DNA of 64,000 nucleotides from Isoetes taiwanensis (taxonomy: Eukaryota; Streptophyta; Lycopodiopsida; Isoetales; Isoetaceae). Below the pieces are notes generated by a model. It had not been told where the DNA came from and ran no database searches. It saw only the letters and a program-made list of their open reading frames with translations. The position numbers were made by a program, and so were the translations under genes. Location: positions 6,230,432-6,294,431 of the forward strand of contig JAJEKV010000062.1 in assembly GCA_021234155.1 (NCBI GenBank). Reading direction: 5' to 3'. Of the stretch, positions 1-64,000 are shown piece by piece. How positions within the stretch are numbered: the first letter of the stretch is position 1; every line of letters starts with the position of its first letter.

Positions 1-4
1 TATG

Positions 5-53
5 CCCTATTATAACAAACGAGGGCCGCAGGCCCGAGTTTGTTATAGTAGGG
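5..53. repeat. Near-perfect inverted repeat (hairpin)
   Basis: Two 23-nt arms (5-27 and 31-53) pair at 20 of 23 positions around a 3-nt loop. The arms contain ATAACAAAC and GGGCC. It could be the end of a small DNA transposon cut by the window edge; no partner is visible. Confidence 0.75.
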
Positions 54-1672
54 AGTTCTAGGGTGTTATCCGCCTTAACAACCTGGCCCGAGAGTTTTAG
101 AGTGGTTTTGTAGTGGTTTTATGGTAGTTTTCATAACAAGCTAGGTGTTTATAGCCATTTGGCATAACAAACTAGGTGTTTATACACTTTTTAATGTGTT
201 ACTGGTGGGTAACACTCTTGCAATCAACGGCTGAGATTTTATCTCAGCCTTAAAACTTGAGGGCCAGGTTGTTAAGGGTATGCTCCTCATCAAACTCAAG
301 CCCAACTTCAAACTCAAAGAATGCCATGGGATTTCTGAAAGCTTTGATCCATTGCATATTAAAAAGTTAGGTTGCCCATGTTAAGGCCCCATTTGTCAGC
401 TCCATGTTATCCAACCTCAACGCAGGAATCTTAAATGTGCCTCTAGCTGTCGTGTTTGCTTAGTATAGCATTATGCTCTACCTTGTCTATCGGTTGGGCC
501 TCGCATCTACTTCTAGCATCAAAAGGACATTTTGATAGATAATTATAGGGGCATTTGTCATAATTTTGTATAAATTCAGGGATTTTTAGACATTTCTCCT
601 AACTCATGGGTGAATTAACTATAAAGGGAAGTCAAGTCATTGGTATTAAGGTACAACACGATTCCACATGACATAGGGCTATGGACCATCAACAACGAGG
701 TGTTGCATACCAGACTTTGACTGAGCAACTATCTTTGCAAGATGATGGGAGGATACTTTGACCATAGTTTCTTCTGGAGTAACATAGTAAAAACACTGTG
801 GTAGCAGCTCATGTAAGGGTGGAAAATTATTGATGGGCTTGCACAATCTTTACCTCAACTTTTAGCATAAGAATTGAAATACCATATGCCCTTGAAACCT
901 ATGAAACAATGGAGTCAAATTGCTTAGTAAGCACTGATACTTTTGCTTCCTGATATGGGACAAGCTTAAGGCTCAGGAGGCTTGAGGATTAATATAGACA
1001 CAATACATCGCAAGGAGGGCAAATTTATTACTAAGGGAAGCTAAAAAGGAAATAATACAGTAAAAAGGCAAATTAAGGACTTTACCTATAGAGGAGTATA
1101 AAATAGAATTCAATTCAATTCAATTCAACTCATTGGATTGGATTGGATTGGATTGGATTGGATATTATCGTCTAGGGAGGCCAAAAGTTCTAGGGCACCT
1201 AAACAAATAACAGACATACCTATTACTCTCCAAGATTACAAAATGCTCTGTCCCGAAGGGCTTCTTAAGGAAAAACCTTAGCAATAGTAAGTTCGTTGAT
1301 GAACTGTACATTTGTATATTTCTATATAGTGAAGGACACAAATCAGTTTTAGCACCTCTGAATATATGATGCTAGTGCCACTATGCCACTATGCCACTAC
1401 TGAAAGCGTCTACGATATCACATGTAGCAGTTGGTTAGGTGTAACCAGCCCGACATATCATGCCCGGATAGGTTCAAACACTAGATAGAGAAAGCACAGT
1501 AGCAAGTTTGGAGCTAGTAATGAGGACATTGATGACTAAAGAAGGCAGACTTGTCAGACCCTCATATGGTTAAGACTCCCAGTCTTTGGTTAGAGCTAAT
1601 CTTGACTTCAATTGGTTGGATAGAAAGTTGTACCAGTTTCTTTTGTTATTCAATTTCTATTGTTTCTTTATC
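54..1672. other. No gene seen; short repeats only
   Basis: No convincing coding region occurs on either strand. A 22-bp direct repeat with one mismatch lies at 132-153 and 163-184. Pentanucleotide runs lie at 1106-1130 (AATTC type) and 1133-1163 (TTGGA type). The rest looks like decayed intergenic plant DNA. Confidence 0.6.
1106..1163. repeat. Paired pentanucleotide microsatellites
   Basis: About four copies of an AATTC unit are followed directly by about six copies of a TTGGA unit. The two runs are not exact complements. They look like simple slippage repeats. Confidence 0.8.
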
Positions 1673-2092
1673 TTACTCATTAGTTGGGCCTATATATAGT
1701 GGTAGAACATTACTTTTTTGATGGATCGCTACTTCTGGTTCAACCATAGCATCTTGCTGCTTTTGAGGGAAGAAATTATGCATGTTAGATAAACTTATAT
1801 CTATATCTCCAAGCAGACATAGTAAATCCAACCAGTAGTCAATAACCTCATTCATGTTCATGTATATATTAGACCACAAATATTTCCCTCCTTTTGATAT
1901 GGCTGCCCAATGCATGATGTACTTTGTTATGGAGCTTCTCAAAGCACCTATGTCCTTAAGAGCTTTCTTTGAAGGTATTATCTTTGGTACCCCTTGAAGA
2001 ATCATGGGTGCACCCTCTGCACCTGCCTTCTGCATTTTGATACCATCATCGGGTAGCACTCTCTCGTGCCCAGGTCTCATCTTATAAAACAT
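1673..2092 (-). other. Unrecognised ORF of 139 codons
   Basis: An open frame on the minus strand encodes a mixed-composition protein with no motif I recognise. The flanking minus-strand sequence (2093-2880) has several frames with stops, as expected of a decaying larger reading frame. It lies between simple repeats and a chromovirus relic, so a transposon remnant is likelier than a host gene. It may be only a chance frame. Confidence 0.2.
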
Positions 2093-2881
2093 TAGAGGCC
2101 AACCACCTTTTTTGCAGAACTTGAAAAGAAGCGGTTCTAAATGGCCAACTGAACGTTCTGACTTATATAATATGTGGTCTTTTACAAAGGCCTTTCAGTC
2201 AGGGGACTCATGCAAAATGTAAGACGTTGGAGCTTTCGGGCTACATTCCTGAAATAGATGCATTACCTACGGAATTGTGAGTGCACTGGACCTCCTTAAA
2301 AGAGTAGAGTAATTACAACATAGAGCATCTATATCATCATGTGTATGCCCAACCATCATGAATTCCAATTGCACCTCATCGAACACAACCTACCATACAA
2401 GGTAAAAAAAGTACGAGAACACATATCTATTTTTATTCTGGCCATAACAATTATCAAGTTGTAGGTAAAGCATCATTGGTAGCTTTTTCGGTTGTGAGAC
2501 TCCCCTTGGAGGCATATGATATTGGTTTGCCTGAGGTATTCGTCGCTTTGGTCTTCAAAGCCCCGTAGCCTAAAATTGAAGAACCCCATGTGCACATCGA
2601 TCTAGCTGTATCATGTAAGTGGCCCCAGTTATCTTCAGCTGAATCTTGTATCTTCAATACATGATTGAGAGATCTGACATAAAAGTTTGAGTCATCTTTC
2701 CAAAACTCAATTGAGAAAGGGCCTAATGCTTCTGACCCATGGCCACCTCAATAATGCTAACCTTCAAATGTTCTCTCTCCATATTGACTTAGCTAACTTT
2801 TCAAGCTAGGCACCGTAGTCTTATTTTGATCCATTTTATCATGAATGATTATAAGAGCTTCGGTGCTTAATGCGATAGTGG

Positions 2882-5800
2882 TCAAGAAGACCAATAAAGA
2901 CTTCTACAAGCTATACGCTTGGCTATGGCGATCTCTAAATGATTTGCTTCTAACTTCTTGCAATTGCCGATGGAGAGCTTCGGTTGTTTGACCTTGATCT
3001 TCAGCCAAACGTTGTCTTTTACTTGGAACTCTCTTACTGTTCTGTGCTTATCTGCTATGCTCTTCTGTCGGCTTATTGCTGCTAGAAGATATCCTCTTAC
3101 TTCCTCGACCAATTTTTGCATGTAGGCTAGCATCTGTTGGGATAGTTCTACCTTGGACAGGGGATTGTACCAAGTGTTTGGGATCAAGCAAAGCATTGTT
3201 AGCCGTAGTTGATCATGAACGACGACATTTGAGACGACTCTTACTTGGTGTTGTTATATGCAAACTCCACCAAGTGGATATAGTCATCCCACTTCGATTG
3301 CTTGTTCCAGACATAGTTTTTCAACATGTCTTAAGTATCTGATTTATACGCTCCGTCTGCCCATCTGTCTGAGTATGATATACCGTGCTCATTGACAGTT
3401 TCGTCTGAATGGTGCTGAAGGGATCTTGCCAAAATGCACTCATAAACTTCGAATCTCTATCAAAGATTATTTCTCTCGGCATCTCATGGAGTTTGAAGAT
3501 CTTCTTTGTGAATAACACGGCTATATCCAATGTCGTGTCGGTGGTCCTACTTGGCACAAAATGCACCATCTTCGACAAGTTGTCGACCACGGCCATTAAT
3601 GCATCCTTGCCCCTTATGGTTATGGGAGGCCCTTTTATGAAGTTCATGCTAATTACCTCCCATTGGGCATTTGGGTGGCTCTAGCGCTGCTGGAATCTGA
3701 AGCTGTTCTGTTTTTGTCTGCTGACATAACAGACACTCCCGAATATACCTGGCTATATGCTTCTTCATGTCAGACCAATAATAGCTATTTCTTATTTTGA
3801 AGTAGGTTTTCATAAAACCTGCATGGCCAACTATTGGGCTATTAGGCGTGTCATGGAGTATCAACTTCCTAACCCCAGATGACTCTAGTACACACAATTT
3901 GTTCTTATGGTACAATAGGTTACCTTCCTTCTTGAAATGCTTGAAGGTCACTCTCTCTTTGTTCGTTCTTGCTCCTTTGAAAGGCTTGCCCATGTTTCTT
4001 TGAAGTCTCGGTCCGTTGGCAATGTTTCTTCTATCTTCTTGCCAAACTCATTGATGAGTGTTGATATAGGATTGCAATGGACTCTCATCATCAAAGGATG
4101 CCTTGACAGCGCGTCTGCAACCACATTGAGCTTGCCTAGTTTGTATATGATGTCGAAATTGTACTCCTCCAGGAACTCCGTCCATCTCCTTTGTCTCAAG
4201 TTGAGATGTGGTTGGGTGAAGACATACTGTAGATTCTGATGGTCCGTATCTAGTTGGAACTTCCTTCCCAATAGATAGTGTCTCCATATCTTCAATGCTC
4301 TCACCACTGCTAGAAACTCCTGATCATGGGTTGGGTAGCGCATTTCGGCGTCGTTCATCTTCCTTGAATCATATGCTACAACCCTCTCCTCCTGCATTAA
4401 GACTGCTCCTGTTGCAATCTTGCTAGCATCAATTGCTACCAACTTGTCTTTCTCTGGATCTGACAATGTCAAGGCTGGGGCGGTCATTAAAGTCTCCTTC
4501 AACATCTCGAATCCTGCTTGGACCTTCTTTTGCCTATGACTCACCCAGTCTTTTATCTTCTCTACTTTCGTGAGGCCCGTTAGTGGGGTCCGGGGAAGCT
4601 CCTTACTTCATGGATGTTCTTCGGTGCTGGCTAATCAATTACCGCTTCAATCTTCACAGGGTCAGTGGAAATCCCTTCTGCTGAAATTACATGTCCTAAG
4701 TACTCTACTCTCCCGGTAGCGAAGTAACACTTGGACAACTTCGCGTGAAGTTGATGCCTCCTCAACTTTTCATGTACCCTTCTTAAGTGTTGTGCATGCT
4801 CCTCCAGGGACTAAAGAAAACTATGATGAACGTATCTAGAAACTCTCGTTCATTAGCCTCATGAAAGTTGCTGGGCCATTGGACAGTCCGAATGGCATCA
4901 CTATGAACTCATAGTGGCTGTATCTCATTCTGAAGGCAGTCCTATGTATGTCTTCTTCCTTAATCCTGATCTAGTGGTAGCCCGACCTCAAATCTATCTT
5001 GGAGAAGACTTTTGCACCCTGGAGTTAATCCATTAAATCGTCTGATCTGGGTAAGGCGTATTTGATAAGTGCCCCAAACGGGGAGATGTTAGGCCGTATA
5101 AACCTTAGGTCTAACAGCTCTTGCAACTGCTTCTTCAACTCTGCTAACTCCTGAGCTGCAAGTCTGTTTGGTGCCTTACTTGTGGGCTTGGTCCCTAGTT
5201 CAAGTGCTATTTCTGGACTCCCCTATACGGGAATAAATCATGGAATTCTTTCACTATATAACTTGGCTATTTCCTTCAACAACTTGCTCAATGCTTTGCC
5301 CTCCTTGTCTTCTTCTGTTTCTGGCTCTTCAACTTGAAGCTTGAAGATGTAGGCCACTTGTAAGTAATTTCTTACTAGACATGTGTTGTATGATTGGAGT
5401 GACTTCTTTACCTGTTATCTCAATGATTTTGCCATTTGGCGCCGTTAAAATTACTTTCCGCTTCCCGCAATCAATTGCAGCACTAGTCGAACGAAGGTAT
5501 TTCATTCCTATTATCAGGTCATGCTTGCCAATATTCATCATCTCTGCTCCCATTCCAATGTTGATGCTGGGCAAATTTATGTCGAAGTTGATCCTTTTCC
5601 CTGTTGTTTGCGGATTGCCCCACTTGCCAACACTAATGGCCTACGCTTGGACTTCAAGGATTTCAGCATCAACATTTCTACCATTCTTGGAGAAGCGAAA
5701 TTATGGGTATTCCCCGTGTCTATCAACACTATGAAATATTTGGCTTTGACTTTCTCTATTGTTGAAATGACCTAATATTGACTCTTGGCATTCTCGGAGT

Positions 5801-5990
5801 CAATGGCTGCAAAGATGTGGCACTCACCCTGGATGTAATTGTAAGCTTCTTCGTCGTCGTGTTCGGGGGGTGTCTCCCATCTGCCTAGCTCTACTAGTGC
5901 CGCGTTCATCACAAAAGGACAGTGGTGCATCCAATGTCTCGATTGGAAACACCTGAAGGATGGTATAGTTGTGCAGCCAAAATATATCAA
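2882..5990 (-). pseudogene. Degenerate gypsy pol: protease, RT, RNase H, integrase
   Basis: Reading from 5990 downward, a weak zinc-knuckle-like segment (CFQSRHWMHHCPF) comes first. An aspartic protease follows, with LIDTGNTHNFAS near 5690-5735 and a later protease segment at 5329-5574. RT is broken by stops and indels (about 4560-5260). RNase H lies at 3948-4544, with the [13 protein letters not shown] strand and a thumb ending in [10 protein letters not shown]. Integrase is in pieces (3649-3993 with [10 protein letters not shown] and the CLLCQQTK zinc pair; 3321-3647 with the FDRDSKFMSAFW and TDGQTERINQI acidic positions; 2882-3196). Each piece aligns in order to element 2. At least four frameshifts separate them, so no working polyprotein can be made. 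Confidence 0.88.
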
Positions 5991-6715
5991 AGAACATTTA
6001 CAATACCAAACAAAAAATACATATATTCAAGATAGACTATTACAATAATTCAGAAGAAAGTTTAAACTATTGTTGGAATCTTTGATATGCAGGATGACCC
6101 TCCAAAAATTTCTTTACTTGGGTTGTACTAATTGTACATCTCAAGTTCCTAAGGATATTGGCGGGTGTCGCACCTTGCAAGGCTGTTACTAACTCTTCCA
6201 CCCTTCAATCTGAGGTGTAGATCGCAATGACTGGCTGGCCTGCCTTGTCGTCTATAGGGGACCGCGAAGTCAAAGATGCTCAAGGCTACTGTTCTTTTTA
6301 CTAGTATAGCATTGTCCATGTTTTGAGGCAATCACGCATGTCTACCAATTCCTAAGAGAGCAATCAGCATGAACACTCCTTCTTCTCCCTTTGCGTTGAA
6401 CTGGCAGTGAATCAATGCGATCCTTCCGTCGGTAAGGAGTGGGAGGTAGTATCTCAGGACCTTGTCGTATTCTGCTTCCCTTGCCTCGTCTCCTGTCTTG
6501 ATGCTAGACCTATGTCTCCCCAAGTAATCATATCTGCTACCATGGACCTGAAGTTTGAGGCCAACTGGAGCTGTTGATGAGGAGCTAGATAGGAGTGCAC
6601 TCATTGTCTTGCCCCGGATGCCCATCCATTCTTGGATGGCAATGAATTCCTCTTCTGAAGGCAACTCTCGTTGGGTCATGAGCTGGCGGATGTTGCTGTA
6701 GGCTTCCATGTCTGA
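2930..6715 (-). mobile_element. Chromovirus relic 1 (Ty3-gypsy), truncated, no LTRs
   Basis: On the minus strand the order is ORF2 end, a zinc-knuckle-like stretch, protease, RT, RNase H and integrase. It is the same family as element 2 (28946-51132). Both ends are cut: integrase homology stops near 2945 after NCKKLEA, so the C-terminal domain, chromodomain and 3' LTR are gone, and ORF2 begins abruptly near 6709. Gag is absent: the spacer after ORF2 matches that of element 2 up to ACTATACCA, then jumps straight to the zinc-knuckle region near 5960. Many frameshifts show that it is long dead. Confidence 0.85.
6067..6709 (-). pseudogene. ORF2 relic: unknown chromovirus accessory protein, C-terminal half
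   Basis: This segment matches two other copies of the same accessory protein in the window (25449-26831 and the split copy at 48891-50271/40418-40548). Shared features are RYYLPLLTDGRIALIH, then a hydrophobic MLIALLG helix, then a LVKRTVALSIFDFAVP strand, and a C-terminal ELVTALQG...ILRNL...QVKKFLE...PAYQRFQQ block ending in TAG at 6067-6069. A frameshift near 6330 splits it into two frames. The N-terminal half is missing. It lies directly upstream of the position of gag, which has been deleted here. Function unknown; I recognise no named domain. Confidence 0.7.
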
Positions 6716-7080
6716 GGTGGAGGAAATTTTATATGTCTTTTTTTATCACGGCTAAATTTTCGATAATTAAAATTTGGATATATTTTAGAGGTCATTTCCT
6801 TGTTATTTAAGTTCATTACATTATTTGAAGTGTATGAAAAGCTTTATTAAATTAGTACTATTGTCACGAAATTTCTTGTTTTAAATAATTTCATTTATAT
6901 CCATTATTATTATTATTATTAAATTAAACTTATTTTCAAGGAATTTCTTGCTTTTTAAATAATGTGATTTACCTCTATATATTCCATAAATGTGCGTACT
7001 TTTCTTATGGTATATAATTATTTCCTATTCATTGACTAAAAAGGGTGCAATTTGCCTAGATCAATGGTGCCTCTTCAACT
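6716..7080. other. AT-rich spacer
   Basis: This is very AT-rich sequence with an ATT triplet run near 6906-6921 and no coding signal. It separates the chromovirus relic from the transposase-like pseudogene. Confidence 0.6.
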
Positions 7081-7299
7081 GAAGATGGTATGCAAAATAT
7101 TGATAAGAGCAATTTCAATAAAGAAGCACCTTCTACCAAGAATGTTGAAGAAAAACAATTAGTCCTCTATAGTAGGGTGCAATGGAGGAACAAGAAGGTG
7201 AGAATCGTGCACAAAATGCAACAAGGAAATAGTAGGCCAAGGAGTCATTGTACTAGCAGATCCTGGTCAAGCTGTTAGTGATGAAAGGCTAGGGGAAGA

Positions 7300-9920
7300 C
7301 AATCTTGGTATTGCAATTTCTATGTTGGAAGACAACTGGAAAGATAAGGATTCGGGTGACAAGGAATGTTTTGGTTGTGTCAAACAATTGGAGGTTCCTT
7401 GCATCATGGCATGGCCTATAAGTAGTGTTCAATTTGTAGAGGATTATCTTTTTCCAAAGTCTGAGGTTGTTGGGGATAATGATTGTCTTGATCCTGGCCC
7501 ATTAGTAGTGAGAACCCTAAACCTAAGCAAAAGGGGAGAAGTATCAGTTGTCTGACATTATCCTAGCAAGAGAGCCAAGTTGATTAGTGACACTAAATGT
7601 GAGACTATGGTGAAGGTTAGGGGCTCAGATTATTGTTGGAGTGGTTGTATGCAATTCTTTACAATAGAACAATTGGTGGAAGCAAGAGCCACTTTTCAAG
7701 AGTATACTGTTGGTGAGAGGAGGACCTACATAATCTTCGAGCATGCACTTCAGTATGAAAGAAATACAAACAGAAAAAAGATACTCTTTGCTAGGCAAAT
7801 GGATATGTGAAAGAGCATGGTAGAATATCCATGCAATTCCAACTTCTTCATGGCATAATTGGCAAAAAAAATCAGGCAGAAGGGACCAGGATTGCTTTGC
7901 ATGGAAATAATGGTTTGTTGAGACCAACTGCTAGGATCTTGGCTGCCAGGGAGATATTTGAAAACTATATTGATTTCAATGCAGAGTGTATGCCACACAA
8001 AAGCAGAAGGGATGAAAAGGAAAGAGCAGTTGTTGAGAAAAAGTTACTATCACATTATAATCAAAAGAGTGTTTTGGAGGAAGTGAATTCCCTACTTCGA
8101 GAATTGGAAATTCTTCCAATATCCCAACCTAACTTTAGAAGGCTATGGAAGAAGCATTTCAATCAAGTCACTATAGCAAGTTCAAACAACTTTGCAAAAT
8201 GCAATCTGTGTGCTAAGTTGAAGGAGATTCTTGATAAGACTGTGCAACCGAGTCAAAGGGCTAGGAAAGGGAGCATATGAAGGACCATATGACTGATCAA
8301 CTATCATGTAGATCATGTTATTAGATGTGGAGGACCTTATCTCATTGGAACCTAATAACTATTTATGTATTATACCTGACAAGATGGACCAGCAAAAGAC
8401 TTGTCTTCCACAATTCAAGTACGTACCAAAGTCATGTGGAAGATCATATCCTTTGCACAATCTTGCATGGGCAGACTCAAACCTACTATGGGCATTTTAG
8501 TTTGGAGTTGTGGAGTGATGGTCCAGATTTTCATATTGGGAGTATCATGAGGTGTTTGCGAAACTATGAAAATGGATATAATGGTCACCTCCAGGACCCT
8601 CAGCTAGCCAGGCACTACATACCGCATTCTTAGATGGAAGCCCTAACAATATTGAAAAATTTAGCAAGGCAAGGTTTAGGAAGCATGGGTCTAGTGAACA
8701 TGTTCGAGCTTCAACTTCACGTGCTAGAGCTCAAGATCTACCTAGAAGGTTCCTCTCGCAACTTGATAATTGTGCAGGCCAAAATAAGAATATGTGGATG
8801 TTTTCTTTCCTATCCTACTTAACAGCTGTGGGGATATTTGAAAGAGTTAATTTAGGATTTTTGATGCTCGGGCATACCCATGAGGATGTGGATGCGTTAT
8901 TTGGCAAATATAGTTGTATACTGAAGTAGCAGACAGTGACCAACTTTCCTAGGCTAATGGAAATCTTGCATGAATGCACTCCTATAGGTTCTCTCATAGA
9001 AGAAGTGCATGATTGGAAGAGCTTTGTGGATGGTTATGCATTGGATCCTGAAGGTCATTCCAGGCCTCTGCAGTTCACTTTTTGGGTGAGAAATGGAATT
9101 CCAATCTTTCAATGGAAGATGAGACCTTCAGAGAAGGAATGGAGAGGAGGGGAGGAAATATGGCATAGAGATGAGAATGCCAAGCCTATGATATCTCCAG
9201 GTCAATCAAAAGCTCTAAAGCCTACTAAAGAAGTGAAACAATTAGACTAAGGAAGGAATCCAGGACTATATAAAGCATTGGCAAACCAACCCCGATAACA
9301 CCAACTGTGCTTTGGTAGCTTACTGGAAGAAGGTGATTAACCTGTTGGGGGAGATAGACACATCCTCAGATGAATTGAAAGAAGGGTGGTTGCCTAAAAC
9401 TAGGTGGAAGACCTTAGCAGGTGTTGAGGATGTTGATGATACTGTTAGTAGCATTCATAAGCATTATGCTCCTCCTCCTTCTGACAAACACTATGTTGGT
9501 CCTAAGAACAATAGGTCAAAGTCTCTAGGAATGGAAGCTTATGAACCTTCTAGTGACTTGGAATGCCACCAATTTGTGGTAGTAAAGTCAGCAGATCTAA
9601 ACATCTATCCAGTGTGGTTGGGGTACACTATCTCTGATATTTGCAAAGAAGAAGGTAATATTAACTTCAACCATATGCGGGTAGAATGGTGGTGTCCAGT
9701 GTATCAGTTGACCAATGTATCGGATAAAGAAAGGTACTTAGATTGTTGGACAAAGAAATGGAGGAGAAATCCGAGTGATCCTAATCTTTGACTAGAACTT
9801 TGAAAGTGTATTGTACTCATAGACTTCAAAAACTGTTCCAGGTAGAAATGTGAGAATTACAATACCTCAGGATGTCAGGAAGAAGGCTATGATATCATTG
9901 GGGATGCTTGAAGAAAGGTG
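7300..9920 (+). pseudogene. DUF7869-like DDE-type transposase-like gene, frameshifted
   Basis: Fragments in all three plus frames line up as one protein of about 850 residues. An N-terminal part (7580-7810) has a DYCWSGCMQFFT segment. A part at 7807-8280 carries a CNLCAKL zinc-type pair. A catalytic-looking region follows, with DKMDQQKTCLP near 8380 and HGQTQTYYGHF near 8470. Near 8762 the sequence reads LDNCAGQNKNMW, followed by FLMLGHTHEDVDALFGKY at 8856-8910. The tail runs through VEWWCPVYQL and RYLDCWTKKWRRNPSDPN to IPQDVRKKAM near 9870. The DN-QNKN and GHT-(E/K)-D signatures belong to a transposase-like family in plants, fungi and animals that includes DUF7869 proteins. At least six frameshifts or stops kill it. 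Transposase activity is inferred from the family pattern only. Confidence 0.7.
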
Positions 9921-10086
9921 AATAACTATATAAATTTTCTTCATCGCGTTTTTATAATATAGTGCTCCTATTAGTCTACCTCTGCCATAATCAAGTGATG
10001 TTTTAGAGGACCTTCAGATAAGAGACAACTTCTTTGCATGTGCAATGCTCCAAAAAAATTTCTAGAGCTGCAGATGGGTAAAAGCT

Positions 10087-10416
10087 TTGTATAATATAAG
10101 AAGGGTTCTACCACTTTTGGTGATGTTTATGGCAATGATCCTTTGTACAGATTTATACCCTATTGTGCCCAACAGGTACTTAATTCTTTTGGCGGGAAGA
10201 ATAGCATGGGATTTTTCTAGAGGAGAAGATAATGAAAACTGGGGCACAAGCTTGCTCAATCTAAAAGAACTACAAAATGTAACAAACGCAGGAATAGAAA
10301 GAAATACATGGGGAGGAAATTCACAGATAGAAGTTCCATATCCAACAGGATTTCATCCTTCGACACCAGAAGAAATGCAGTTATGGAAAAATATAAGTCA
10401 TAAAATTGAAGTTTGA
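10087..10416 (+). other. Unrecognised ORF, possibly the 3' end of the transposase-like gene
   Basis: The 109-codon frame contains VPNRYLILLAGRIAWDFSRG and NWGTSLLNLKEL. It follows the transposase-like pseudogene on the same strand, about 170 bp after its last recognisable part. It may be a C-terminal exon or a second protein of that element. I recognise no domain. Confidence 0.3.
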
Positions 10417-11924
10417 TCTTGTGTAGAACTTAATGCTGATATTATGATCATGATGCTGCAGCAATCTATGTTTAAGACATCCCAGCCTACTTGGAATAGT
10501 TTCAGTTTTAAACTAACTCTCTAAGTTTGGCCAACACTTTTGGAGGATATGCTATTTTAGCTGTGTAGATAAACCTTAGCTGTGTAATAATGACCAGCAA
10601 CACTTGCAAAATAAACAAAAGGGAAAAACGATTTTGCATTTGAAGCCATGAAGAAAATGCAATGTCCTAGAAGCCCTTATTTGCACAAAGCTGGTCCTTA
10701 TCTTCATCTAGTTGTTGAGGAAGATAGCTTGCTTCTTTCTTGAAGCCAATAAGGAAAAAACGATTTTGAATTTGAAACCAAAAGGGAAAAACGATTGTGC
10801 ATTTAAGCCCAAGAAGAAAAAATGATTTTGGATTCCGGGATGTCTGGCAAAGGAAAAGCGATTTTGGATTTGCGGGTGTCTGCTAGAATTTGGATTTGCC
10901 CGTGCTAACCGTCTAGCATTTCCTCCAATGTTTTCTAAGAACCTAATTTCGAACCTGTATATATCCCAATCTATAACCCTACATCTCCATCAATGATCTC
11001 TAATATCCCAATCTGTAACACTACATCTCAAGGACCAAATCCTTACCTTCAAGAAGCTATGGTGGTGCCAGTGGATGCCAAAAGGAAGGAACTGCACGAA
11101 ATTTGCTGATCACATGGAGCTTTCTGAAAAGCTTTGTTTGCAATAGCAGTCTGTAATCATCCGGAGGTATAACTTCTAATCCAAGAAGATGGAATCTACG
11201 ATTTTAGAAGGGAAAAGGGTCTCGATTTTAGAAAGGTAAGAACAAAAGCATGAGAAAAATAGAAGATTACAAAACCCTCACCTTATTCGTCCACCAAATT
11301 AGTCGTAATAGCTCTTTAAGAGGCAGAAGACAATGAAAATCGATTCATTGAAAACCTTGAAATCGCAAGAGCCAGTAAAAAAACAAACATCTTCCTTTGT
11401 ATATGTGTTATTCTGCCGGATTTTGCACATCCGGATCATTAGATAGGGCAATCAAAACAGGTTAGCTATGGATGATTTTGAGAAGGCCGTTCTTTTCACA
11501 TTTGATCAAATTCGGGCTATAGATGATAGGCAATCCTCAAATCATGTGTTGTGCCTTTTCCCAAATCCTCAATCTCAACCATCTATTTGCATCAATGGTG
11601 CAAAATTGAAATTGATGACAAACACTCAAAATCCCTTTACTATATAGAGAGATATTGTGAAATATTGACTATTTTGTAAATAATATGAGATTACGTTTTC
11701 ATACTTTTGAGGTGGTTTGTGTGAATTTGAATATGCTATTAAAATATACAATATGAAAATTTGTTCTAAAATTAAGACATAATCCCAATTTAATTGAATG
11801 ATGGTTCTTCATGGTGGCGATTATAGTCTTATATAGTTGTTTGCTATGTGCTAATGTTTTTTATTATGCTTTTGCAGTTTTAGGTCACCCAATTGATCCA
11901 TAGGACAAAATGACAACTCTATGC
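10417..11924. other. Non-coding sequence with short degenerate repeats
   Basis: No gene was seen. Degenerate copies of a short GGAAAAACGATTTTG-type unit lie at 10619-10880. A paired CCCAATCT..TAAC.CTACATCTC unit occurs near 10966-11028. The stretch lies between the transposase-like pseudogene and the insertion point of copia A. Confidence 0.55.
10619..10880 (+). repeat. Short interspersed repeat cluster (about 25-bp unit)
   Basis: About five degenerate copies of a unit reading roughly GGAAAAACGATTTTG then CATTTGAAGCC occur at uneven spacing (near 10621, 10748, 10787, 10816, 10852). They may be subterminal repeats of a DNA transposon related to the upstream pseudogene; this is inference. Confidence 0.5.
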
Positions 11925-11929
11925 CCTCT

Positions 11930-12660
11930 TGTTGTTTTTATACTTGAAATAGTCAAAAGAACTTCAAATAATGATTGTTCCACCAAATTTGTTAACAACT
12001 TGACTTGACACTTGTATTTATTTTCTCAATGCATAGTCCAGGTTCATGGAGCCACAATTTGGTCTCTAATCCAAGAACCTTGAAATATGATTAAACCACA
12101 CTAAGAATACAAGTTTATAATCAAGTCAACACCACTGGCTTTGGAGATACTTCAACTAGTTGAATAACTAAGTTAAGTTATTCAAATAACATCTTCAGCA
12201 AACAACAAGCTTATAAACTATAATAAACCATTGATGTTACTGTAGCAAAGTTATTGTAGATCTGGGATTGACCCAATTACTGTAGGATGTTTGACCCGGC
12301 CGGATTCAACCCTAATCGCATCGATCTGTCCTCTGCTTGCTTGATGTTCACATTCTTCGTCTTTGTTTCTTGATTTATCTTCGAGATCCGTCGGTTTCGC
12401 TGTGGATTGAGTTTCTAAACTGAGAAAAACAATCGAGCTAATATCCCACATGCTTAGAGTACTTTTCGAGCTCCTCAACCATTGAACTTATTATTTCGTG
12501 CTTTTTCAATAACCTTAGCAAAACTAGTTCACCAAGTAAACCTAAGATCAAATCATGAACATAGTCTAGTCTCTGACCCTGCAAGTACATCATGAGTTGA
12601 TCTGGCAACCTCTGTAGGCTGTAGAGTTTATTTGAACTTATTACATGACAACTTACTTCA
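11930..12660 (-). repeat. Copia A 3' LTR (complete)
   Basis: It is 731 bp with TG...CA ends. The five bases before it, CCTCT, recur at 51373-51377. Its first 264 bp match 15292-15555 with about seven differences; its last 240 bp match 51133-51372 with three. Confidence 0.93.
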
Positions 12661-12803
12661 TTCCCCCTTCATGTAATAAGCAGATGTGAAACCCTAATCG
12701 GCGGGCAGGGGGTACCTGGGGTTCCCTAGCGCATGTGGCGAGGTCCGGGTAATAGCTGCCCGCAGACCTAATTATTTCTTCTATACTGCAAATCACTGTT
12801 ATA

Positions 12804-15274
12804 CTATACCAAAGTTCTAAGCTGTATAAATCTGGTAATATCACCAATATCTGCAACATTAGTCTGGCCATTTGCTACATGCTTTTCTTCCTGTTTCTCT
12901 TGTTCCTCATGTAGACTAGTAACTTTTTCTTGATTATGCAAGTCTTCTATATCTTCTGATGTATTCACCTTATGAATGGTTTTATAAAATTGTTTTTCAG
13001 AAAACACCACAACTCTACTAATAATAACTTTTCTTTGTGCTGGATTATATAATTTATAACCTTTTGAATTTGCATCATAACCTACCAGATAGCAGATACA
13101 GGATCGATCATCAAGCTTCTTCCTTAATTCTTCTGGAACCTGAGCAAAAGCTAAGCAACCATAAGTTTTATACTTATCAAATGATGGAGCTTTACCAGAC
13201 CACAACATCTCAGGTATGGCTGTTTTCAATGCCTCTTCCCATAAGAAGTTAGACAAACCTGAATATTTTAGCATGGACCTAACTCAATTCAATAATGTCC
13301 TGTTCTTTCTCTCAGCCACTCCATTCTGTTGTGGAGAGTATCTACATGTGAGCTGCCTTTTAACGCCTTTAGATACACAATACCACTTAAATTCATCTGA
13401 CAGATATTCACCCCCCCGTCAGATCTAAGCCTTTTTATCTTAGCTCCAGTTTCTAACTCAACCTCAGCAACAAATATTTTAAATGCATCTAATGCTTGGT
13501 CTTTTGACCTCAATAGATAACAGCTAGCTCTTCTGCTGAAATCGTCTATAAATGTCATAAAGTATTTGTATCAAGACATACTAGTAACATTTATAGGTCC
13601 ACATAAGTCTGTGTGGATTAATTCTAAAACCCTTTTCGATATGTGAGTTGATTTCTTGAATTTTTGTCTGGCTTGCTTCCCAAGCATACAACCAGCACAA
13701 ATATTCTCTTCCTTATTTGAAGTTGTAGAAATCAAACCTTTCTTTTCCAGTATGTCCAGATTTCTGAAATCTGTATGACCAAGCCTGGTATGCCAAATTT
13801 GTTTGGACGTACATTCAACAGAATTAAGACAAGGAACATGATTGTAATGAAATCCAAACAAATTTCCAACACGTCTGCCAACAAATTTGATTTCATTATC
13901 AAGAAATATATTACATTCCAGTTTCTCAAACACCACCTTGTAGCCAAGATCAACAAGTTGGCATACTGAAATCAAATTTCTTACTAGACTAGGTACACAC
14001 AGCACATCTCTGAGTTTTACAGGCTTTCCATTCAAATCGAAAATTTCTAAGATACCAGCATCTCTAATTTGCTGAACTCCACCATCTTCCAACTGTACAT
14101 GTCCATATCTTTTTACACAATCTTTCAGTAGACTTGGCTTGAAAACTACACTTTTTTCTGCTCCTGAATCTATCACACAAAAATTGTCATGCATAGATGT
14201 TGAAGCAAGAATATCATTTGAGATATGATTACATTGTACCTCAAGCAATTCATCTTCACTGCTTTCTTCAATTATATTCTCTTCTTTAACAAGATTCACA
14301 CTTGGTTGGAATCTTCCCCTTCCTCTGCCTCCACCTCGAGCACGACCCCTTCCTCTTCCAGTTGAAGACTTGGGACTTGGACATTCTGAAGCTAAATGTC
14401 CCTTGCCATCACAGTTAAAACATTTAAATACTTTGCCTTCATATGTGCAATTTGCTTTCAAATGACCATACTGGTTGCATTTAAAGCATGGCCCTATCTT
14501 TTCTTTACTCACACCTGAGCTACTTCCACCTCTTTTGATTTTTGCACTATACAATAACTCAGGAGATTGCTCTTCATCATCAAAGCCTCTTCGGGTTTGT
14601 TCAAACTCTGTTTGAATCATTCTCATAGCATGTTCTTTATTGGTAGCTACATTTCTAATTAATGTAGCTAAGTGAGTATTATGAGATACTGATTTTGCCA
14701 AGTACAAAATTTGATTTTGATCATTTATAATAGTACCTGCACCCTCCAAATCTGCAACTATAGAATCAAACTTCTCTAAGAACTCAGTTATATTGTCTTT
14801 CTCAAATAACTTAAGCCTCCTAAGTTGCTTTTCCAAAACATCAAATTGAGATGAACTTTTAACTTCAAAATGCTTAATCAAATATTCCCACATTTCCTTA
14901 GGTTGCTTACCTCTCAGTTTTAACTTCAAGGCAGTTCCCACTTTACTCATGATAATAGATTGAGCCTCCATTATTTTTGTAGCATCTATTTGAACTGTAG
15001 GACTGCTTCCACCAGCTGCAGTGGACACACCACCTGAGCTTGTACTTGCACTCATAGTTGAACCTCCTCCTGGATTAGATCCTGCAGTATCAGACCCTGT
15101 AGGGGATGCTGATATAGCCATAGCAAAGGCACTGCCATCAATTAAACCCCAGAGATTTTCAAACTCCAGAACTGACTTGATTCCTTCCTTCCAAATTTGA
15201 AAACATGTATCACCCTTAAACACTTCAATAGTTGCTAACAAATTGGCACCAAATCTTGTTGACATCTTGACCAA
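12804..15274 (-). pseudogene. Copia A gag-protease-integrase polyprotein, truncated and frameshifted
   Basis: The 567-codon frame 15274-13571 (likely start MSTRF at 15265) holds the gag capsid region. Two CCHC knuckles follow, CFKCNQYGHLKANC and CFNCDGKGHLASEC, with an Arg/Gly-rich stretch after them. Protease has CVIDSGAEKSVV. The integrase zinc region runs HTRLGHTDF...CAGCMLGK. The catalytic core continues at 13558-13289 (TFIDDFS, RLRSDGG) after a stop or shift near 13571, and at 13274-12804 after another shift. Integrase ends about residue 850 (SCICYLVGYDANSKGYKLYN region), and RT and RNase H are wholly missing. It encodes virion structural and integration functions of a copia element, now inactive. 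Confidence 0.9.
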
Positions 15275-15277
15275 CTT

Positions 15278-15290
15278 GGCTATGATACCA
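15278..15290 (-). promoter_or_regulatory. Copia A primer-binding site
   Basis: On the minus strand this reads TGGTATCATAGCC, one base from the usual initiator-Met tRNA site TGGTATCAGAGCC. It lies one base inside the right LTR. Confidence 0.85.
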
Positions 15291-15291
15291 A

Positions 15292-15555
15292 TGTTGTTTT
15301 TATACTTGAAATAGTAAAAAGAACTTCAAATAATGATTGTTCCACCAAATTTGTTAACAACTTAACTTGACACTTGTATTTATTTTCTCAATGCATAGTC
15401 CAGGTTCATGGAGCCACAATTTGGTCTCTAATCCAAGAACCTTGAAATATGATTAAACCACACTAAGAATACAAGTCTATAATCAAGTCAACACCACTAG
15501 CTTTGGAGATACTTCAACTAGTTGAATAACTAAGTTAAGCTATTCAAACAATATC
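15292..15555 (-). repeat. Copia A 5' LTR, piece 1
   Basis: This is the 264-bp counterpart of 11930-12193. It breaks off at ATATC, where the chromovirus C LTR begins. The rest of the LTR is at 51133-51372. Confidence 0.92.
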
Positions 15556-17146
15556 TGTGACGTTCCAAGTATTTATACGGTATACGTATAAATATACTGA
15601 CACGTCACCCAGTAAAGGTACGCCACCATGGGGTATTGCAACCTAGGGGGTTGACCTAAAAGGGATTAAATTATGCTAATTTAATCATTAAGGATAATAA
15701 CCTATAATTAAGGAATTAATACCTAAGTGGGTTAATTAAGTTAATTAATGGATTAGGAAGGCGCCACTTGGCCAAACTCGATTGGCTAGCATGGGAATGC
15801 TAACTTGGGCCATCAAGGTGGATCACTACCCCCATCTCACCCAAAATCGACCCAGAAGAAGGAGCAGCTGAGCGCCCAAGTACCTGGAACTGTTGCTGAT
15901 CACCCCGTGGTTGTTGAACACCAGATTACTGAGAGATGGAAGCGCCTCATGACAATGGATCAAGCTGGAACTCGGGTTAGTCGTTAATCTAGTGATATCT
16001 TTAAGGCTAGCATTCAGTTAGGTCCTTTGAGTCTTCTCTGGTTGTTTTACTTAGGATTAACCCTTCTTTGGTATCTAAGATTACATTTCAATTATGGATT
16101 ATGTTATGATGGATGGATGTGTATGAGAAAGTAGCTCTGTTAAACTTCCATAAAGCAGGGATTAGAGGGGGGTAGAGACCTCTGTGCCATATGCTTTAGT
16201 ATGCTCCTAGTAGCTCCTTTGATTCCCAATTGATGCGGCCTGTGCACAAGAGACCATCGAGTCGTGGATGCTATGGAATTGCTTAGCACCAGATAAGGGA
16301 CGCAGCGGTGAAGTGGGGGAGGGGTCTTGCACGAACATAAAAGGCTCCTGAGACTCCTACAGTGGGCTAGGCCTGATAGCCGATCACGTAGAGGGCCGGG
16401 TATGGGTCTGACACTCCCTGGGTGCAGAGGTGTGACCCGTATGGGGCACCCTGTGCTTTGAGTAGATTTAGGGTGAGTAAGTTGGGTACGGATGCGGGGG
16501 TCGCTGATGCGGCACATATTCTCTAGCTCACCCATGGAACCACTGTGATCCTGGAAGGGGACACTTCCCTGACCTGCCTCATCGGAAGGGGCTTCATGAA
16601 CCCTGGAGCAGGCTCGAAGGGTGATACCTTGAGTCTGCGTATCCGGAAGGCTATAGTGATGCCATAGCATGATTGGACTCATCTGCAAAGTGTGCACAGG
16701 AGGGGCGGATGGAGTGGACAACCCTAGCCGATGTTCTATGCCAGCCAACGCCATGTCAAGATTCGGTCTGCTGATCTCTTGAGACCTAGCCGTCAGTCGA
16801 TCCTCACTGGAGTCTGAGCCGGGATAGAACCATGGGCTTGGGGTGTTTCCCTAATATTAAATGCATATTCTTTGTTATTGTCACTTGGATGGATGTGCCA
16901 CCCTTCGTGGTGGTATTTTATGATATGATTATGCTGTGTGCTAACCTTGTATTCACGCTTCCGCGACATAGGAGCCCCATTGAAGGCGTGGGCCGAATGA
17001 CCCCTCTGTGTCCTTCACTCGAGCATCTCTCTATAGATGGCCCGAGTTATATGGAGGGCCCTGCTAGTGGCGAGTTGGTCGCCATGGGAGGGGAAAGTCC
17101 CCGTATGTATACGTCCGAGTGCCGTATATGTTCAGGGAGCGTCACA
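15556..17146 (+). repeat. Chromovirus C 5' LTR (1591 bp)
   Basis: It begins TGTGACGTTCC, ends GAGCGTCACA, and is followed at once by a Met-tRNA primer site. It shares blocks with the inverted LTR at 28946-30521, for example GTGTGCAYAGGAGGGGCGG and AGTGGACAACCCTA, but is well diverged from it overall. No coding sequence; any long frames inside are chance. Confidence 0.9.
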
Positions 17147-17147
17147 G

Positions 17148-17160
17148 TGGTATCAGAGCC
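17148..17160 (+). promoter_or_regulatory. Chromovirus C primer-binding site
   Basis: TGGTATCAGAGCC, one base after the LTR, is a perfect match to the 3' end complement of plant initiator-Met tRNA. This fixes the LTR boundary and the plus orientation. Confidence 0.93.
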
Positions 17161-18224
17161 GTGATTTCGGTTACTCGAAATCATAGCACTGACCAAACCC
17201 TAACTCGTTAGTTCGGTAGTTAGAGTTTGGTCCTGACTTGGATGTAGAATATTCCAACCGTGCAGGATGATTCCCCACAACATGACCACAATTGAAGGCA
17301 TATGCAAGCAAAATTTTATATACAAAGTAAGGATATTTGTAAAGAACTATAGTTTTATTAAAGAAATTCTGTGTTTTTCTCTAAGCTCATAAAAGAAACG
17401 GGTCTATCTATAACGATTTGTAAATTATAGAATGGAAAACAATATGTTGTATGAACTTAAATATTGAATATTTATTCAAATCAACATCACTGTGTAGAAG
17501 CATGCCTTTGGGGCCAAAATGTTGAAATGCGTAGTCTTGCTACAAATTGCAAAATGCACATCTGCCAAAAGCAATGCATAAAATTAAAGTATTGTCAAAT
17601 GGGCAACCAGATCTCCCTATCGTGAATGCAATATATTAAGTTACAAAAAAAAAAGAAAGATGAATTGTTTAGCTCTTTGATGTGTGGTTTTGTGCTAGGT
17701 TAATGTAATAGATTGTAAGTTCTTAAGAAATTTAGGGCGACTGGAGGACCCAAGTTTGGAAGGGCCATAACTTTTTGTAGGTAGCTTGGATGGAGGCGAA
17801 AATGGCTCCAATGGATCGGGCACCTCTCAAATACAGTGAGGGGGGAAGCGGCGTCTCGAGGGCGGAGCGATCAACGCGTAGGCCGAAAAGTCAAAAGGAA
17901 TTTGTCGTAGATGCGCGAGGTGTTTCTTCGGCGGAGTTAGGGCGTATATACTTCCTTGGCCTTATCGGTTCAGCGTATTTTTATACGCACCAGATTTTTT
18001 TTTCTTTTTTTTTTTTTTTTTTAAATTTCGAAAATTTTAATAAAAAAAAAGTTAAAAGTTAAAAATTCAAATTTGAGTCGTTTTTTTTTAAAGTGTGTTT
18101 CTTTGCACGACCTCCTACCGCCATAGCCGCCGGACTAGAGCTCCTTTCCCGCCATAGCTGACCTCCACGGCTACCCCGCAACTACCCTAAACCCCTAGCG
18201 CCCTCGCCTACTCCCTAGCGCCAC
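17161..18224 (+). other. Chromovirus C leader, no clear gene
   Basis: This 1.06-kb untranslated-looking region lies between the primer site and ORF1. It has an A run near 17645-17655 and a T run near 17996-18021. A long leader before the first ORF is common in plant gypsy elements that carry extra ORFs upstream of gag. Confidence 0.6.
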
Positions 18225-18994
18225 TTGTTTAAGCTTGAGCGCCCTACTTCTTCATCCTTGTTGTCCATCGCCAGTGCCATGATGCCGCGCTTCAAGCTGA
18301 CCGTCGACCTAAAGAAGATGAACGTCTTCCAACTCTTTAGCGTCCTACTAGACTATCTCTTGGTGGAAAACCCTATGGTCGACACTGTCCTAGACCTTTT
18401 GGTGAAGCACTTTATTGAGGGCCGTAGAATCCCTTACCCCATTTTTCATTTCAATGACCGCTTTCTTATGAAGCTCAATGCTGCGGACCAACCCTACACC
18501 CTTGTAGAGCAGCCTGACCAAGCCTGGGCCCTTGTCAAGTTTTACCCACTAGCCAGCGAGGAGGAAGATCCCGCGGAGCTTATCTGGACAGAGGCCCAAC
18601 AGATTCAGCACCTTGCTAGGGTAGAAGACCTTCAACAAATAGCTAGTGCCCTACCAGAAGAGCGGGCCAACAGTTTCTATTACCTTGGTAAAGGCCATGT
18701 ACTTATGTACAGGGACCATTACAACCTTCCTACTTTCTTTTGGAACGAAGAATTATATGCCTTTGTTTTTGAAAATGTTCCACCTAGCTTTACCCAGGAT
18801 CGCATGGACCTTGTGCAAGCGGACATGCAGGCTCGCCCGGCCCGGTACCATACGGAGATTGCCAGACGCATACAAGCGCGTTTGGACAAAGAGGCCCGGG
18901 CTGCTGAGAGAGAGAGGCTTCGTAAAGAAGAGGAGGATGCCCAAAACCAGCAGGGCGGGGACCAGCAGATGGATCAGCAGGAGGACCAGCAAGT

Positions 18995-19592
18995 TGTTAA
19001 ATTTAAGAACAATTCTTCTTGTACAATGGTTTCTACACCCTTGGTCAAACAAAGAACACCTTCTTCTAGAATCAAACTTTAAGCAATGGATACACAAGTC
19101 AGCATAACCTTTGAACCTATAGAATATTTCAATCAATAAACCATAGGAATTATAATAGAGAGTTACTGTTCATTCGTGCATTGACTCAGACACTGTAGAC
19201 GTATTGACTGGAGATCATTCAACAATGGTTCGATCTTTAAATTCAATCCATGCCCCAAGCCTTGCCGGAATTGCCTGTAATTTCATCTCTGTAGTTTGTT
19301 ACAAGTTTTCTCAATATGTACAGCGATCGGATCGTCGGTTTAGGCTCCCGAATCTGCCGATCATGAGCTGGAACATTTTAAATGGTTTTGGCTCCATTTC
19401 GGTAGCCTTAACCGTCTCAATAAATTTAGAAACAATATTATACCATGGTTCCATGGTTTCAAGTTTAATATTTACACAAGTAGCTAGGCCATCGATAAGT
19501 TTCTCTTTGACCTAGTTAGTATGCTGGTTCCCATGGTTATATGATAAACTTCACCTAGAAATATATGATGAACAACTTCTTAAATCCCAACA
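18995..19592 (-). repeat. Copia B 3' LTR
   Basis: 598 bp, TG...CA, preceded by CAAGT. It is about 98% identical to the other LTR by eye. Confidence 0.95.
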
Positions 19593-19664
19593 CTCCTCCT
19601 TCATCATATATTTCTGCATCTTTCTGAAACATGGTACAGTTCCAACTCCATTCACTGTAAATTT

Positions 19665-22067
19665 TTAGCTGCCTTTTTCATCATGAACATTTTCTCCTGT
19701 AACATTCATCTGCTGCTTAAATTTTGTGAATTTGCTTTCAACAAGAGCTTTTGTGAGAATGTCTGCTGTCTGATTCGTTGTATGAACATAACTCATCTGT
19801 ATATAACCTTTAGCTGCCAAATCCCTTATAAAATGAACATTCAGTTCAATGTGTTTGGTCTTGTCATGATCTACAGGATTTTTTACAATCGCCATACAAC
19901 TCTGACTATCAGTGAAAATGTGTGTTGGTTTTTCTTGACCACAATCCAACTCATTCATTAGCCTTCTTAACCATGCAATCTCTTTGGCAACCAGGGATGC
20001 AGCCACATACTCAGCTTCAGCTGTGGACATTGCTATGGCTTTCTGCTTTTTTGTTCTCCATGCTATAGTGCCACCTCCTAACATTACTACATATCCTGAT
20101 GCAGACTTTTTGCAGCTTAAATCTCCTCCCCAGTCAGCATCACTAAAAGCCTCCATTGTCAAGTTTGTTGAACTGTAAGTTAGGCCATTGTTCATAGTAC
20201 CTTTTAAGTACCTAAGTACCCTTTTTCCAGCTATCCAATGCTGCTTGCTAGGATTGTGATTTCTTCTGCTAAGGATATTAACAGCATATGCAATATCTGG
20301 CCTTGTGTTGTTTGCTAAGTAAAGCAAGCATCCAACCAGAGCTCGATAAGGAATTTCCTCCATTTCTTTTCTTTCAGTTTCTGAAATTTCTTCTTCTGCA
20401 GTCAGCTTATGACCTGGAACTATTGGGGTCTTAACAGTGTTGGACTGATCAAGATTGAACCTTTTCAGCATATTATCTATATGTCTATGTTGTGTGAGCT
20501 TCAAAATCTTGTCCTGCCTGTTTCTTGTGACTTCTATTCCAAGAAAATGTTTTAACTCTCCAAGATCTGTCATTCTGAACCTGCTCTTAAGTATCTCTTT
20601 GCAATGATTCAAACATGACTTGCTGTTTGCAAACATAATGCAGTCGTCCACATAAAGGGCTATTATGCAGTATTCTCCTTCATTTTTGAACTTGTATAAG
20701 TTACCATCATTTTGTAATTTTTCAAACTTCTGTTCTCTGAGATACTTGTCAATGAAATTGTACCATTCCCTGGGTGATTGCTTTAGGCCATATACAGCCC
20801 TATTCAATTTCCATATTTTGTTTTCTCCTTGCTCAAAGCCAGCTGGTTGCCTGAGGTATACATTCTCCTCCAATTTTGCATTTAGGAATGCAGTCTTCAC
20901 ATCCATATGATGCACTTCCAAGTCCAGAGCATTGGCTATTGATAACAGCATTCTAAGACTAGTTAATTTGACAATTGGGGAGTAAGTCTCCTCATAATCT
21001 TCTCCCTTTTTCTGGGTAAATCCCTGAGCCACTAGTCTAGCCTTGTGTTTCAAACTGCCATCTGCATTTGTCTTTAACTTGAAAAGCCATTTGCTGCCTA
21101 TTACATGTTTGTCTGCAGTGTTTTCCACAATATCATAAGTATGTGTTACCTTAAAAGAGTCCATCTCCTCATTCATTGCATTGATCCACATTTCTCTGTC
21201 TGAACTAGTCAACACCTCCTCATATGACCTCGGAACACTATCATCTTCTGTTATGCTCAGAATCTGATCATGATCTACATGTAAACCTTGTAATCTTCTG
21301 CTCTTCCCTGTCTCAGTCCTGCCATATCTGTCCATGTCTATGTGAGTGTCCTCTAACAGTTTGTCTGTCCTTTGTTTCTCAACTTGGTTATCTGGTTGCT
21401 CTTCATGTTCATCTGCTGCACTTCCTTCTTGAATATGCTCAGCTGCAGTTTCAGTTAGATTATCATCCTTTGATGAGTCATTATCATCTAAGTCTAACTT
21501 TGTGAGATCCTTGACCTGATTTTCCATTTGTTTTGCTGCTCTTTCCTGCTTATCAATGTCTGCTCCTTTTGTTTCATAGTTTCTCATTCTGTCCTTGTAC
21601 ATAATATTCTCGTTGAATAAGACATCTCTGCTAATAATTATATGCTTAGTGATTGGGTTATAAATCCTATAACCTTTTGCCTCCTCGTCATACCCTACTA
21701 AATAACCTACTTCAGCTTTGTTGTCTAACTTCTTCCTTAACTCATGAGGGATGTGAACATAAGTTAAGCATCCATACGTTTTGAACCTATCATAATCAAT
21801 CTTTTCATCATTATTAAACCAAAGGTTTTGAGGTACATTACCTTTAATGGCAGCAGTAGGAAGTTTGTTTTGAACAAGTGTGGCAGTTTTCAAAGCCTCC
21901 TCCCATAGATAGTTTGGAAGACCACTTTGTTTGATCATAGACCTAACAGCATCCATGAGTGTCCTATTTTTCCTCTCGGCCACTCCATTTTGTTGGGGGC
22001 TAAACCTGCAAGTCATCTGCCTTTTAATGCCATTAGCAATGCAAAACAGTCTAAATTTTGTGGACAA
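19665..22067 (-). CDS. Copia B pol, second part: integrase end, RT, RNase H
   Basis: The 800-codon frame is open from about 22285; its first Met is at 22067, but translation would come from the upstream gag-pol frame. It starts in the integrase core after the second Asp (RSDRGGEYLS lies just upstream), with QNGVAERKNRTL supplying the Glu. A copia integrase C-terminal region and an acidic linker follow. RT has the KARLVAQGFTQKKGEDYEET motif, MDVKTAFLNAKLEENVYLRQ, and the catalytic YVDDCIMFA. RNase H has AFSDADWGGD, STAEAEYVA and HIFTDSQSC. It ends just before the polypurine tract. It copies element RNA into DNA and integrates it. The sequence is whole apart from the junction frameshift. Confidence 0.95.
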   Translation of the reverse strand: MSTKFRLFCIANGIKRQMTCRFSPQQNGVAERKNRTLMDAVRSMIKQSGLPNYLWEEALKTATLVQNKLPTAAIKGNVPQNLWFNNDEKIDYDRFKTYGCLTYVHIPHELRKKLDNKAEVGYLVGYDEEAKGYRIYNPITKHIIISRDVLFNENIMYKDRMRNYETKGADIDKQERAAKQMENQVKDLTKLDLDDNDSSKDDNLTETAAEHIQEGSAADEHEEQPDNQVEKQRTDKLLEDTHIDMDRYGRTETGKSRRLQGLHVDHDQILSITEDDSVPRSYEEVLTSSDREMWINAMNEEMDSFKVTHTYDIVENTADKHVIGSKWLFKLKTNADGSLKHKARLVAQGFTQKKGEDYEETYSPIVKLTSLRMLLSIANALDLEVHHMDVKTAFLNAKLEENVYLRQPAGFEQGENKIWKLNRAVYGLKQSPREWYNFIDKYLREQKFEKLQNDGNLYKFKNEGEYCIIALYVDDCIMFANSKSCLNHCKEILKSRFRMTDLGELKHFLGIEVTRNRQDKILKLTQHRHIDNMLKRFNLDQSNTVKTPIVPGHKLTAEEEISETERKEMEEIPYRALVGCLLYLANNTRPDIAYAVNILSRRNHNPSKQHWIAGKRVLRYLKGTMNNGLTYSSTNLTMEAFSDADWGGDLSCKKSASGYVVMLGGGTIAWRTKKQKAIAMSTAEAEYVAASLVAKEIAWLRRLMNELDCGQEKPTHIFTDSQSCMAIVKNPVDHDKTKHIELNVHFIRDLAAKGYIQMSYVHTTNQTADILTKALVESKFTKFKQQMNVTGENVHDEKGS

Positions 22068-22282
22068 ATATTCTCCTCCTCGATCTGACCTTATACACTT
22101 TACTTTGTTACCAGTTTCTCTTTCTACCTCTGCTACATATTGTTTAAAGGCTTGTAATGCTTGAGATTTTCTTGCAAGGCAGTAAACTTTGCATTTTCGA
22201 GAGTAATCATCTATAAAGGTAATGAAATACCTTTTATTTGATCTGCTCCTTATGTTCAGAGGTCCACAAAGGTCTGTATGTA

Positions 22283-23899
22283 CTAATGTTTAGCTCTATT
22301 TGCTGACTTCTTGAATGGCAGCCTGTTTATTTTACCAAGCATGCATCCTTCACACATAAGTTTGTCTGACTTGTCATCTCTGCAAGAAATCCATCCCTTT
22401 TTTGCCAAGTATTTAATATTGTTGCAATGAGTGTGAGCTAACCTGTTATGCCATAACTCTGTATCAGAATTAACAATGCAATTTATGCTACTTTTAATTG
22501 CTCCCTCCATTTGAAATAGATTACCAAACCTTTTGGCATAAAACTTCAATATATTATCAAGATAAATACTACATCCTTTGGAATCAAAGTTTATCTTGTA
22601 TCCCAAGTCAACTAGTTGACTAACTGAGATCAAGTTTTTGATCAAAGTAGGCACACACAAAACATTTTCTATGTCAACAACATTTCCATCTAAATCTATC
22701 AGCTGCAATAATCCAGATCCTTCAGCAAGTTGCACTTCTCCATTTCCAACTTGGATTTTGCTCTTTCGAGTAGCATCAATTGTTTGGAGTAGATCAGTAG
22801 TTTGAACTACTGATCTCTCAGCTCCACTATCAACTACAACAACATCATGCCTTTTATTAGTTTCAGAATTTGCATTTTGTGCTACCAACAAGTTATTTAC
22901 CTCATTCTCATCTTGGGACTCCTCTTTGTTTGTTTCTTCAGTTGCCTTGGTAATGTGAACACCTGCAGGTCTGCTACCATCTTTTCTTCCAACACCTCTT
23001 CCTCCCCTAGGAGTTTTTCCCCTTCCTCTCCCTTGACTGTAATCTTTGGGGGATGAGCATTTGGCTGCCATGTGCCCCTTACCTCCACAGTTATAGCAGT
23101 TAAATTCCCTTTTTAGTTTAGGGCATTGGCTTTTGAAATGACCATTCTCATGGCAATAATAGCATGTAATCTGCTTCTTTGCTCCAGTGAGAAGTATTTC
23201 AGCAGCATCCTCTCCTTCCTTTAATTTCTTTTGCTCAAATTCTGTTCTCAACACTTTTTCAGCTTCTTCTCGTGTTTTACACATATTCCTTATGAATAAT
23301 CCTAGTTGTTCATTGTCAATGGCTCTAGAAATTTGTAAGACTTGACTCCTTTCTGACACATTTACTGCAGCTGCTGACAGGTCAGCAATAATATTATCAA
23401 ACTGGTTAAAGTATTCTGATACATCCCCTTCTACTTGAAGCTTTAAGCTTCTTAGTTCATTTTCCAATAATTCAATCTGTGAAGAGGTCTTCTCCTCATA
23501 GCTCTCAAGTAGAAACTTCCACATCTGCCTAGGACTTTTATCTCTCAATTTAAGCCTAATGGTAGAGCTTACCTTGCAAGAGATGATTCCTTGAGCCTCC
23601 TTAATGCGTGCATACAATGACCTTCCTGCCATTACTCCTTGACTGACCACTGTCTCCCTTGCACTTGTATCACCTGCATTAGTTGCATTAGTAGCATTTG
23701 CATTTACTGAACCTTCTGACACAGACCTCTGAATGGTGTTAACTGGACTGCTCAATTCCACACCTTTTGGATCAACAAGATCCCATAGCTCCTCTACTTC
23801 AAGAATGTGTTTAATTGCATCTTTCCATACCTGAAAGCCTGCTCCTCCTTTGAATATATCCACACTGCTCAAAAGACTAGCACCAAATCTGCTTGACAT
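22283..23899 (-). CDS. Copia B gag-protease-integrase, first part
   Basis: The likely start is MSSRFGASLL at 23899; the upstream Met at 23941 overlaps the primer site and is unlikely to be used. Gag capsid comes first, then two CCHC knuckles, CYYCHENGHFKSQC and CYNCGGKGHMAAKC, and an Arg/Gly-rich stretch. Protease has VVVDSGAERSVV. The integrase zinc region is HNRLAHTHC...CEGCMLGK. The frame stops at 22283 because one base is missing near 22287; in the next frame the protein continues LVHTDLCGPLNIRS. Copia elements normally make one gag-pol frame, so this is a disabling or very recent 1-nt deletion, or a sequencing error. Confidence 0.95.
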   Translation of the reverse strand: MSSRFGASLLSSVDIFKGGAGFQVWKDAIKHILEVEELWDLVDPKGVELSSPVNTIQRSVSEGSVNANATNATNAGDTSARETVVSQGVMAGRSLYARIKEAQGIISCKVSSTIRLKLRDKSPRQMWKFLLESYEEKTSSQIELLENELRSLKLQVEGDVSEYFNQFDNIIADLSAAAVNVSERSQVLQISRAIDNEQLGLFIRNMCKTREEAEKVLRTEFEQKKLKEGEDAAEILLTGAKKQITCYYCHENGHFKSQCPKLKREFNCYNCGGKGHMAAKCSSPKDYSQGRGRGKTPRGGRGVGRKDGSRPAGVHITKATEETNKEESQDENEVNNLLVAQNANSETNKRHDVVVVDSGAERSVVQTTDLLQTIDATRKSKIQVGNGEVQLAEGSGLLQLIDLDGNVVDIENVLCVPTLIKNLISVSQLVDLGYKINFDSKGCSIYLDNILKFYAKRFGNLFQMEGAIKSSINCIVNSDTELWHNRLAHTHCNNIKYLAKKGWISCRDDKSDKLMCEGCMLGKINRLPFKKSANRAKH

Positions 23900-23942
23900 C
23901 TTGTTCAAAGAATAATCAAGCACACCAAGCTCTGATACCAAA

Positions 23943-24540
23943 TGTTAAATTTAAGAACAATTCTTCTTGTACAATGGTCTCTACACCCTTGGTCAAACAA
24001 AGAACACCTTCTTCTAGAATCAAACTTTAAGCAATGGATACACAAGTTAGCATAACATTTGAACCTATAGAATATTTCAATCAATAAACCATTGGAATTA
24101 TAATAGAGAGTTACTGTTCATTCGTGCATTGACTCAGACACTGTAGACGTATTGACTGGAAATAATTCAACAATGGTTCGATCTTTAAATTCAATCCATG
24201 CCCCAAGCCTTGCCGGAATTGCCTGTAATTTCATCTATATTGTTTGTTACAAGTTTTCTCAATATGTACAGCGATCGGATCGTCGGTTTAGGCTCCCCAA
24301 TCTACCGATCATGAGCTGGAACATTTCAAATGGTTTTGGCTCCATTTCGGTAGCCTTAACCGTCTCAATAAATTTAGAAACAATATTATACCATGGTTCC
24401 ATGGTTTCAAGTTTAATATTTACACAAGTAGCTAGGCCATCGATAAGTTTCTCTTTGACCTAGTTAGTATGCTGGTTCCCATGGTTGTATGATAAACTTC
24501 ACCTAGAAATATATGATGAACAACTTCTTAAATCCCAACA
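23943..24540 (-). repeat. Copia B 5' LTR
   Basis: 598 bp, TG...CA, followed by the CAAGT duplication. The Met-tRNA primer site lies just inside, at 23940-23925. Confidence 0.95.
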
Positions 24541-24882
24541 CAAGTTGATCAGCAGGGGGATCAGAACGTTGATCAGCAGCAGGATCAAAATGTTGATCAA
24601 AATGTTGACCAAACGGTGGATCAAACTGTTGACCAGCAACAGGATCAACATGTAGATCAGGGCGGAGCCCGGAATAGGAAGAATATGGAGTGGGCTAATA
24701 GGAAGAGGAAGAATACAAAACCTGTAAAGGGGGGTGTGGATTATAAGACCCGATTGCAGAGGGATGCCACCATTGCCAAGAAAACATCGGCTCAGCGACG
24801 CGAGTAGATCGTTCAGCGGGCAAAGCATCCGACAACCGGCGGGAAATCCATCCCAATTTTGAAGCAAACCATCAAGCCACGG

Positions 24883-25182
24883 AAGCCCCATAGATTTCGA
24901 CCGGGCACGGTAGCTCTTCGAGAGATACATAAGTATCAGAAGACTACTGAGCCATTGATTCGTCGGCTCCCTTTTCAGCGGCTTGTTCGGGAAATTGCCC
25001 AGGACTTTAAAACCGACCTGAGGTTCCAAGCTTTTGCAATCCTCGCACTCCAGGAGGCTGCCGAGGCTTACCTCATATAGATTTTGAGCGACGCCAACCT
25101 CTGCGCCATTCATGCAAAGAGGGTTACCATAATGCCCAAGGACCTCCAGCTAGCACGAAGGATCCGAGGGGAATTTCGGTGA
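24883..25182 (+). pseudogene. Histone H3 core within ORF1
   Basis: The frame reads [15 protein letters not shown], then [19 protein letters not shown], then [24 protein letters not shown], a TAG, then [15 protein letters not shown] and QLARRIRGE before the TGA. This covers the alpha-N helix to the C-terminus of canonical H3 (about residues 37-135). Loop 1 ([10 protein letters not shown]) is the same length as in canonical H3, unlike the longer loop of most CENH3 proteins. The tail before it ([16 protein letters not shown]) is basic but diverged from the normal H3 tail. Between LQEAAE and the end about 36 of 44 positions match canonical H3. There is no intron. Confidence 0.95.
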
Positions 25183-25448
25183 CTAGGCGATTTTCTTCCT
25201 TCTGTTGTACCATTATTGTGAACTTATCTATGTAAAATATTCTCAATTTTGAGGTTGTAAATATAAGAATGTCTTTTTTCCGCCGCTTGGTGTGTATTTA
25301 AATATAAATTATCAGTTAAATAATAATTTTTAATAATAATTTCGGGAAACGTGCCAAAAAGTATAAAGGCTTTTTTTTGGCCCATTAGGGTTTCATTTCC
25401 ATTCTCGTTTCCAGAGTTTGTCTCCTCCTTCTTTGCGCCTTCATCCTC

Positions 25449-26831
25449 ATGGCTCACCCAACCCTTCAGCAATGGTATCTGGATGGAGAACACTGGGACC
25501 CTGCGGTCCCCTTTGATCTTCTTCACCCATGTCTCCTCCAGCAAGTAGACCTCATCTCTAACATGCAGGCGCATCCCGATTATGCTGCCTTCCTTCAGTT
25601 CTACAGGGAAGAGATTGTACCCGCATGCGTCTACAACGAGGATGATTCGCAGCTCTACCTCGACTTCCACACCCTGCTCCAGATGTTAGGGGGTGATGAG
25701 CATGCTCGAAATGTCATTAAGGGCATAAGGAGGCGAGCGACTGACCTCCCCATTGTCACAATAGATCGGGACGCTTGTTTCGAGGCCCGATTCGCACTGG
25801 CCATCATTATGGACCAGTATATTGAGGACGAGGAGATAGCTGCTGAGCATTCCTCTACGTCTGTACCTCCTGACCCGGAAGACGACGAAGTAGTCGATGA
25901 ACAGGATTTCGCACGGTGGAGGGAGTTAGCCACCGAGGCGCCCGTAGGAAGAGATAAAGCCCTCAAACTCGAAGGGCTCAACCTCCTTCCTACCGTACTC
26001 TTGAATAACCAAGAGTACCTGATGCTAGAGGACATTATGTGGGCCTATCGCGTTATTGCTGATATGCGGGGCCGCAAAAAGATAGAGGTCCTCTATGATC
26101 TTGCCGAGTACTGCCAGGATGACTTCCTTGACTTTACAACGCCCGTGGTGCAACCGCCGCAAGTCGAGGACTTGCTAGCATACCGGCCAGAAGAGTTACA
26201 GCCCGTGGAGGCCCTTCTGTCACTTCGGCAGACTGATACACCCCAGCCTCCAGAGGAGCATTTTGCAGCTCAGATGCGGCCTCCTTCTGCAAACCAGCCA
26301 TTGCAGATTACGATGGGAGGTATGGATGAGGAGGAGGAAGATCTTTGGGACACCAAGGTGAGTCTTAGAGATGATAAGGAAGAAGCAGGGCAGGAGAAGA
26401 TCCCCGTCAACTTGGAAAAGGAAGCGGAGACCTCCAGGGATCCCCAAATTAGGGCAATGGGCAACCATGTGACCCGATTCTTCCTTTCAGCTTTCCGGCA
26501 AGGTGAGGTCCTATTCTTCTCCAAGAACCTGGGGCCTTATTCTGAAGCATCTTGGTGGGCACTTCGCGCGATATCCACCTTGGCGGGCCATAAGAAGATT
26601 GACTATCACGCCACCACCATTACCTTGGTCCGACGAGATTTGGCTATTGTAGCATTGGGGGACGTGGCAGGCTGTGCCAATATGCGTCTCCTTGTGGCGG
26701 CACCTTTGGCCACTTGCTTGCCACCAGAGGCAGCAGCTCGAGCCGCCCTCTCCGCTAGCCCCAGCACCACTTTGATGCGCTACCGACCACCTCCTCAGCC
26801 CATGGACGAAGAGGAGGAACCTAGTTCTTAA
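25449..26831 (+). CDS. Chromovirus C ORF2: unknown 460-residue accessory protein
   Basis: The frame is intact and starts MAHPTLQQWYLDGEHWDP, 266 bp after ORF1. The N-terminal part is helical. The middle is acidic (DPEDDEVVDEQDF) and a second acidic stretch lies near residue 290-330. A conserved C-terminal block reads RFFLSAFRQGEVLFFS, then WWALRAISTLAGHKKIDY, then TTITLVRRDLAIVAL. This block aligns with RYYLPLLTDGRIALIH / MLIALLG / LVKRTVALSIFDF in the relic at 6067-6709 and with the copy at 48891-50271. It always follows ORF1/H3 (where present) and precedes gag. Conservation across three diverged copies suggests a real element protein. I recognise no domain or function. Confidence 0.75.
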   Translation: MAHPTLQQWYLDGEHWDPAVPFDLLHPCLLQQVDLISNMQAHPDYAAFLQFYREEIVPACVYNEDDSQLYLDFHTLLQMLGGDEHARNVIKGIRRRATDLPIVTIDRDACFEARFALAIIMDQYIEDEEIAAEHSSTSVPPDPEDDEVVDEQDFARWRELATEAPVGRDKALKLEGLNLLPTVLLNNQEYLMLEDIMWAYRVIADMRGRKKIEVLYDLAEYCQDDFLDFTTPVVQPPQVEDLLAYRPEELQPVEALLSLRQTDTPQPPEEHFAAQMRPPSANQPLQITMGGMDEEEEDLWDTKVSLRDDKEEAGQEKIPVNLEKEAETSRDPQIRAMGNHVTRFFLSAFRQGEVLFFSKNLGPYSEASWWALRAISTLAGHKKIDYHATTITLVRRDLAIVALGDVAGCANMRLLVAAPLATCLPPEAAARAALSASPSTTLMRYRPPPQPMDEEEEPSS

Positions 26832-27831
26832 ACATTTTTATTACGCATCTTGTACTGCGTATAGTTGTAAATTTTGATTTTTGTATTTTTGCCATCATAC
26901 AATATACATGCTATTTTCCTATGCTTTATGATTAGTGTATTGTCGAGTACAACTAAAATTGTATTCCAATAATACTTGTTATCTCCTTTGGATTTGGAGT
27001 ATAAGAATTTGTTCAATGTCGTATATTCATTCTTACCGTCTTGCAGACGAGGGACTCGAAGAATTTGAGGAAAGAATCACCAACGAGATACGAAGGGACG
27101 ATCCAGGTCCTCCCGACCAAGATTACGGCCAACGATATGGTGAATATCCAGATCGAGATGATGCCTCCGAAGAAAGTGAACTCGTTGTAGAAGGAGAACC
27201 CTATGATCCAGTTAAAGGATTAGAGATAGTCAACAGTCTCCGAGAACATGCCTTCGAAAATCTGCAACAAACTCTTCGACGAACTTGGGATTATTGGGAG
27301 ATGACAAGGCATGAAGCTTATGCCGATGATGAGCACTTATGGCAAATTTTCTTTGCGCTACGAGATCTTTTTAAGCTCCTCATCATTAGTCCCATCCTGG
27401 ACTACCAGCCTGTCATTATCGGCCTGGGCCCGCTACAAGCTAGTCAGGGTTGTACGGGAGAGCGTTCGCTACTCTATCTTGTACCCTTTTACGCAACCCT
27501 AGGCCCAGTCCCCGCAGTTTTCTATGTTTACGTGTAAGTTGAAGAATTATCCAATGTATAATGCTTACCTCTGTACTGTATAACTTTAAGTTCTTGAAAC
27601 TACCTTCGATGTAATGACCTCCAATGTAATTACCGCTTGACTCATAATGAATATCTTTCCTTTTGTATTCTCTTTATTACTCTCTCTCTTAATACTATAC
27701 GAAATGATCTTGTTGTGAGACTTGATGTCACTGTACTTCTCCTTATATGTTTTTATGGTCAATATAGACGGTGCACGTAACGCCGCCTGACAGACACCCT
27801 CGAATGCCGACTAACACCTGAGCAAGAACTT
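26832..27831 (+). other. Spacer between ORF2 and gag with a small ORF
   Basis: The spacer is 1.0 kb. A frame at 27016-27537 begins MSYIHSYRLADEGLEEFEE, is acidic, and ends before the main gag frame. It may be the N-terminal part of gag separated by an intron or indels: just before 27832 the sequence TPEQEL resembles TPEEEI in the gag of element 2. Otherwise nothing is seen. Confidence 0.4.
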
Positions 27832-28945
27832 ATGTCAATGAAGAGGCAATTAGTCGAGTTACAGGCTTATGTGCTAAATGCCAACCCACCGCAGCATATG
27901 CAAGAGGATGGGCCGGAGTTACCTCCGTTGCCGCCAAGCCCACCACCACAGCAGCCACCTGCACCGCAACCAAGCCCTGTGCCCGCACAAAGAAGGCACC
28001 ATTCCAAACGTCGTCGAAGTTCCTCTAAGGATAGTGCCACATCTTCACAATCGGCTACTTCTGAGTCCTCTGAGTCGTCTATATCATCGGGTGACCATGC
28101 AAAGCGCCGGGACAAGGAGTACCATAAGACGGTTGACACGGCCATAACCAGTATATGGAAAAATAGGAAACTGGCCCAGTTTGATGGGAAATCTAGAGGT
28201 GGGCTGAATGCAGAGTCCTGGTTGGACGAGATGAAGGAGTTTGGGAAATCCTATGGCATGACAGAAAAGGATACAGGAAAGGTTGCCACCACAAACCTTA
28301 CAGGAGCTGCTCGTATTTGGTGGAAGGGCTATGCCAGAGCCAAGCATCTGGACAGAAGCAGATGCAAATTCAGGAAGTTTGCCAAAGCTTTTAAGTCGCA
28401 TTATGTGCCCCGTGCGCACAAATGCCAACAGATTCAGACTTTCTACCGGTTAGAGCAGAAGGGTATGTCAGTTCAGGCCTACACTGATGAATTCATGCGC
28501 TTGAGGCTATATGTACCAGGTATGAATGAAAAGAGGGCGGTGGAGGGCTATATTGAAGGGTTGGCCCCATCAATTAAACGAATGGTTAAGGCCATAGACC
28601 AGAAGTCAGTTGCAGAGGCTGAGGCTAAGGCATTGAGCCTTGAAGAGGATACACCAAGAAGCCAGTACCCGATCCCGCCTCTTTTCCAGCCCACGCTTGG
28701 GTGTACACACCTTACAAGCCCCGTTCACCCAGTCCAGGGCCCTCTCAGCAGAACTCTAACAGCCGCCAGGAAAAGAAAGTCACCTTCAACATGCCCGACA
28801 AACCGAATAATGTTGGTAAGGAAGTTCGAAACCTCTTACAGTCTATTCCCAAAGAGGCCGAAACAGCTACTTGAAGATAAGGCATGTTCTGGGTGTATGC
28901 GGCCGGGCACTTCATGCGAAATTGCCCTTATGTCACCAGGCAGTT
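27832..28945 (+). pseudogene. Chromovirus C gag, cut at the zinc knuckle by element 2
   Basis: A Pro-rich stretch (PPPQQPPAPQPSP) and a Ser/Arg-rich stretch come first. The Ty3-type capsid domain follows, with AARIWWKGYARAK, CKFRKFAKAFKSHYVPR and YTDEFMRLRLYVPGM. A CCHC knuckle begins near 28885 (CSGC then GHFMRNC after a 1-nt shift). Element 2 inserted at 28946, five bases after CPYVTRQ; codons after that belong to its LTR. Gag forms the virus-like particle. The capsid is about 65% like that of element 2 (39039-39674) by eye. Confidence 0.88.
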
Positions 28946-30521
28946 TGTGGCGTCCCCTCCTGGGTATCACGGTGCACTCACCGCATACAAACAGGAGTTC
29001 ATCCCCATACCCGACTCCCATCGTCTGGGGCCCTCCACAATCACTTTGCACCCGTAGCGAGTCCCGGTGGGGATGAAGGGGTCATTTACCCCGTCTCCCT
29101 CGGGGTCTACCTAGGCTGCGAAGCGTAATATACACGTCGAGATATCGACATAATCACATATCCACCTTGAAGGGTGGTGCATCAACATCTGCATAGACAA
29201 TGATCGACATCATACATAAGGGTCCTACCCAAGGCTCAGACTCGAAGGGATGCCCGGCTTGGGTCTCGAGTTCATTCTTCTGGCAGAATTCATGGTAATG
29301 GATTTGGCTGGCATATGAACATGGCATAGGGTTGTCCACTCCATCCGCCCCTCCTATGCACACTTTGCAGAGTAGGCTGAAAAGTGTTGGGACCTGACTG
29401 TAGCCCGCCGGGTACATAGCCAAAAGGGCTATTCCTGGGTTTCATCTTCCCAGTCCCGATGGGGCAGGAAGGGATCGCTCCCTCCAGAGATCTACATGCT
29501 GACTCAAGGTGACTAGAGGGCCACTGCCCGTATTCGACTGGACCCACTGGAAAGTGTACACCACTTCACGGGTGTCGAGTCCATGCCTTACCCGCACTCA
29601 GTGGTAAGCCATTAGACCTAGTCACAAGGATCCCCGGTAGACCTTACACACCAGAGGGATCGTTCAAGAGTCAGGACATGAACCTCCTTCTCAGCCCAGT
29701 CTGGCCCCTTCACCCACAACCAGGTGTGGTTCTTGTCCACAGGCCGTAACTACAGTGTGCTAGAGAGGCTACTCTAGGAGCATCAACTACTAAGCTTTGG
29801 GCCTCTACCCCCCCTTCCCAATACAAGGAGTTCACAGAGATACATCGTCCATATACATCACAGAAGAACTAAAGAACTAGATCTAATCTATATCATAGAG
29901 TTAGGTTCTTTAGTTAATGTCTGGGATGTGAGAACCTAGATGGCTACTATGGCCAATTTAATAGGCTAACCCTACTGATTCTATGACTGGAAGATGGTTT
30001 AAGCTATTAAATTGACTAAATACCTGATCCTTGGGTTGCTCCTCCTGACCTGAGTTCGACCATCCTGCGAACTGCTCGAATCAAGGGAAACTAATGGTGC
30101 AATTCGCTTAGACAGAAGCTGGAAGGCGGGTTTGGCTCCTGGGGCAGCCAAAACATAGCTCTAAAACCCTATGGACGAAAATAGCAAGTTAGGGTTTTCC
30201 TAACCTAAATAGACAAGGGTTTAGGACTAGGGTTTCCAATTATCCCTTTAAGCATGTGGGATAATTGGGAATGGGCCCACTTGCCTTTAATGGCTAGGTG
30301 GCAAAATGTGCCCACATGGAAAAGTGTGCCCACATTAATGTGCACATTGGTAAGTGTGCACATTAATAATAAATGCACATACCTAGCAAGTTGCCCCCTA
30401 GGGGCTACCCACTGGCTACTGCGCCGGCGCATTACGCGTCGGTCGGGGTGGCGTGTATCGCGTGGATCGGCGATGCGATTATGCGATCACGGGACCATTA
30501 TCTTGTCTTTGGAAGGTCACA
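28946..30521 (-). repeat. Element 2 3' LTR (1576 bp)
   Basis: On the minus strand it begins TGTGACCTTCCAA, matching the TGTGACGTTCCAA start of the C LTR. It ends GGGGACGCCACA at 28946, matching GGAGCGTCACA. Internal blocks such as GGAGGGGCGGATGGAGTGG also match. The polypurine tract abuts it. Confidence 0.88.
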
Positions 30522-30535
30522 TTCTCCCCACCTTG
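30522..30535 (-). promoter_or_regulatory. Element 2 polypurine tract
   Basis: The minus strand reads AAGGTGGGGAGAA directly before the TGTGAC start of the LTR. It is the plus-strand DNA priming site and fixes the LTR edge. Confidence 0.85.
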
Positions 30536-31401
30536 AAATGATGCTGTCCGTAGCATCGTGGGTCTCCCCACCTTGGAGCGTCCTAACCTGCAACCAACTT
30601 GATGCATACAATATACGACTACAATACCTACACATTTATTAAAATTACCCTAAGGTGATATTTTTTAGAACATTATTACGCCCTTAACTTATGAAATAAC
30701 TTATCAATTCATAACATCCTTAAAACAAGTTACTCAATAATTCACTTATCATGATAATTTAATTTATCAAAATTTTAACATTTCATATATATAATTATCG
30801 TTCGAGGTACTCTTCATTCCTTGCAGCACATTCCAACAAAATTTGTGTTGCAAGTCTTCGTAGCTCGACCTCCTTGCCTTCCGGAGCTCTCTATTGGCCT
30901 GCAGGTCGACACTACGTTAGTACCATTTAATTATTAATAAAATTTTGGTTATATGGTACCCCACCTATCTACATGGATGCATGGCTAATCTCCCGGCGTA
31001 GGAAGAGGGTGAATCTTCCATTATGGGTGATGAGGCGCCCTATATGCCTATATGCGCTCATGCCTACACCTCTAGTTGCCCAAAAGTGGAGGATATCCTT
31101 CCCGTATATGGGGCGTGAAGGATAGATTCCTCCTATCAAAGCATATATGGGGCTAAAGGTGCCTTTCCTATCAATGCATTCCTTAATGACCTCCTTTCTC
31201 TCGAGGTCGTCTACTTCCGTGGGACAGAAGTAGACTTTCTAATCTACCTTCCGCTCGTCCAAGCGAAAACGCGGTCATGCCTACCTTGACATTACACCAC
31301 GCCCTAGAGATCACCGTAGTGGTCCCATCATCGGTAACAACGCATGCGACCCATACCTAACATAGGTTGCATGCGTAGATTAATCTTAATTACACACAGA
31401 A
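30536..31401 (-). other. Element 2 3' untranslated region
   Basis: The 866 bp between the pol stop and the polypurine tract contain no recognisable coding sequence. The TAATTAC-rich part near 31380 lies just after the chromodomain stop. Confidence 0.6.
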
Positions 31402-32979
31402 TTAATCTACACAATTCGACATGCCTGAGCCGATTTCTTCGGAGATGACTTTGCCATCCCATTGTTCCATAAACTGTGGGTACTGCTTTTCTAGATCTTT
31501 CTTAAGTACCCATGTCGCGTCTTCCACTGGCAAGTGTTTCCATTTGACCAAGTATTGGAAAAACTCTGATCTCCTCGTTTTCTTGAAGGCTTTATCAAGA
31601 ATCAACTCTGGAACTATTTCCAGCTGCTCCTCCGTCATTTCCAACATTGTTGGAGTGTCCAAGACCTCGTCTGGATTTGGAGTATGCTTCTTCAACAAAC
31701 TTACGTGGAAGACCTTATGAATCTTTAGGTGTGCTGGCAAATCTAGCTTGTAGGATTGATTACCTACTCTCTGGACTATTCTGAAAGGTCCAGCCCACCT
31801 TGCAGCAAGCTTGTTGCAATTGCCGATGCGGAGCTTTGCCTGCTTCACCTTGATCTTGAGCCATACATCGTCTCCAACTCGGAACTCTCTGACTGTTCGA
31901 TGCTTGTCGGCGATGCTCTTTTGTCGACTCCTTGCTGCCAGAAGATACCCTCGAACTTCTTCCACGAGCTGCTGCATGTCGGACAACATCTGCTGCGAAA
32001 CCTCTACTTTTGACACGGGATTGTGCCAAGTGTCTGGAGTTAGGCATTGATAGCTGTAATTGATCATAAACGGCGACATTTGGGATGATTCTTGCTTGGT
32101 GCTATTGTAGGCAAACTCCACCAAGTGAATAAATTCTTCCCACATACCTTGCTTGTTCCAGACATAGTTCCGTAGCATGTCCTCCAGAATCCTGTTGGTC
32201 CGCTCCGTTTGGCCATCCGTCTGAGGATGATATGCCGTGCTCATGGATAGCTTCGTCTGAATCGTCGTAAAGAGGTCTTGCCAAAAGGCACTCATGAACT
32301 TCGGGTCCCTGTCAGATATAATCTCCCTTGGCATGCCGTGAAGCCTGAAGATCTCTTTGGTGAAGAGCTTCGCTGTATCCATAGCGGTATCTGTGGTCCT
32401 GCAAGGCACAAAATGTGCCATCTTCGACAACTTGTCGACCACTACCATTAAAGCATCCTTTCCTCTTACTGTCCTTGGGAGCCCTGTGACGAAATCCATG
32501 CTGATTACCTCCCACTTAGCGTTTGGCACCGCTAATGGCTCCAATGCTCCTGGAATTCGGAGCTGCTCCGCCTTTGTCTGCTGACATAGCTGACATTCCT
32601 TGATGTAGCGAGCTACCTGCTTCTTCATTCCTGGCCAATAATAGCTGCTGCGCACCTTGAAATATGTTTTCATGAATCCCGCATGGCCAGCTATTGGGCT
32701 GTTGTGCGTGTCATGGAGGATCAATTTCCTTACACCTGATGATTCGGGCACACACAACTTGTTCTTATGATATAACAGGTTGCCTTCCTTCTTATAATGT
32801 TTGAAGGCCTCCCGCTCTTTATCTGTTCTAGCCTCCCTAGAGAGGCTTGCCCATACTTCCTTGAAATCCACATCCGTTGGCAAGGACTCTTCAATCTTCT
32901 TACCAAAGTCACTGGAGAGCGTCGAAATTGCATTGCAATGCACTCTAGTTGTCAGGGAGGGGATGCCTTGAAAGCGCAT
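31402..32979 (-). CDS. Element 2 pol, C-terminal part: integrase and chromodomain
   Basis: The 525-codon frame begins in the RNase H/integrase connection. The zinc region has [19 protein letters not shown] and CQLCQQTK. The core has [32 protein letters not shown] and [11 protein letters not shown], giving the D, D, E triad. A GPF-type C-terminal domain follows ([13 protein letters not shown]). Residues about 465-515 form a chromodomain ([31 protein letters not shown]). Integrase inserts the cDNA; in chromoviruses the chromodomain is thought to steer it to marked chromatin. The frame overlaps the RT frame at 32945-32979 by a shift. All key residues are present. Confidence 0.95.
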
Positions 32980-33979
32980 CCGCTACCACATTGAGCTTCC
33001 CGGGCTTGTAAACTATATCAAAGTCATATTCCTCGAGGAACTCCATCCACCTTCGCTGCCTCAGATTAAGGTGTGGTTGCGTGAATACATACTGGAGGCT
33101 CTGATGGTCGGTATCCAATTGGAACTTCCTTCCCAAGAGATAGTGCCTCCAAATTCTTAATGCCCTGACAACCGCAAGCAATTCCTGATCGTGCGTCGGG
33201 TAGCGCATCTCGGCGTCGTTTATCTTCCTGGAATCATACGCTACCACACGCTCTTCTTGCATGAGCACTGCACCTGTAGCTATCTTACTCGCATCTGTGG
33301 CTACAAGCTTATCTTTCTCTGGGTCCGGCAGGGTTAAAACTGGGGCAGTTGTTAAAGCTTCTTTCAATAATTCAAACCCCGCTTGGGCTTTCTTGTGCCA
33401 ATGCTCTGCCCAATCTTTCACCTTCTCCGCCCTCGTCAGGTCTGTTAGAGGGGCCGCTATCTTAGCAAAGTTCTTCATGAACTTTTTGTAGTACCCTGCT
33501 AGGCCAAGGAAACTTCTAACCTCATGCACATTCTTCGGCGCCGGCCATTGGATTACTGCTTCAATCTTGGCGGGATCCGTCGAGATTCCTTCTGCTGAGA
33601 TCACATGACCAAGGTATTCCACCTTCTCCGTTGCGAAGTGGCACTTCAACAACTTGGCGTACAACTGGTGCCTCCTCAACTTCTCCAGCACTCTCCTTAA
33701 GTGTTGTACGTGCTCTTCAAGGGATCTGCTATACACCAAAATGTCATCGAAGAAAACTATCACAAAGGTGTCTAGGAACTCCCTGAAGATGTCGTTCATG
33801 AGCCTCATGAACGTTGCTGGGGCGTTCGATAAGCCAAAAGGCATTATCGTGAATTCATAGTGCCTGTACCACGTTCTGAAGGCGGTTTTATGTATATCTT
33901 CTTCCGTAATCCGGATTTGGTGATAGCCTGACCTTAGGTCGATTTTGGAGAAGACCTTTGCCCCTTGGAGTTGATCCAT
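32945..33979 (-). CDS. Element 2 pol, middle part: RT and RNase H
   Basis: The frame begins exactly at the TIR element edge with [22 protein letters not shown] continues through [19 protein letters not shown] and the catalytic [12 protein letters not shown], then the connection ([19 protein letters not shown]). RNase H has [29 protein letters not shown] and [10 protein letters not shown]. It ends [14 protein letters not shown]; a frameshift then moves to the integrase frame. The first part of RT is at 37982-38640 on the other side of the nested insertion. Confidence 0.95.
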
Positions 33980-33980
33980 C

Positions 33981-36900
33981 CATTAGGGCGGATTTGGGGT
34001 CTCAAAATGGCCCATATCTTGGATGCCAGAATTCCACGTCATGTTTCTCGTGACCAATGATGTTTGCGCATTTTTTTCCAAAGTCAGTATTAGTTGGCAA
34101 GTAGAAAGAGGAGCAGGCTTACTTGGCATCCACATGGCGAAATTTCATAGGACATGTGTGTGCATTCATTGCAACCACATTAATGGCCCGCATTTTTCGA
34201 AAATCGTATCGCGGACCAAAATAATGGCTACTTTTCCCGCCTACTGTGCACATGCCCACATGCACCAACCACCTTATCAAATTTTGGCACCAAGATTTCC
34301 ATTGTTCACATTAGCGCCGCTACGTGCATCCTCTCTGCCTTCGCTCTTCATTTGGAATCCAACTCTCCAATAGTGTCTGTGTTTTTGCGGGGCGAGCATA
34401 GAGTTAAGCAACAACGGCGAGGCGATGTGCGGACAAGCAAACGTACGTTACATGCCATGTTTTTACTACCCAAATTTTCATTCTGAAGTTTTCCTACTTT
34501 TCAGCTCTTCCCATTCATCGTATTGCTCTCTGCCATTCATTCTTACAATTCAACGACCGATCCATCTGACGGTGGAAGGATATCTATCCATAGGCTCGTG
34601 GGTGAGAATGCTATCCTTAACAAAGGATGACTATGGAGTTACATTGCCGGAGCGACATTCATACACAATGAATAGGTAGAACTATAGGGTTCAAAATAAA
34701 TGCTATGGATAGTATATTGCAAAAAAAAAAAAAGGGAAGGGAGGGGGGAAAGGGATTTGAAGAGGAGGATATTTGCAAATTTGCACCCTCAATAATACAT
34801 GGATCACACCATGCGAAAATGCATATGCACTTTGTAAATGTGTAGTGAGATTTCGCGTCATGTGATCCTTGCTTCTTTTCTCTTCCATCTTCTTGATTTA
34901 TATTCACTCACTGAATCAAATATTTTTCTTTCGGCTATATTTATCAGATGTCGGGGATTTGAGACTAGGGAAAAGCATTACTAGCATCGTTGTTGTCTAA
35001 CATATGGACATAAGAGACATGGTTTTCCAAGATATACATTCAGGGCAATGGACATCTAGTTTTACGTTGTAAAGTTGTGGGAGCCGAGCTTGAAAGTCGT
35101 CCCATGATCTCTTTTAAGCGAATTGTGCAAGCCTTATGAGAATGGTGTCCTTGCAATGAAGAAATGTTTGATAAGACGTGCATCCAGGGTTGTTGAAAAA
35201 ATGAGTTACAAAATATTTGCTCCATTAGAGGTGTTTACTAATGCCACGACACAAAAGCTCCAAAGACATATTGTATAAAATGTCGCTTTCATGAGCCTTT
35301 GGATCAGTTAACTCAAAGTGTCACATATGGAAATATTGTTAGGTTTGATAAAATAACATAAAAATCTTATTTAATAAAGCTTTGGTTGTTGGTAAAGTGT
35401 TGGCTTATTGATTAAGTGTTTGTATTTTGCTTTGGGACCCTCTTTGAAAAAGTTTAGTTCATAAAACATAATATAACTTGGAATGATACATATTTTATAT
35501 GCAAATGGGAGACTATTGATGAGGGACTTGGTGTTATTATCTATTGACAACAAACAAGAAAGTGGATCACACCATGCGAATTTAGTATATTCCAACCTTT
35601 TAGCTTATACAAAATTCGCTTGGTGTGATCTTTTTGGAAAAAAGATGACTTCCTATAGTAAAATTACTTTGATTATCTTTTAATAAAAGAAATATATATG
35701 TGTCTTATTTGAAGTTAAGTGTGGATATGTGACGTGCTCATTTATTGATAAAGTGTGCTTTTTGAAAAGGGCTAATAACTTTATGTACTACTAGAGTTGG
35801 TAAAGTATTTTAGATGCAAATAGGATGCTTGATGTGATCCTTCTTAAAAAAAGATATGCTCTTTGAAAAGGACTAATAACTTTATGCACTTGGGGTGGTA
35901 AAGCATTAAATGAGAAGGGGTACTTGTGTTTAATTTTAATTTGACAACAAATAAGAAAGTGGATCACACGATGCGAATTTAGTGTGTTCCATTTTTGTTG
36001 CATATGTACTATTCGCTTGGTGTGATCCTTCTTGAAAAATAATATGCTCTTTGAAAAGGGATAATGACTTATGTACTTAAGAGTGGTAAAGCATTTTAGA
36101 TACAAATAGGAATGAGTACTTGTGTTTAATTTTAATTTGACAACAAATAAGAAAGTGGATCACACCATGCGAATTTAGTGTGTCCCCTTTTTTTGCATAT
36201 GTATTATTCGCTTGGTGTGATCAATCTTGAAAAAAAAAATAGCTTTCAAGTAAAAGGAAAGAAAGATATCTTATTTAAAATGTAAAGTGTTAGTATATAA
36301 AGTGTTGGTTTATTAAAATACTATTTGTTTACGCTAAGTTGTAAGTTCAATATTTGTGTTTCTATTTACTTTTTTACGCAAGGATCACACCAGGCGAATT
36401 TCTTATATGCAATTACTTCTGCGCATGAAGATTTCGCATCATATGATCCTCTTTAAACAAGGATGGCTTTGACCTTCAATGTTCATAAATTTTATGAATG
36501 TTTGCATATAAGAATGTCACATATCATATTTTCTTAAAAAATGGTCATCAAATGGATAACTAGTCAAAGAGTTCTTCTACTACTTAAAGAGTTTCAAGAC
36601 TTATTTTTGCTATAATTTAAATAGCAATAGATTTTTAAAGGAATCTATTGTTAAAAGTAGTCAAAGACTTCTTGTATTAGCGGTATCTAAACACAAACAC
36701 CATAACCTTTGTACTTCAAGAATGTATAAACCCTTCACATTGCAAAGTATAATGTCATTTATTAGCATCTTCATGGACATTTCCCTTCCTTATCGAAGCG
36801 GCTCATCTCAAGGGCGTATTGATTAGAATGCCTTCATCCTCTCTCAATCTCTCACAATATCCTAGGAGGCGGAGTTACCGTCACCACAAAAATCGGACTA

Positions 36901-37981
36901 AACTTGAAGCGTCACGAAATGGCGGTTTCTTGCCATTCAACGGATCAATGGATATAAAGCGCCATCCGCCCGGATGTCGACACTTTTTGAGCGCAAGACA
37001 CAACACGTCGAGGTCTAAGTTCTTATTTTTTAGACCTCCTTTTTGCGATTGAAGGCTGGAGCATATTAGGTGAGTCGGGTTGGATCCTTATCCACACATC
37101 ATTTGGAGCTTCCATCTTTGCGTGGATCGCCGGCCTTGAAATGAAGGTGTACAATTTGTATGCCCCAACACAATTAAGCCGTGTGAGCCAAATGTACGTA
37201 CTAACCTCGTTTTTTGAAATTTACAGCGTGCATATGGAAATCGAAAAGTCCATTCTCCTACAATCCATGCTTTTTATACATTAAGCAAATTCAAATTTTG
37301 AATTGTAGGGAAGGAAGCCTGTATTGGGATGAAGTAAAGATCCCGGTTAATCTTTGGGTTCACATGGATGCCCGCTGTGGCCGGCTTAAAACCTGTTGAA
37401 CTTGGGCTGAGGCAAAAAATTCAGCCCCATTTTGGAAAATCAGCCCTTGCAAGATCCAACTTGCGTGGCTGATCACGTATTGAATTTTTTAATCGATCTT
37501 GACTCATGTAACTCGGCGGAGGGCCTAAACTTCTCCATGTGAACCACCCGTGAAGCAGCATGGCCGGCGCCTCGAAATAAAAAGTCTGATACAAAGCTTC
37601 AACCTACACATTCAAATTTTGAAATGTGGAAGGCGGGAAGCTTGTATGGCCATGGCCTCTAAATGAAAATAGCGCAAGAATCGGTGACACCCACGCTTGG
37701 TATCTGACAAACCAAGAGACACCGTCATGAGTTGCCGGTATGCTATAATGCAAGTGGCTTTTTAGAAGCGCCACATGTTGCATCAGCCTGTCTGACAACC
37801 GACAGAATTAAATACATATGGCGCCATGAATGCGCAATCCCCCTTATTCTGGGAGAATATTCCAAGTAAATCTGTAATGATGAGATTTTGGTATCCTAGG
37901 TGGCATGGGAAAAAAAGAGCGGAAATATGACGTGGAATGGCTGATAGGAGGCCATTTTGAGACCCCAAATCCGCCCTAATG
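33981..37981. mobile_element. 4.0-kb terminal-inverted-repeat element in element 2 RT, no target duplication
   Basis: Perfect 32-bp inverted ends (33981-34012 and 37950-37981) begin CATTAGGGCGGATTTGG. A further shared block ATTCCACGTCAT lies about 20-25 bp inside each end. The flanking RT sequence joins cleanly: GAT GAC TT | G ATG GAT CAA encodes DDLMDQ, as in the relic copy near 5030, so no base is duplicated or lost. There is no long ORF; the element is non-autonomous. Inside are hairpin units (34801-36449), an A run near 34716 and short AT-rich repeats. The lack of a duplication does not fit the usual hAT, Mutator, CACTA, Harbinger or mariner rules. Confidence 0.9.
34801..36449. repeat. 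Five 66-68-bp hairpin units, three in a ~197-bp tandem array
   Basis: Units lie at 34801-34868, 35564-35630, 35961-36028, 36157-36222 and 36382-36449. Each has a left arm GGATCACACCATGCGAA and a right arm TTCGCTTGGTGTGATCC, or variants, around a loop of 33-35 nt. The third and fourth units are 196 bp apart; the second and third are 397 bp apart, twice that. Between them the spacers repeat as well (CTTTGAAAAGG, TTTGACAACAAATAAGAAAG). A lone half unit lies at 35829-35840. The loops vary while the arms keep pairing. Confidence 0.85.
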
Positions 37982-39037
37982 AAGTCATCCGATCTGGGGA
38001 GGGCATATTTGTTCTTGATGGTGTGCTTATTCAACTGCCTATAGTCTATGCACATTCTCAGACTGCCATCCTTCTTCTTGACAAAAAGAATGGGCGCTCT
38101 AAATGGCGAGACGCTAGGTCTAATGAAGCCTAGGTCGAGCAACTCCTGCAACTGCTTCTTTAACTCCGTCAACTCCTGCGTCGTCATTCTGTATGGGGCC
38201 TTGCTTGTCGGCTTCGTTCCCGGTTCGAGTGCTATCTCGCACTCGACTCCCCTATAAGGAGGAAGCTGCTTGATCTCATCTGGAAAGAGATCATGGAACT
38301 CCGTGATCAAGTTAGCTATTTGCTTCGGCAGCTTGTTGAGCACCTTGTCTTCTTTGCTTTCTTCTGACTCCGGCTCATCAATCTCAAGCTTGAAGATGTA
38401 TGCTACCTGCTCGTTCTTGATGCACTTGAACAGCCGTTTAGAAGACATACACTGCATGATGGGAATAACTTCTTTACCTGTGATCTCAATGATTTTGCCG
38501 TCGGGCGTTGGGAAGGTCACCTTCCGCTTCCCACAATCGATGATGGCTCCTGCTGGTCCAAGATACTCCATTCCTATGATCAGGTCATACTTGCCAATGC
38601 CCATTACTTCTGCCCCCATCTGAATATTCATCCCTGGCAAGTCGATGTCAAAATTAATTCTCTTGCCTGCCGTTTGCCTTACTGCTCCACTAGCTAAGAC
38701 AACGGGCCTTGGGCTTCGACTTTAATGGTTTCAACTTCATCATTTCAACCATTCTGGGGGATGCAAAGTTATGGCTACTTCCTGAGTCTATCAGGACTAT
38801 GAAGGACTTGGCCTTGGCCTTCTCTACTGTGGAAATTACTTTATACTGGCTCTCTGCTTGCTCTGTATCTATTGCGGCAAAGATATGACACTCACCCTGA
38901 ATGTAGTCGCGGGCTGCGCCCGCCCGTCGTCGTCAGACGAGTGTCCCAATCTCCCAACTCGCTAAGCGCCGCACTCATGGCGTAGGGGCGGGTTTTGTCC
39001 TATGGCTTGGCTGAAGCACACGAAGCAAAGCTGCTTT
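37982..39037 (-). CDS. Element 2 protease and start of RT
   Basis: The zinc-knuckle remnant (CFVCF near 39020) leads into protease, with the motif [14 protein letters not shown] near 38745-38800. The 38640-37982 frame covers the rest of protease ([19 protein letters not shown]), the linker and RT up to [20 protein letters not shown]. The first RT motif ([18 protein letters not shown]) is present. The frame breaks near 38690-38710 by an indel. The RT frame runs on 38 codons into the TIR element, which are not RT. Together with 32945-33979 this gives a complete set of RT motifs. Confidence 0.85.
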
Positions 39038-39038
39038 T

Positions 39039-40249
39039 CTATGCACTCTGCCTCTTTTCCTTGGGCATTGCACGCAAAAAGGATCGCCTTTGCTTTGGAG
39101 TAGTTTGACCCTTCACCGCTTGTCCTTGAAGGACACTGTTTCTTCTCCTTTGCTTTCCCACGATTGCCACCATATGGGGCTCTATTTGGACTGGATCGGT
39201 GGCTGCCCTAGGGGCTATAACTCCTTGTTGCCTTGCCTTTATCACGGTATCTGGCTGCCTCGCCGCTATTCCCCGAGTCCTGTCCCCTTGCAAGCTTATT
39301 GCCTTGGACTCTGCTTCTAATACTGTCTTAGGATTTATTGCCCTTACAACCTTGCGGATCTCCTCATTCAGCCCCTCAATGTAGCTCTCGACTGCATGCT
39401 TTTCACCCAACCTTGGCACATAAAGCCTTAACCTCATGAATTCCTCTGTATATTTACGGACTGATTTGTTTCCTGTTGCAACACAGTAGAGCTTTGCATC
39501 ATCTTTGGACTTGTGCTCTCTTGGGACGTAATGGCGCTTGAAGGCTTTAGCAAACTTTCTGAACTTGCAAGCATCCCTGCTCAACCCATGGGCCTTTGCA
39601 TAACCCTTCCACCAAATCCGTGCGGCTCCTTTCAAGTTGGCTGTTGCCACTCTGCCTTTGTCCTTATCCTTCATGCCATAGGCATTGCCGTGTACTCACT
39701 CATTTTAGATCCAGCCATGCCTCTGCTTCTAATCACGACTGTTCTCCCAGGAGGCTGTTCGAGTTCAGGACCTTCCATACATTGCCGGTCGCGAGAATCT
39801 ACCTTCTTACGGTAGTCGGAGGCTCTAGTGTCCCTTTGTCGTCCATCTATGGTGTCCCTCACGCCTTCCATCTGCGGTGTTCCTCGCCTTCCATCATTGG
39901 GTCACGGGGCTGCTCTTCTTCCTCCTCGGGTCGGTCAGAATCGAGCTTGAGTCAGGAGGATTCGTTTGGAGGACCTCCTTCTCTTGCTCTTCTTCTTGTC
40001 TCTTCCTGTTTTCCGAGCTGATGCTTGTGGTAACTGAGCGTTGCCCACCGAACCCACTCCTGCTTGAGCTGCCAGCAAGGCCTTTATCTGTTCGAGGTCC
40101 GTCCTCATCTGTGATATTTCCTCTTCTGGGGTCACGGGTCCATATTCCTCAAGCAGGTTCCTTGCCGGGGGTGGCCTGGGCGGACTCTGTTCTTCCATAT
40201 GGTCTCGGCGTTGTCGTTCCCCTGAGCCTAGGCCTCTAGCTGCATACAC
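39039..40249 (-). pseudogene. Element 2 gag
   Basis: The N-terminal frame 40249-39935 has a Pro-rich stretch, a TPEEEISQMRTDLEQIKALL helix and a basic KKSKRRRSSK tail. After a broken stretch (39934-39675) the capsid frame 39674-39039 carries AARIWWKGYAKAH, CKFRKFAKAFKRHYVPR, YTEEFMRLRLYVPRL and VESYIEGLNEEIRKVV. It is clearly the same gag as in C (27832-28945). A stop or shift near 39675-39935 prevents full-length gag. It lies directly after ORF2 with about 170 bp between. Confidence 0.85.
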
Positions 40250-40417
40250 AAGTAGTTCATGGCTATATAGTTAGTTTTACTTGTTCTCTTGCATTATTTA
40301 TGTTTGTTGGTATAGTTGTGGAGCAAAAATACATCAACAAAACATTTAGAGTGCAAAAGAAATTATATTTATTTTATATAAGATTTTAGTACAAAATCAC
40401 CGGGATCAAGAGTTTAA

Positions 40418-40548
40418 CTAATCTTGAAATCGCTGGTAAGATGGGTTATCCTCTAGAAACTTCTTCACTTGGGCTGTTCCTACTGAATGACCCAAGTTCC
40501 TAAGGACGTTGATTGAAGATCCACCCTGCAAAGCTCTCGCCAATTCTT
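40418..40548 (-). pseudogene. Element 2 ORF2, C-terminal end
   Basis: The minus strand encodes ELARALQGGSSINVLRNLG then TAQVKKFLEDNPSYQRFQD and TAG at 40418-40420. The block matches the C-terminus of the ORF2 relic at 6067-6200. It breaks at the element 3 insertion (40549); the rest of the gene resumes at 48891. Confidence 0.8.
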
Positions 40549-41122
40549 TGTTAGTCCTGTGCCTCCTGGTACAGGACTATTCATGCATACGTCAGACCAG
40601 GTCAAGCTCAAAGATCCTCAGTCAACCACGGGTCAGACATCCAAGCATCCACAGAAGACTAAGCAGGCCACGCAGTCAAAGCCTTTGGCGGTCAACAAGA
40701 GGCGCCCTTCGGACAAATGCGCCCGAATCAGCCGCGCGTCGGTCGTCAAGCGTGATTTTAGGCACTTCAAGAGGCACGCCAACTCACCGCAAATCGGGGC
40801 CTCCTTCCGAGTCGGCACCGAGATCGGTCGGAGTGTCTATATTGGGCCCAAGGCCATTGTACTATATATATGAGTAGAGTTAGCTCATAAGTTTTTAGAT
40901 GAGTTTTGAGTCTTGTCTCCTTCGGTTTTCTCTCTATTGCGAGAGCTCATGTATTTTCATCATTGATATCAAGGAAGCTTATCATCTTTCTTTCATTTTG
41001 TTACATTCTCTTCTTTTTCTTCTCTTTTTGACCAAATCGGCGTGACATAGTCCCCGGACTCTCTGTTAGATCACGGGTCCTCACAGGTACGTCTTCGAGT
41101 TCGAACCCGGACCCCAAACACA
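40549..41122 (+). repeat. Element 3 5' LTR
   Basis: 574 bp from TGTTAGTCCTG to CCCCAAACA. Compared with the 3' LTR it has many small indels and substitutions, mostly in the CG-rich middle (40690-40810), while the stretch around the TATA box is nearly identical. Confidence 0.93.
40863..40871 (+). promoter_or_regulatory. Candidate TATA box in the element 3 LTR
   Basis: ACTATATATATGAGTAGAG is kept in all three LTRs of this family (also near 48620 and 52213) and is preceded by a conserved GGCC(C/A)(A/G)AGGCCATTGT block. It is probably the element promoter. Confidence 0.6.
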
Positions 41123-43655
41123 TGTCGCCTGCGGCCGGTGCGATTTTCTCCTACTTTCTAAAAGCGCCATATGCATCAGCAATTTCACGCCCGGAAGAAC
41201 TCGCTTTCTCGAGCGGCATCTCGGCTTGGGCGCCATCGGCGTCGGGGAAAGGTTTCGCGACATGTATGGATCGCTTATGACATAGAGGAGGCCATCTTGG
41301 TCTAGAGGCTCGGTCAGCGCCACCCCACCCTCGTGTCGGTCTCGCCCCAGTTCCCGCCCCAAAGCGTGCAAACATTGCTCACAACCTCGGTCCCCTCATC
41401 ATTATCGGGGGCCTTATCGGCTCAACCTTCTCAACCGTACTTTCATACCCCCGAACATGCCTACATCCATCATTCGCCGGGCCATACGCCACTTCGCCCA
41501 TGACCATCATCTCCCGGGTGGGCCGCGGCTATCCACATGTCTCCGCTGCCTTTTGCCGGAATATCCTTTCCCTACGTTTCCCACTTTGCTCTTCCTGTTT
41601 ACAACCTTACTGGATCTCAAAACCAATGCTCCGCTGCCGGTTTCTCAACATGATCACCCCTTCGCCGAGGGTCCGTCGGGCACAATGCCAAATCCACCTC
41701 AACCTCAATATCCTCACTATCCTGTTTCTGTCATCGACACTTTCACATCTACCTTTCGGACTCTGGCGGCTTATCCCACCTTTGGCAACCACGAAGGCAA
41801 ACCGTTAGACCAAAGTGCTCGGGGCCCACATGGAAGAATTTGAGGCTCTAGCTGTCCTAAATGGGCGCAGCGCAACCTCAGCCCCGAAATTTCACATCTT
41901 TTTCCACCACAACTGCGTGGCTCTCCTCATCAATGGCTCATGTCCAACAAAAGCCATTGGAAACAAGACTTGGTCCGAAATGCGCCTTTGCTTTTTACGT
42001 CTCATTCTGGGACCCGCGGATGATGATCAACTTCATCTCAAGCAACTCAATGAACTTCAACAAGAGCCCGCAGTGCAGGGATTTTGCGGATCGACTTCAC
42101 ATTACGCTCGATGGCTCAAGGAGTACCCTACCACAGGCAGTTTTGGTTTGGTTTCTCCAAGGACTTCCTCACGCTATTCGACTCATGATGAATACACCGC
42201 CCAAAACTTTGGAGCGGGCTATCGACCTTGTCAATCACTCCGTCAATGTTTCCTCCGAGGCGTGGCTCTTCAAGAGCTCCGTTCATTCCACCCGTCATGG
42301 TTCCACAAGCGGTACATTCGACCTCAACACGCTAATCCACAGTAGCGGTGATCAAATCTGGTGCCATATTTGCAAATATCAAGGCCATTTGGCCAATGAG
42401 TGCAACTCCACCAATGGCCCGCCTCATTGCAAGCGATGCAACATGTGCAATCATGCCCGAGGAAGAGTGCACTCGCACTCATCCCACACCGTTCCGCAAC
42501 AAAATGGTTTATCAGTACAAACCACACCTCGGTCCCCAAACGCACTATCGTGACCACCTCTTGGTGCAGCCCACGCAACTCTATCAGCAAGCAGGGACCA
42601 ACCACGGGGGATCAACCAACGTCCTCCTTTTGATCCTTCTAAAGCTCGGTGCTATATCACCGTCAAGAATGGGGTCATACCACGGCGTGCCCTCAACTTC
42701 CACAAGTTCAGGGTCCGGCTTCACGGCACAAATCCGGACCACATCGGGTCCGCCTCACGGCTTACCAACTCTGGCTTGCTAATGGCAAACAAGGCCCGCG
42801 ACCAGTTCAAAGAAGCCCCCAAGAGCGCCTCGGCAATCACGCTATCAACCAGCTCCAACAAATCAACCTAAATTTGGATCAACAAGCCCAAGAGGAAATT
42901 TTTTCGGGCACTTAATCCTCCCGCTGTACCGTCAAATTGGGTTGGTCTAGTTTCACGCCCGGACCAAGGCATCACGTCCCTTGACTATTATTCGAGGAAG
43001 GACACCTTTTTGCCTTTCTTTTGGTTGACACCCTTCCTCATGAGGACGAAAAAAGGTTCACTTTGCACGACTTAGAAAAAAGCTCATGCCAAATGTCATG
43101 CCCAAAGTTCGCCAAAGCATTTTGAATCTCATGCATTTGAAGGCGCACATTTGGCAAATGTTCATGCCACCACTCGAGCTCAACAAAGACACGATCCACC
43201 TTCAACATCTCAACCTCCACGCTCTCCGGACATATCCCAATATTGCAGTAGAGGTTGACTTACTCAAGAAGTTGCCGCTTCCACGCCACGCACTCCCCGC
43301 GGTGGAACCGGCCAGATCCTTTTTCTCATGTACCTCTCGAACTCAAGAGGAGCTTGCCAAGATCAAAATTCCTTTAAGCTTGGCAACCATTTTAAAACTA
43401 CGTCACGCTCTCAAGGACCGGTTACCACTCCCAACTGTTTTAGTTGGGCTGTGGCTACCTCTACACCCACGGTCCATACAGCGGTGGGAAATCACCAAGT
43501 CAACCATGTTCAAATCGATGGAGGTAGTGCGGTCAATCTCATCACGGACAAACTCCGCAAACAAATGGGCATCACACAACTCTTTCGTTGCCCCATATGA
43601 CATCAAATTGGCTAATGGCCATATCCACGAGACCTCAAAGGCGTCACACCTCGAG
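41123..43655 (+). pseudogene. Element 3 gag and protease, heavily frameshifted
   Basis: Pieces in all frames match element 4: a gag region at 41457-42345, a zinc pair region CHICKYQGHLANEC with HCKRCNMCNH near 42360-42460, a second region with QVQGPASRHKS near 42680, and a protease segment VNHVQIDGGSAVNLITDKLR near 43500-43560. The protease uses DGG in place of DSG/DTG, as in element 4. The sequence ends at the deletion junction after NGHIHETSKA. No continuous frame survives. Confidence 0.8.
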
Positions 43656-44400
43656 TCCTCTATCAACAAATCATCCGCAGCGATTAAACGCCCCACGGAG
43701 CTGGTCAGTGATCGTGGTGTTCATTTCATCAATCATACTATCAAAGAGCTGACGGATTATCTCTTGATACATCATCACAAGAGCACACCTTACTATCCTC
43801 AAGGCAATGGGTTGGCCAGAAAGCACCAACAAAACTCTGGTCACCATTCTCAAGAAAATTTGTGGCGCTTCCCTTCATTGATTGGAAGACAAAACTTCCT
43901 ACTGGTTCTTTGGGCCTACAATACTTGTTTTCAAGATTGCTACTGGTCACACTCCTTTTAAATTGGTTTATGGTTAGGAAGCTCTCATGCCCTTTGAATT
44001 CATTCTTCCAACACTCCGGTTTCAACTGGCTACTGCTCATAATCCACCAGCTGCTCTCAAAGAACGGGTCTATCAATTAGAACAGTTAGATGAACCGGCG
44101 AGGGATGCTTATATTCGTGTTCTTCATGGACAACGATTTGCAAAAATCTTTACATGACAAGCGTTTGAAGACAAAAAAAACATTCAAACAAGGAGATTTG
44201 GTTCTTCTTTATGATTCCGTGTACAAAAATTTTCGGGTAAACTCAAGTTTCGTTGGCTTGGCCCTTATCAAATTGTTCAAGTGGTTAGACCAAGTGTTTT
44301 CCAACTCGTTGAATTAGATGGCACTCCATTACCTACATTAGTTAATGGTTTTCGATCTCAAAGCATTTCAGCACCGCGAGAAAGTGAACATCCCAACACG
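43656..44400 (+). pseudogene. Element 3 integrase, C-terminal two thirds
   Basis: After the deletion the sequence reads TELVSDRGVHFINHTIKEL and STPYYPQGNGLA, the second Asp and the region of the Glu, then LWAYNTCFQD, then frames matching LVYGQEALMPFEYILPTLRF and a GPYQIVQVV-like end. The zinc domain and first Asp are lost. Several shifts occur. It matches 57740-57962 plus 62713-63241 of element 4, and here the CACTA insertion is absent, which shows the empty site. Confidence 0.85.
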
Positions 44401-45362
44401 TAGGCAGTTCGAATCAAACACCACGTAAAGTGACTAGAAAGGCGGTAGATTATATTATAGTGGAGAATTTTTACAAAATGTGGGCGCTGACCGCCTATTT
44501 CGCTATGGGCACTGCCCTATATACAAAAACGGACTCGAGCCCTATCTACTAAGTCCTAAGAGGAAAAACCCTCTACTCGAGGGTTGGGCGAGAGGTGATG
44601 CGGAGGAGATGGTAGAGGTTACGCTCGGATCAGCGAAGGTGCGGAACCACCTCCATCCGTTGGTCTTGGTCGGGATGTTGACCATCACACCCACCCAGAT
44701 CCATCGCGAATACCCGCGGTTGTGGCGGCGCCGAAGATCGAGCAGTTCATCTTACAAGTAATCCCTCGGCGGTTCGTCGGCATGGTGCAATCTTCGTTCA
44801 AACCGGCCGGGCGGCCATCTTGGCGCCATCGGATGCCTTCGTTTCTCTCGGTTCGTCTTATATAGCCCGAGGACCTCCTTGTCGGCGATGGACCAATCAC
44901 ACAAATCGTCCATAGCGTGGTTTGCAATGCAAAGGCTGTTTCTAAAAGGAGAATCGTTCTCCGCGCATATCTAGCAATGGTACCTTCGACACATTCCTTT
45001 TAATGATATCCCGCCCGAGGTTACCCGGCATTGAATGCCATTCCTTCTTTCTCATGCGCGTCGAACATTAATGGGTGTCCTTTGCCATCTGTCACATCCG
45101 ATCTTTCTTTCCGTCTCACATCCTCCGCGTCCATTGCTTCTCCCTTACGTTTTTGGGGACTTAGCCAAATTTTGCCTCTCAATCCCTTCTTCGCATCTCT
45201 TGACACGGCATCATCAGCGGTTCTGTTTAAGCCCTCTTCATACCTCTTCACCTCGGTTGTGCGCCCTAAAACAAACCTTTTCGTTCCTCAAGCCTTCATC
45301 CTCCGTGCTTTCGACTTTCGTCTTCGCCTTTAGCATCTCTCTTCGTTACGCAAATCATTCTC
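44401..45362 (+). other. Element 3 post-pol region, no clear gene
   Basis: It matches the start of the same region in element 4 (63242-64000) through many small indels. No coding signal. Confidence 0.55.
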
Positions 45363-47400
45363 ATGGCTGCCCCAAGATTTTCTACACTTCAAGCTCTCTT
45401 TGCTCCCCAAGGATCCGGCCCTTTTTGCATCGTATCCTTCTTGGCGCCCACTTTCCGCGAAGCCCTTGTTGGCCCCAATAAAGGCGTTCTTTGAGCGACA
45501 CCGACTTCACGAATTTTCTCAAATGGAACTTGGGGCTCCAAATCACGCTTGATTCTGCGGCGGTTCATCGCCAATATTGTTAACAGCCACGCAAGGGTAC
45601 ACCGCGTGGTCGATGGCACCACTATTTCATTGACTCAACACTTGATTTCTGAGGTATTTCATATTCCCTTGCACACTCCTTGTGTATCGTGGTACGCTAT
45701 ACGGGATATTGATGTCCGCGAGTTTGGTGCACCCGCTTATCACGCCAATGTCCATCGTCCGACCAATATCGACAAGCCTCATGAGACCTTTGTAAAATTT
45801 TTTGTGGCGCCAAATTCCTTGGGTATTCTATCAAGAACACCCATATCAATAAGCCTTTCTATAACCTGGTCCTTCTTGCTACACACTCCAAGCACCACAT
45901 AGATTGGCCCCAAATGATGTTCTATCGTCTTCTCCAAGAAATGGACCGCCGGGTACCACTTCCATTTTGAAGTTTACGTGGGAGGGCACTTTCAAGCCCT
46001 CATCGTCATTACTTCCCTCCCACACCACCAAATTCTCATACTTCCACTTTCGGCTCCCTTCGGTCAATCACCAAGTTGGCACATCGCGCCCATCTTCCCC
46101 GGTCATGACCACGGTCACACTCATGTCATTTGTCTCTTCCTCCTTCCACACCATCCACTTCACACCATTTTTCACAAACCTCCCACACCGGGCAGCGACC
46201 AATTCCACCACCACAACACCCTCGTCGGTTGTTGTATCGATGTCGCCGGGATGCTCAAGGCTGGCGCACTTAAATTCTGAGGAATCCCAAGGCGCTCTTA
46301 TGGCGGGGTTCAGGCACTAGAGGCCTCGATCGCTACACCAAGACCTTCAAGGCGCAAGCGCCCAAGTTGCAACTTTGGAGGCCAAACTTCAAGACAAGCA
46401 TGAAGCTCTCTTTACAGGGCTCATGGGATCTCAAAGTACACAAGCTCAAGTCGACCAACTCGCAGATCAGGCGGGCTCGACTCGGTCAGAAATTGGGAGA
46501 CTCTATTGGAGCACAACAAGTCCAAAGCTGCTCTCACAGTACCAAGGATGAAGATATTGCTAAACTCAATGCCTTGTACTTTCGGGCGTGTGAAAACTTC
46601 CGCACTCAAGTTCAAAATCTTTCAGCGAGATGCTCAAGTTGCCTCCTTGGCGGCCGGCTTTCTCCACGGACCTCTCGGATCACCTCTCTTCAAGATCGGC
46701 TTCGAGGAGGTGCGGCTTGAGAAAATACTTCGATGCCGAGGAGATTGCGGGTGCTTCGTCTCAATACAGGAAATCTTCCTCCGAGTCAATCCTTCGAGGC
46801 GGGTAAAGTGACGATCCGCCTCCTACTTGAAAAGGAAAATAGGATCCGTGATCTCGAACAGCAGTTGCGGCAAGCTATTGATCTGTGGGTTGGGGGCTCA
46901 AACCAAACTTGGCCCGGACTTCAATTCTTCACCCGAGAATGCCGGTGGACTTCCGGCTCCCTCGCTATCATGATTATGTGGTTGCTTTCGGCGCCACCTC
47001 TTCCTTTCAAAGTGGCACTATGGTGATGGCCACAATGGATATCCCGGCGATTGCTGATTTTTCTCGGTTGGCGGAACTCTCCATTGAAGACAAAGGGTTG
47101 TGTTGTGCCCTTGTTGTCTTTGATCTCATACAACTGTGCGATCAGGCTTTCTCACTTTCCGTGGTTCAGCCCATGGCTTATATTTTTCATGATTTCTATC
47201 TGGGTGATACGGGGAAAATTTTGGCAATGGGCCCGCCAAGCTTTGTTCGGGGTGACCCCACTGCGCAATGGGTGCTTGGGGATAACAATCCATATCTTGC
47301 GGATCTGCTCGGACCAAAACTTTTCATCGAGGGGTACATGCATGCAGGCTTGCCAATCATTTATCTCTCGGCAAGGCGAAGCGGCTGCAACAAATAAGGA
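45363..47400 (+). pseudogene. Element 3 accessory ORF region 3' of pol (Athila env position)
   Basis: Frames here may be one former gene. It starts MAAPRFSTLQALFAPQ at 45363. At 45549-45690 it reads RRFIANIVNSHARVHRVVDG and LISEVFHIPLHTP, which resembles the plant transposon-associated PF20167 pattern (YAN..V....V RG...F....I...L.LP). A Gln/Lys-rich helical part follows near 46350-46450, then MVMATMDIPAIADFSRLAEL and WVLGDNNPYLADLLGP at 47021-47397. Athila elements carry an env-like or accessory ORF at this place. The PF20167 match is from memory of the pattern and is tentative; no signal peptide or membrane segment is evident. Confidence 0.45.
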
Positions 47401-48304
47401 AGTATCTAGGACATCGAAGATCTTCCCTATGCACAAAGTCTATATGTGCGACACCTCATTGGTTACAATCGATTCTGAGGCTCTGTTGGATAGCAAGGCG
47501 GTCCCCACCAGGGATGGGATAGCCCTCTGTCAACTCTCGGACTCTACGCTTCTCTTTGGGATGGTGTCGGGCACTTGATCCGATCTTGTCGATCAATTGA
47601 GGGGAGGCGGCTTTCGGCACGCCCCACGGGCATGGTTCCTTCTCCCTATGCTTCCCAGGTGTACATCCCGCCCGGGTTCGACTTCGATTGGCCTTCCTTT
47701 TTGGACCAAGGTCATGGATGGTCATGCGGGGGTGGACACCACCTCGGATCTCGGCCGGATCTCGGTGGGATCACGTTTTGTTCGCCCGATCACATTGGGA
47801 AGAAGGTGCTACTACGGACAACACCACAAATTGGATCTACATTGCTAATGGCGTGGTTGGCAGCGCCCGCGGATGCGCTTCATGGTCTCAACACCTTCTT
47901 GCGAGCGCCTCCACCTCACGATCCTTACGTCCATCTTCAAAGCGGGCTTTTTCGCGCCCTCAAATGCATTTTGCTTAGCTCCTTAAATCGGCGTCCATTT
48001 TTCTTTGCAATCAAATGCCCGGCGTCGGTGCTTTTGGCCTTGATTTTGTCTCCTCATGGAGTGTCGGTACATTTCTTGAGGCCCGCGGCGCACTTTGAAG
48101 ACATGAATGCGGCTCGTTTTTCTTATTGATCTTTGATCACGCCCTTGGCAAGACACACCTCAAGCTCTTCAATCCGCCAAGATCTCATCGGCCCGGTACC
48201 ATAATGGGGCCCGTCCTCACTCAGTGAGGATCACTTTCAGCCCGATGGCTTCCGCCCTCCGGCGCTTCCTCCTTTTCTTCACTCGAGTGTCGTTTGGTGG
48301 GGAG
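47401..48304 (+). other. Element 3 3' region and polypurine tract
   Basis: There are scattered open frames without recognisable content. The last 11 bases, TTGGTGGGGAG at 48294-48304, are the polypurine tract that precedes the 3' LTR. Confidence 0.6.
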
Positions 48305-48885
48305 TGTTAGTCTGTGCCTCTGATGCAGGACTATTAATACATCGTCCGGACCAGGTCAAGCTCAAAGATCCTCGATCAACCCACGGGTGGACATCCAAGC
48401 ATCCCATGAGAAGACTAAGCGAGCCACTTGATCAAAGCCTTTGGCGGTCAACAAAGGCGCCCGCTCGGACAAATGCGCCCGGAATCCACACGCGTCGGCG
48501 TCGAGCGTGATTTTAGGCACTTCAAGAGGCACCGCCAACTTTCTGCAAATCAGGCCTCCTTCGAGAGTCGGCACCGAGATCAGTCGAGAGTGTCTATATT
48601 GGGCCCAAGGCCATTGTACTATATATATGAGTAGAGTTAGCTCATAAGTTTTTTAGATGAGTTTTGAGTCTTGTCTCCTTCGGTTTTTCTCTCTATTCGA
48701 GAGCTCATGTATTTTCATCATTGATATCAAGGAAGCTTATCATCTTTCTTTCATTTTGTTACGTTCTCTTCTTTTTCTTCTCTTTCAACCCAAATCCCGC
48801 GTGACATAGTCCCCGGACTCTCTGTTAGATCCACGGGTCCTCCGAGGGAGCTGTCTTCGGGAGTTCGAACCCCGGACCCCAAACA
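48305..48885 (+). repeat. Element 3 3' LTR
   Basis: 581 bp from TGTTAGTCTG to CCCCAAACA, followed by the TTCTT duplication. Confidence 0.93.
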
Positions 48886-48890
48886 TTCTT

Positions 48891-50271
48891 CTACCTGGCG
48901 CCGGAGGTGTAAGGCTGCGGTCCTTGCCAATCTTCCCTGTATGATGCATAAGGTATGGCGAAGTCGAAAACATCGAGTGCTACCGCTCTCTTCACCGGGG
49001 ATGGCATACTGGGTGTTGGGAGCTAGCCAGAAACATGCGGGCCAAAGCACGAGGCGCAATTAGCATCGATACTCCTTCCTGCGCCCACGGGGGTGAATTT
49101 GCGATGTGAATTGCGGCTATTCTTCCATCCATTAGCGGGGAAGGTATCACATAGCGACACGTGGATTTATTGTGGTGGCGAATCGCCTCCTCGGCCTCGG
49201 ATCTATAATGCAGCAGGCATAGTCATCGACCTCCAGTGGTGAGCTCCTGTAATCTCATTTGCTGAAGGCTCTCCTTAGGTCGAACTTCGCCTCTTGGCGT
49301 TGTCGAAGCTTGCGTTTAAGATGTTGAAGGGTGTGGCGGATCCCCATCGTTCTGAGCAAGGAACTCTTCCTCTGGTCGGTAGTTCGGCGCCTCCATAATC
49401 ATGCGATGTTGATATAGGCTTGAATGCCGAAGGTGGACTCTCCGGTATAAGTGTCGGCTTCCCTTACTTGGAGTGGGAAGTGGAGCTCCGGGCGATGAAG
49501 TCGTCAGGTGCGTTCTCGGGAGTTGGTGCGGCAACTTCGTCGGTCGATACTCCCTTTCCACTCACTCCGGGAGTTCTGGATGTCGGCTTAAGAGCAAATA
49601 CTCTTAAGCCTTCGGCGATGATGGGGGCTAGGCTTGTGATATCTAGCCCAAGGGGTGGCGGCGATCCTAAGAGTTTCTTGGAGCTTCTTTGAAGTCTTGC
49701 AACTCTTGTTACGCTTAGTCATTTTGCTCTTTCGCTGGCTCGAGCTCGACGTAGTCCTCATCTCCTTCCTCACTTTCTTCGTCTTCTTCTCTTCCTTCTT
49801 GCTCCTGTTCGTACTGTAAAAGGAGCTGCTCTGCTGCTGCTGTGGCTAATGGGTCCACATCCATGGGAGGGATGGAGGTTTCTCCCATGGGGTTCTCGAC
49901 GCGAGTGGGTAAGAAAAATGGCTAAAGCGGCGTGATTGAAGAAGTACTTGGTCCTGTTGTGATCGGGACCATTGGCTCAGCATCTTGCCCGGGGCCTTGT
50001 TTAGAGGTACTTGGCAATGTTTGGGACATCGCCTAAGGCTGCTTGAAGGGATTGCCTAGGAACAAAGTAGCCTATGCAAGGCGGGAGCTGCACTAATGAT
50101 GGCTCTACCCTAGCTTGAAATTCAGACAGGACTCTGCTATATGCTGGGGTTGCGTGCAAGGTTGCTTGGACATCTATCTCTTTCCGGAAGACTTGGAAAA
50201 TTTCATTGACGTCAGCCTCTAAGAAGATGGCGCCGGTATTTGTACCATCGCCTGAAATCAGAGGTTGCCAT
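48891..50271 (-). pseudogene. Element 2 ORF2, N-terminal and middle parts
   Basis: The likely start is the Met at 50271 (MATSDFRRWYKYRRH), matching MAHPTLQQWYLDGEHW in C. TPAYSRVLSEF matches HPDYAAFLQFY. Farther on, MDGRIAAIHI, QEGVSMLIAP and GRLARTAALHL match the relic at 6067-6709. Several frameshifts occur, and element 3 interrupts the gene at 48890; its end is at 40418-40548. As in C, it lies downstream of the H3 segment and upstream of gag. Confidence 0.7.
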
Positions 50272-50997
50272 GAGTCTAGCGAGGAAGAGACTAGTAAACG
50301 GATGCAAGAGCGCCTCAGGGAGCTGAGAAATCGGCTAAGGGGGCAGGAGCAAACTCGTAGGGTGCTACGTAAGAAATGAGGGGCCTATTTATAGAAAAAG
50401 GGAAAAAAACCCTAATTTTTGGGTGACTTGGAAAATTCCTAGAGTTGGGCAATTCTAGCTTATATTGAGGTCTAAATGGAAATTGGAAGGCTAATTTAGG
50501 GGTTTGAGCATGAGTGGGTTACCTAAAGATCCTAACATATCAAGTTGGAGATCATTTGGATAAGTTATGGTGAAGAAATGGTAGGAGGTCTCACAGGTAG
50601 CGCCTCGTTCAAATGCTACACTTTAGTTTCTTTACCAGGCGCGACGTGTGAGACATCAGTCCCATTTTGATCATAACATGTCCAATTTGGGTAGACTAAG
50701 GGTGTAAGGATGACAGACTCATCAAATTAGGCAGAATTGACCCCTTACTTGGTCAATTTGGAGCTGTTTTGGGTAAATTTGGGCAAGGTCTCACAGCTAG
50801 CGCCTCGTCCAAAAACTAAACTTTAGTTTCTTGACCAGGCGCGACATGTGAGACATCACACTTTTCGGTCTACAAATGTCCTATTTTACTACAACAAAAA
50901 CTAAAACCTGCTAACTTGTCCTAATTAAACAAGTTTAGACACATAAAGTACTCAAGATTGATTTATATTACAAAAATTTTGATTATGTACAAAATGT
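50272..50997 (-). other. Element 2 spacer between H3 fragment and ORF2, with two hairpins
   Basis: No coding sequence was seen. Two 67-bp hairpins 200 bp apart lie at 50588-50654 and 50788-50854. The spacer is 0.73 kb here against 0.27 kb in C. Confidence 0.6.
50588..50854. repeat. Two 67-bp hairpins, 200-bp period
   Basis: Arms are GTCTCACAGGTAGCGCC/GGCGCGACGTGTGAGAC at 50588-50654 and GTCTCACAGCTAGCGCC/GGCGCGACATGTGAGAC at 50788-50854. Each arm is 17 nt and each loop 33 nt. The size and spacing match the hairpin units at 34801-36449, though the arm sequence differs (shared positions TCACA and GCG). Confidence 0.85.
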
Positions 50998-51132
50998 TCA
51001 TTTGGGATCTCCCTTAATTAAACTAGCTAATTGCACGTCCTTCCTCATGAGGGTTACTCGCTTCGCATGAACAGTGCAAGCTGTCGAGTCTTCAAAATGT
51101 TGCACTATCCTCTGCTCAGCCGCTTCCTGCAG
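50998..51132 (-). pseudogene. Element 2 histone H3-like C-terminal fragment
   Basis: The minus strand encodes 44 residues and [19 protein letters not shown], then [18 protein letters not shown], then SLIKGDPK. This is the alpha-2/alpha-3 end of histone H3. About 25 of 44 positions match canonical H3, including LQEAAE, FED, HAKRVT, KD and QLA. There is no stop inside. It starts at CTGCAG exactly where the copia A LTR piece begins (51133), so the N-terminal part was lost in the deletion. It lies upstream of ORF2, as the H3 core does in C. Confidence 0.88.
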
Positions 51133-51372
51133 TGAGAAAAACAATCGAACTAATATCCCACATGCTTAGAGTACTTTTCGAGCTCCTCAACCATTGAACT
51201 TATTATTTCGTGCTTTTTCAATAACCTTAGCAAAACTAGTTCACCAAGTAAACCTAAGATCAAATCATGAACATAGTCTAGTCTCTGACCCTGCAAGTAC
51301 ATCATGAGTTGATCTGACAACCTCTGTAGGCTGTAGAGTTTATTTGAACTTATTACATGACGACTTACTTCA
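51133..51372 (-). repeat. Copia A 5' LTR, piece 2
   Basis: These 240 bp match 12421-12660 with three substitutions. They end ACTTACTTCA and are followed by CCTCT, the target duplication of copia A. The open frame inside is LTR sequence and not a gene. Confidence 0.92.
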
Positions 51373-51895
51373 CCTCTACCCGACCACTTGGCCATCCCAA
51401 GTGAGGGCTAACGGAGGGCTCTACCGATGAAGCAGTCATATGTTACAGGTGCTTCCACGGGTGGCCATTTTTACGGACTCCTGACAGATATCCATGAGCA
51501 CGGGGGTACCGTCGATAGCATGCCCGGGGCATAGTGGCTATGCGGCGGACCATAAGCTCGTAATCGGGCTATGGAAACGTTCCGGGGCTAGCAAAGTTGG
51601 CCCTAGGGGCGCAACATTTAATGTTATGAATAAAACATTAGCTATGGTTCTTTCATTAATATTAATGTTAAAGGAAGCCACATGGCATGTTAGCATTGGT
51701 TCGAATGGGCCAATAAGGAAATAGCTTGGAAAAGTTCGAATGCCTTTCTGATACAAGGCTGGGCGAACTGCAGCTGGCCGGATTCCTCTCTTAGATCGCA
51801 TGCCAGGGCATGATTGGCACCTGGATGTGATCGAAATTGATAGTTTGTGCATGCTAGAGCACAAATCGATCCTATTTAAAGCAAAAAAGGGTGCT
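51373..51895. other. Outer-layer DNA right of copia A; no gene seen
   Basis: It starts with the CCTCT duplication and continues the sequence left of 11930. A part near 51640-51715 (AT-rich, then AAGGAAGCCACATGGC) faintly resembles the AT-rich part of the chromovirus LTR near 15700-15760, so it may be an old LTR. No ORF worth calling. Confidence 0.5.
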
Positions 51896-52486
51896 TGTTA
51901 GTTCCTGTGCCTCCTGGTTCAGGACTATTCATGCATACGACTGACCAGGTCAAGCTCAAGGATCCACAGACAGGCACGGGTCAGCCGTCAAAAGCCCAGC
52001 AAAAGACCAAGCAGCAGACCACGCAGTCAAAGCCTGGGTCTGCTACCAAGAGGCGCCGCGACAAGTGATGACCCGTCACCGCCCGTGTCAGCGTCAGCGT
52101 GATTCTAGGCATTTCAAGAGGCACCGCCAACATTCCTGCAAATCAGGCCTCCTTCCAGGAGTCGGCACCGAGATCAGTCCGAGTGTCTATATTGGGCCAG
52201 AGGCCATTGTACTATATATATGAGTAGAGCTAGCACATGAGTTTCAGATGAGTTTTGAGTCTTGTCTCTCTTCAGTCTTCTCTCAATTGCGAGAGCTCAT
52301 GTATGTTCATCATTGATATCAAGGAAGCTTATCATTTTCCTCTCATTGTTCTCTTTTGTTACGTTTTTTCTTCTTCTTGTTCTTCTCTTGCAAATCCCGG
52401 CGTGACATAGTCCCGGATTCTCTGTTAGATCCAAGGGTCCTCACAGATGGTCGTCTTTGAGGAGTTCCCGAACCGGACCCCAAACA
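51896..52486 (+). repeat. Element 4 5' LTR (591 bp)
   Basis: TGTTAGTTCCTG to CCCAAACA, matching both element 3 LTRs. A TATA box candidate lies near 52213. The bases after it (TTTGCGCTGCCGGG) resemble the tRNA-Asp primer site used by Athila elements, but imperfectly. Confidence 0.92.
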
Positions 52487-53807
52487 CATTTGCGCTGCCG
52501 GGTTCGATTCGATTTTCCTTTCTTCATGTCGCCATGTGCGTAGAAACTTCACGCCCGGAAGAACTTCTTTCCCAGGCGGCGTCTCGCTTTGAGCTTGGCC
52601 ATCATCGGCGGGAAGCTGCTCGTGACATGTATGGATCCGCTACGACATTGAGGGAGGCCACATTCGGTCTAGGGCTCGTTCGGTCGCCCCACCCACCCCT
52701 CGTGTCATGTCTCGCCCAAATTCTCGCCTCTAAGCGTGCAAACATTGCTCACGGCCTCGATCTCCTCATCACTATCGGGAGCCCTATCCGGCTCCAAGCT
52801 GCTCAACCTTACTTTCATACCCCGAACATGCCTTCATCCATCACTCTTACGGCCATGCGCCTCTGCCTTCACAACCATCATCTCCCTACGGGTGGATTTG
52901 GGATATCCACCGTCTCTTTTGCTCCTCCCCGGGAATTTCCCTTCCCTACCTTTCCCACCGCTCTTCCGTTTTACAATCTTACGGACCTCAAACCCAATGA
53001 TCGGGCACCTCCGGTACCCCCCACCTCAGCCACCCCTTGGTGGGGATCTTTCCAAAGACCATACCCCTCCAACTCCACCTCAATATCCTCACTATCATGT
53101 TCTGTCAGCCCAACACTTTTACCTCTACCTTTCGGACCCTTAAGCTGACTTATCCTACCTTTGGCAACATTTAAAAGGCAAACCATTAGACCAAAGTGCT
53201 CAGGGCCCATATGGAAGAATTTGAGGCTCGGGCTGTCCTAAATGGTCATGCGCAACCTCAACTGAAATTTCACATCTTTTCCACCACATGCGTGGCTCCC
53301 CTCATCAATGGCTCATGTCCAACAAAAAGCCCGGAAACAAGATTGGTCCGAAATGAAAACGCTTTTCTTTCTCACTATGGGACCATGGATGATGATCAAC
53401 TTCATCTCAAGCAACTCAATGACCTTCAACAAGAGCCCACTGAGTCCGGGATTTTGCAGATCGACTTCACATTCGCTAAGCAAACTCAAGGAGTACCCCC
53501 ACGCGAGCCGGATCTTGGTCTAGTTTCTCCAAGGACTTCCTCCATTTATCGGACTCATGATGAATACCGCTACCAAGACTTTGGGGCGGGGCTATCGATC
53601 TTGTCAATCACTTTCAAGAATGTTTCCTCCCGTGGCGTGGCTCTTCGGGAGCTCCCTTTCATTCCACACCGTCATGGTTCCCCGTGATCGCTGTTCAACC
53701 TCAACACGACAATCCGGGCGCAATGACGGTGCCATATCTCGCGCAAATATCAAGGCCACTTGGCTTAATGAGTGCAACTCCACCAATGGCCCGCCTCATT
53801 GTAAACG
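52487..53807 (+). pseudogene. Element 4 gag, N-terminal part, frameshifted
   Basis: Frames at 52447-53148 and 53196-53687 match element 3 gag pieces (KPLDQSA, HMEEFEARAVLNG, DDQLHLKQLNDLQQEP, SPRTSS.YRTHDEY). At least three shifts break it, in contrast to the clean frame that starts at 53808. Confidence 0.75.
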
Positions 53808-55826
53808 ATGCAACATGTGCAATCATGCCACCGGAAGAGTGCACTCGCGACTCATCCTACACCTTTCCGCAACAAGATGGTTTATCAAGTGCAAACAACA
53901 CCTCGGCACCAATCGCACTATCGGCTCACCACCGCTGCGCGCAACCCAATCAACTCTATCACGCGGGAGATAAACGGGGGACCCAACACACGCCCTCCTT
54001 TTGATCCTTCGAAAGCTCAGTGTTATCACTGTCAAGAATGGGGTCATACCACTATGGCGTGTCCTCAACTTCCACAAGTTCAGGTGCAGCTTCCTGGCAC
54101 AAATCAGACCACATCGGTCCGCCTCACGGCTTACCAACTTTGGATTGCCAATGGCAAACAAGGCCCGCGTCCGGTTCTTCGGAAGCCACCTCGTGCACCT
54201 CAGCACTCACGCTATCAACCAGCTCCTGCAAATCAACCTCAGATGGATCAACAAGCACAGGAAGAAATTTTTCAAGCTCTCAATCCTCCAGTCCAGCCGT
54301 CAAATTGGGTTGGTTTAGTCTCACGCCAGACCAGGGCGTCACGTCCCTTAACCATTATTCCTAATGGCACGCAACCTGCCTTTGCCGTCGACACAATTCC
54401 TCATGCAGAAGACAAAAAGGTCCATTTTGCACCTGACTTGGAGAAACTCATGCCGAATGTCATGCCTAAAGTTCGCCAAAGCATTCTGAACCTCATGCAA
54501 GCTGCTGAAGGCCGCACGTTGGCCAATGTTCATGCCACCACTAGAGCTCAACAAAGACAAGACGCACCTTCCATGTCTCAACCTCCACGCTCTCAGCCAT
54601 ATCCAAATATCGTTGCTGAGGTAGACCTACTCAAAGAAGTTGCTGCTTCCTTACCACGCACTCCCGCACCTGTGGATCCCGCAGATCCTTTTTCTCATGT
54701 GCCTTTGGAACTCCAAGAGGAGCTGGCAAAAATCAAAATTCCTCTAAGTCTTGCAACGATTTTGAAACTCTGTCCTGCTCTCAAGGACCAGTTACCACTC
54801 CCGACTGTTTTGGTTGGGGCTGTTGCTACCTCTACACCCACGGTACATGCCACGGTGGGCAATCAGCAAGTCAACCATGTTCAAATTGATGGAGGTAGCG
54901 CAGTTAATCTCATCACGGATAAACTCCGCAAACAAATGGGCATCAAACAACTCTATCGTGCCCCATATGACATCAAATTGGCCAATGGCCATATCACGAG
55001 ACCTCAAGGCGTCACGCCTCTTCTTCACATCAACATTGGTGATCTCAGATTTCCCTTGGAATTTGGTGTTTGGAAGGCTGGAGAAGATCCAGGTGATTAT
55101 GAAATGTTGGTCGGCAGACCTTTTCTCCGCCAGGCCAAGAGTATCCATTACTGGGCCACGGATCAGTTAGTCATCACAGATGGTCACCTCAATGCCACCA
55201 TGGATTTGGAAACAGGCAAAATCATTTCCGTCGACAATGCTGAACCCTCTCTCTCCGACACCGATTCTGAGGACGCCCAGAATATCTATCAAGTTCAGGC
55301 TCCACCTGCGAGTCTGCCTCTGTCATCCTACTCCGAATATGCTGATCCTTGGGGAGAAATGACTCTTGATCAGGACCAGGCTGTGGCTGCTTTGCTTGAC
55401 CCTTACCTGGCTCCTTGCAATCGCATTCAACGTGTTGATCACTTTTCAGATGCTGAACCTCTTGCCACTCTTGTAGATGTACACGCTGTTATGAAGCAAC
55501 CTCTGCTTGATGACACTCAGCCACCTCTCTTTTTCACCACACAGAGCGCCACGCATCCTGTTATGCTTCAACCTCCTGCTCATATTGTCCAGGACACGGA
55601 AGTTATCCCCCATATTCAGACTCCTGACGTCGAGATTGTGGACGTAGGCAACAATCAGCCTGTCCGAATTGCTGCCAATCTTCCGACACCCTATCGTAAC
55701 AGGGCCGTCACGCTCTTCAAAAAGTTCAAACACATTTTCGCCTGGAGCTACAGAGATCTTCGAGGGATCAAAAAAACCTTGGGGGAACTCACCATTCCTA
55801 CCAAGTCTGATGCACGCCCAGTCTAG
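53808..55826 (+). CDS. Element 4 gag end, zinc knuckle and protease
   Basis: The 672-codon open frame has a CCHC knuckle (CYHCQEWGHTTMAC) at about residue 74-87. A long linker follows. The aspartic protease segment VNHVQIDGGSAVNLITDKL, GHITRPQGVTPL and DYEMLVGRPFLRQA lies at about residues 354-440. It ends in the RT lead-in (KKFKHIFAWSYRDLRGI). DGG replaces the usual DSG/DTG; this is also so in element 3, so it is a family trait and not a mutation. It stops at a TAG (55824-55826) where the polyprotein should continue into RT. Confidence 0.88.
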   Translation: MQHVQSCHRKSALATHPTPFRNKMVYQVQTTPRHQSHYRLTTAARNPINSITREINGGPNTRPPFDPSKAQCYHCQEWGHTTMACPQLPQVQVQLPGTNQTTSVRLTAYQLWIANGKQGPRPVLRKPPRAPQHSRYQPAPANQPQMDQQAQEEIFQALNPPVQPSNWVGLVSRQTRASRPLTIIPNGTQPAFAVDTIPHAEDKKVHFAPDLEKLMPNVMPKVRQSILNLMQAAEGRTLANVHATTRAQQRQDAPSMSQPPRSQPYPNIVAEVDLLKEVAASLPRTPAPVDPADPFSHVPLELQEELAKIKIPLSLATILKLCPALKDQLPLPTVLVGAVATSTPTVHATVGNQQVNHVQIDGGSAVNLITDKLRKQMGIKQLYRAPYDIKLANGHITRPQGVTPLLHINIGDLRFPLEFGVWKAGEDPGDYEMLVGRPFLRQAKSIHYWATDQLVITDGHLNATMDLETGKIISVDNAEPSLSDTDSEDAQNIYQVQAPPASLPLSSYSEYADPWGEMTLDQDQAVAALLDPYLAPCNRIQRVDHFSDAEPLATLVDVHAVMKQPLLDDTQPPLFFTTQSATHPVMLQPPAHIVQDTEVIPHIQTPDVEIVDVGNNQPVRIAANLPTPYRNRAVTLFKKFKHIFAWSYRDLRGIKKTLGELTIPTKSDARPV

Positions 55827-57962
55827 CAACGGCAAGATCGGCTCAACCCCACCACCGCGGATCGGCCAAGGCGGAAATTGACAAACTCCTTGCTGCAGGT
55901 TTGATCTATGAGGTCAAACATTCTGAGTGGGTGAGCCCCATCGTCATTGCACTCAAACACAATGGTAAGATCCGCGTTTGCGTGGACTACCGAAAACTCA
56001 ATCAGGCCACGGAGCGTGATCATTTTCCACTACCCTTCACAGACCAGGTTCTGGAAGAGGTTGCTGGACATGAGATGTACTCCTTCATGGATGGTTTTTC
56101 TGGCTACAATCAGATCTCAATCAAAGAATCTGATCAACTCAAGACTACCTTCACCACCCAGGGTAAGCACTTTTTGCCTACAAGGTGGTTCCTTTTGGAT
56201 TATCAAACTCTCCATCCACGTTTCAACGTATCATGCTCTCAGTTTTTCATGATTTTATGAAGGAAAATCCCTTCTTGCAAATTTTTCAAGATGACTTCTC
56301 TGCCTACAGTTCCATGGCTGACCATTTGGATAAATTGGAACTCGTCTTTCAGAAATGTGATGAGTCCGGCATTAGTCTCAATCCCGAGAAATGCACCTTT
56401 TGCGTCACTTCAGGTGTTCTGTTGGGACATGTGGTCAGCAAAGCAGGTATCACCACGGATCCTGCCAAAATCAGCTGTGTGCTCAAGGCTCAAGCACCAG
56501 CCAATATCAAGGAAACACGCTCTTTCTTGGGTAAGGTCAATTATTACTCCACCTTCATTCCTGGACTCGCAGCCATTGCAGATCCCATTCATAAACTCAC
56601 GGGTGATGAATCCACCTGGGCTTGGAATTCCCAGGCGGATGCTGCTTTCCAACAGTTGAAGCTCTTGCTTACTCAGGCCCCGGTTCTTGTTCCTCCTCAA
56701 TGGGACAAGCCCTTTCATGTCCATGTCGATGTCTCGGCCTTTGCTATTGGAGCTGTTCTTTCTCAAGAATATGATGCGCACACTGACAAACCAAACCGCT
56801 ACGCCAGCCGGAAACTCAATTCGGCTGAACGCAACTACTCTGCCACAGAGCGAGAAGCCTTGGGTTTAATTTTCTGCGTCCAACGCTTCCGTCACTATCT
56901 TTTGGGCAGTCAGATCAAATTCTTTGTTGACCACCAGGCACTTCTTTATTTGATCAACAAATCCACGCCCACGGGCCGCATTGCTCGTTGGGTCCTCCTT
57001 CTGCAAGAATTTGCACCTTTTGAAATTGTTCACAAGGCTGGCAAATCTCATGTTGTCCCGGATTATCTTTCACGCATCCACACAGATGATCCCTCCACTG
57101 GAGTCTCAGACGCCTTTCCTGACGCTCAACTCTTTCTGGTCACGGCAACACCTCATTGGTTTCATGATTTTCAGCAGTATCTCCTCACAGGCGCTCTTCC
57201 ACCAGAGGACGCCACGCTCTCTCCAGCCAAGCGACAATCCCGTCGACATCAATTTCTCCGCGAGGTCCGTGACTACACCATGGTTGCAGGCCATCTTTAC
57301 AAAAAGGGTAAGGATACCATCCTTCGACGCTGTGTTCTCCCTCATGAGGTCCCAGATATTGTTCGAGAAGCCCATGAAGGGCTCGGAGGTGGTCATTTTC
57401 ATGGAGACACCACGGCACGCAAAATCCTTCTTGCTGGTTATTTTTGGCCCACGCTCTTCAAAGACGCTCACGCCCACGCCCGCACGTGTGATGCTTGCGT
57501 GTGGGGACGCCCACGGCCCGACAGCTCTTCCCTTGACGCCCGGTTGCCACGCCACTTCCCTTCAACCAAATGGGGAATGGATTTTGTGGGATCCATCGAT
57601 CCTCCCCGCATAGCGACACCCGCGTGCCGCTACATCCTGGTTCTCACTGACTACGCTACCAAATGGGCGGAAGCTTGCGCACTTCCAGACAACACTGCGG
57701 CAAGCACAGCCAAGGTTATCTATCAACAAATCATCACGCGATTCGGCTGCCCCACGGAGCTGGTCAGTGATCGTGGTGTCCACTTTATCAATCATACCAT
57801 CAAGGAGCTGACAGATTATCTCCTGATACATCATCACAAGAGCACACCTTACTATCCTCAAGGCAATGGTTTGGCGGAAAGCACCAACAAGACTCTGGTC
57901 ATAATTCTCAAGAAAATTTGTGACGCTTCTCGCACTGACTGGCAAAACAAGCTTCCTACTGT
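55827..57962 (+). CDS. Element 4 RT, RNase H and integrase, first part
   Basis: RT begins after the TAG, with frames shifting near 55855 and in a T run near 56170. Motifs are GLIYEVKHSEWVSPIVIA, RVCVDYRKLNQATERDHFPL, FMDGFSGYNQISIKESDQ, VVPFGLSNSPSTFQRIM and the catalytic FLQIFQDDFSAYS. RNase H follows (VHVDVSAFAIGAVLSQE, SATEREALGLIF, FVDHQALLYLI). Integrase zinc residues are in HEGLGGGHFHGD and CDACVWG. The core has TDYATKW and SDRGVHFINHTIKEL with NGLAESTNKTL. From 56185 the frame is open to the CACTA-like insertion at 57963. Confidence 0.93.
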
Positions 57963-58440
57963 CACAAGGCCCCCAAAAATTAATTCGCATTAATAATCAC
58001 TACGAAAACTAGTATAAGCATGGTTTTTTATACAGACAGTTCATAATGTCATCAAAAACCACATGCCTTCCATGGTTTTGTAAAATCATTACTGGCTTGG
58101 TCGTAATTCTTATACTAATTTTACATCTTACACTAGTTTTTTGAAATTATTGCTGGTTTAGGAGGTGGCTTTTAAGCATACATTGTTGATATTATAATAT
58201 AGGATGATTCCAAATTCTAATTCTTATTATTATTGTCGTTATTATATAGGTTTCTTAACACGACTTTAATGCCTCAAGTTTTTTAAGTTAGTTCAAAGAC
58301 CATTATCAATTTTGCAACTATGTTGTGGTTTTGATACATGGTTATTTACCATGCTTGTTAGTAGTCTATTATGATCTGGTTTATGCTATTGACTTTATTA
58401 TATACTTGTTTCAATCCTTAAAGTCACTAACTTTGAGCAT

Positions 58441-58475
<35 letters not shown>

Positions 58476-61400
58476 CTAGTAACTCCAACTAACATGTCTA
58501 TATTTTCAAAGGTTGCACTGCTTTCAAAATGTGATTCTTAATCGCAGTTATAAGCTTATGTTATGTACATTGATTTGTTTATATTGGTTACATGATGTGG
58601 TTTGTGGGCTAATTCGCTCTTATTTCCAATATATGTAGCATAATTTGGATTATTAGATATCTATAATCTTTGAATAAATGGGTTTTGTTTTAATGTGTTT
58701 GCCTATGTCTTCACGTATACATTTAGTGTTTACGAAGCATGTGCATAATTTGCCTTAATAAAGAGGAATTTGAATCGTTCGGAACATTCATCATGTATGG
58801 TCTAGGCTAATCTTTGCATATTTGTGTTGCACTTATATTGTGCATTAGTGGTGGGGAGAGAAGGAATGAAGCAAATTGACTAAAAATTTGGCACCTGGAG
58901 GTAAAGGCAAGTAGAAATTTGGCACCACTTTAAATAAAGTTATAGTTTAGGTGTACTATGGGTCTTCATTCCAGTTAAGTACTCTTCAAAAGCTAGCTTC
59001 CATATTTTGGTTGCAATCCTCTCCTTCTATCTGATGTAGCTCAGTTCCAGTAGCAAAATGGATTCCTATATGGTACTCAAATTGTAGAATGATTGGAGTC
59101 ATTTATGAACTTTAGTAGGGTGTTTCAAGATGCCAATTAATAGGGCCAGGTTGCCAAGATGTTCTTACTGGATAGTAGTAGGTATATATAGGTGGAATTG
59201 TTTCTCAATGTTGAGATCAATGGTGATAGAATATTCTTATGTAAGGATGTAGAACAATGGCGATCGAATATTTTTATGTAGGAGTGTAGATGGAAGTTGC
59301 AGTTGTTCTCTCCATGTTGCGTACAATGGCAATAGGATATTCTCATGTAGGAAGAATTGTACAAACAATTTTTAAGTGTATTTTTGCCCATTGTTTATAT
59401 ATTTTTGTAATGGAATGGAAGGCACCATTCTTGCAGTGTTGTATATCATGAAGATATACAAGAAATTTGTCGCGGCAGCCATTTCTCTCTATTCAGAACC
59501 TATGGGTTTGAACCCAATATTATCCAATGTTGAACAATGCAATGTTTGCTTATAATGGACTTGTGGTATGGAAGATATCTTTAAATGCATCATTTAACCA
59601 CAAACTAAGGAAGGTGCAATATTTCTTCGTTGAATACCTTCTCTAGATCAAGTATTTTTCCCAATTCCATTTATCTCCATTGCATATACATCCATATCTA
59701 CCAAGTAAGTGCATCATTAAGCACTTGAGCCCCTCCTTCCAGGGAAGTGATATTTCTTCTTAAACTAACATGCAAAGTTAAAGATTTTGAACCCTCACCT
59801 AGAGATGTGAAGATATATAGTTCTAGAAATATAGCAAGACATATTGCATGTTATACAACTCTAATTAATCTCGTTACATAGTGTATAGCAATTTTGAGTA
59901 ACATAATTAGGATATACCTCATTGCAGGTAGTTTGACCCTTGCTTTCCATTTTGTCAAGCATCTTGTAGTAATCATTCAATCAAATGGCTAGATTAAGTT
60001 AGGTTGCCGTAGATAAGATGACATGGAAGTATTACGGATAAGGGTGGACCTTCGGAGCTTTAGTGGCAAATGATCTGCCATAACTATGCTGGCCTGTTGC
60101 TGCTAGATTTTATGGCGACCAAGAGCTCATTACTTGGTCGTAGATCACACTCGGCAATTAAACGTTCACATGCCACACCTCGCAGTTGAGACAATTTGCA
60201 AACCCCTTGATCGGATTTGGAGTGTAGGGAGGAAAAACTGTGGAGGGATCGATCCAATGAATATTTAATGAGTCGGGCTGCTTCAAATATGAAGCAAAAA
60301 CTAGAATGATGTGTCATTTTTCTTTTTCACTTGGGCATGGGTCTAGTGTGATATAAAAAAGCAAGCAAAATTCTCTTAGTGTGCCTATTACTGACCTAGT
60401 TCTGCTATGTATTTAATCGGGTCCATATAGTGTGATTCCAGTCTTGGTATTTTTATTTTTGTGTTGTTGTGCGGCACAGGAGTAGAACAATTTTCCTTCA
60501 TTCAAATCCACCTCATTTGAACTTGCAGAAGCAAGGGATGGTGATCCATTGGTTCAAAAAATTCCGAGGAACCATTGCAACCATCTGTCTAAAAATTAAA
60601 CAGAAAACACCCTTCAATTTCCAACCCTGGTCGAACAAGTGTCGAAATTAGGGGGGTTCCTTCCCCAGAATTTTCAATTAAACTTAAAAATATCAAATTT
60701 GAAGTAGATGCAGGCAAATTTTCGGTCGAAATTCTATAAAATTATTAGTGTAAAATCCGGCAAATTAGGGGTGTAAAATATGATTAGTATAGGTAAAGGG
60801 CGGCATTTTTTATGGTGGTCGAATCCCCTTCCCTTTTTTTTCCGAAAATTTGGGGCCAATATGTTTAGGTTACGTTTTTTTAGGTTTAGGTTTTCATTTT
60901 TTACTTCGTCTTTTGGAGCGGCGGCAGCGACAGAGATCATCTCTAGGAAGAAGGGCGATGCCAGCTTTGATCCTGATCACACTACTTTCAATTTAAGGCA
61001 ATACAGAGTAGTGATTTTGGCATATTCTCTAGCTGTTTTATGCTGTTTTCAGTGAATGCTAGTGTTCAAGAATCTAAAATCATTCTTTCATTCTGCCTGC
61101 TTTCTGTGCTTCTATCGTCAACAAAGGTATGCATTTCTACTTTCACATCTTTAGTGCAAGAATGATACATAATTCTTAGTGCAAAAATGGTAAAGAATCG
61201 TGGATGCTCATTTCTATATTCTTATGATTTTACACTTCTGGTTTTGCAAGAAGATAGCTTTCATTCTTACAACAATGAACAGTACTGTTTAACGTCATGC
61301 CATTTGTTAAGGTAATAGCATTTCATTTTTTGTTTCATAATATTTTGTCAATGGAAGAGCAACAGGGAACTGCACTCAGACATATGTTGCGAATGACAGA

Positions 61401-62712
61401 ATTCAACGGGATATTTACTTTAGAATTTTCATGCAGGGCAATCACTGGCACCTAATGGCAGTAGCACTCTGGTCCCTCTTCTTCTTTTCCTTCTGGCTTC
61501 TCTGAAGTCATAAGAGCTTGAAACTTCGATGTGGCAAAGCATACAAAATCGTGGTGTCTCTTTGGAGAAGCGGGTAATGGATGCAATGTTTCTTGGCTTT
61601 GGATGCTATTAAAGTTCTTTATATCATGTTCTTTATATCATATCATTCTTGTCCATATATTCTAACTATGCCTCTCTTGGAGAGTGCTTTCAGACTAGAA
61701 AAAGGAAGGCAAAGGACTACTCACGTTTTTCGGGAGCAAATTAAGAACTACTCTTGAAGTAACAAATTCTAAGGGAATTTTTTGTGTTATTACCCTTTGC
61801 TTATACATGTTGTAATTAAATCTTTTCTTCATTCATCTTTCATAATTGCAGGTGGTGATTCCAGATGGCAACAAATCTTGAACAAATCTGGGAGGCAAAT
61901 TGTGAATGCCTTGGTGAATGGCTTGTTCTCGTTTGATCAGAGTGGCTATGAGTTGCCTTCAAACTTCTATTATTGCTTCCATAGATACCAGTATTGCTCA
62001 AATTTAAATGAAGGGATGAAATAACTGGCAGAGAATTACAAGGTTTCAAGATGATTTAAAGACTGCAGTGGATGTGATTACCAGACTGGAATGGTCTTGT
62101 ATAATGTAGGTGAAATTAATTATGAGATTCCAGTTCAATGTTATTTAAGGGATTTGGATTTCCCAAGGTTCGATTCCTTGGTCCCATATAGATTTATAAA
62201 TAAATTAAATGCCTCAGATCATACCTATAAAACACTATATTGTACACAATATATCATATCTACAAACCATACCTGTTAAACACTATAGTGTACAATATCA
62301 TGTTGTATTACAGCGGGTAAAACATCTTGTATTACTTAGCAAAGAAGTAAAGCAAAGAAGATAGACGGGGTAAAACATCTTGTGACAAAACTTGTTGTAT
62401 GAAGTAATATTATACACCATATACTTTAAGTAGGAATAGGGATCAACTACACTTGCCATGTCAAGAAGGTATGCTCATTTATCATACCATCAAATTGTAT
62501 AAATGAACCATGTTGCATAACTGTATATTTAACCATGTAAAACAATAATATTTATTTATCACACTATCAGATCATGTTAACGAACTATGTTGCATAACCA
62601 GACATGGTTTGTAAACTTTTTGGCCCACAAACTGGTACTGATTTAAATGCTTGACTTTTAGCAACAAGCCATGGTTAAAAAGTCATATTGATTCAATTTT
62701 GGGCGCCTTGTG
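57963..62712. mobile_element. CACTA-like DNA transposon, non-autonomous (4750 bp)
   Basis: The ends are CACAAGGCCCCCAAAA and, inverted, CACAAGGCGCCCAAAA. TGT is duplicated at 57960-57962 and 62713-62715. Removing the element and one TGT gives continuous integrase sequence (LPTVLWAYNT), as in element 3. Subterminal CATGGTT motifs occur near both ends (58019, 58073, 58338; 62603, 62667). The 3-bp duplication and CAC ends fit the CACTA superfamily, though the ends read CACAA. There is no transposase; a T run lies at 58442-58472. Interior frames (for example 60780-61055, 61782-62024) may be captured gene pieces, but none is recognised. Confidence 0.88.
58442..58472 (+). repeat. Poly-T tract
   Basis: A run of about 30 T lies within the CACTA-like element. 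It is probably a slippage product or the trace of a small retroposed insertion in minus orientation; no body is recognised. Confidence 0.85.
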
Positions 62713-63241
62713 TGTTCTTTGGGCTTACAATACTTGTTTCAAAATAGCTACAGGTCACACTCCTTTCAAATTGGTTTATGGTCAAGAAGCTCTCATGCCG
62801 TTTGAATACATCCTTCCAACACTCCGTTTTCAACTGGCTACTGCCCATAATCCGCCTGCTGCACTCAAAGAAAGGGTCTATCAATTGGAACAGTTGGATG
62901 AACTTCGAAGGGATGCTTATATTCGTGTTCTTCATGGACAACGGTTGCAAAAATCTCTACATGACAAACGTATGAAGACAAAAACATTCAAAGCAGGAGA
63001 CTTGGTTCTTCTTTATGATTCTCGGTACAAAAATTTTCCGGGTAAGCTTAAGTTTCGATGGCTTGGCCCTTATCAAATTGTTCAAGTGGTTCAACCCAGT
63101 GTTTTCCAGCTGGCTGAGTTAGATGGCACTCCATTACCTACACTGGTTAATGGCTTTCGCCTCAAAACATTTCATACCACAGCAAGTGAAAATCAACAAA
63201 CAGATACAGTTCAAGATGCAAACACAACAGATCGTGACTAA
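62713..63241 (+). CDS. Element 4 integrase, C-terminal part
   Basis: It continues the integrase frame from 57962: VLWAYNTCFKIATGHTPFKL, QEALMPFEYILPTLRF, then LDELRRDAYIRVLHGQRLQK, then the C-terminal domain FRWLGPYQIVQVVQPSVFQL and a short tail ending in TGA or TAA near 63241. No chromodomain follows. The stretch before 62713 in the same frame belongs to the CACTA-like element. Confidence 0.92.
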
Positions 63242-64000
63242 AAAGGCGGCATATTATATTATAGGTGAAATTTTTTACAAAATGTGGGCACAGCCCAGCT
63301 ATTTCCGCTATGGGCACTGCCCTATATACAAAAAACGGGCTCAGAGCCCTATCTACTAAGTCCTAAGAAGAAAAACCCTCTACTCGGTTTGGGCGAGAGG
63401 TGATCTTGCTTGAGATGTGGTAGAGGTTCTTTCGGGGTCGGCGAAGGTGCGAGAACCACCTCCATCAGCGTTGGTCTTCGGATCGGGATGTTCAGCCATC
63501 GGCACACAACCATCCATTCGAGGCCACGATTGTGGCGGCGCCAGAGGTCGGACAATCCATCTTGCGGGTAATCCACTCGGCGGTTAGTGGGCATAATGCA
63601 GTCCTCGTTCAAACCCGGCGGCGGCCATCTTTGGCGCCATCGGATGCCTTCGCTTCACTCCGGTTCGGTCTTATATAGCCAAGCGAGGAACTCCTTGTCG
63701 GCGTGGACCAATCACAAAAATCGCCAGCGTGTTTGCAATGCAAAATTTGTTTCTAAAATGAGAATCTTTTCTCCGCCGCATATCTAGCCATGGTACAACC
63801 CCGACACATTCCTTTTAATGATCTCCCACTTCGAGTTGCCAGCATTAAATGCCATTCCTTCTTTTCACGCCCGTCGAACATTAATGTGTGTCCTTTGGCC
63901 ACCTGTCACATCCCATCATTCTCTCACGCCTCATCTCCACCGTTCATTACTTCTCCCTTTGTTGTTTGGGGACTTAGCCAAATTTTTGCCTCTCAATCAC
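63242..64000 (+). other. Element 4 post-pol region, start
   Basis: It corresponds to 44430-45190 of element 3 through many small indels. No gene seen up to the window edge. Confidence 0.6.

Follow-up and report, generated by a model that had tools for sequence, protein, structure and literature searches.

Ogre retrotransposons carry an extra ORF before gag, and Ogre/Tat elements form a non-chromovirus lineage without a chromodomain. Additional ORFs are also present in other plant LTR elements (PMC7264820), and in the text of a second study most such ORFs have no known domain (PMC9289625). The same study describes orchid Ty3/gypsy elements that carry a 2-ODD/AlkB ORF and reports a screen of 121 angiosperms that yielded 15 extra domains, of which the nine named in the text include no histone. 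Mobile genomes that encode histones have been described among large DNA viruses, including a bracovirus with an H4, and some of these viral histones are fused to an unknown protein; in the main text of the review that covers them, the words retrotransposon and retrovirus occur zero times (PMC9145170). We found no description of a retroelement-encoded histone in the open-access PMC literature searched. LTR elements are known to capture genes, and mobile genomes are known to encode histones; the combination of the two, and a rebuilt histone tail, were not found in the papers searched.

We analyzed a 64,000-nucleotide stretch of the Isoetes taiwanensis genome (contig JAJEKV010000062.1; hereafter, the window) and conclude, with a probability of roughly 0.85, that a diverse chromovirus clade encodes its own H3 variant in the first long ORF downstream of its primer-binding site (PBS). 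The ORF1 protein carries an H3.3-derived fold at its C-terminus, the histone tail being replaced or split by an element-specific N-terminal domain (N-domain) and a charged, Gln-rich linker. The element resembles plant chromoviruses in its gag-PR-RT-RNase H-IN-chromodomain order, its TGGTATCAGAGC primer site and its LTRs of ~1.6 kb, and differs from them in having three extra ORFs before gag, the first of which is an H3 fusion. Like the orchid 2-ODD/AlkB elements, it is a multi-copy gypsy family that keeps a host-type domain as an additional ORF, although both the protein and the element are different. Its chromodomain, seen in the H3-bearing copy L019, places it outside Ogre/Tat, and unlike those and other extra-ORF elements it has an ORF that ends in a histone fold. 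With the viral histones it shares a mobile genome encoding a core histone, whereas those genomes are DNA viruses. The features of the window copy are collected in Table 1.

Table 1. Features of the H3-bearing chromovirus copy, and of a related fragment, in the window
Feature	Position	Strand	Evidence or remark
5' LTR of H3 chromovirus	15557..17146	+	left end approximate; copia element abuts
Primer-binding site, TGGTATCAGAGC type	17148..17159	+	sequence
Leader insertion, private to the window copy among those compared	17224..17663		alignment gap versus L014, L015
ORF1 part 1: N-domain into Asp/Gln linker	18279..18992	+	open from 18225
Younger copia element inside ORF1	18995..24540	- (its ORFs)	LTR pair and CAAGT target duplication
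ORF1 part 2: remaining Asp/Gln linker and basic tail-like stretch	24541..24804	+	in frame with neighbors; 20/20 copies
ORF1 part 3: H3 fold, H3.3-derived, interrupted by two TAG	24805..25179	+	Pfam, H3.3 alignment
ORF2, 460 codons	25449..26831	+	open in window; at least partial in 20/20 copies
ORF3, conserved from ~27000	26935..27534	+	protein identity to L053, L055
gag	27832..29076	+	Retrotrans_gag E 1.1e-15, Ty3_capsid 2.7e-15 (Pfam)
Fragment of second divergent H3/CENH3-like element lineage	51001..51132	-	53-58% identity to H3

The original prediction held that a frame between the PBS and gag ends in an H3 core, and both the histone and its placement were borne out. The H3 in the window copy spans 24808-25179 on the plus strand, is recognized by the Pfam Histone model in two halves (E 8e-24 and 1.9e-12) and shares 74% identity with plant H3.3 across 119 alignment columns; a chance match is excluded by the tiny E-values and by the same arrangement in dozens of copies. 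The prediction further joined an upstream domain, an Asp/Gln-rich repeat and H3 in a single frame across a copia insertion. The register is indeed kept: the frame at 18225-18992 is in phase with the linker, the Asp/Gln repeat runs in one frame on either side of the copia element that splits ORF1, and the CAAGT duplication (18990-18994 and 24541-24545) falls within the repeat. The frame is not continuous, however, as two in-frame TAG codons, at 24805-24807 and 25078-25080, leave this copy without an open H3; the second of these stops is found in none of 20 other copies. With its ORF1 broken by both the insertion and the stops, the window copy is dead. The copia LTRs (598 bp) differ by 13 mismatches and are 97.8% alike. 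Upstream, 15557-17223 aligns collinearly, at 91%, with the corresponding stretch of copies L014 and L015, and the alignment to copies that span the leader ends at 17223 and picks up again at 17664. Two further ORFs, absent from the prediction like the stops and the leader insertion, lie between H3 and gag, and the gag frame is broken near its end and just upstream, and truncated by a minus-strand relative.

That the host element is a chromovirus, as had been proposed, is shown by another copy; a tblastn search with the pol of a related element found no pol of the H3 copy within the window. The pol of L019 contains RVT_1 (E 2.2e-37), RNase H, Integrase_H2C2 and Chromo (1.1e-8) domains, with rve at 6.8e-5, below its cut-off, in the order gag, PR, RT, RNase H, IN, chromodomain; an H3-bearing element with reverse transcriptase, integrase and chromodomain is a chromovirus. 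RT pieces from seven copies are 73-81% identical to that of a chromodomain element at 31402-39758 (minus strand) of the window. LTRs, primer site, polypurine tract and gag were all found: LTR pairs of 1.1-1.6 kb could be aligned in four other copies, two of which have a AAGGAGGGGAG purine tract ahead of the 3' LTR. The TGGTATCAGAGC primer site, which we take to be of the initiator-Met tRNA type, recurs upstream of ORF1 in L053, L055 and L057, and also in L054. From PBS to gag, the span is ~4.6-4.7 kb with three extra ORFs (L015, L053, L055).

The simplest dismissal of the H3 would be that a single retrocopying event placed a host H3 mRNA in one element copy, leaving a lone processed pseudogene without meaning. 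In favor of such an event, the H3 lacks introns and belongs to the host H3.3 type, and the window copy is broken. We nevertheless put the chance of it close to nil. No direct repeat of at least 8 bases flanks the H3 and no A-run exceeds 5; neither a target duplication nor a poly-A tail nor a single locus marks it as a processed pseudogene. A DNA query of the 1.66-Gb genome gave 1179 candidates, of which the 40 scored were the window and 39 other places; the genome thus holds no fewer than 39 other close copies, with DNA identities of 87-94%. We fetched the 20 best other copies, and they keep the order LTR/PBS, N-domain, linker, H3, ORF2, ORF3, gag. The co-occurrence of N-domain and H3 between LTR and gag therefore extends to other copies: the N-domain was found in 20/20 (only partially in L022 and L024), the linker stretch in 20/20, ORF2 in 20/20 (a short start only in L010 and L019), the LTR end or PBS in 17/20 and gag in 15/20 (in L014, its end only), all in correct orientation.

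In three of the 20 (L014, L015, L017), N-domain and H3 form a single unbroken frame, so the H3 ends a longer ORF in copies other than the window's; a 1-base deletion changes the final H3 codons of L014. The H3 carries a stop in 4/20 copies and a frameshift in 4/20. The ranking of copies by similarity to the H3 query makes their average state look better than it is. A protein query of the genome gave 5509 candidates, and the best 150 were all scored as matches (150/150); among these, 31/150 lie within a frame of at least 440 residues with the match free of stops, and 12/150 have one stop across 90 residues. With an H3.3 query, 15 host-like genes were followed by a clear gap and then by 135 lower-scoring H3s, of which 13, all that could be read, are of element type. 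Gag alone identified 39 places, of which 15 coincide with listed H3 matches; among eight others examined, five have the H3 and three have none within the 701 bases examined. A lack of H3 in other copies, or the boundaries and poly-A tail of a lone retrocopy, had been named as the outcome that would undo the proposal, and it was not observed: dozens of copies carry the H3.

The layout also extends beyond the window family. Of three loci fetched from other families, L053 and L055 have the whole arrangement with ORF1 as a single open frame, while L054 has a PBS and a frame ending in H3, no ORF2 or gag within 7.5 kb, and a displaced piece of the N-domain. The N-domains of the two families with the common layout are only 33-39% alike, which again counts against a lone retrocopy. 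A second, divergent lineage is represented in the window by the fragment at 51001-51132, which as a query returned 40 matches, the window and 39 other places, at 92-99%. We had considered this fragment to be the terminal exon of a CENH3 gene of the host, with CTGCAG resembling a splice acceptor, and dropped the idea in view of those 39 places, of the complete divergent H3 fold and PBS in L057, and of the broken fold in L056. Damage in this lineage comprises frame changes in L056 and one stop in L057. The multi-copy presence, the constant layout and a single open frame in some other copies are thereby shown.

In the unaltered ORF1 proteins of L053 (410 aa), L055 (414 aa) and L015 (454 aa), the Pfam Histone domain sits at the C-terminus (E 1e-41 to 4e-34 on the three full proteins), and the best PDB matches of the H3 part are H3.3 and H3.1. 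Neither the window family nor any of 13 other element H3s has the canonical H3 tail up to residue 36; the linker stands in its place. Only ARTK-like starts remain of the tail in some of them: ORF1 begins MARTKGTK in L055, so that one family keeps the ARTK start, and MARTKQTARK (L057) or MARTKQTVRK (L056) in the second lineage. We read ORF1 as an H3 with ~300 residues inserted into its tail. A statement that K9 is lost in all element H3s was dropped, as ARTKQTARK is intact in the second lineage and the tails of the first cannot be aligned unambiguously. The N-domain has no relatives in Pfam, PDB or a search of 5.8 billion proteins (one search scored 783 candidates, none of which passed), nor in a viral_contigs search. 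A protein search with the window H3 gave 7982 matches; among the 120 listed are normal H3s and predicted H3 fusions of other organisms, none of them above 82% identity, and the candidates have at most 373 residues, fewer than the whole ORF1. Single-sequence structure models were poor, at pLDDT 38 and 53. In the leaders of six copies, 4-11 ATGs lie between PBS and ORF1, which complicates the translation of ORF1 from genomic RNA.

A second alternative is that the H3 is a functionless passenger, captured once and spread by hitchhiking on successful elements. LTR elements do capture pieces of host genes (PMC7264820), and many of the copies decay. However, a passenger would decay while gag persists, and in 20 copies the pooled pN/pS is 0.25 for H3 and 0.20 for its core, against 0.24 for gag. 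The other parts give 0.24 (N-domain), 0.29 (linker) and 0.26 (ORF2, 18 sequences); all of these parts are under purifying selection comparable to that on gag. We observe dN < dS in 207/210 pairs for H3 and in 210/210 for its core; element H3 pairs with pN = 0 had been chosen by protein score and are biased. Replacements in the window H3 core are conservative, the observed BLOSUM mean being attained in 7/4000 neutral simulations. Purifying selection is accompanied by deep divergence within the lineage and by recent transposition, the latter indicated by LTR pairs that differ by 3.2-4.2% in four copies. As the fold has also been kept over this long divergence, the passenger explanation is very improbable.

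The retained residues bear on what the fold does. In all 18 element sequences compared, 59/87 fold positions equal host H3.3, and R49, R63, R69, R72, R83, H113, K115, T118 and D123 are unchanged in 18/18. Among H3.3-type positions, H87 is present in 3/18 and L90 in 18/18; V89I is found in 17/18, and T107A and I124L in 18/18. D77E was discarded as an element-specific change, as host H3 already has E77. The six aligned element H3s that cover loop 1 match H3 in its length, by comparison with a CENH3 sequence; CENH3s have a longer loop 1 than H3. The element H3s thus share with host H3.3/CENH3 the fold, the H3.3-type positions and, in the second lineage, the MARTKQTARK start, and differ in ~300 tail residues and in having no CENH3-type loop-1 insertion in the aligned families.

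A further alternative is that the fold never becomes part of a nucleosome and acts purely in binding, for example to H4 chaperones or to Gag/integrase, or diverts histone chaperones and silencing enzymes as a decoy. Changes in the fold are concentrated at 86-89 and 101-107, and positions 87-90 are known to govern chaperone choice; the long tail domain may also impede packing. Against this stand the unchanged residues in 18 sequences, which include DNA-facing arginines (R49, R63, R69, R72, R83) and dimer-face residues, and the existence of long-tailed cenH3s (PMC9145170). We regard a purely non-nucleosomal role as possible but doubtful.

Still less likely is that the ORF1 protein compacts element cDNA inside the particle rather than host chromatin. 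A nucleosome requires H4, and H3 without it forms none; Pfam recognized no second histone in ORF2 or ORF3. For such packing speak the position of ORF1 beside gag, a selection level like that of gag, and the fact that some DNA viruses encode histones (PMC9145170). ORF2 had no relatives in Pfam, a PDB profile search or a protein search. A histone end at 26590-26660 of ORF2, suspected by eye, was dropped, as neither Pfam (to E 10) nor the PDB profile search backed it, and a model (pLDDT 38) likewise gave no support. ORF3 is 62.8% and 71-76% identical at the protein level to those of L053 and L055.

Returning to the H3 variant as an encoded element protein, we consider it close to an even bet that ORF1 protein pairs with host H4 and enters chromatin as a replacement H3. 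Such placement would display the N-domain on nucleosomes, where it may aid the element. The most likely aid, tentatively, would be tethering or guiding of the integration complex; alternatively, though we find this somewhat doubtful, the element's own new DNA might be packaged into nucleosomes that lack the usual tail marks. Less likely are DNA packing in the particle and a dominant interference with host H3. A retroelement lineage may have evolved its own nucleosome component, an H3 with a tail rebuilt around the element-specific domain and placed on the element's new DNA or on chosen target chromatin, that overrides silencing marks or steers integration, a reading we hold at less than even odds. 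It would have lasted long enough for the N-domain to fall to 33% identity with the fold nearly fixed.

An H3 of this kind would add retroelements to the histone-encoding mobile genomes, which in the review of viral histones are DNA viruses (PMC9145170). The material is at hand in natural open ORF1s and several diverged families within a single genome, and the element H3 would be a ready tool for studying the role of the H3 tail in silencing and target choice. LTR retrotransposons are restrained via host histone marks, and an element with its own H3, seen at well over a hundred of the places scored, would be a new move there.

The dead chromovirus copy in the window carries a first open reading frame (ORF1) in which an element-specific N-terminal domain (N-domain) and an Asp/Gln linker precede a C-terminal histone H3 fold, with two further frames, ORF2 and ORF3, between H3 and gag. 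The original prediction of a single frame from N-domain through repeat to H3, between primer site and gag, stands as to register, which is the same across the inserted copia element, but not as to integrity, as the H3 carries two TAG codons (24805-24807 and 25078-25080). The join across the insertion is continuous as proposed: CAAGT is duplicated, and the frame resumes through the Asp/Gln repeat into H3. Pfam recognizes the two H3 halves at 8e-24 and 1.9e-12, and the nearest solved structures are H3.3 and H3.1. Because three frames lie ahead of gag, gag may be expressed from spliced RNA. A pol belonging to this copy was looked for within the window and none was found. At about 27040-27070, ORF3 continues from a TTGCAG resembling a splice acceptor; the Leu-Ala encoded there also occurs in L053 and L055, loci of other families.

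Features of the H3-bearing copy and a related element (window positions)
Feature	Position	Strand	Remarks
5' LTR	about 15557-17146	+	window sequence
Primer site TGGTATCAGAGC	17148-17159	+	window sequence
ORF1 N-domain	from 18279 (frame open from 18225)	+	window sequence
copia element inserted in ORF1	18995-24540		598-bp LTRs, 13 mismatches; CAAGT duplication
Histone H3 of ORF1	24808-25179	+	after Asp/Gln repeat, same frame as N-domain
ORF2	25449-26831	+	window sequence
ORF3	about 26935-27534	+	window sequence
gag	27832-29076	+	window sequence; frame broken
Related element with chromodomain	31402-39758	-	window

We searched the genome (1,658,258,908 bases in 1110 contigs) with 584 bases of linker plus H3; the best 40 of 1179 candidates comprised the window and at least 39 other places at 87-94% identity. 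The 20 best other copies, fetched at 10 kb each, all have N-domain, H3, and ORF2 in this order and orientation, the N-domain being clearly partial in L022 and L024 and ORF2 limited to a brief initial piece in L010 and L019. An LTR end/PBS is present in 17/20 and gag in 15/20 (one with the gag end only); the copia insertion that separates N-domain and linker in the window is missing from all 20. Neither stop nor frameshift interrupts the 124 H3 codons of 12 copies; four others have a stop and four a frameshift there, and the window's second H3 stop recurs in none of the 20. Three copies keep a single unbroken N-domain-to-H3 frame of 442-477 codons; L014, one of these, lacks a single base, which changes its final H3 codons. 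The predicted co-occurrence of the two domains is therefore seen in every one of these copies. The alternative, a processed pseudogene with its own boundaries or poly-A tail and with H3 missing from other copies, finds no counterpart: all 20 have H3, and the flanks of the H3 contain no direct repeats of at least 8 bases and no A-runs longer than 5. The H3 is not a lone retrocopy.

A protein query (90 residues of the window H3) gave at least 150 matches at 87-100% identity, window included, among the best 150 of 5509 candidates; counted from the listed matches, 31/150 have a frame of at least 440 residues and a stop-free match, and 12/150 have one stop. With a plant H3.3 query, the best 150 of 9103 candidates comprised 15 matches at 97-99% identity and at least 270 bits, then, after a gap down to 193 bits, 135 at 72-87%. 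Six genes of the top group were fetched, one normal H3.3 and five H3.1 (one with a single change). Fourteen of the lower group were fetched, one too short for use; all 13 usable are element-type H3s with a different tail, and the other 122 were classed as such from score alone. Both lists are ordered by H3 likeness. As a control, we searched with gag alone (best 40 of 2849 candidates scored): 15 of 39 non-window places have a same-strand upstream H3 match, 14 within about 5 kb and one at 6.7 kb. For eight of the remaining 24, 701 bases at the expected H3 site were fetched; H3 is present in five of these stretches (one frameshifted) and absent from three.

In L019, an internally deleted H3-bearing copy, the domains downstream of gag are, in order, protease, reverse transcriptase, RNase H, integrase, and chromodomain (Chromo 1.1e-8). 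The LTR pairs of four copies could be aligned along 1.1-1.6 kb, and the longest piece of each alignment shows 3.2-4.2% mismatches; if substitutions accumulate at the rate used for grasses (1.3e-8 per site per year), which may not be this plant's, the pairs would be roughly 1.2-1.6 million years old. The tract AAGGAGGGGAG precedes the 3' LTR in two of these copies; the alignments of the remaining two begin elsewhere and do not show it. By eye, two aromatic cage residues, the first and the third, seem to be missing from the chromodomain of the related element (31402-32979, minus strand); chromodomains without these H3K9me-binding residues are called type II in PMC6317226.

Nei-Gojobori counts over reference-anchored codons, with stops and gaps excluded, gave pooled pN/pS of 0.24 for the N-domain (n=20), 0.29 for the linker (n=21), 0.25 for H3 (n=21), 0.20 for the H3 core (n=21), 0.26 for ORF2 (n=18), and 0.24 for gag (n=12); copies were picked by DNA likeness, with no direct bias toward low pN/pS. 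dN was below dS in 207/210 pairs for H3 and 210/210 for its core, and replacements in the window H3 core are conservative (mean BLOSUM 0.93 versus -0.35 in neutral simulations, 7/4000 as high). The H3 fusion is thus under selection about equal in strength to that on gag. In another family, L047 compared with L039, L041, L042, L049, and L050 gives pN 0.000 and pS 0.21-0.50, biased since these were picked by protein score.

Among 18 element H3s compared, H87 is kept in three and L90 in all; host H3.3 has T31/H87/L90 and host H3.1 A31/S87/L90, so an H3.3-type source fits best. Synonymous differences from the host of 0.79-0.98 are near saturation, and the capture is therefore old. Across residues 45-131, all 18 agree with host H3.3 at 59 of 87 positions, among them the arginines that face DNA and H113, K115, T118, and D123. 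Changes cluster at 86-87 and 101-107; V89I (17/18), T107A, and I124L (both 18/18) are constant. The host H3.1 genes (L033-L038) have L90 and E77, in which they differ from flowering-plant H3.1; the host may thus lie outside the flowering plants.

Three loci from the H3.3 query were fetched with their surroundings. L053 and L055 share the window's primer site and the order ORF1-ORF2-ORF3-gag, with unbroken ORF1s of 477 and 435 codons; identity to the window is 33% and 39% in the N-domain, 48-59% in ORF2, and 76-78% in gag, and the H3 fold is near-canonical despite the N-domain divergence. At L054, the primer site is accompanied by a 245-codon frame that ends in H3 and by no more of the N-domain than a displaced piece; ORF2 and gag are absent from the 7.5 kb examined. 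A long, simple, Arg/Glu-rich repeat lies downstream of its element (oriented 5179-6875). The window family (L009-L028) has two N-domain types, with synonymous differences of 0.57 between and 0.29-0.31 within types; H3, ORF2, and gag do not mirror this split, which suggests that the front module was swapped by recombination. Within type A, synonymous difference is 0.15 in H3 (window 24808-25179), 0.25 in ORF2, 0.27 in the linker, 0.29 in the N-domain, and 0.31 in gag; the low H3 value may reflect conversion, additional constraint, or the use of an H3 query to collect the copies.

ORF1 begins MARTKGTK in L055 and MANTKSA in L053, and the lysine of this ARTK-like start is invariant in 6/6 aligned N-domains. 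A second, divergent lineage is represented by a window fragment (51001-51132, minus strand) and at least 39 other places at 92-99% identity (best 40 of 1019 candidates). In its member L057, the start MARTKQTARK and a divergent H3/CENH3-like fold (49% to H3.3; Pfam Histone 7e-29) share a frame with one stop between; L056 starts MARTKQTVRK, and its ORF1 is broken by frame changes. We read ORF1 as an H3 with some 300 residues inserted in its tail: start and fold would have been retained, with an element-specific domain taking the place of the tail's middle. In the first lineage a few residues carry this reading; in the second it is plain. The second lineage's next ORF is faintly similar to the first's ORF2 (E 0.001-0.003). 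A 240-bp stretch occurs, 98.75% alike, in two unlike contexts (12421-12660 and 51133-51372), the latter copy adjoining the histone fragment exactly.

Among the matches listed, we found no retroelement-encoded histone in the open-access literature, so far as the accessible text extends. In the portions available, PMC7264820 does not use the word histone; in PMC6317226, histone appears solely as the ligand of chromodomains; PMC9289625, which reports 15 extra domains from 121 angiosperm genomes, names nine of them in section 12, none a histone; and the main text of PMC9145170, on DNA-virus histones, mentions neither retrotransposon nor retrovirus.

Our analysis shows that an H3-fold protein is a retained component of the element. 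Pfam, PDB profiles, and the protein database returned no relatives of the N-domain or ORF2, and single-sequence structure models were of too low quality for use. Since interface residues are kept, the ORF1 H3 fold would pair with host H4, placing the protein in chromatin with the N-domain displayed there. The likeliest benefits to the element would be tethering or guiding integration or, alternatively, giving new element DNA nucleosomes that lack the normal tail.
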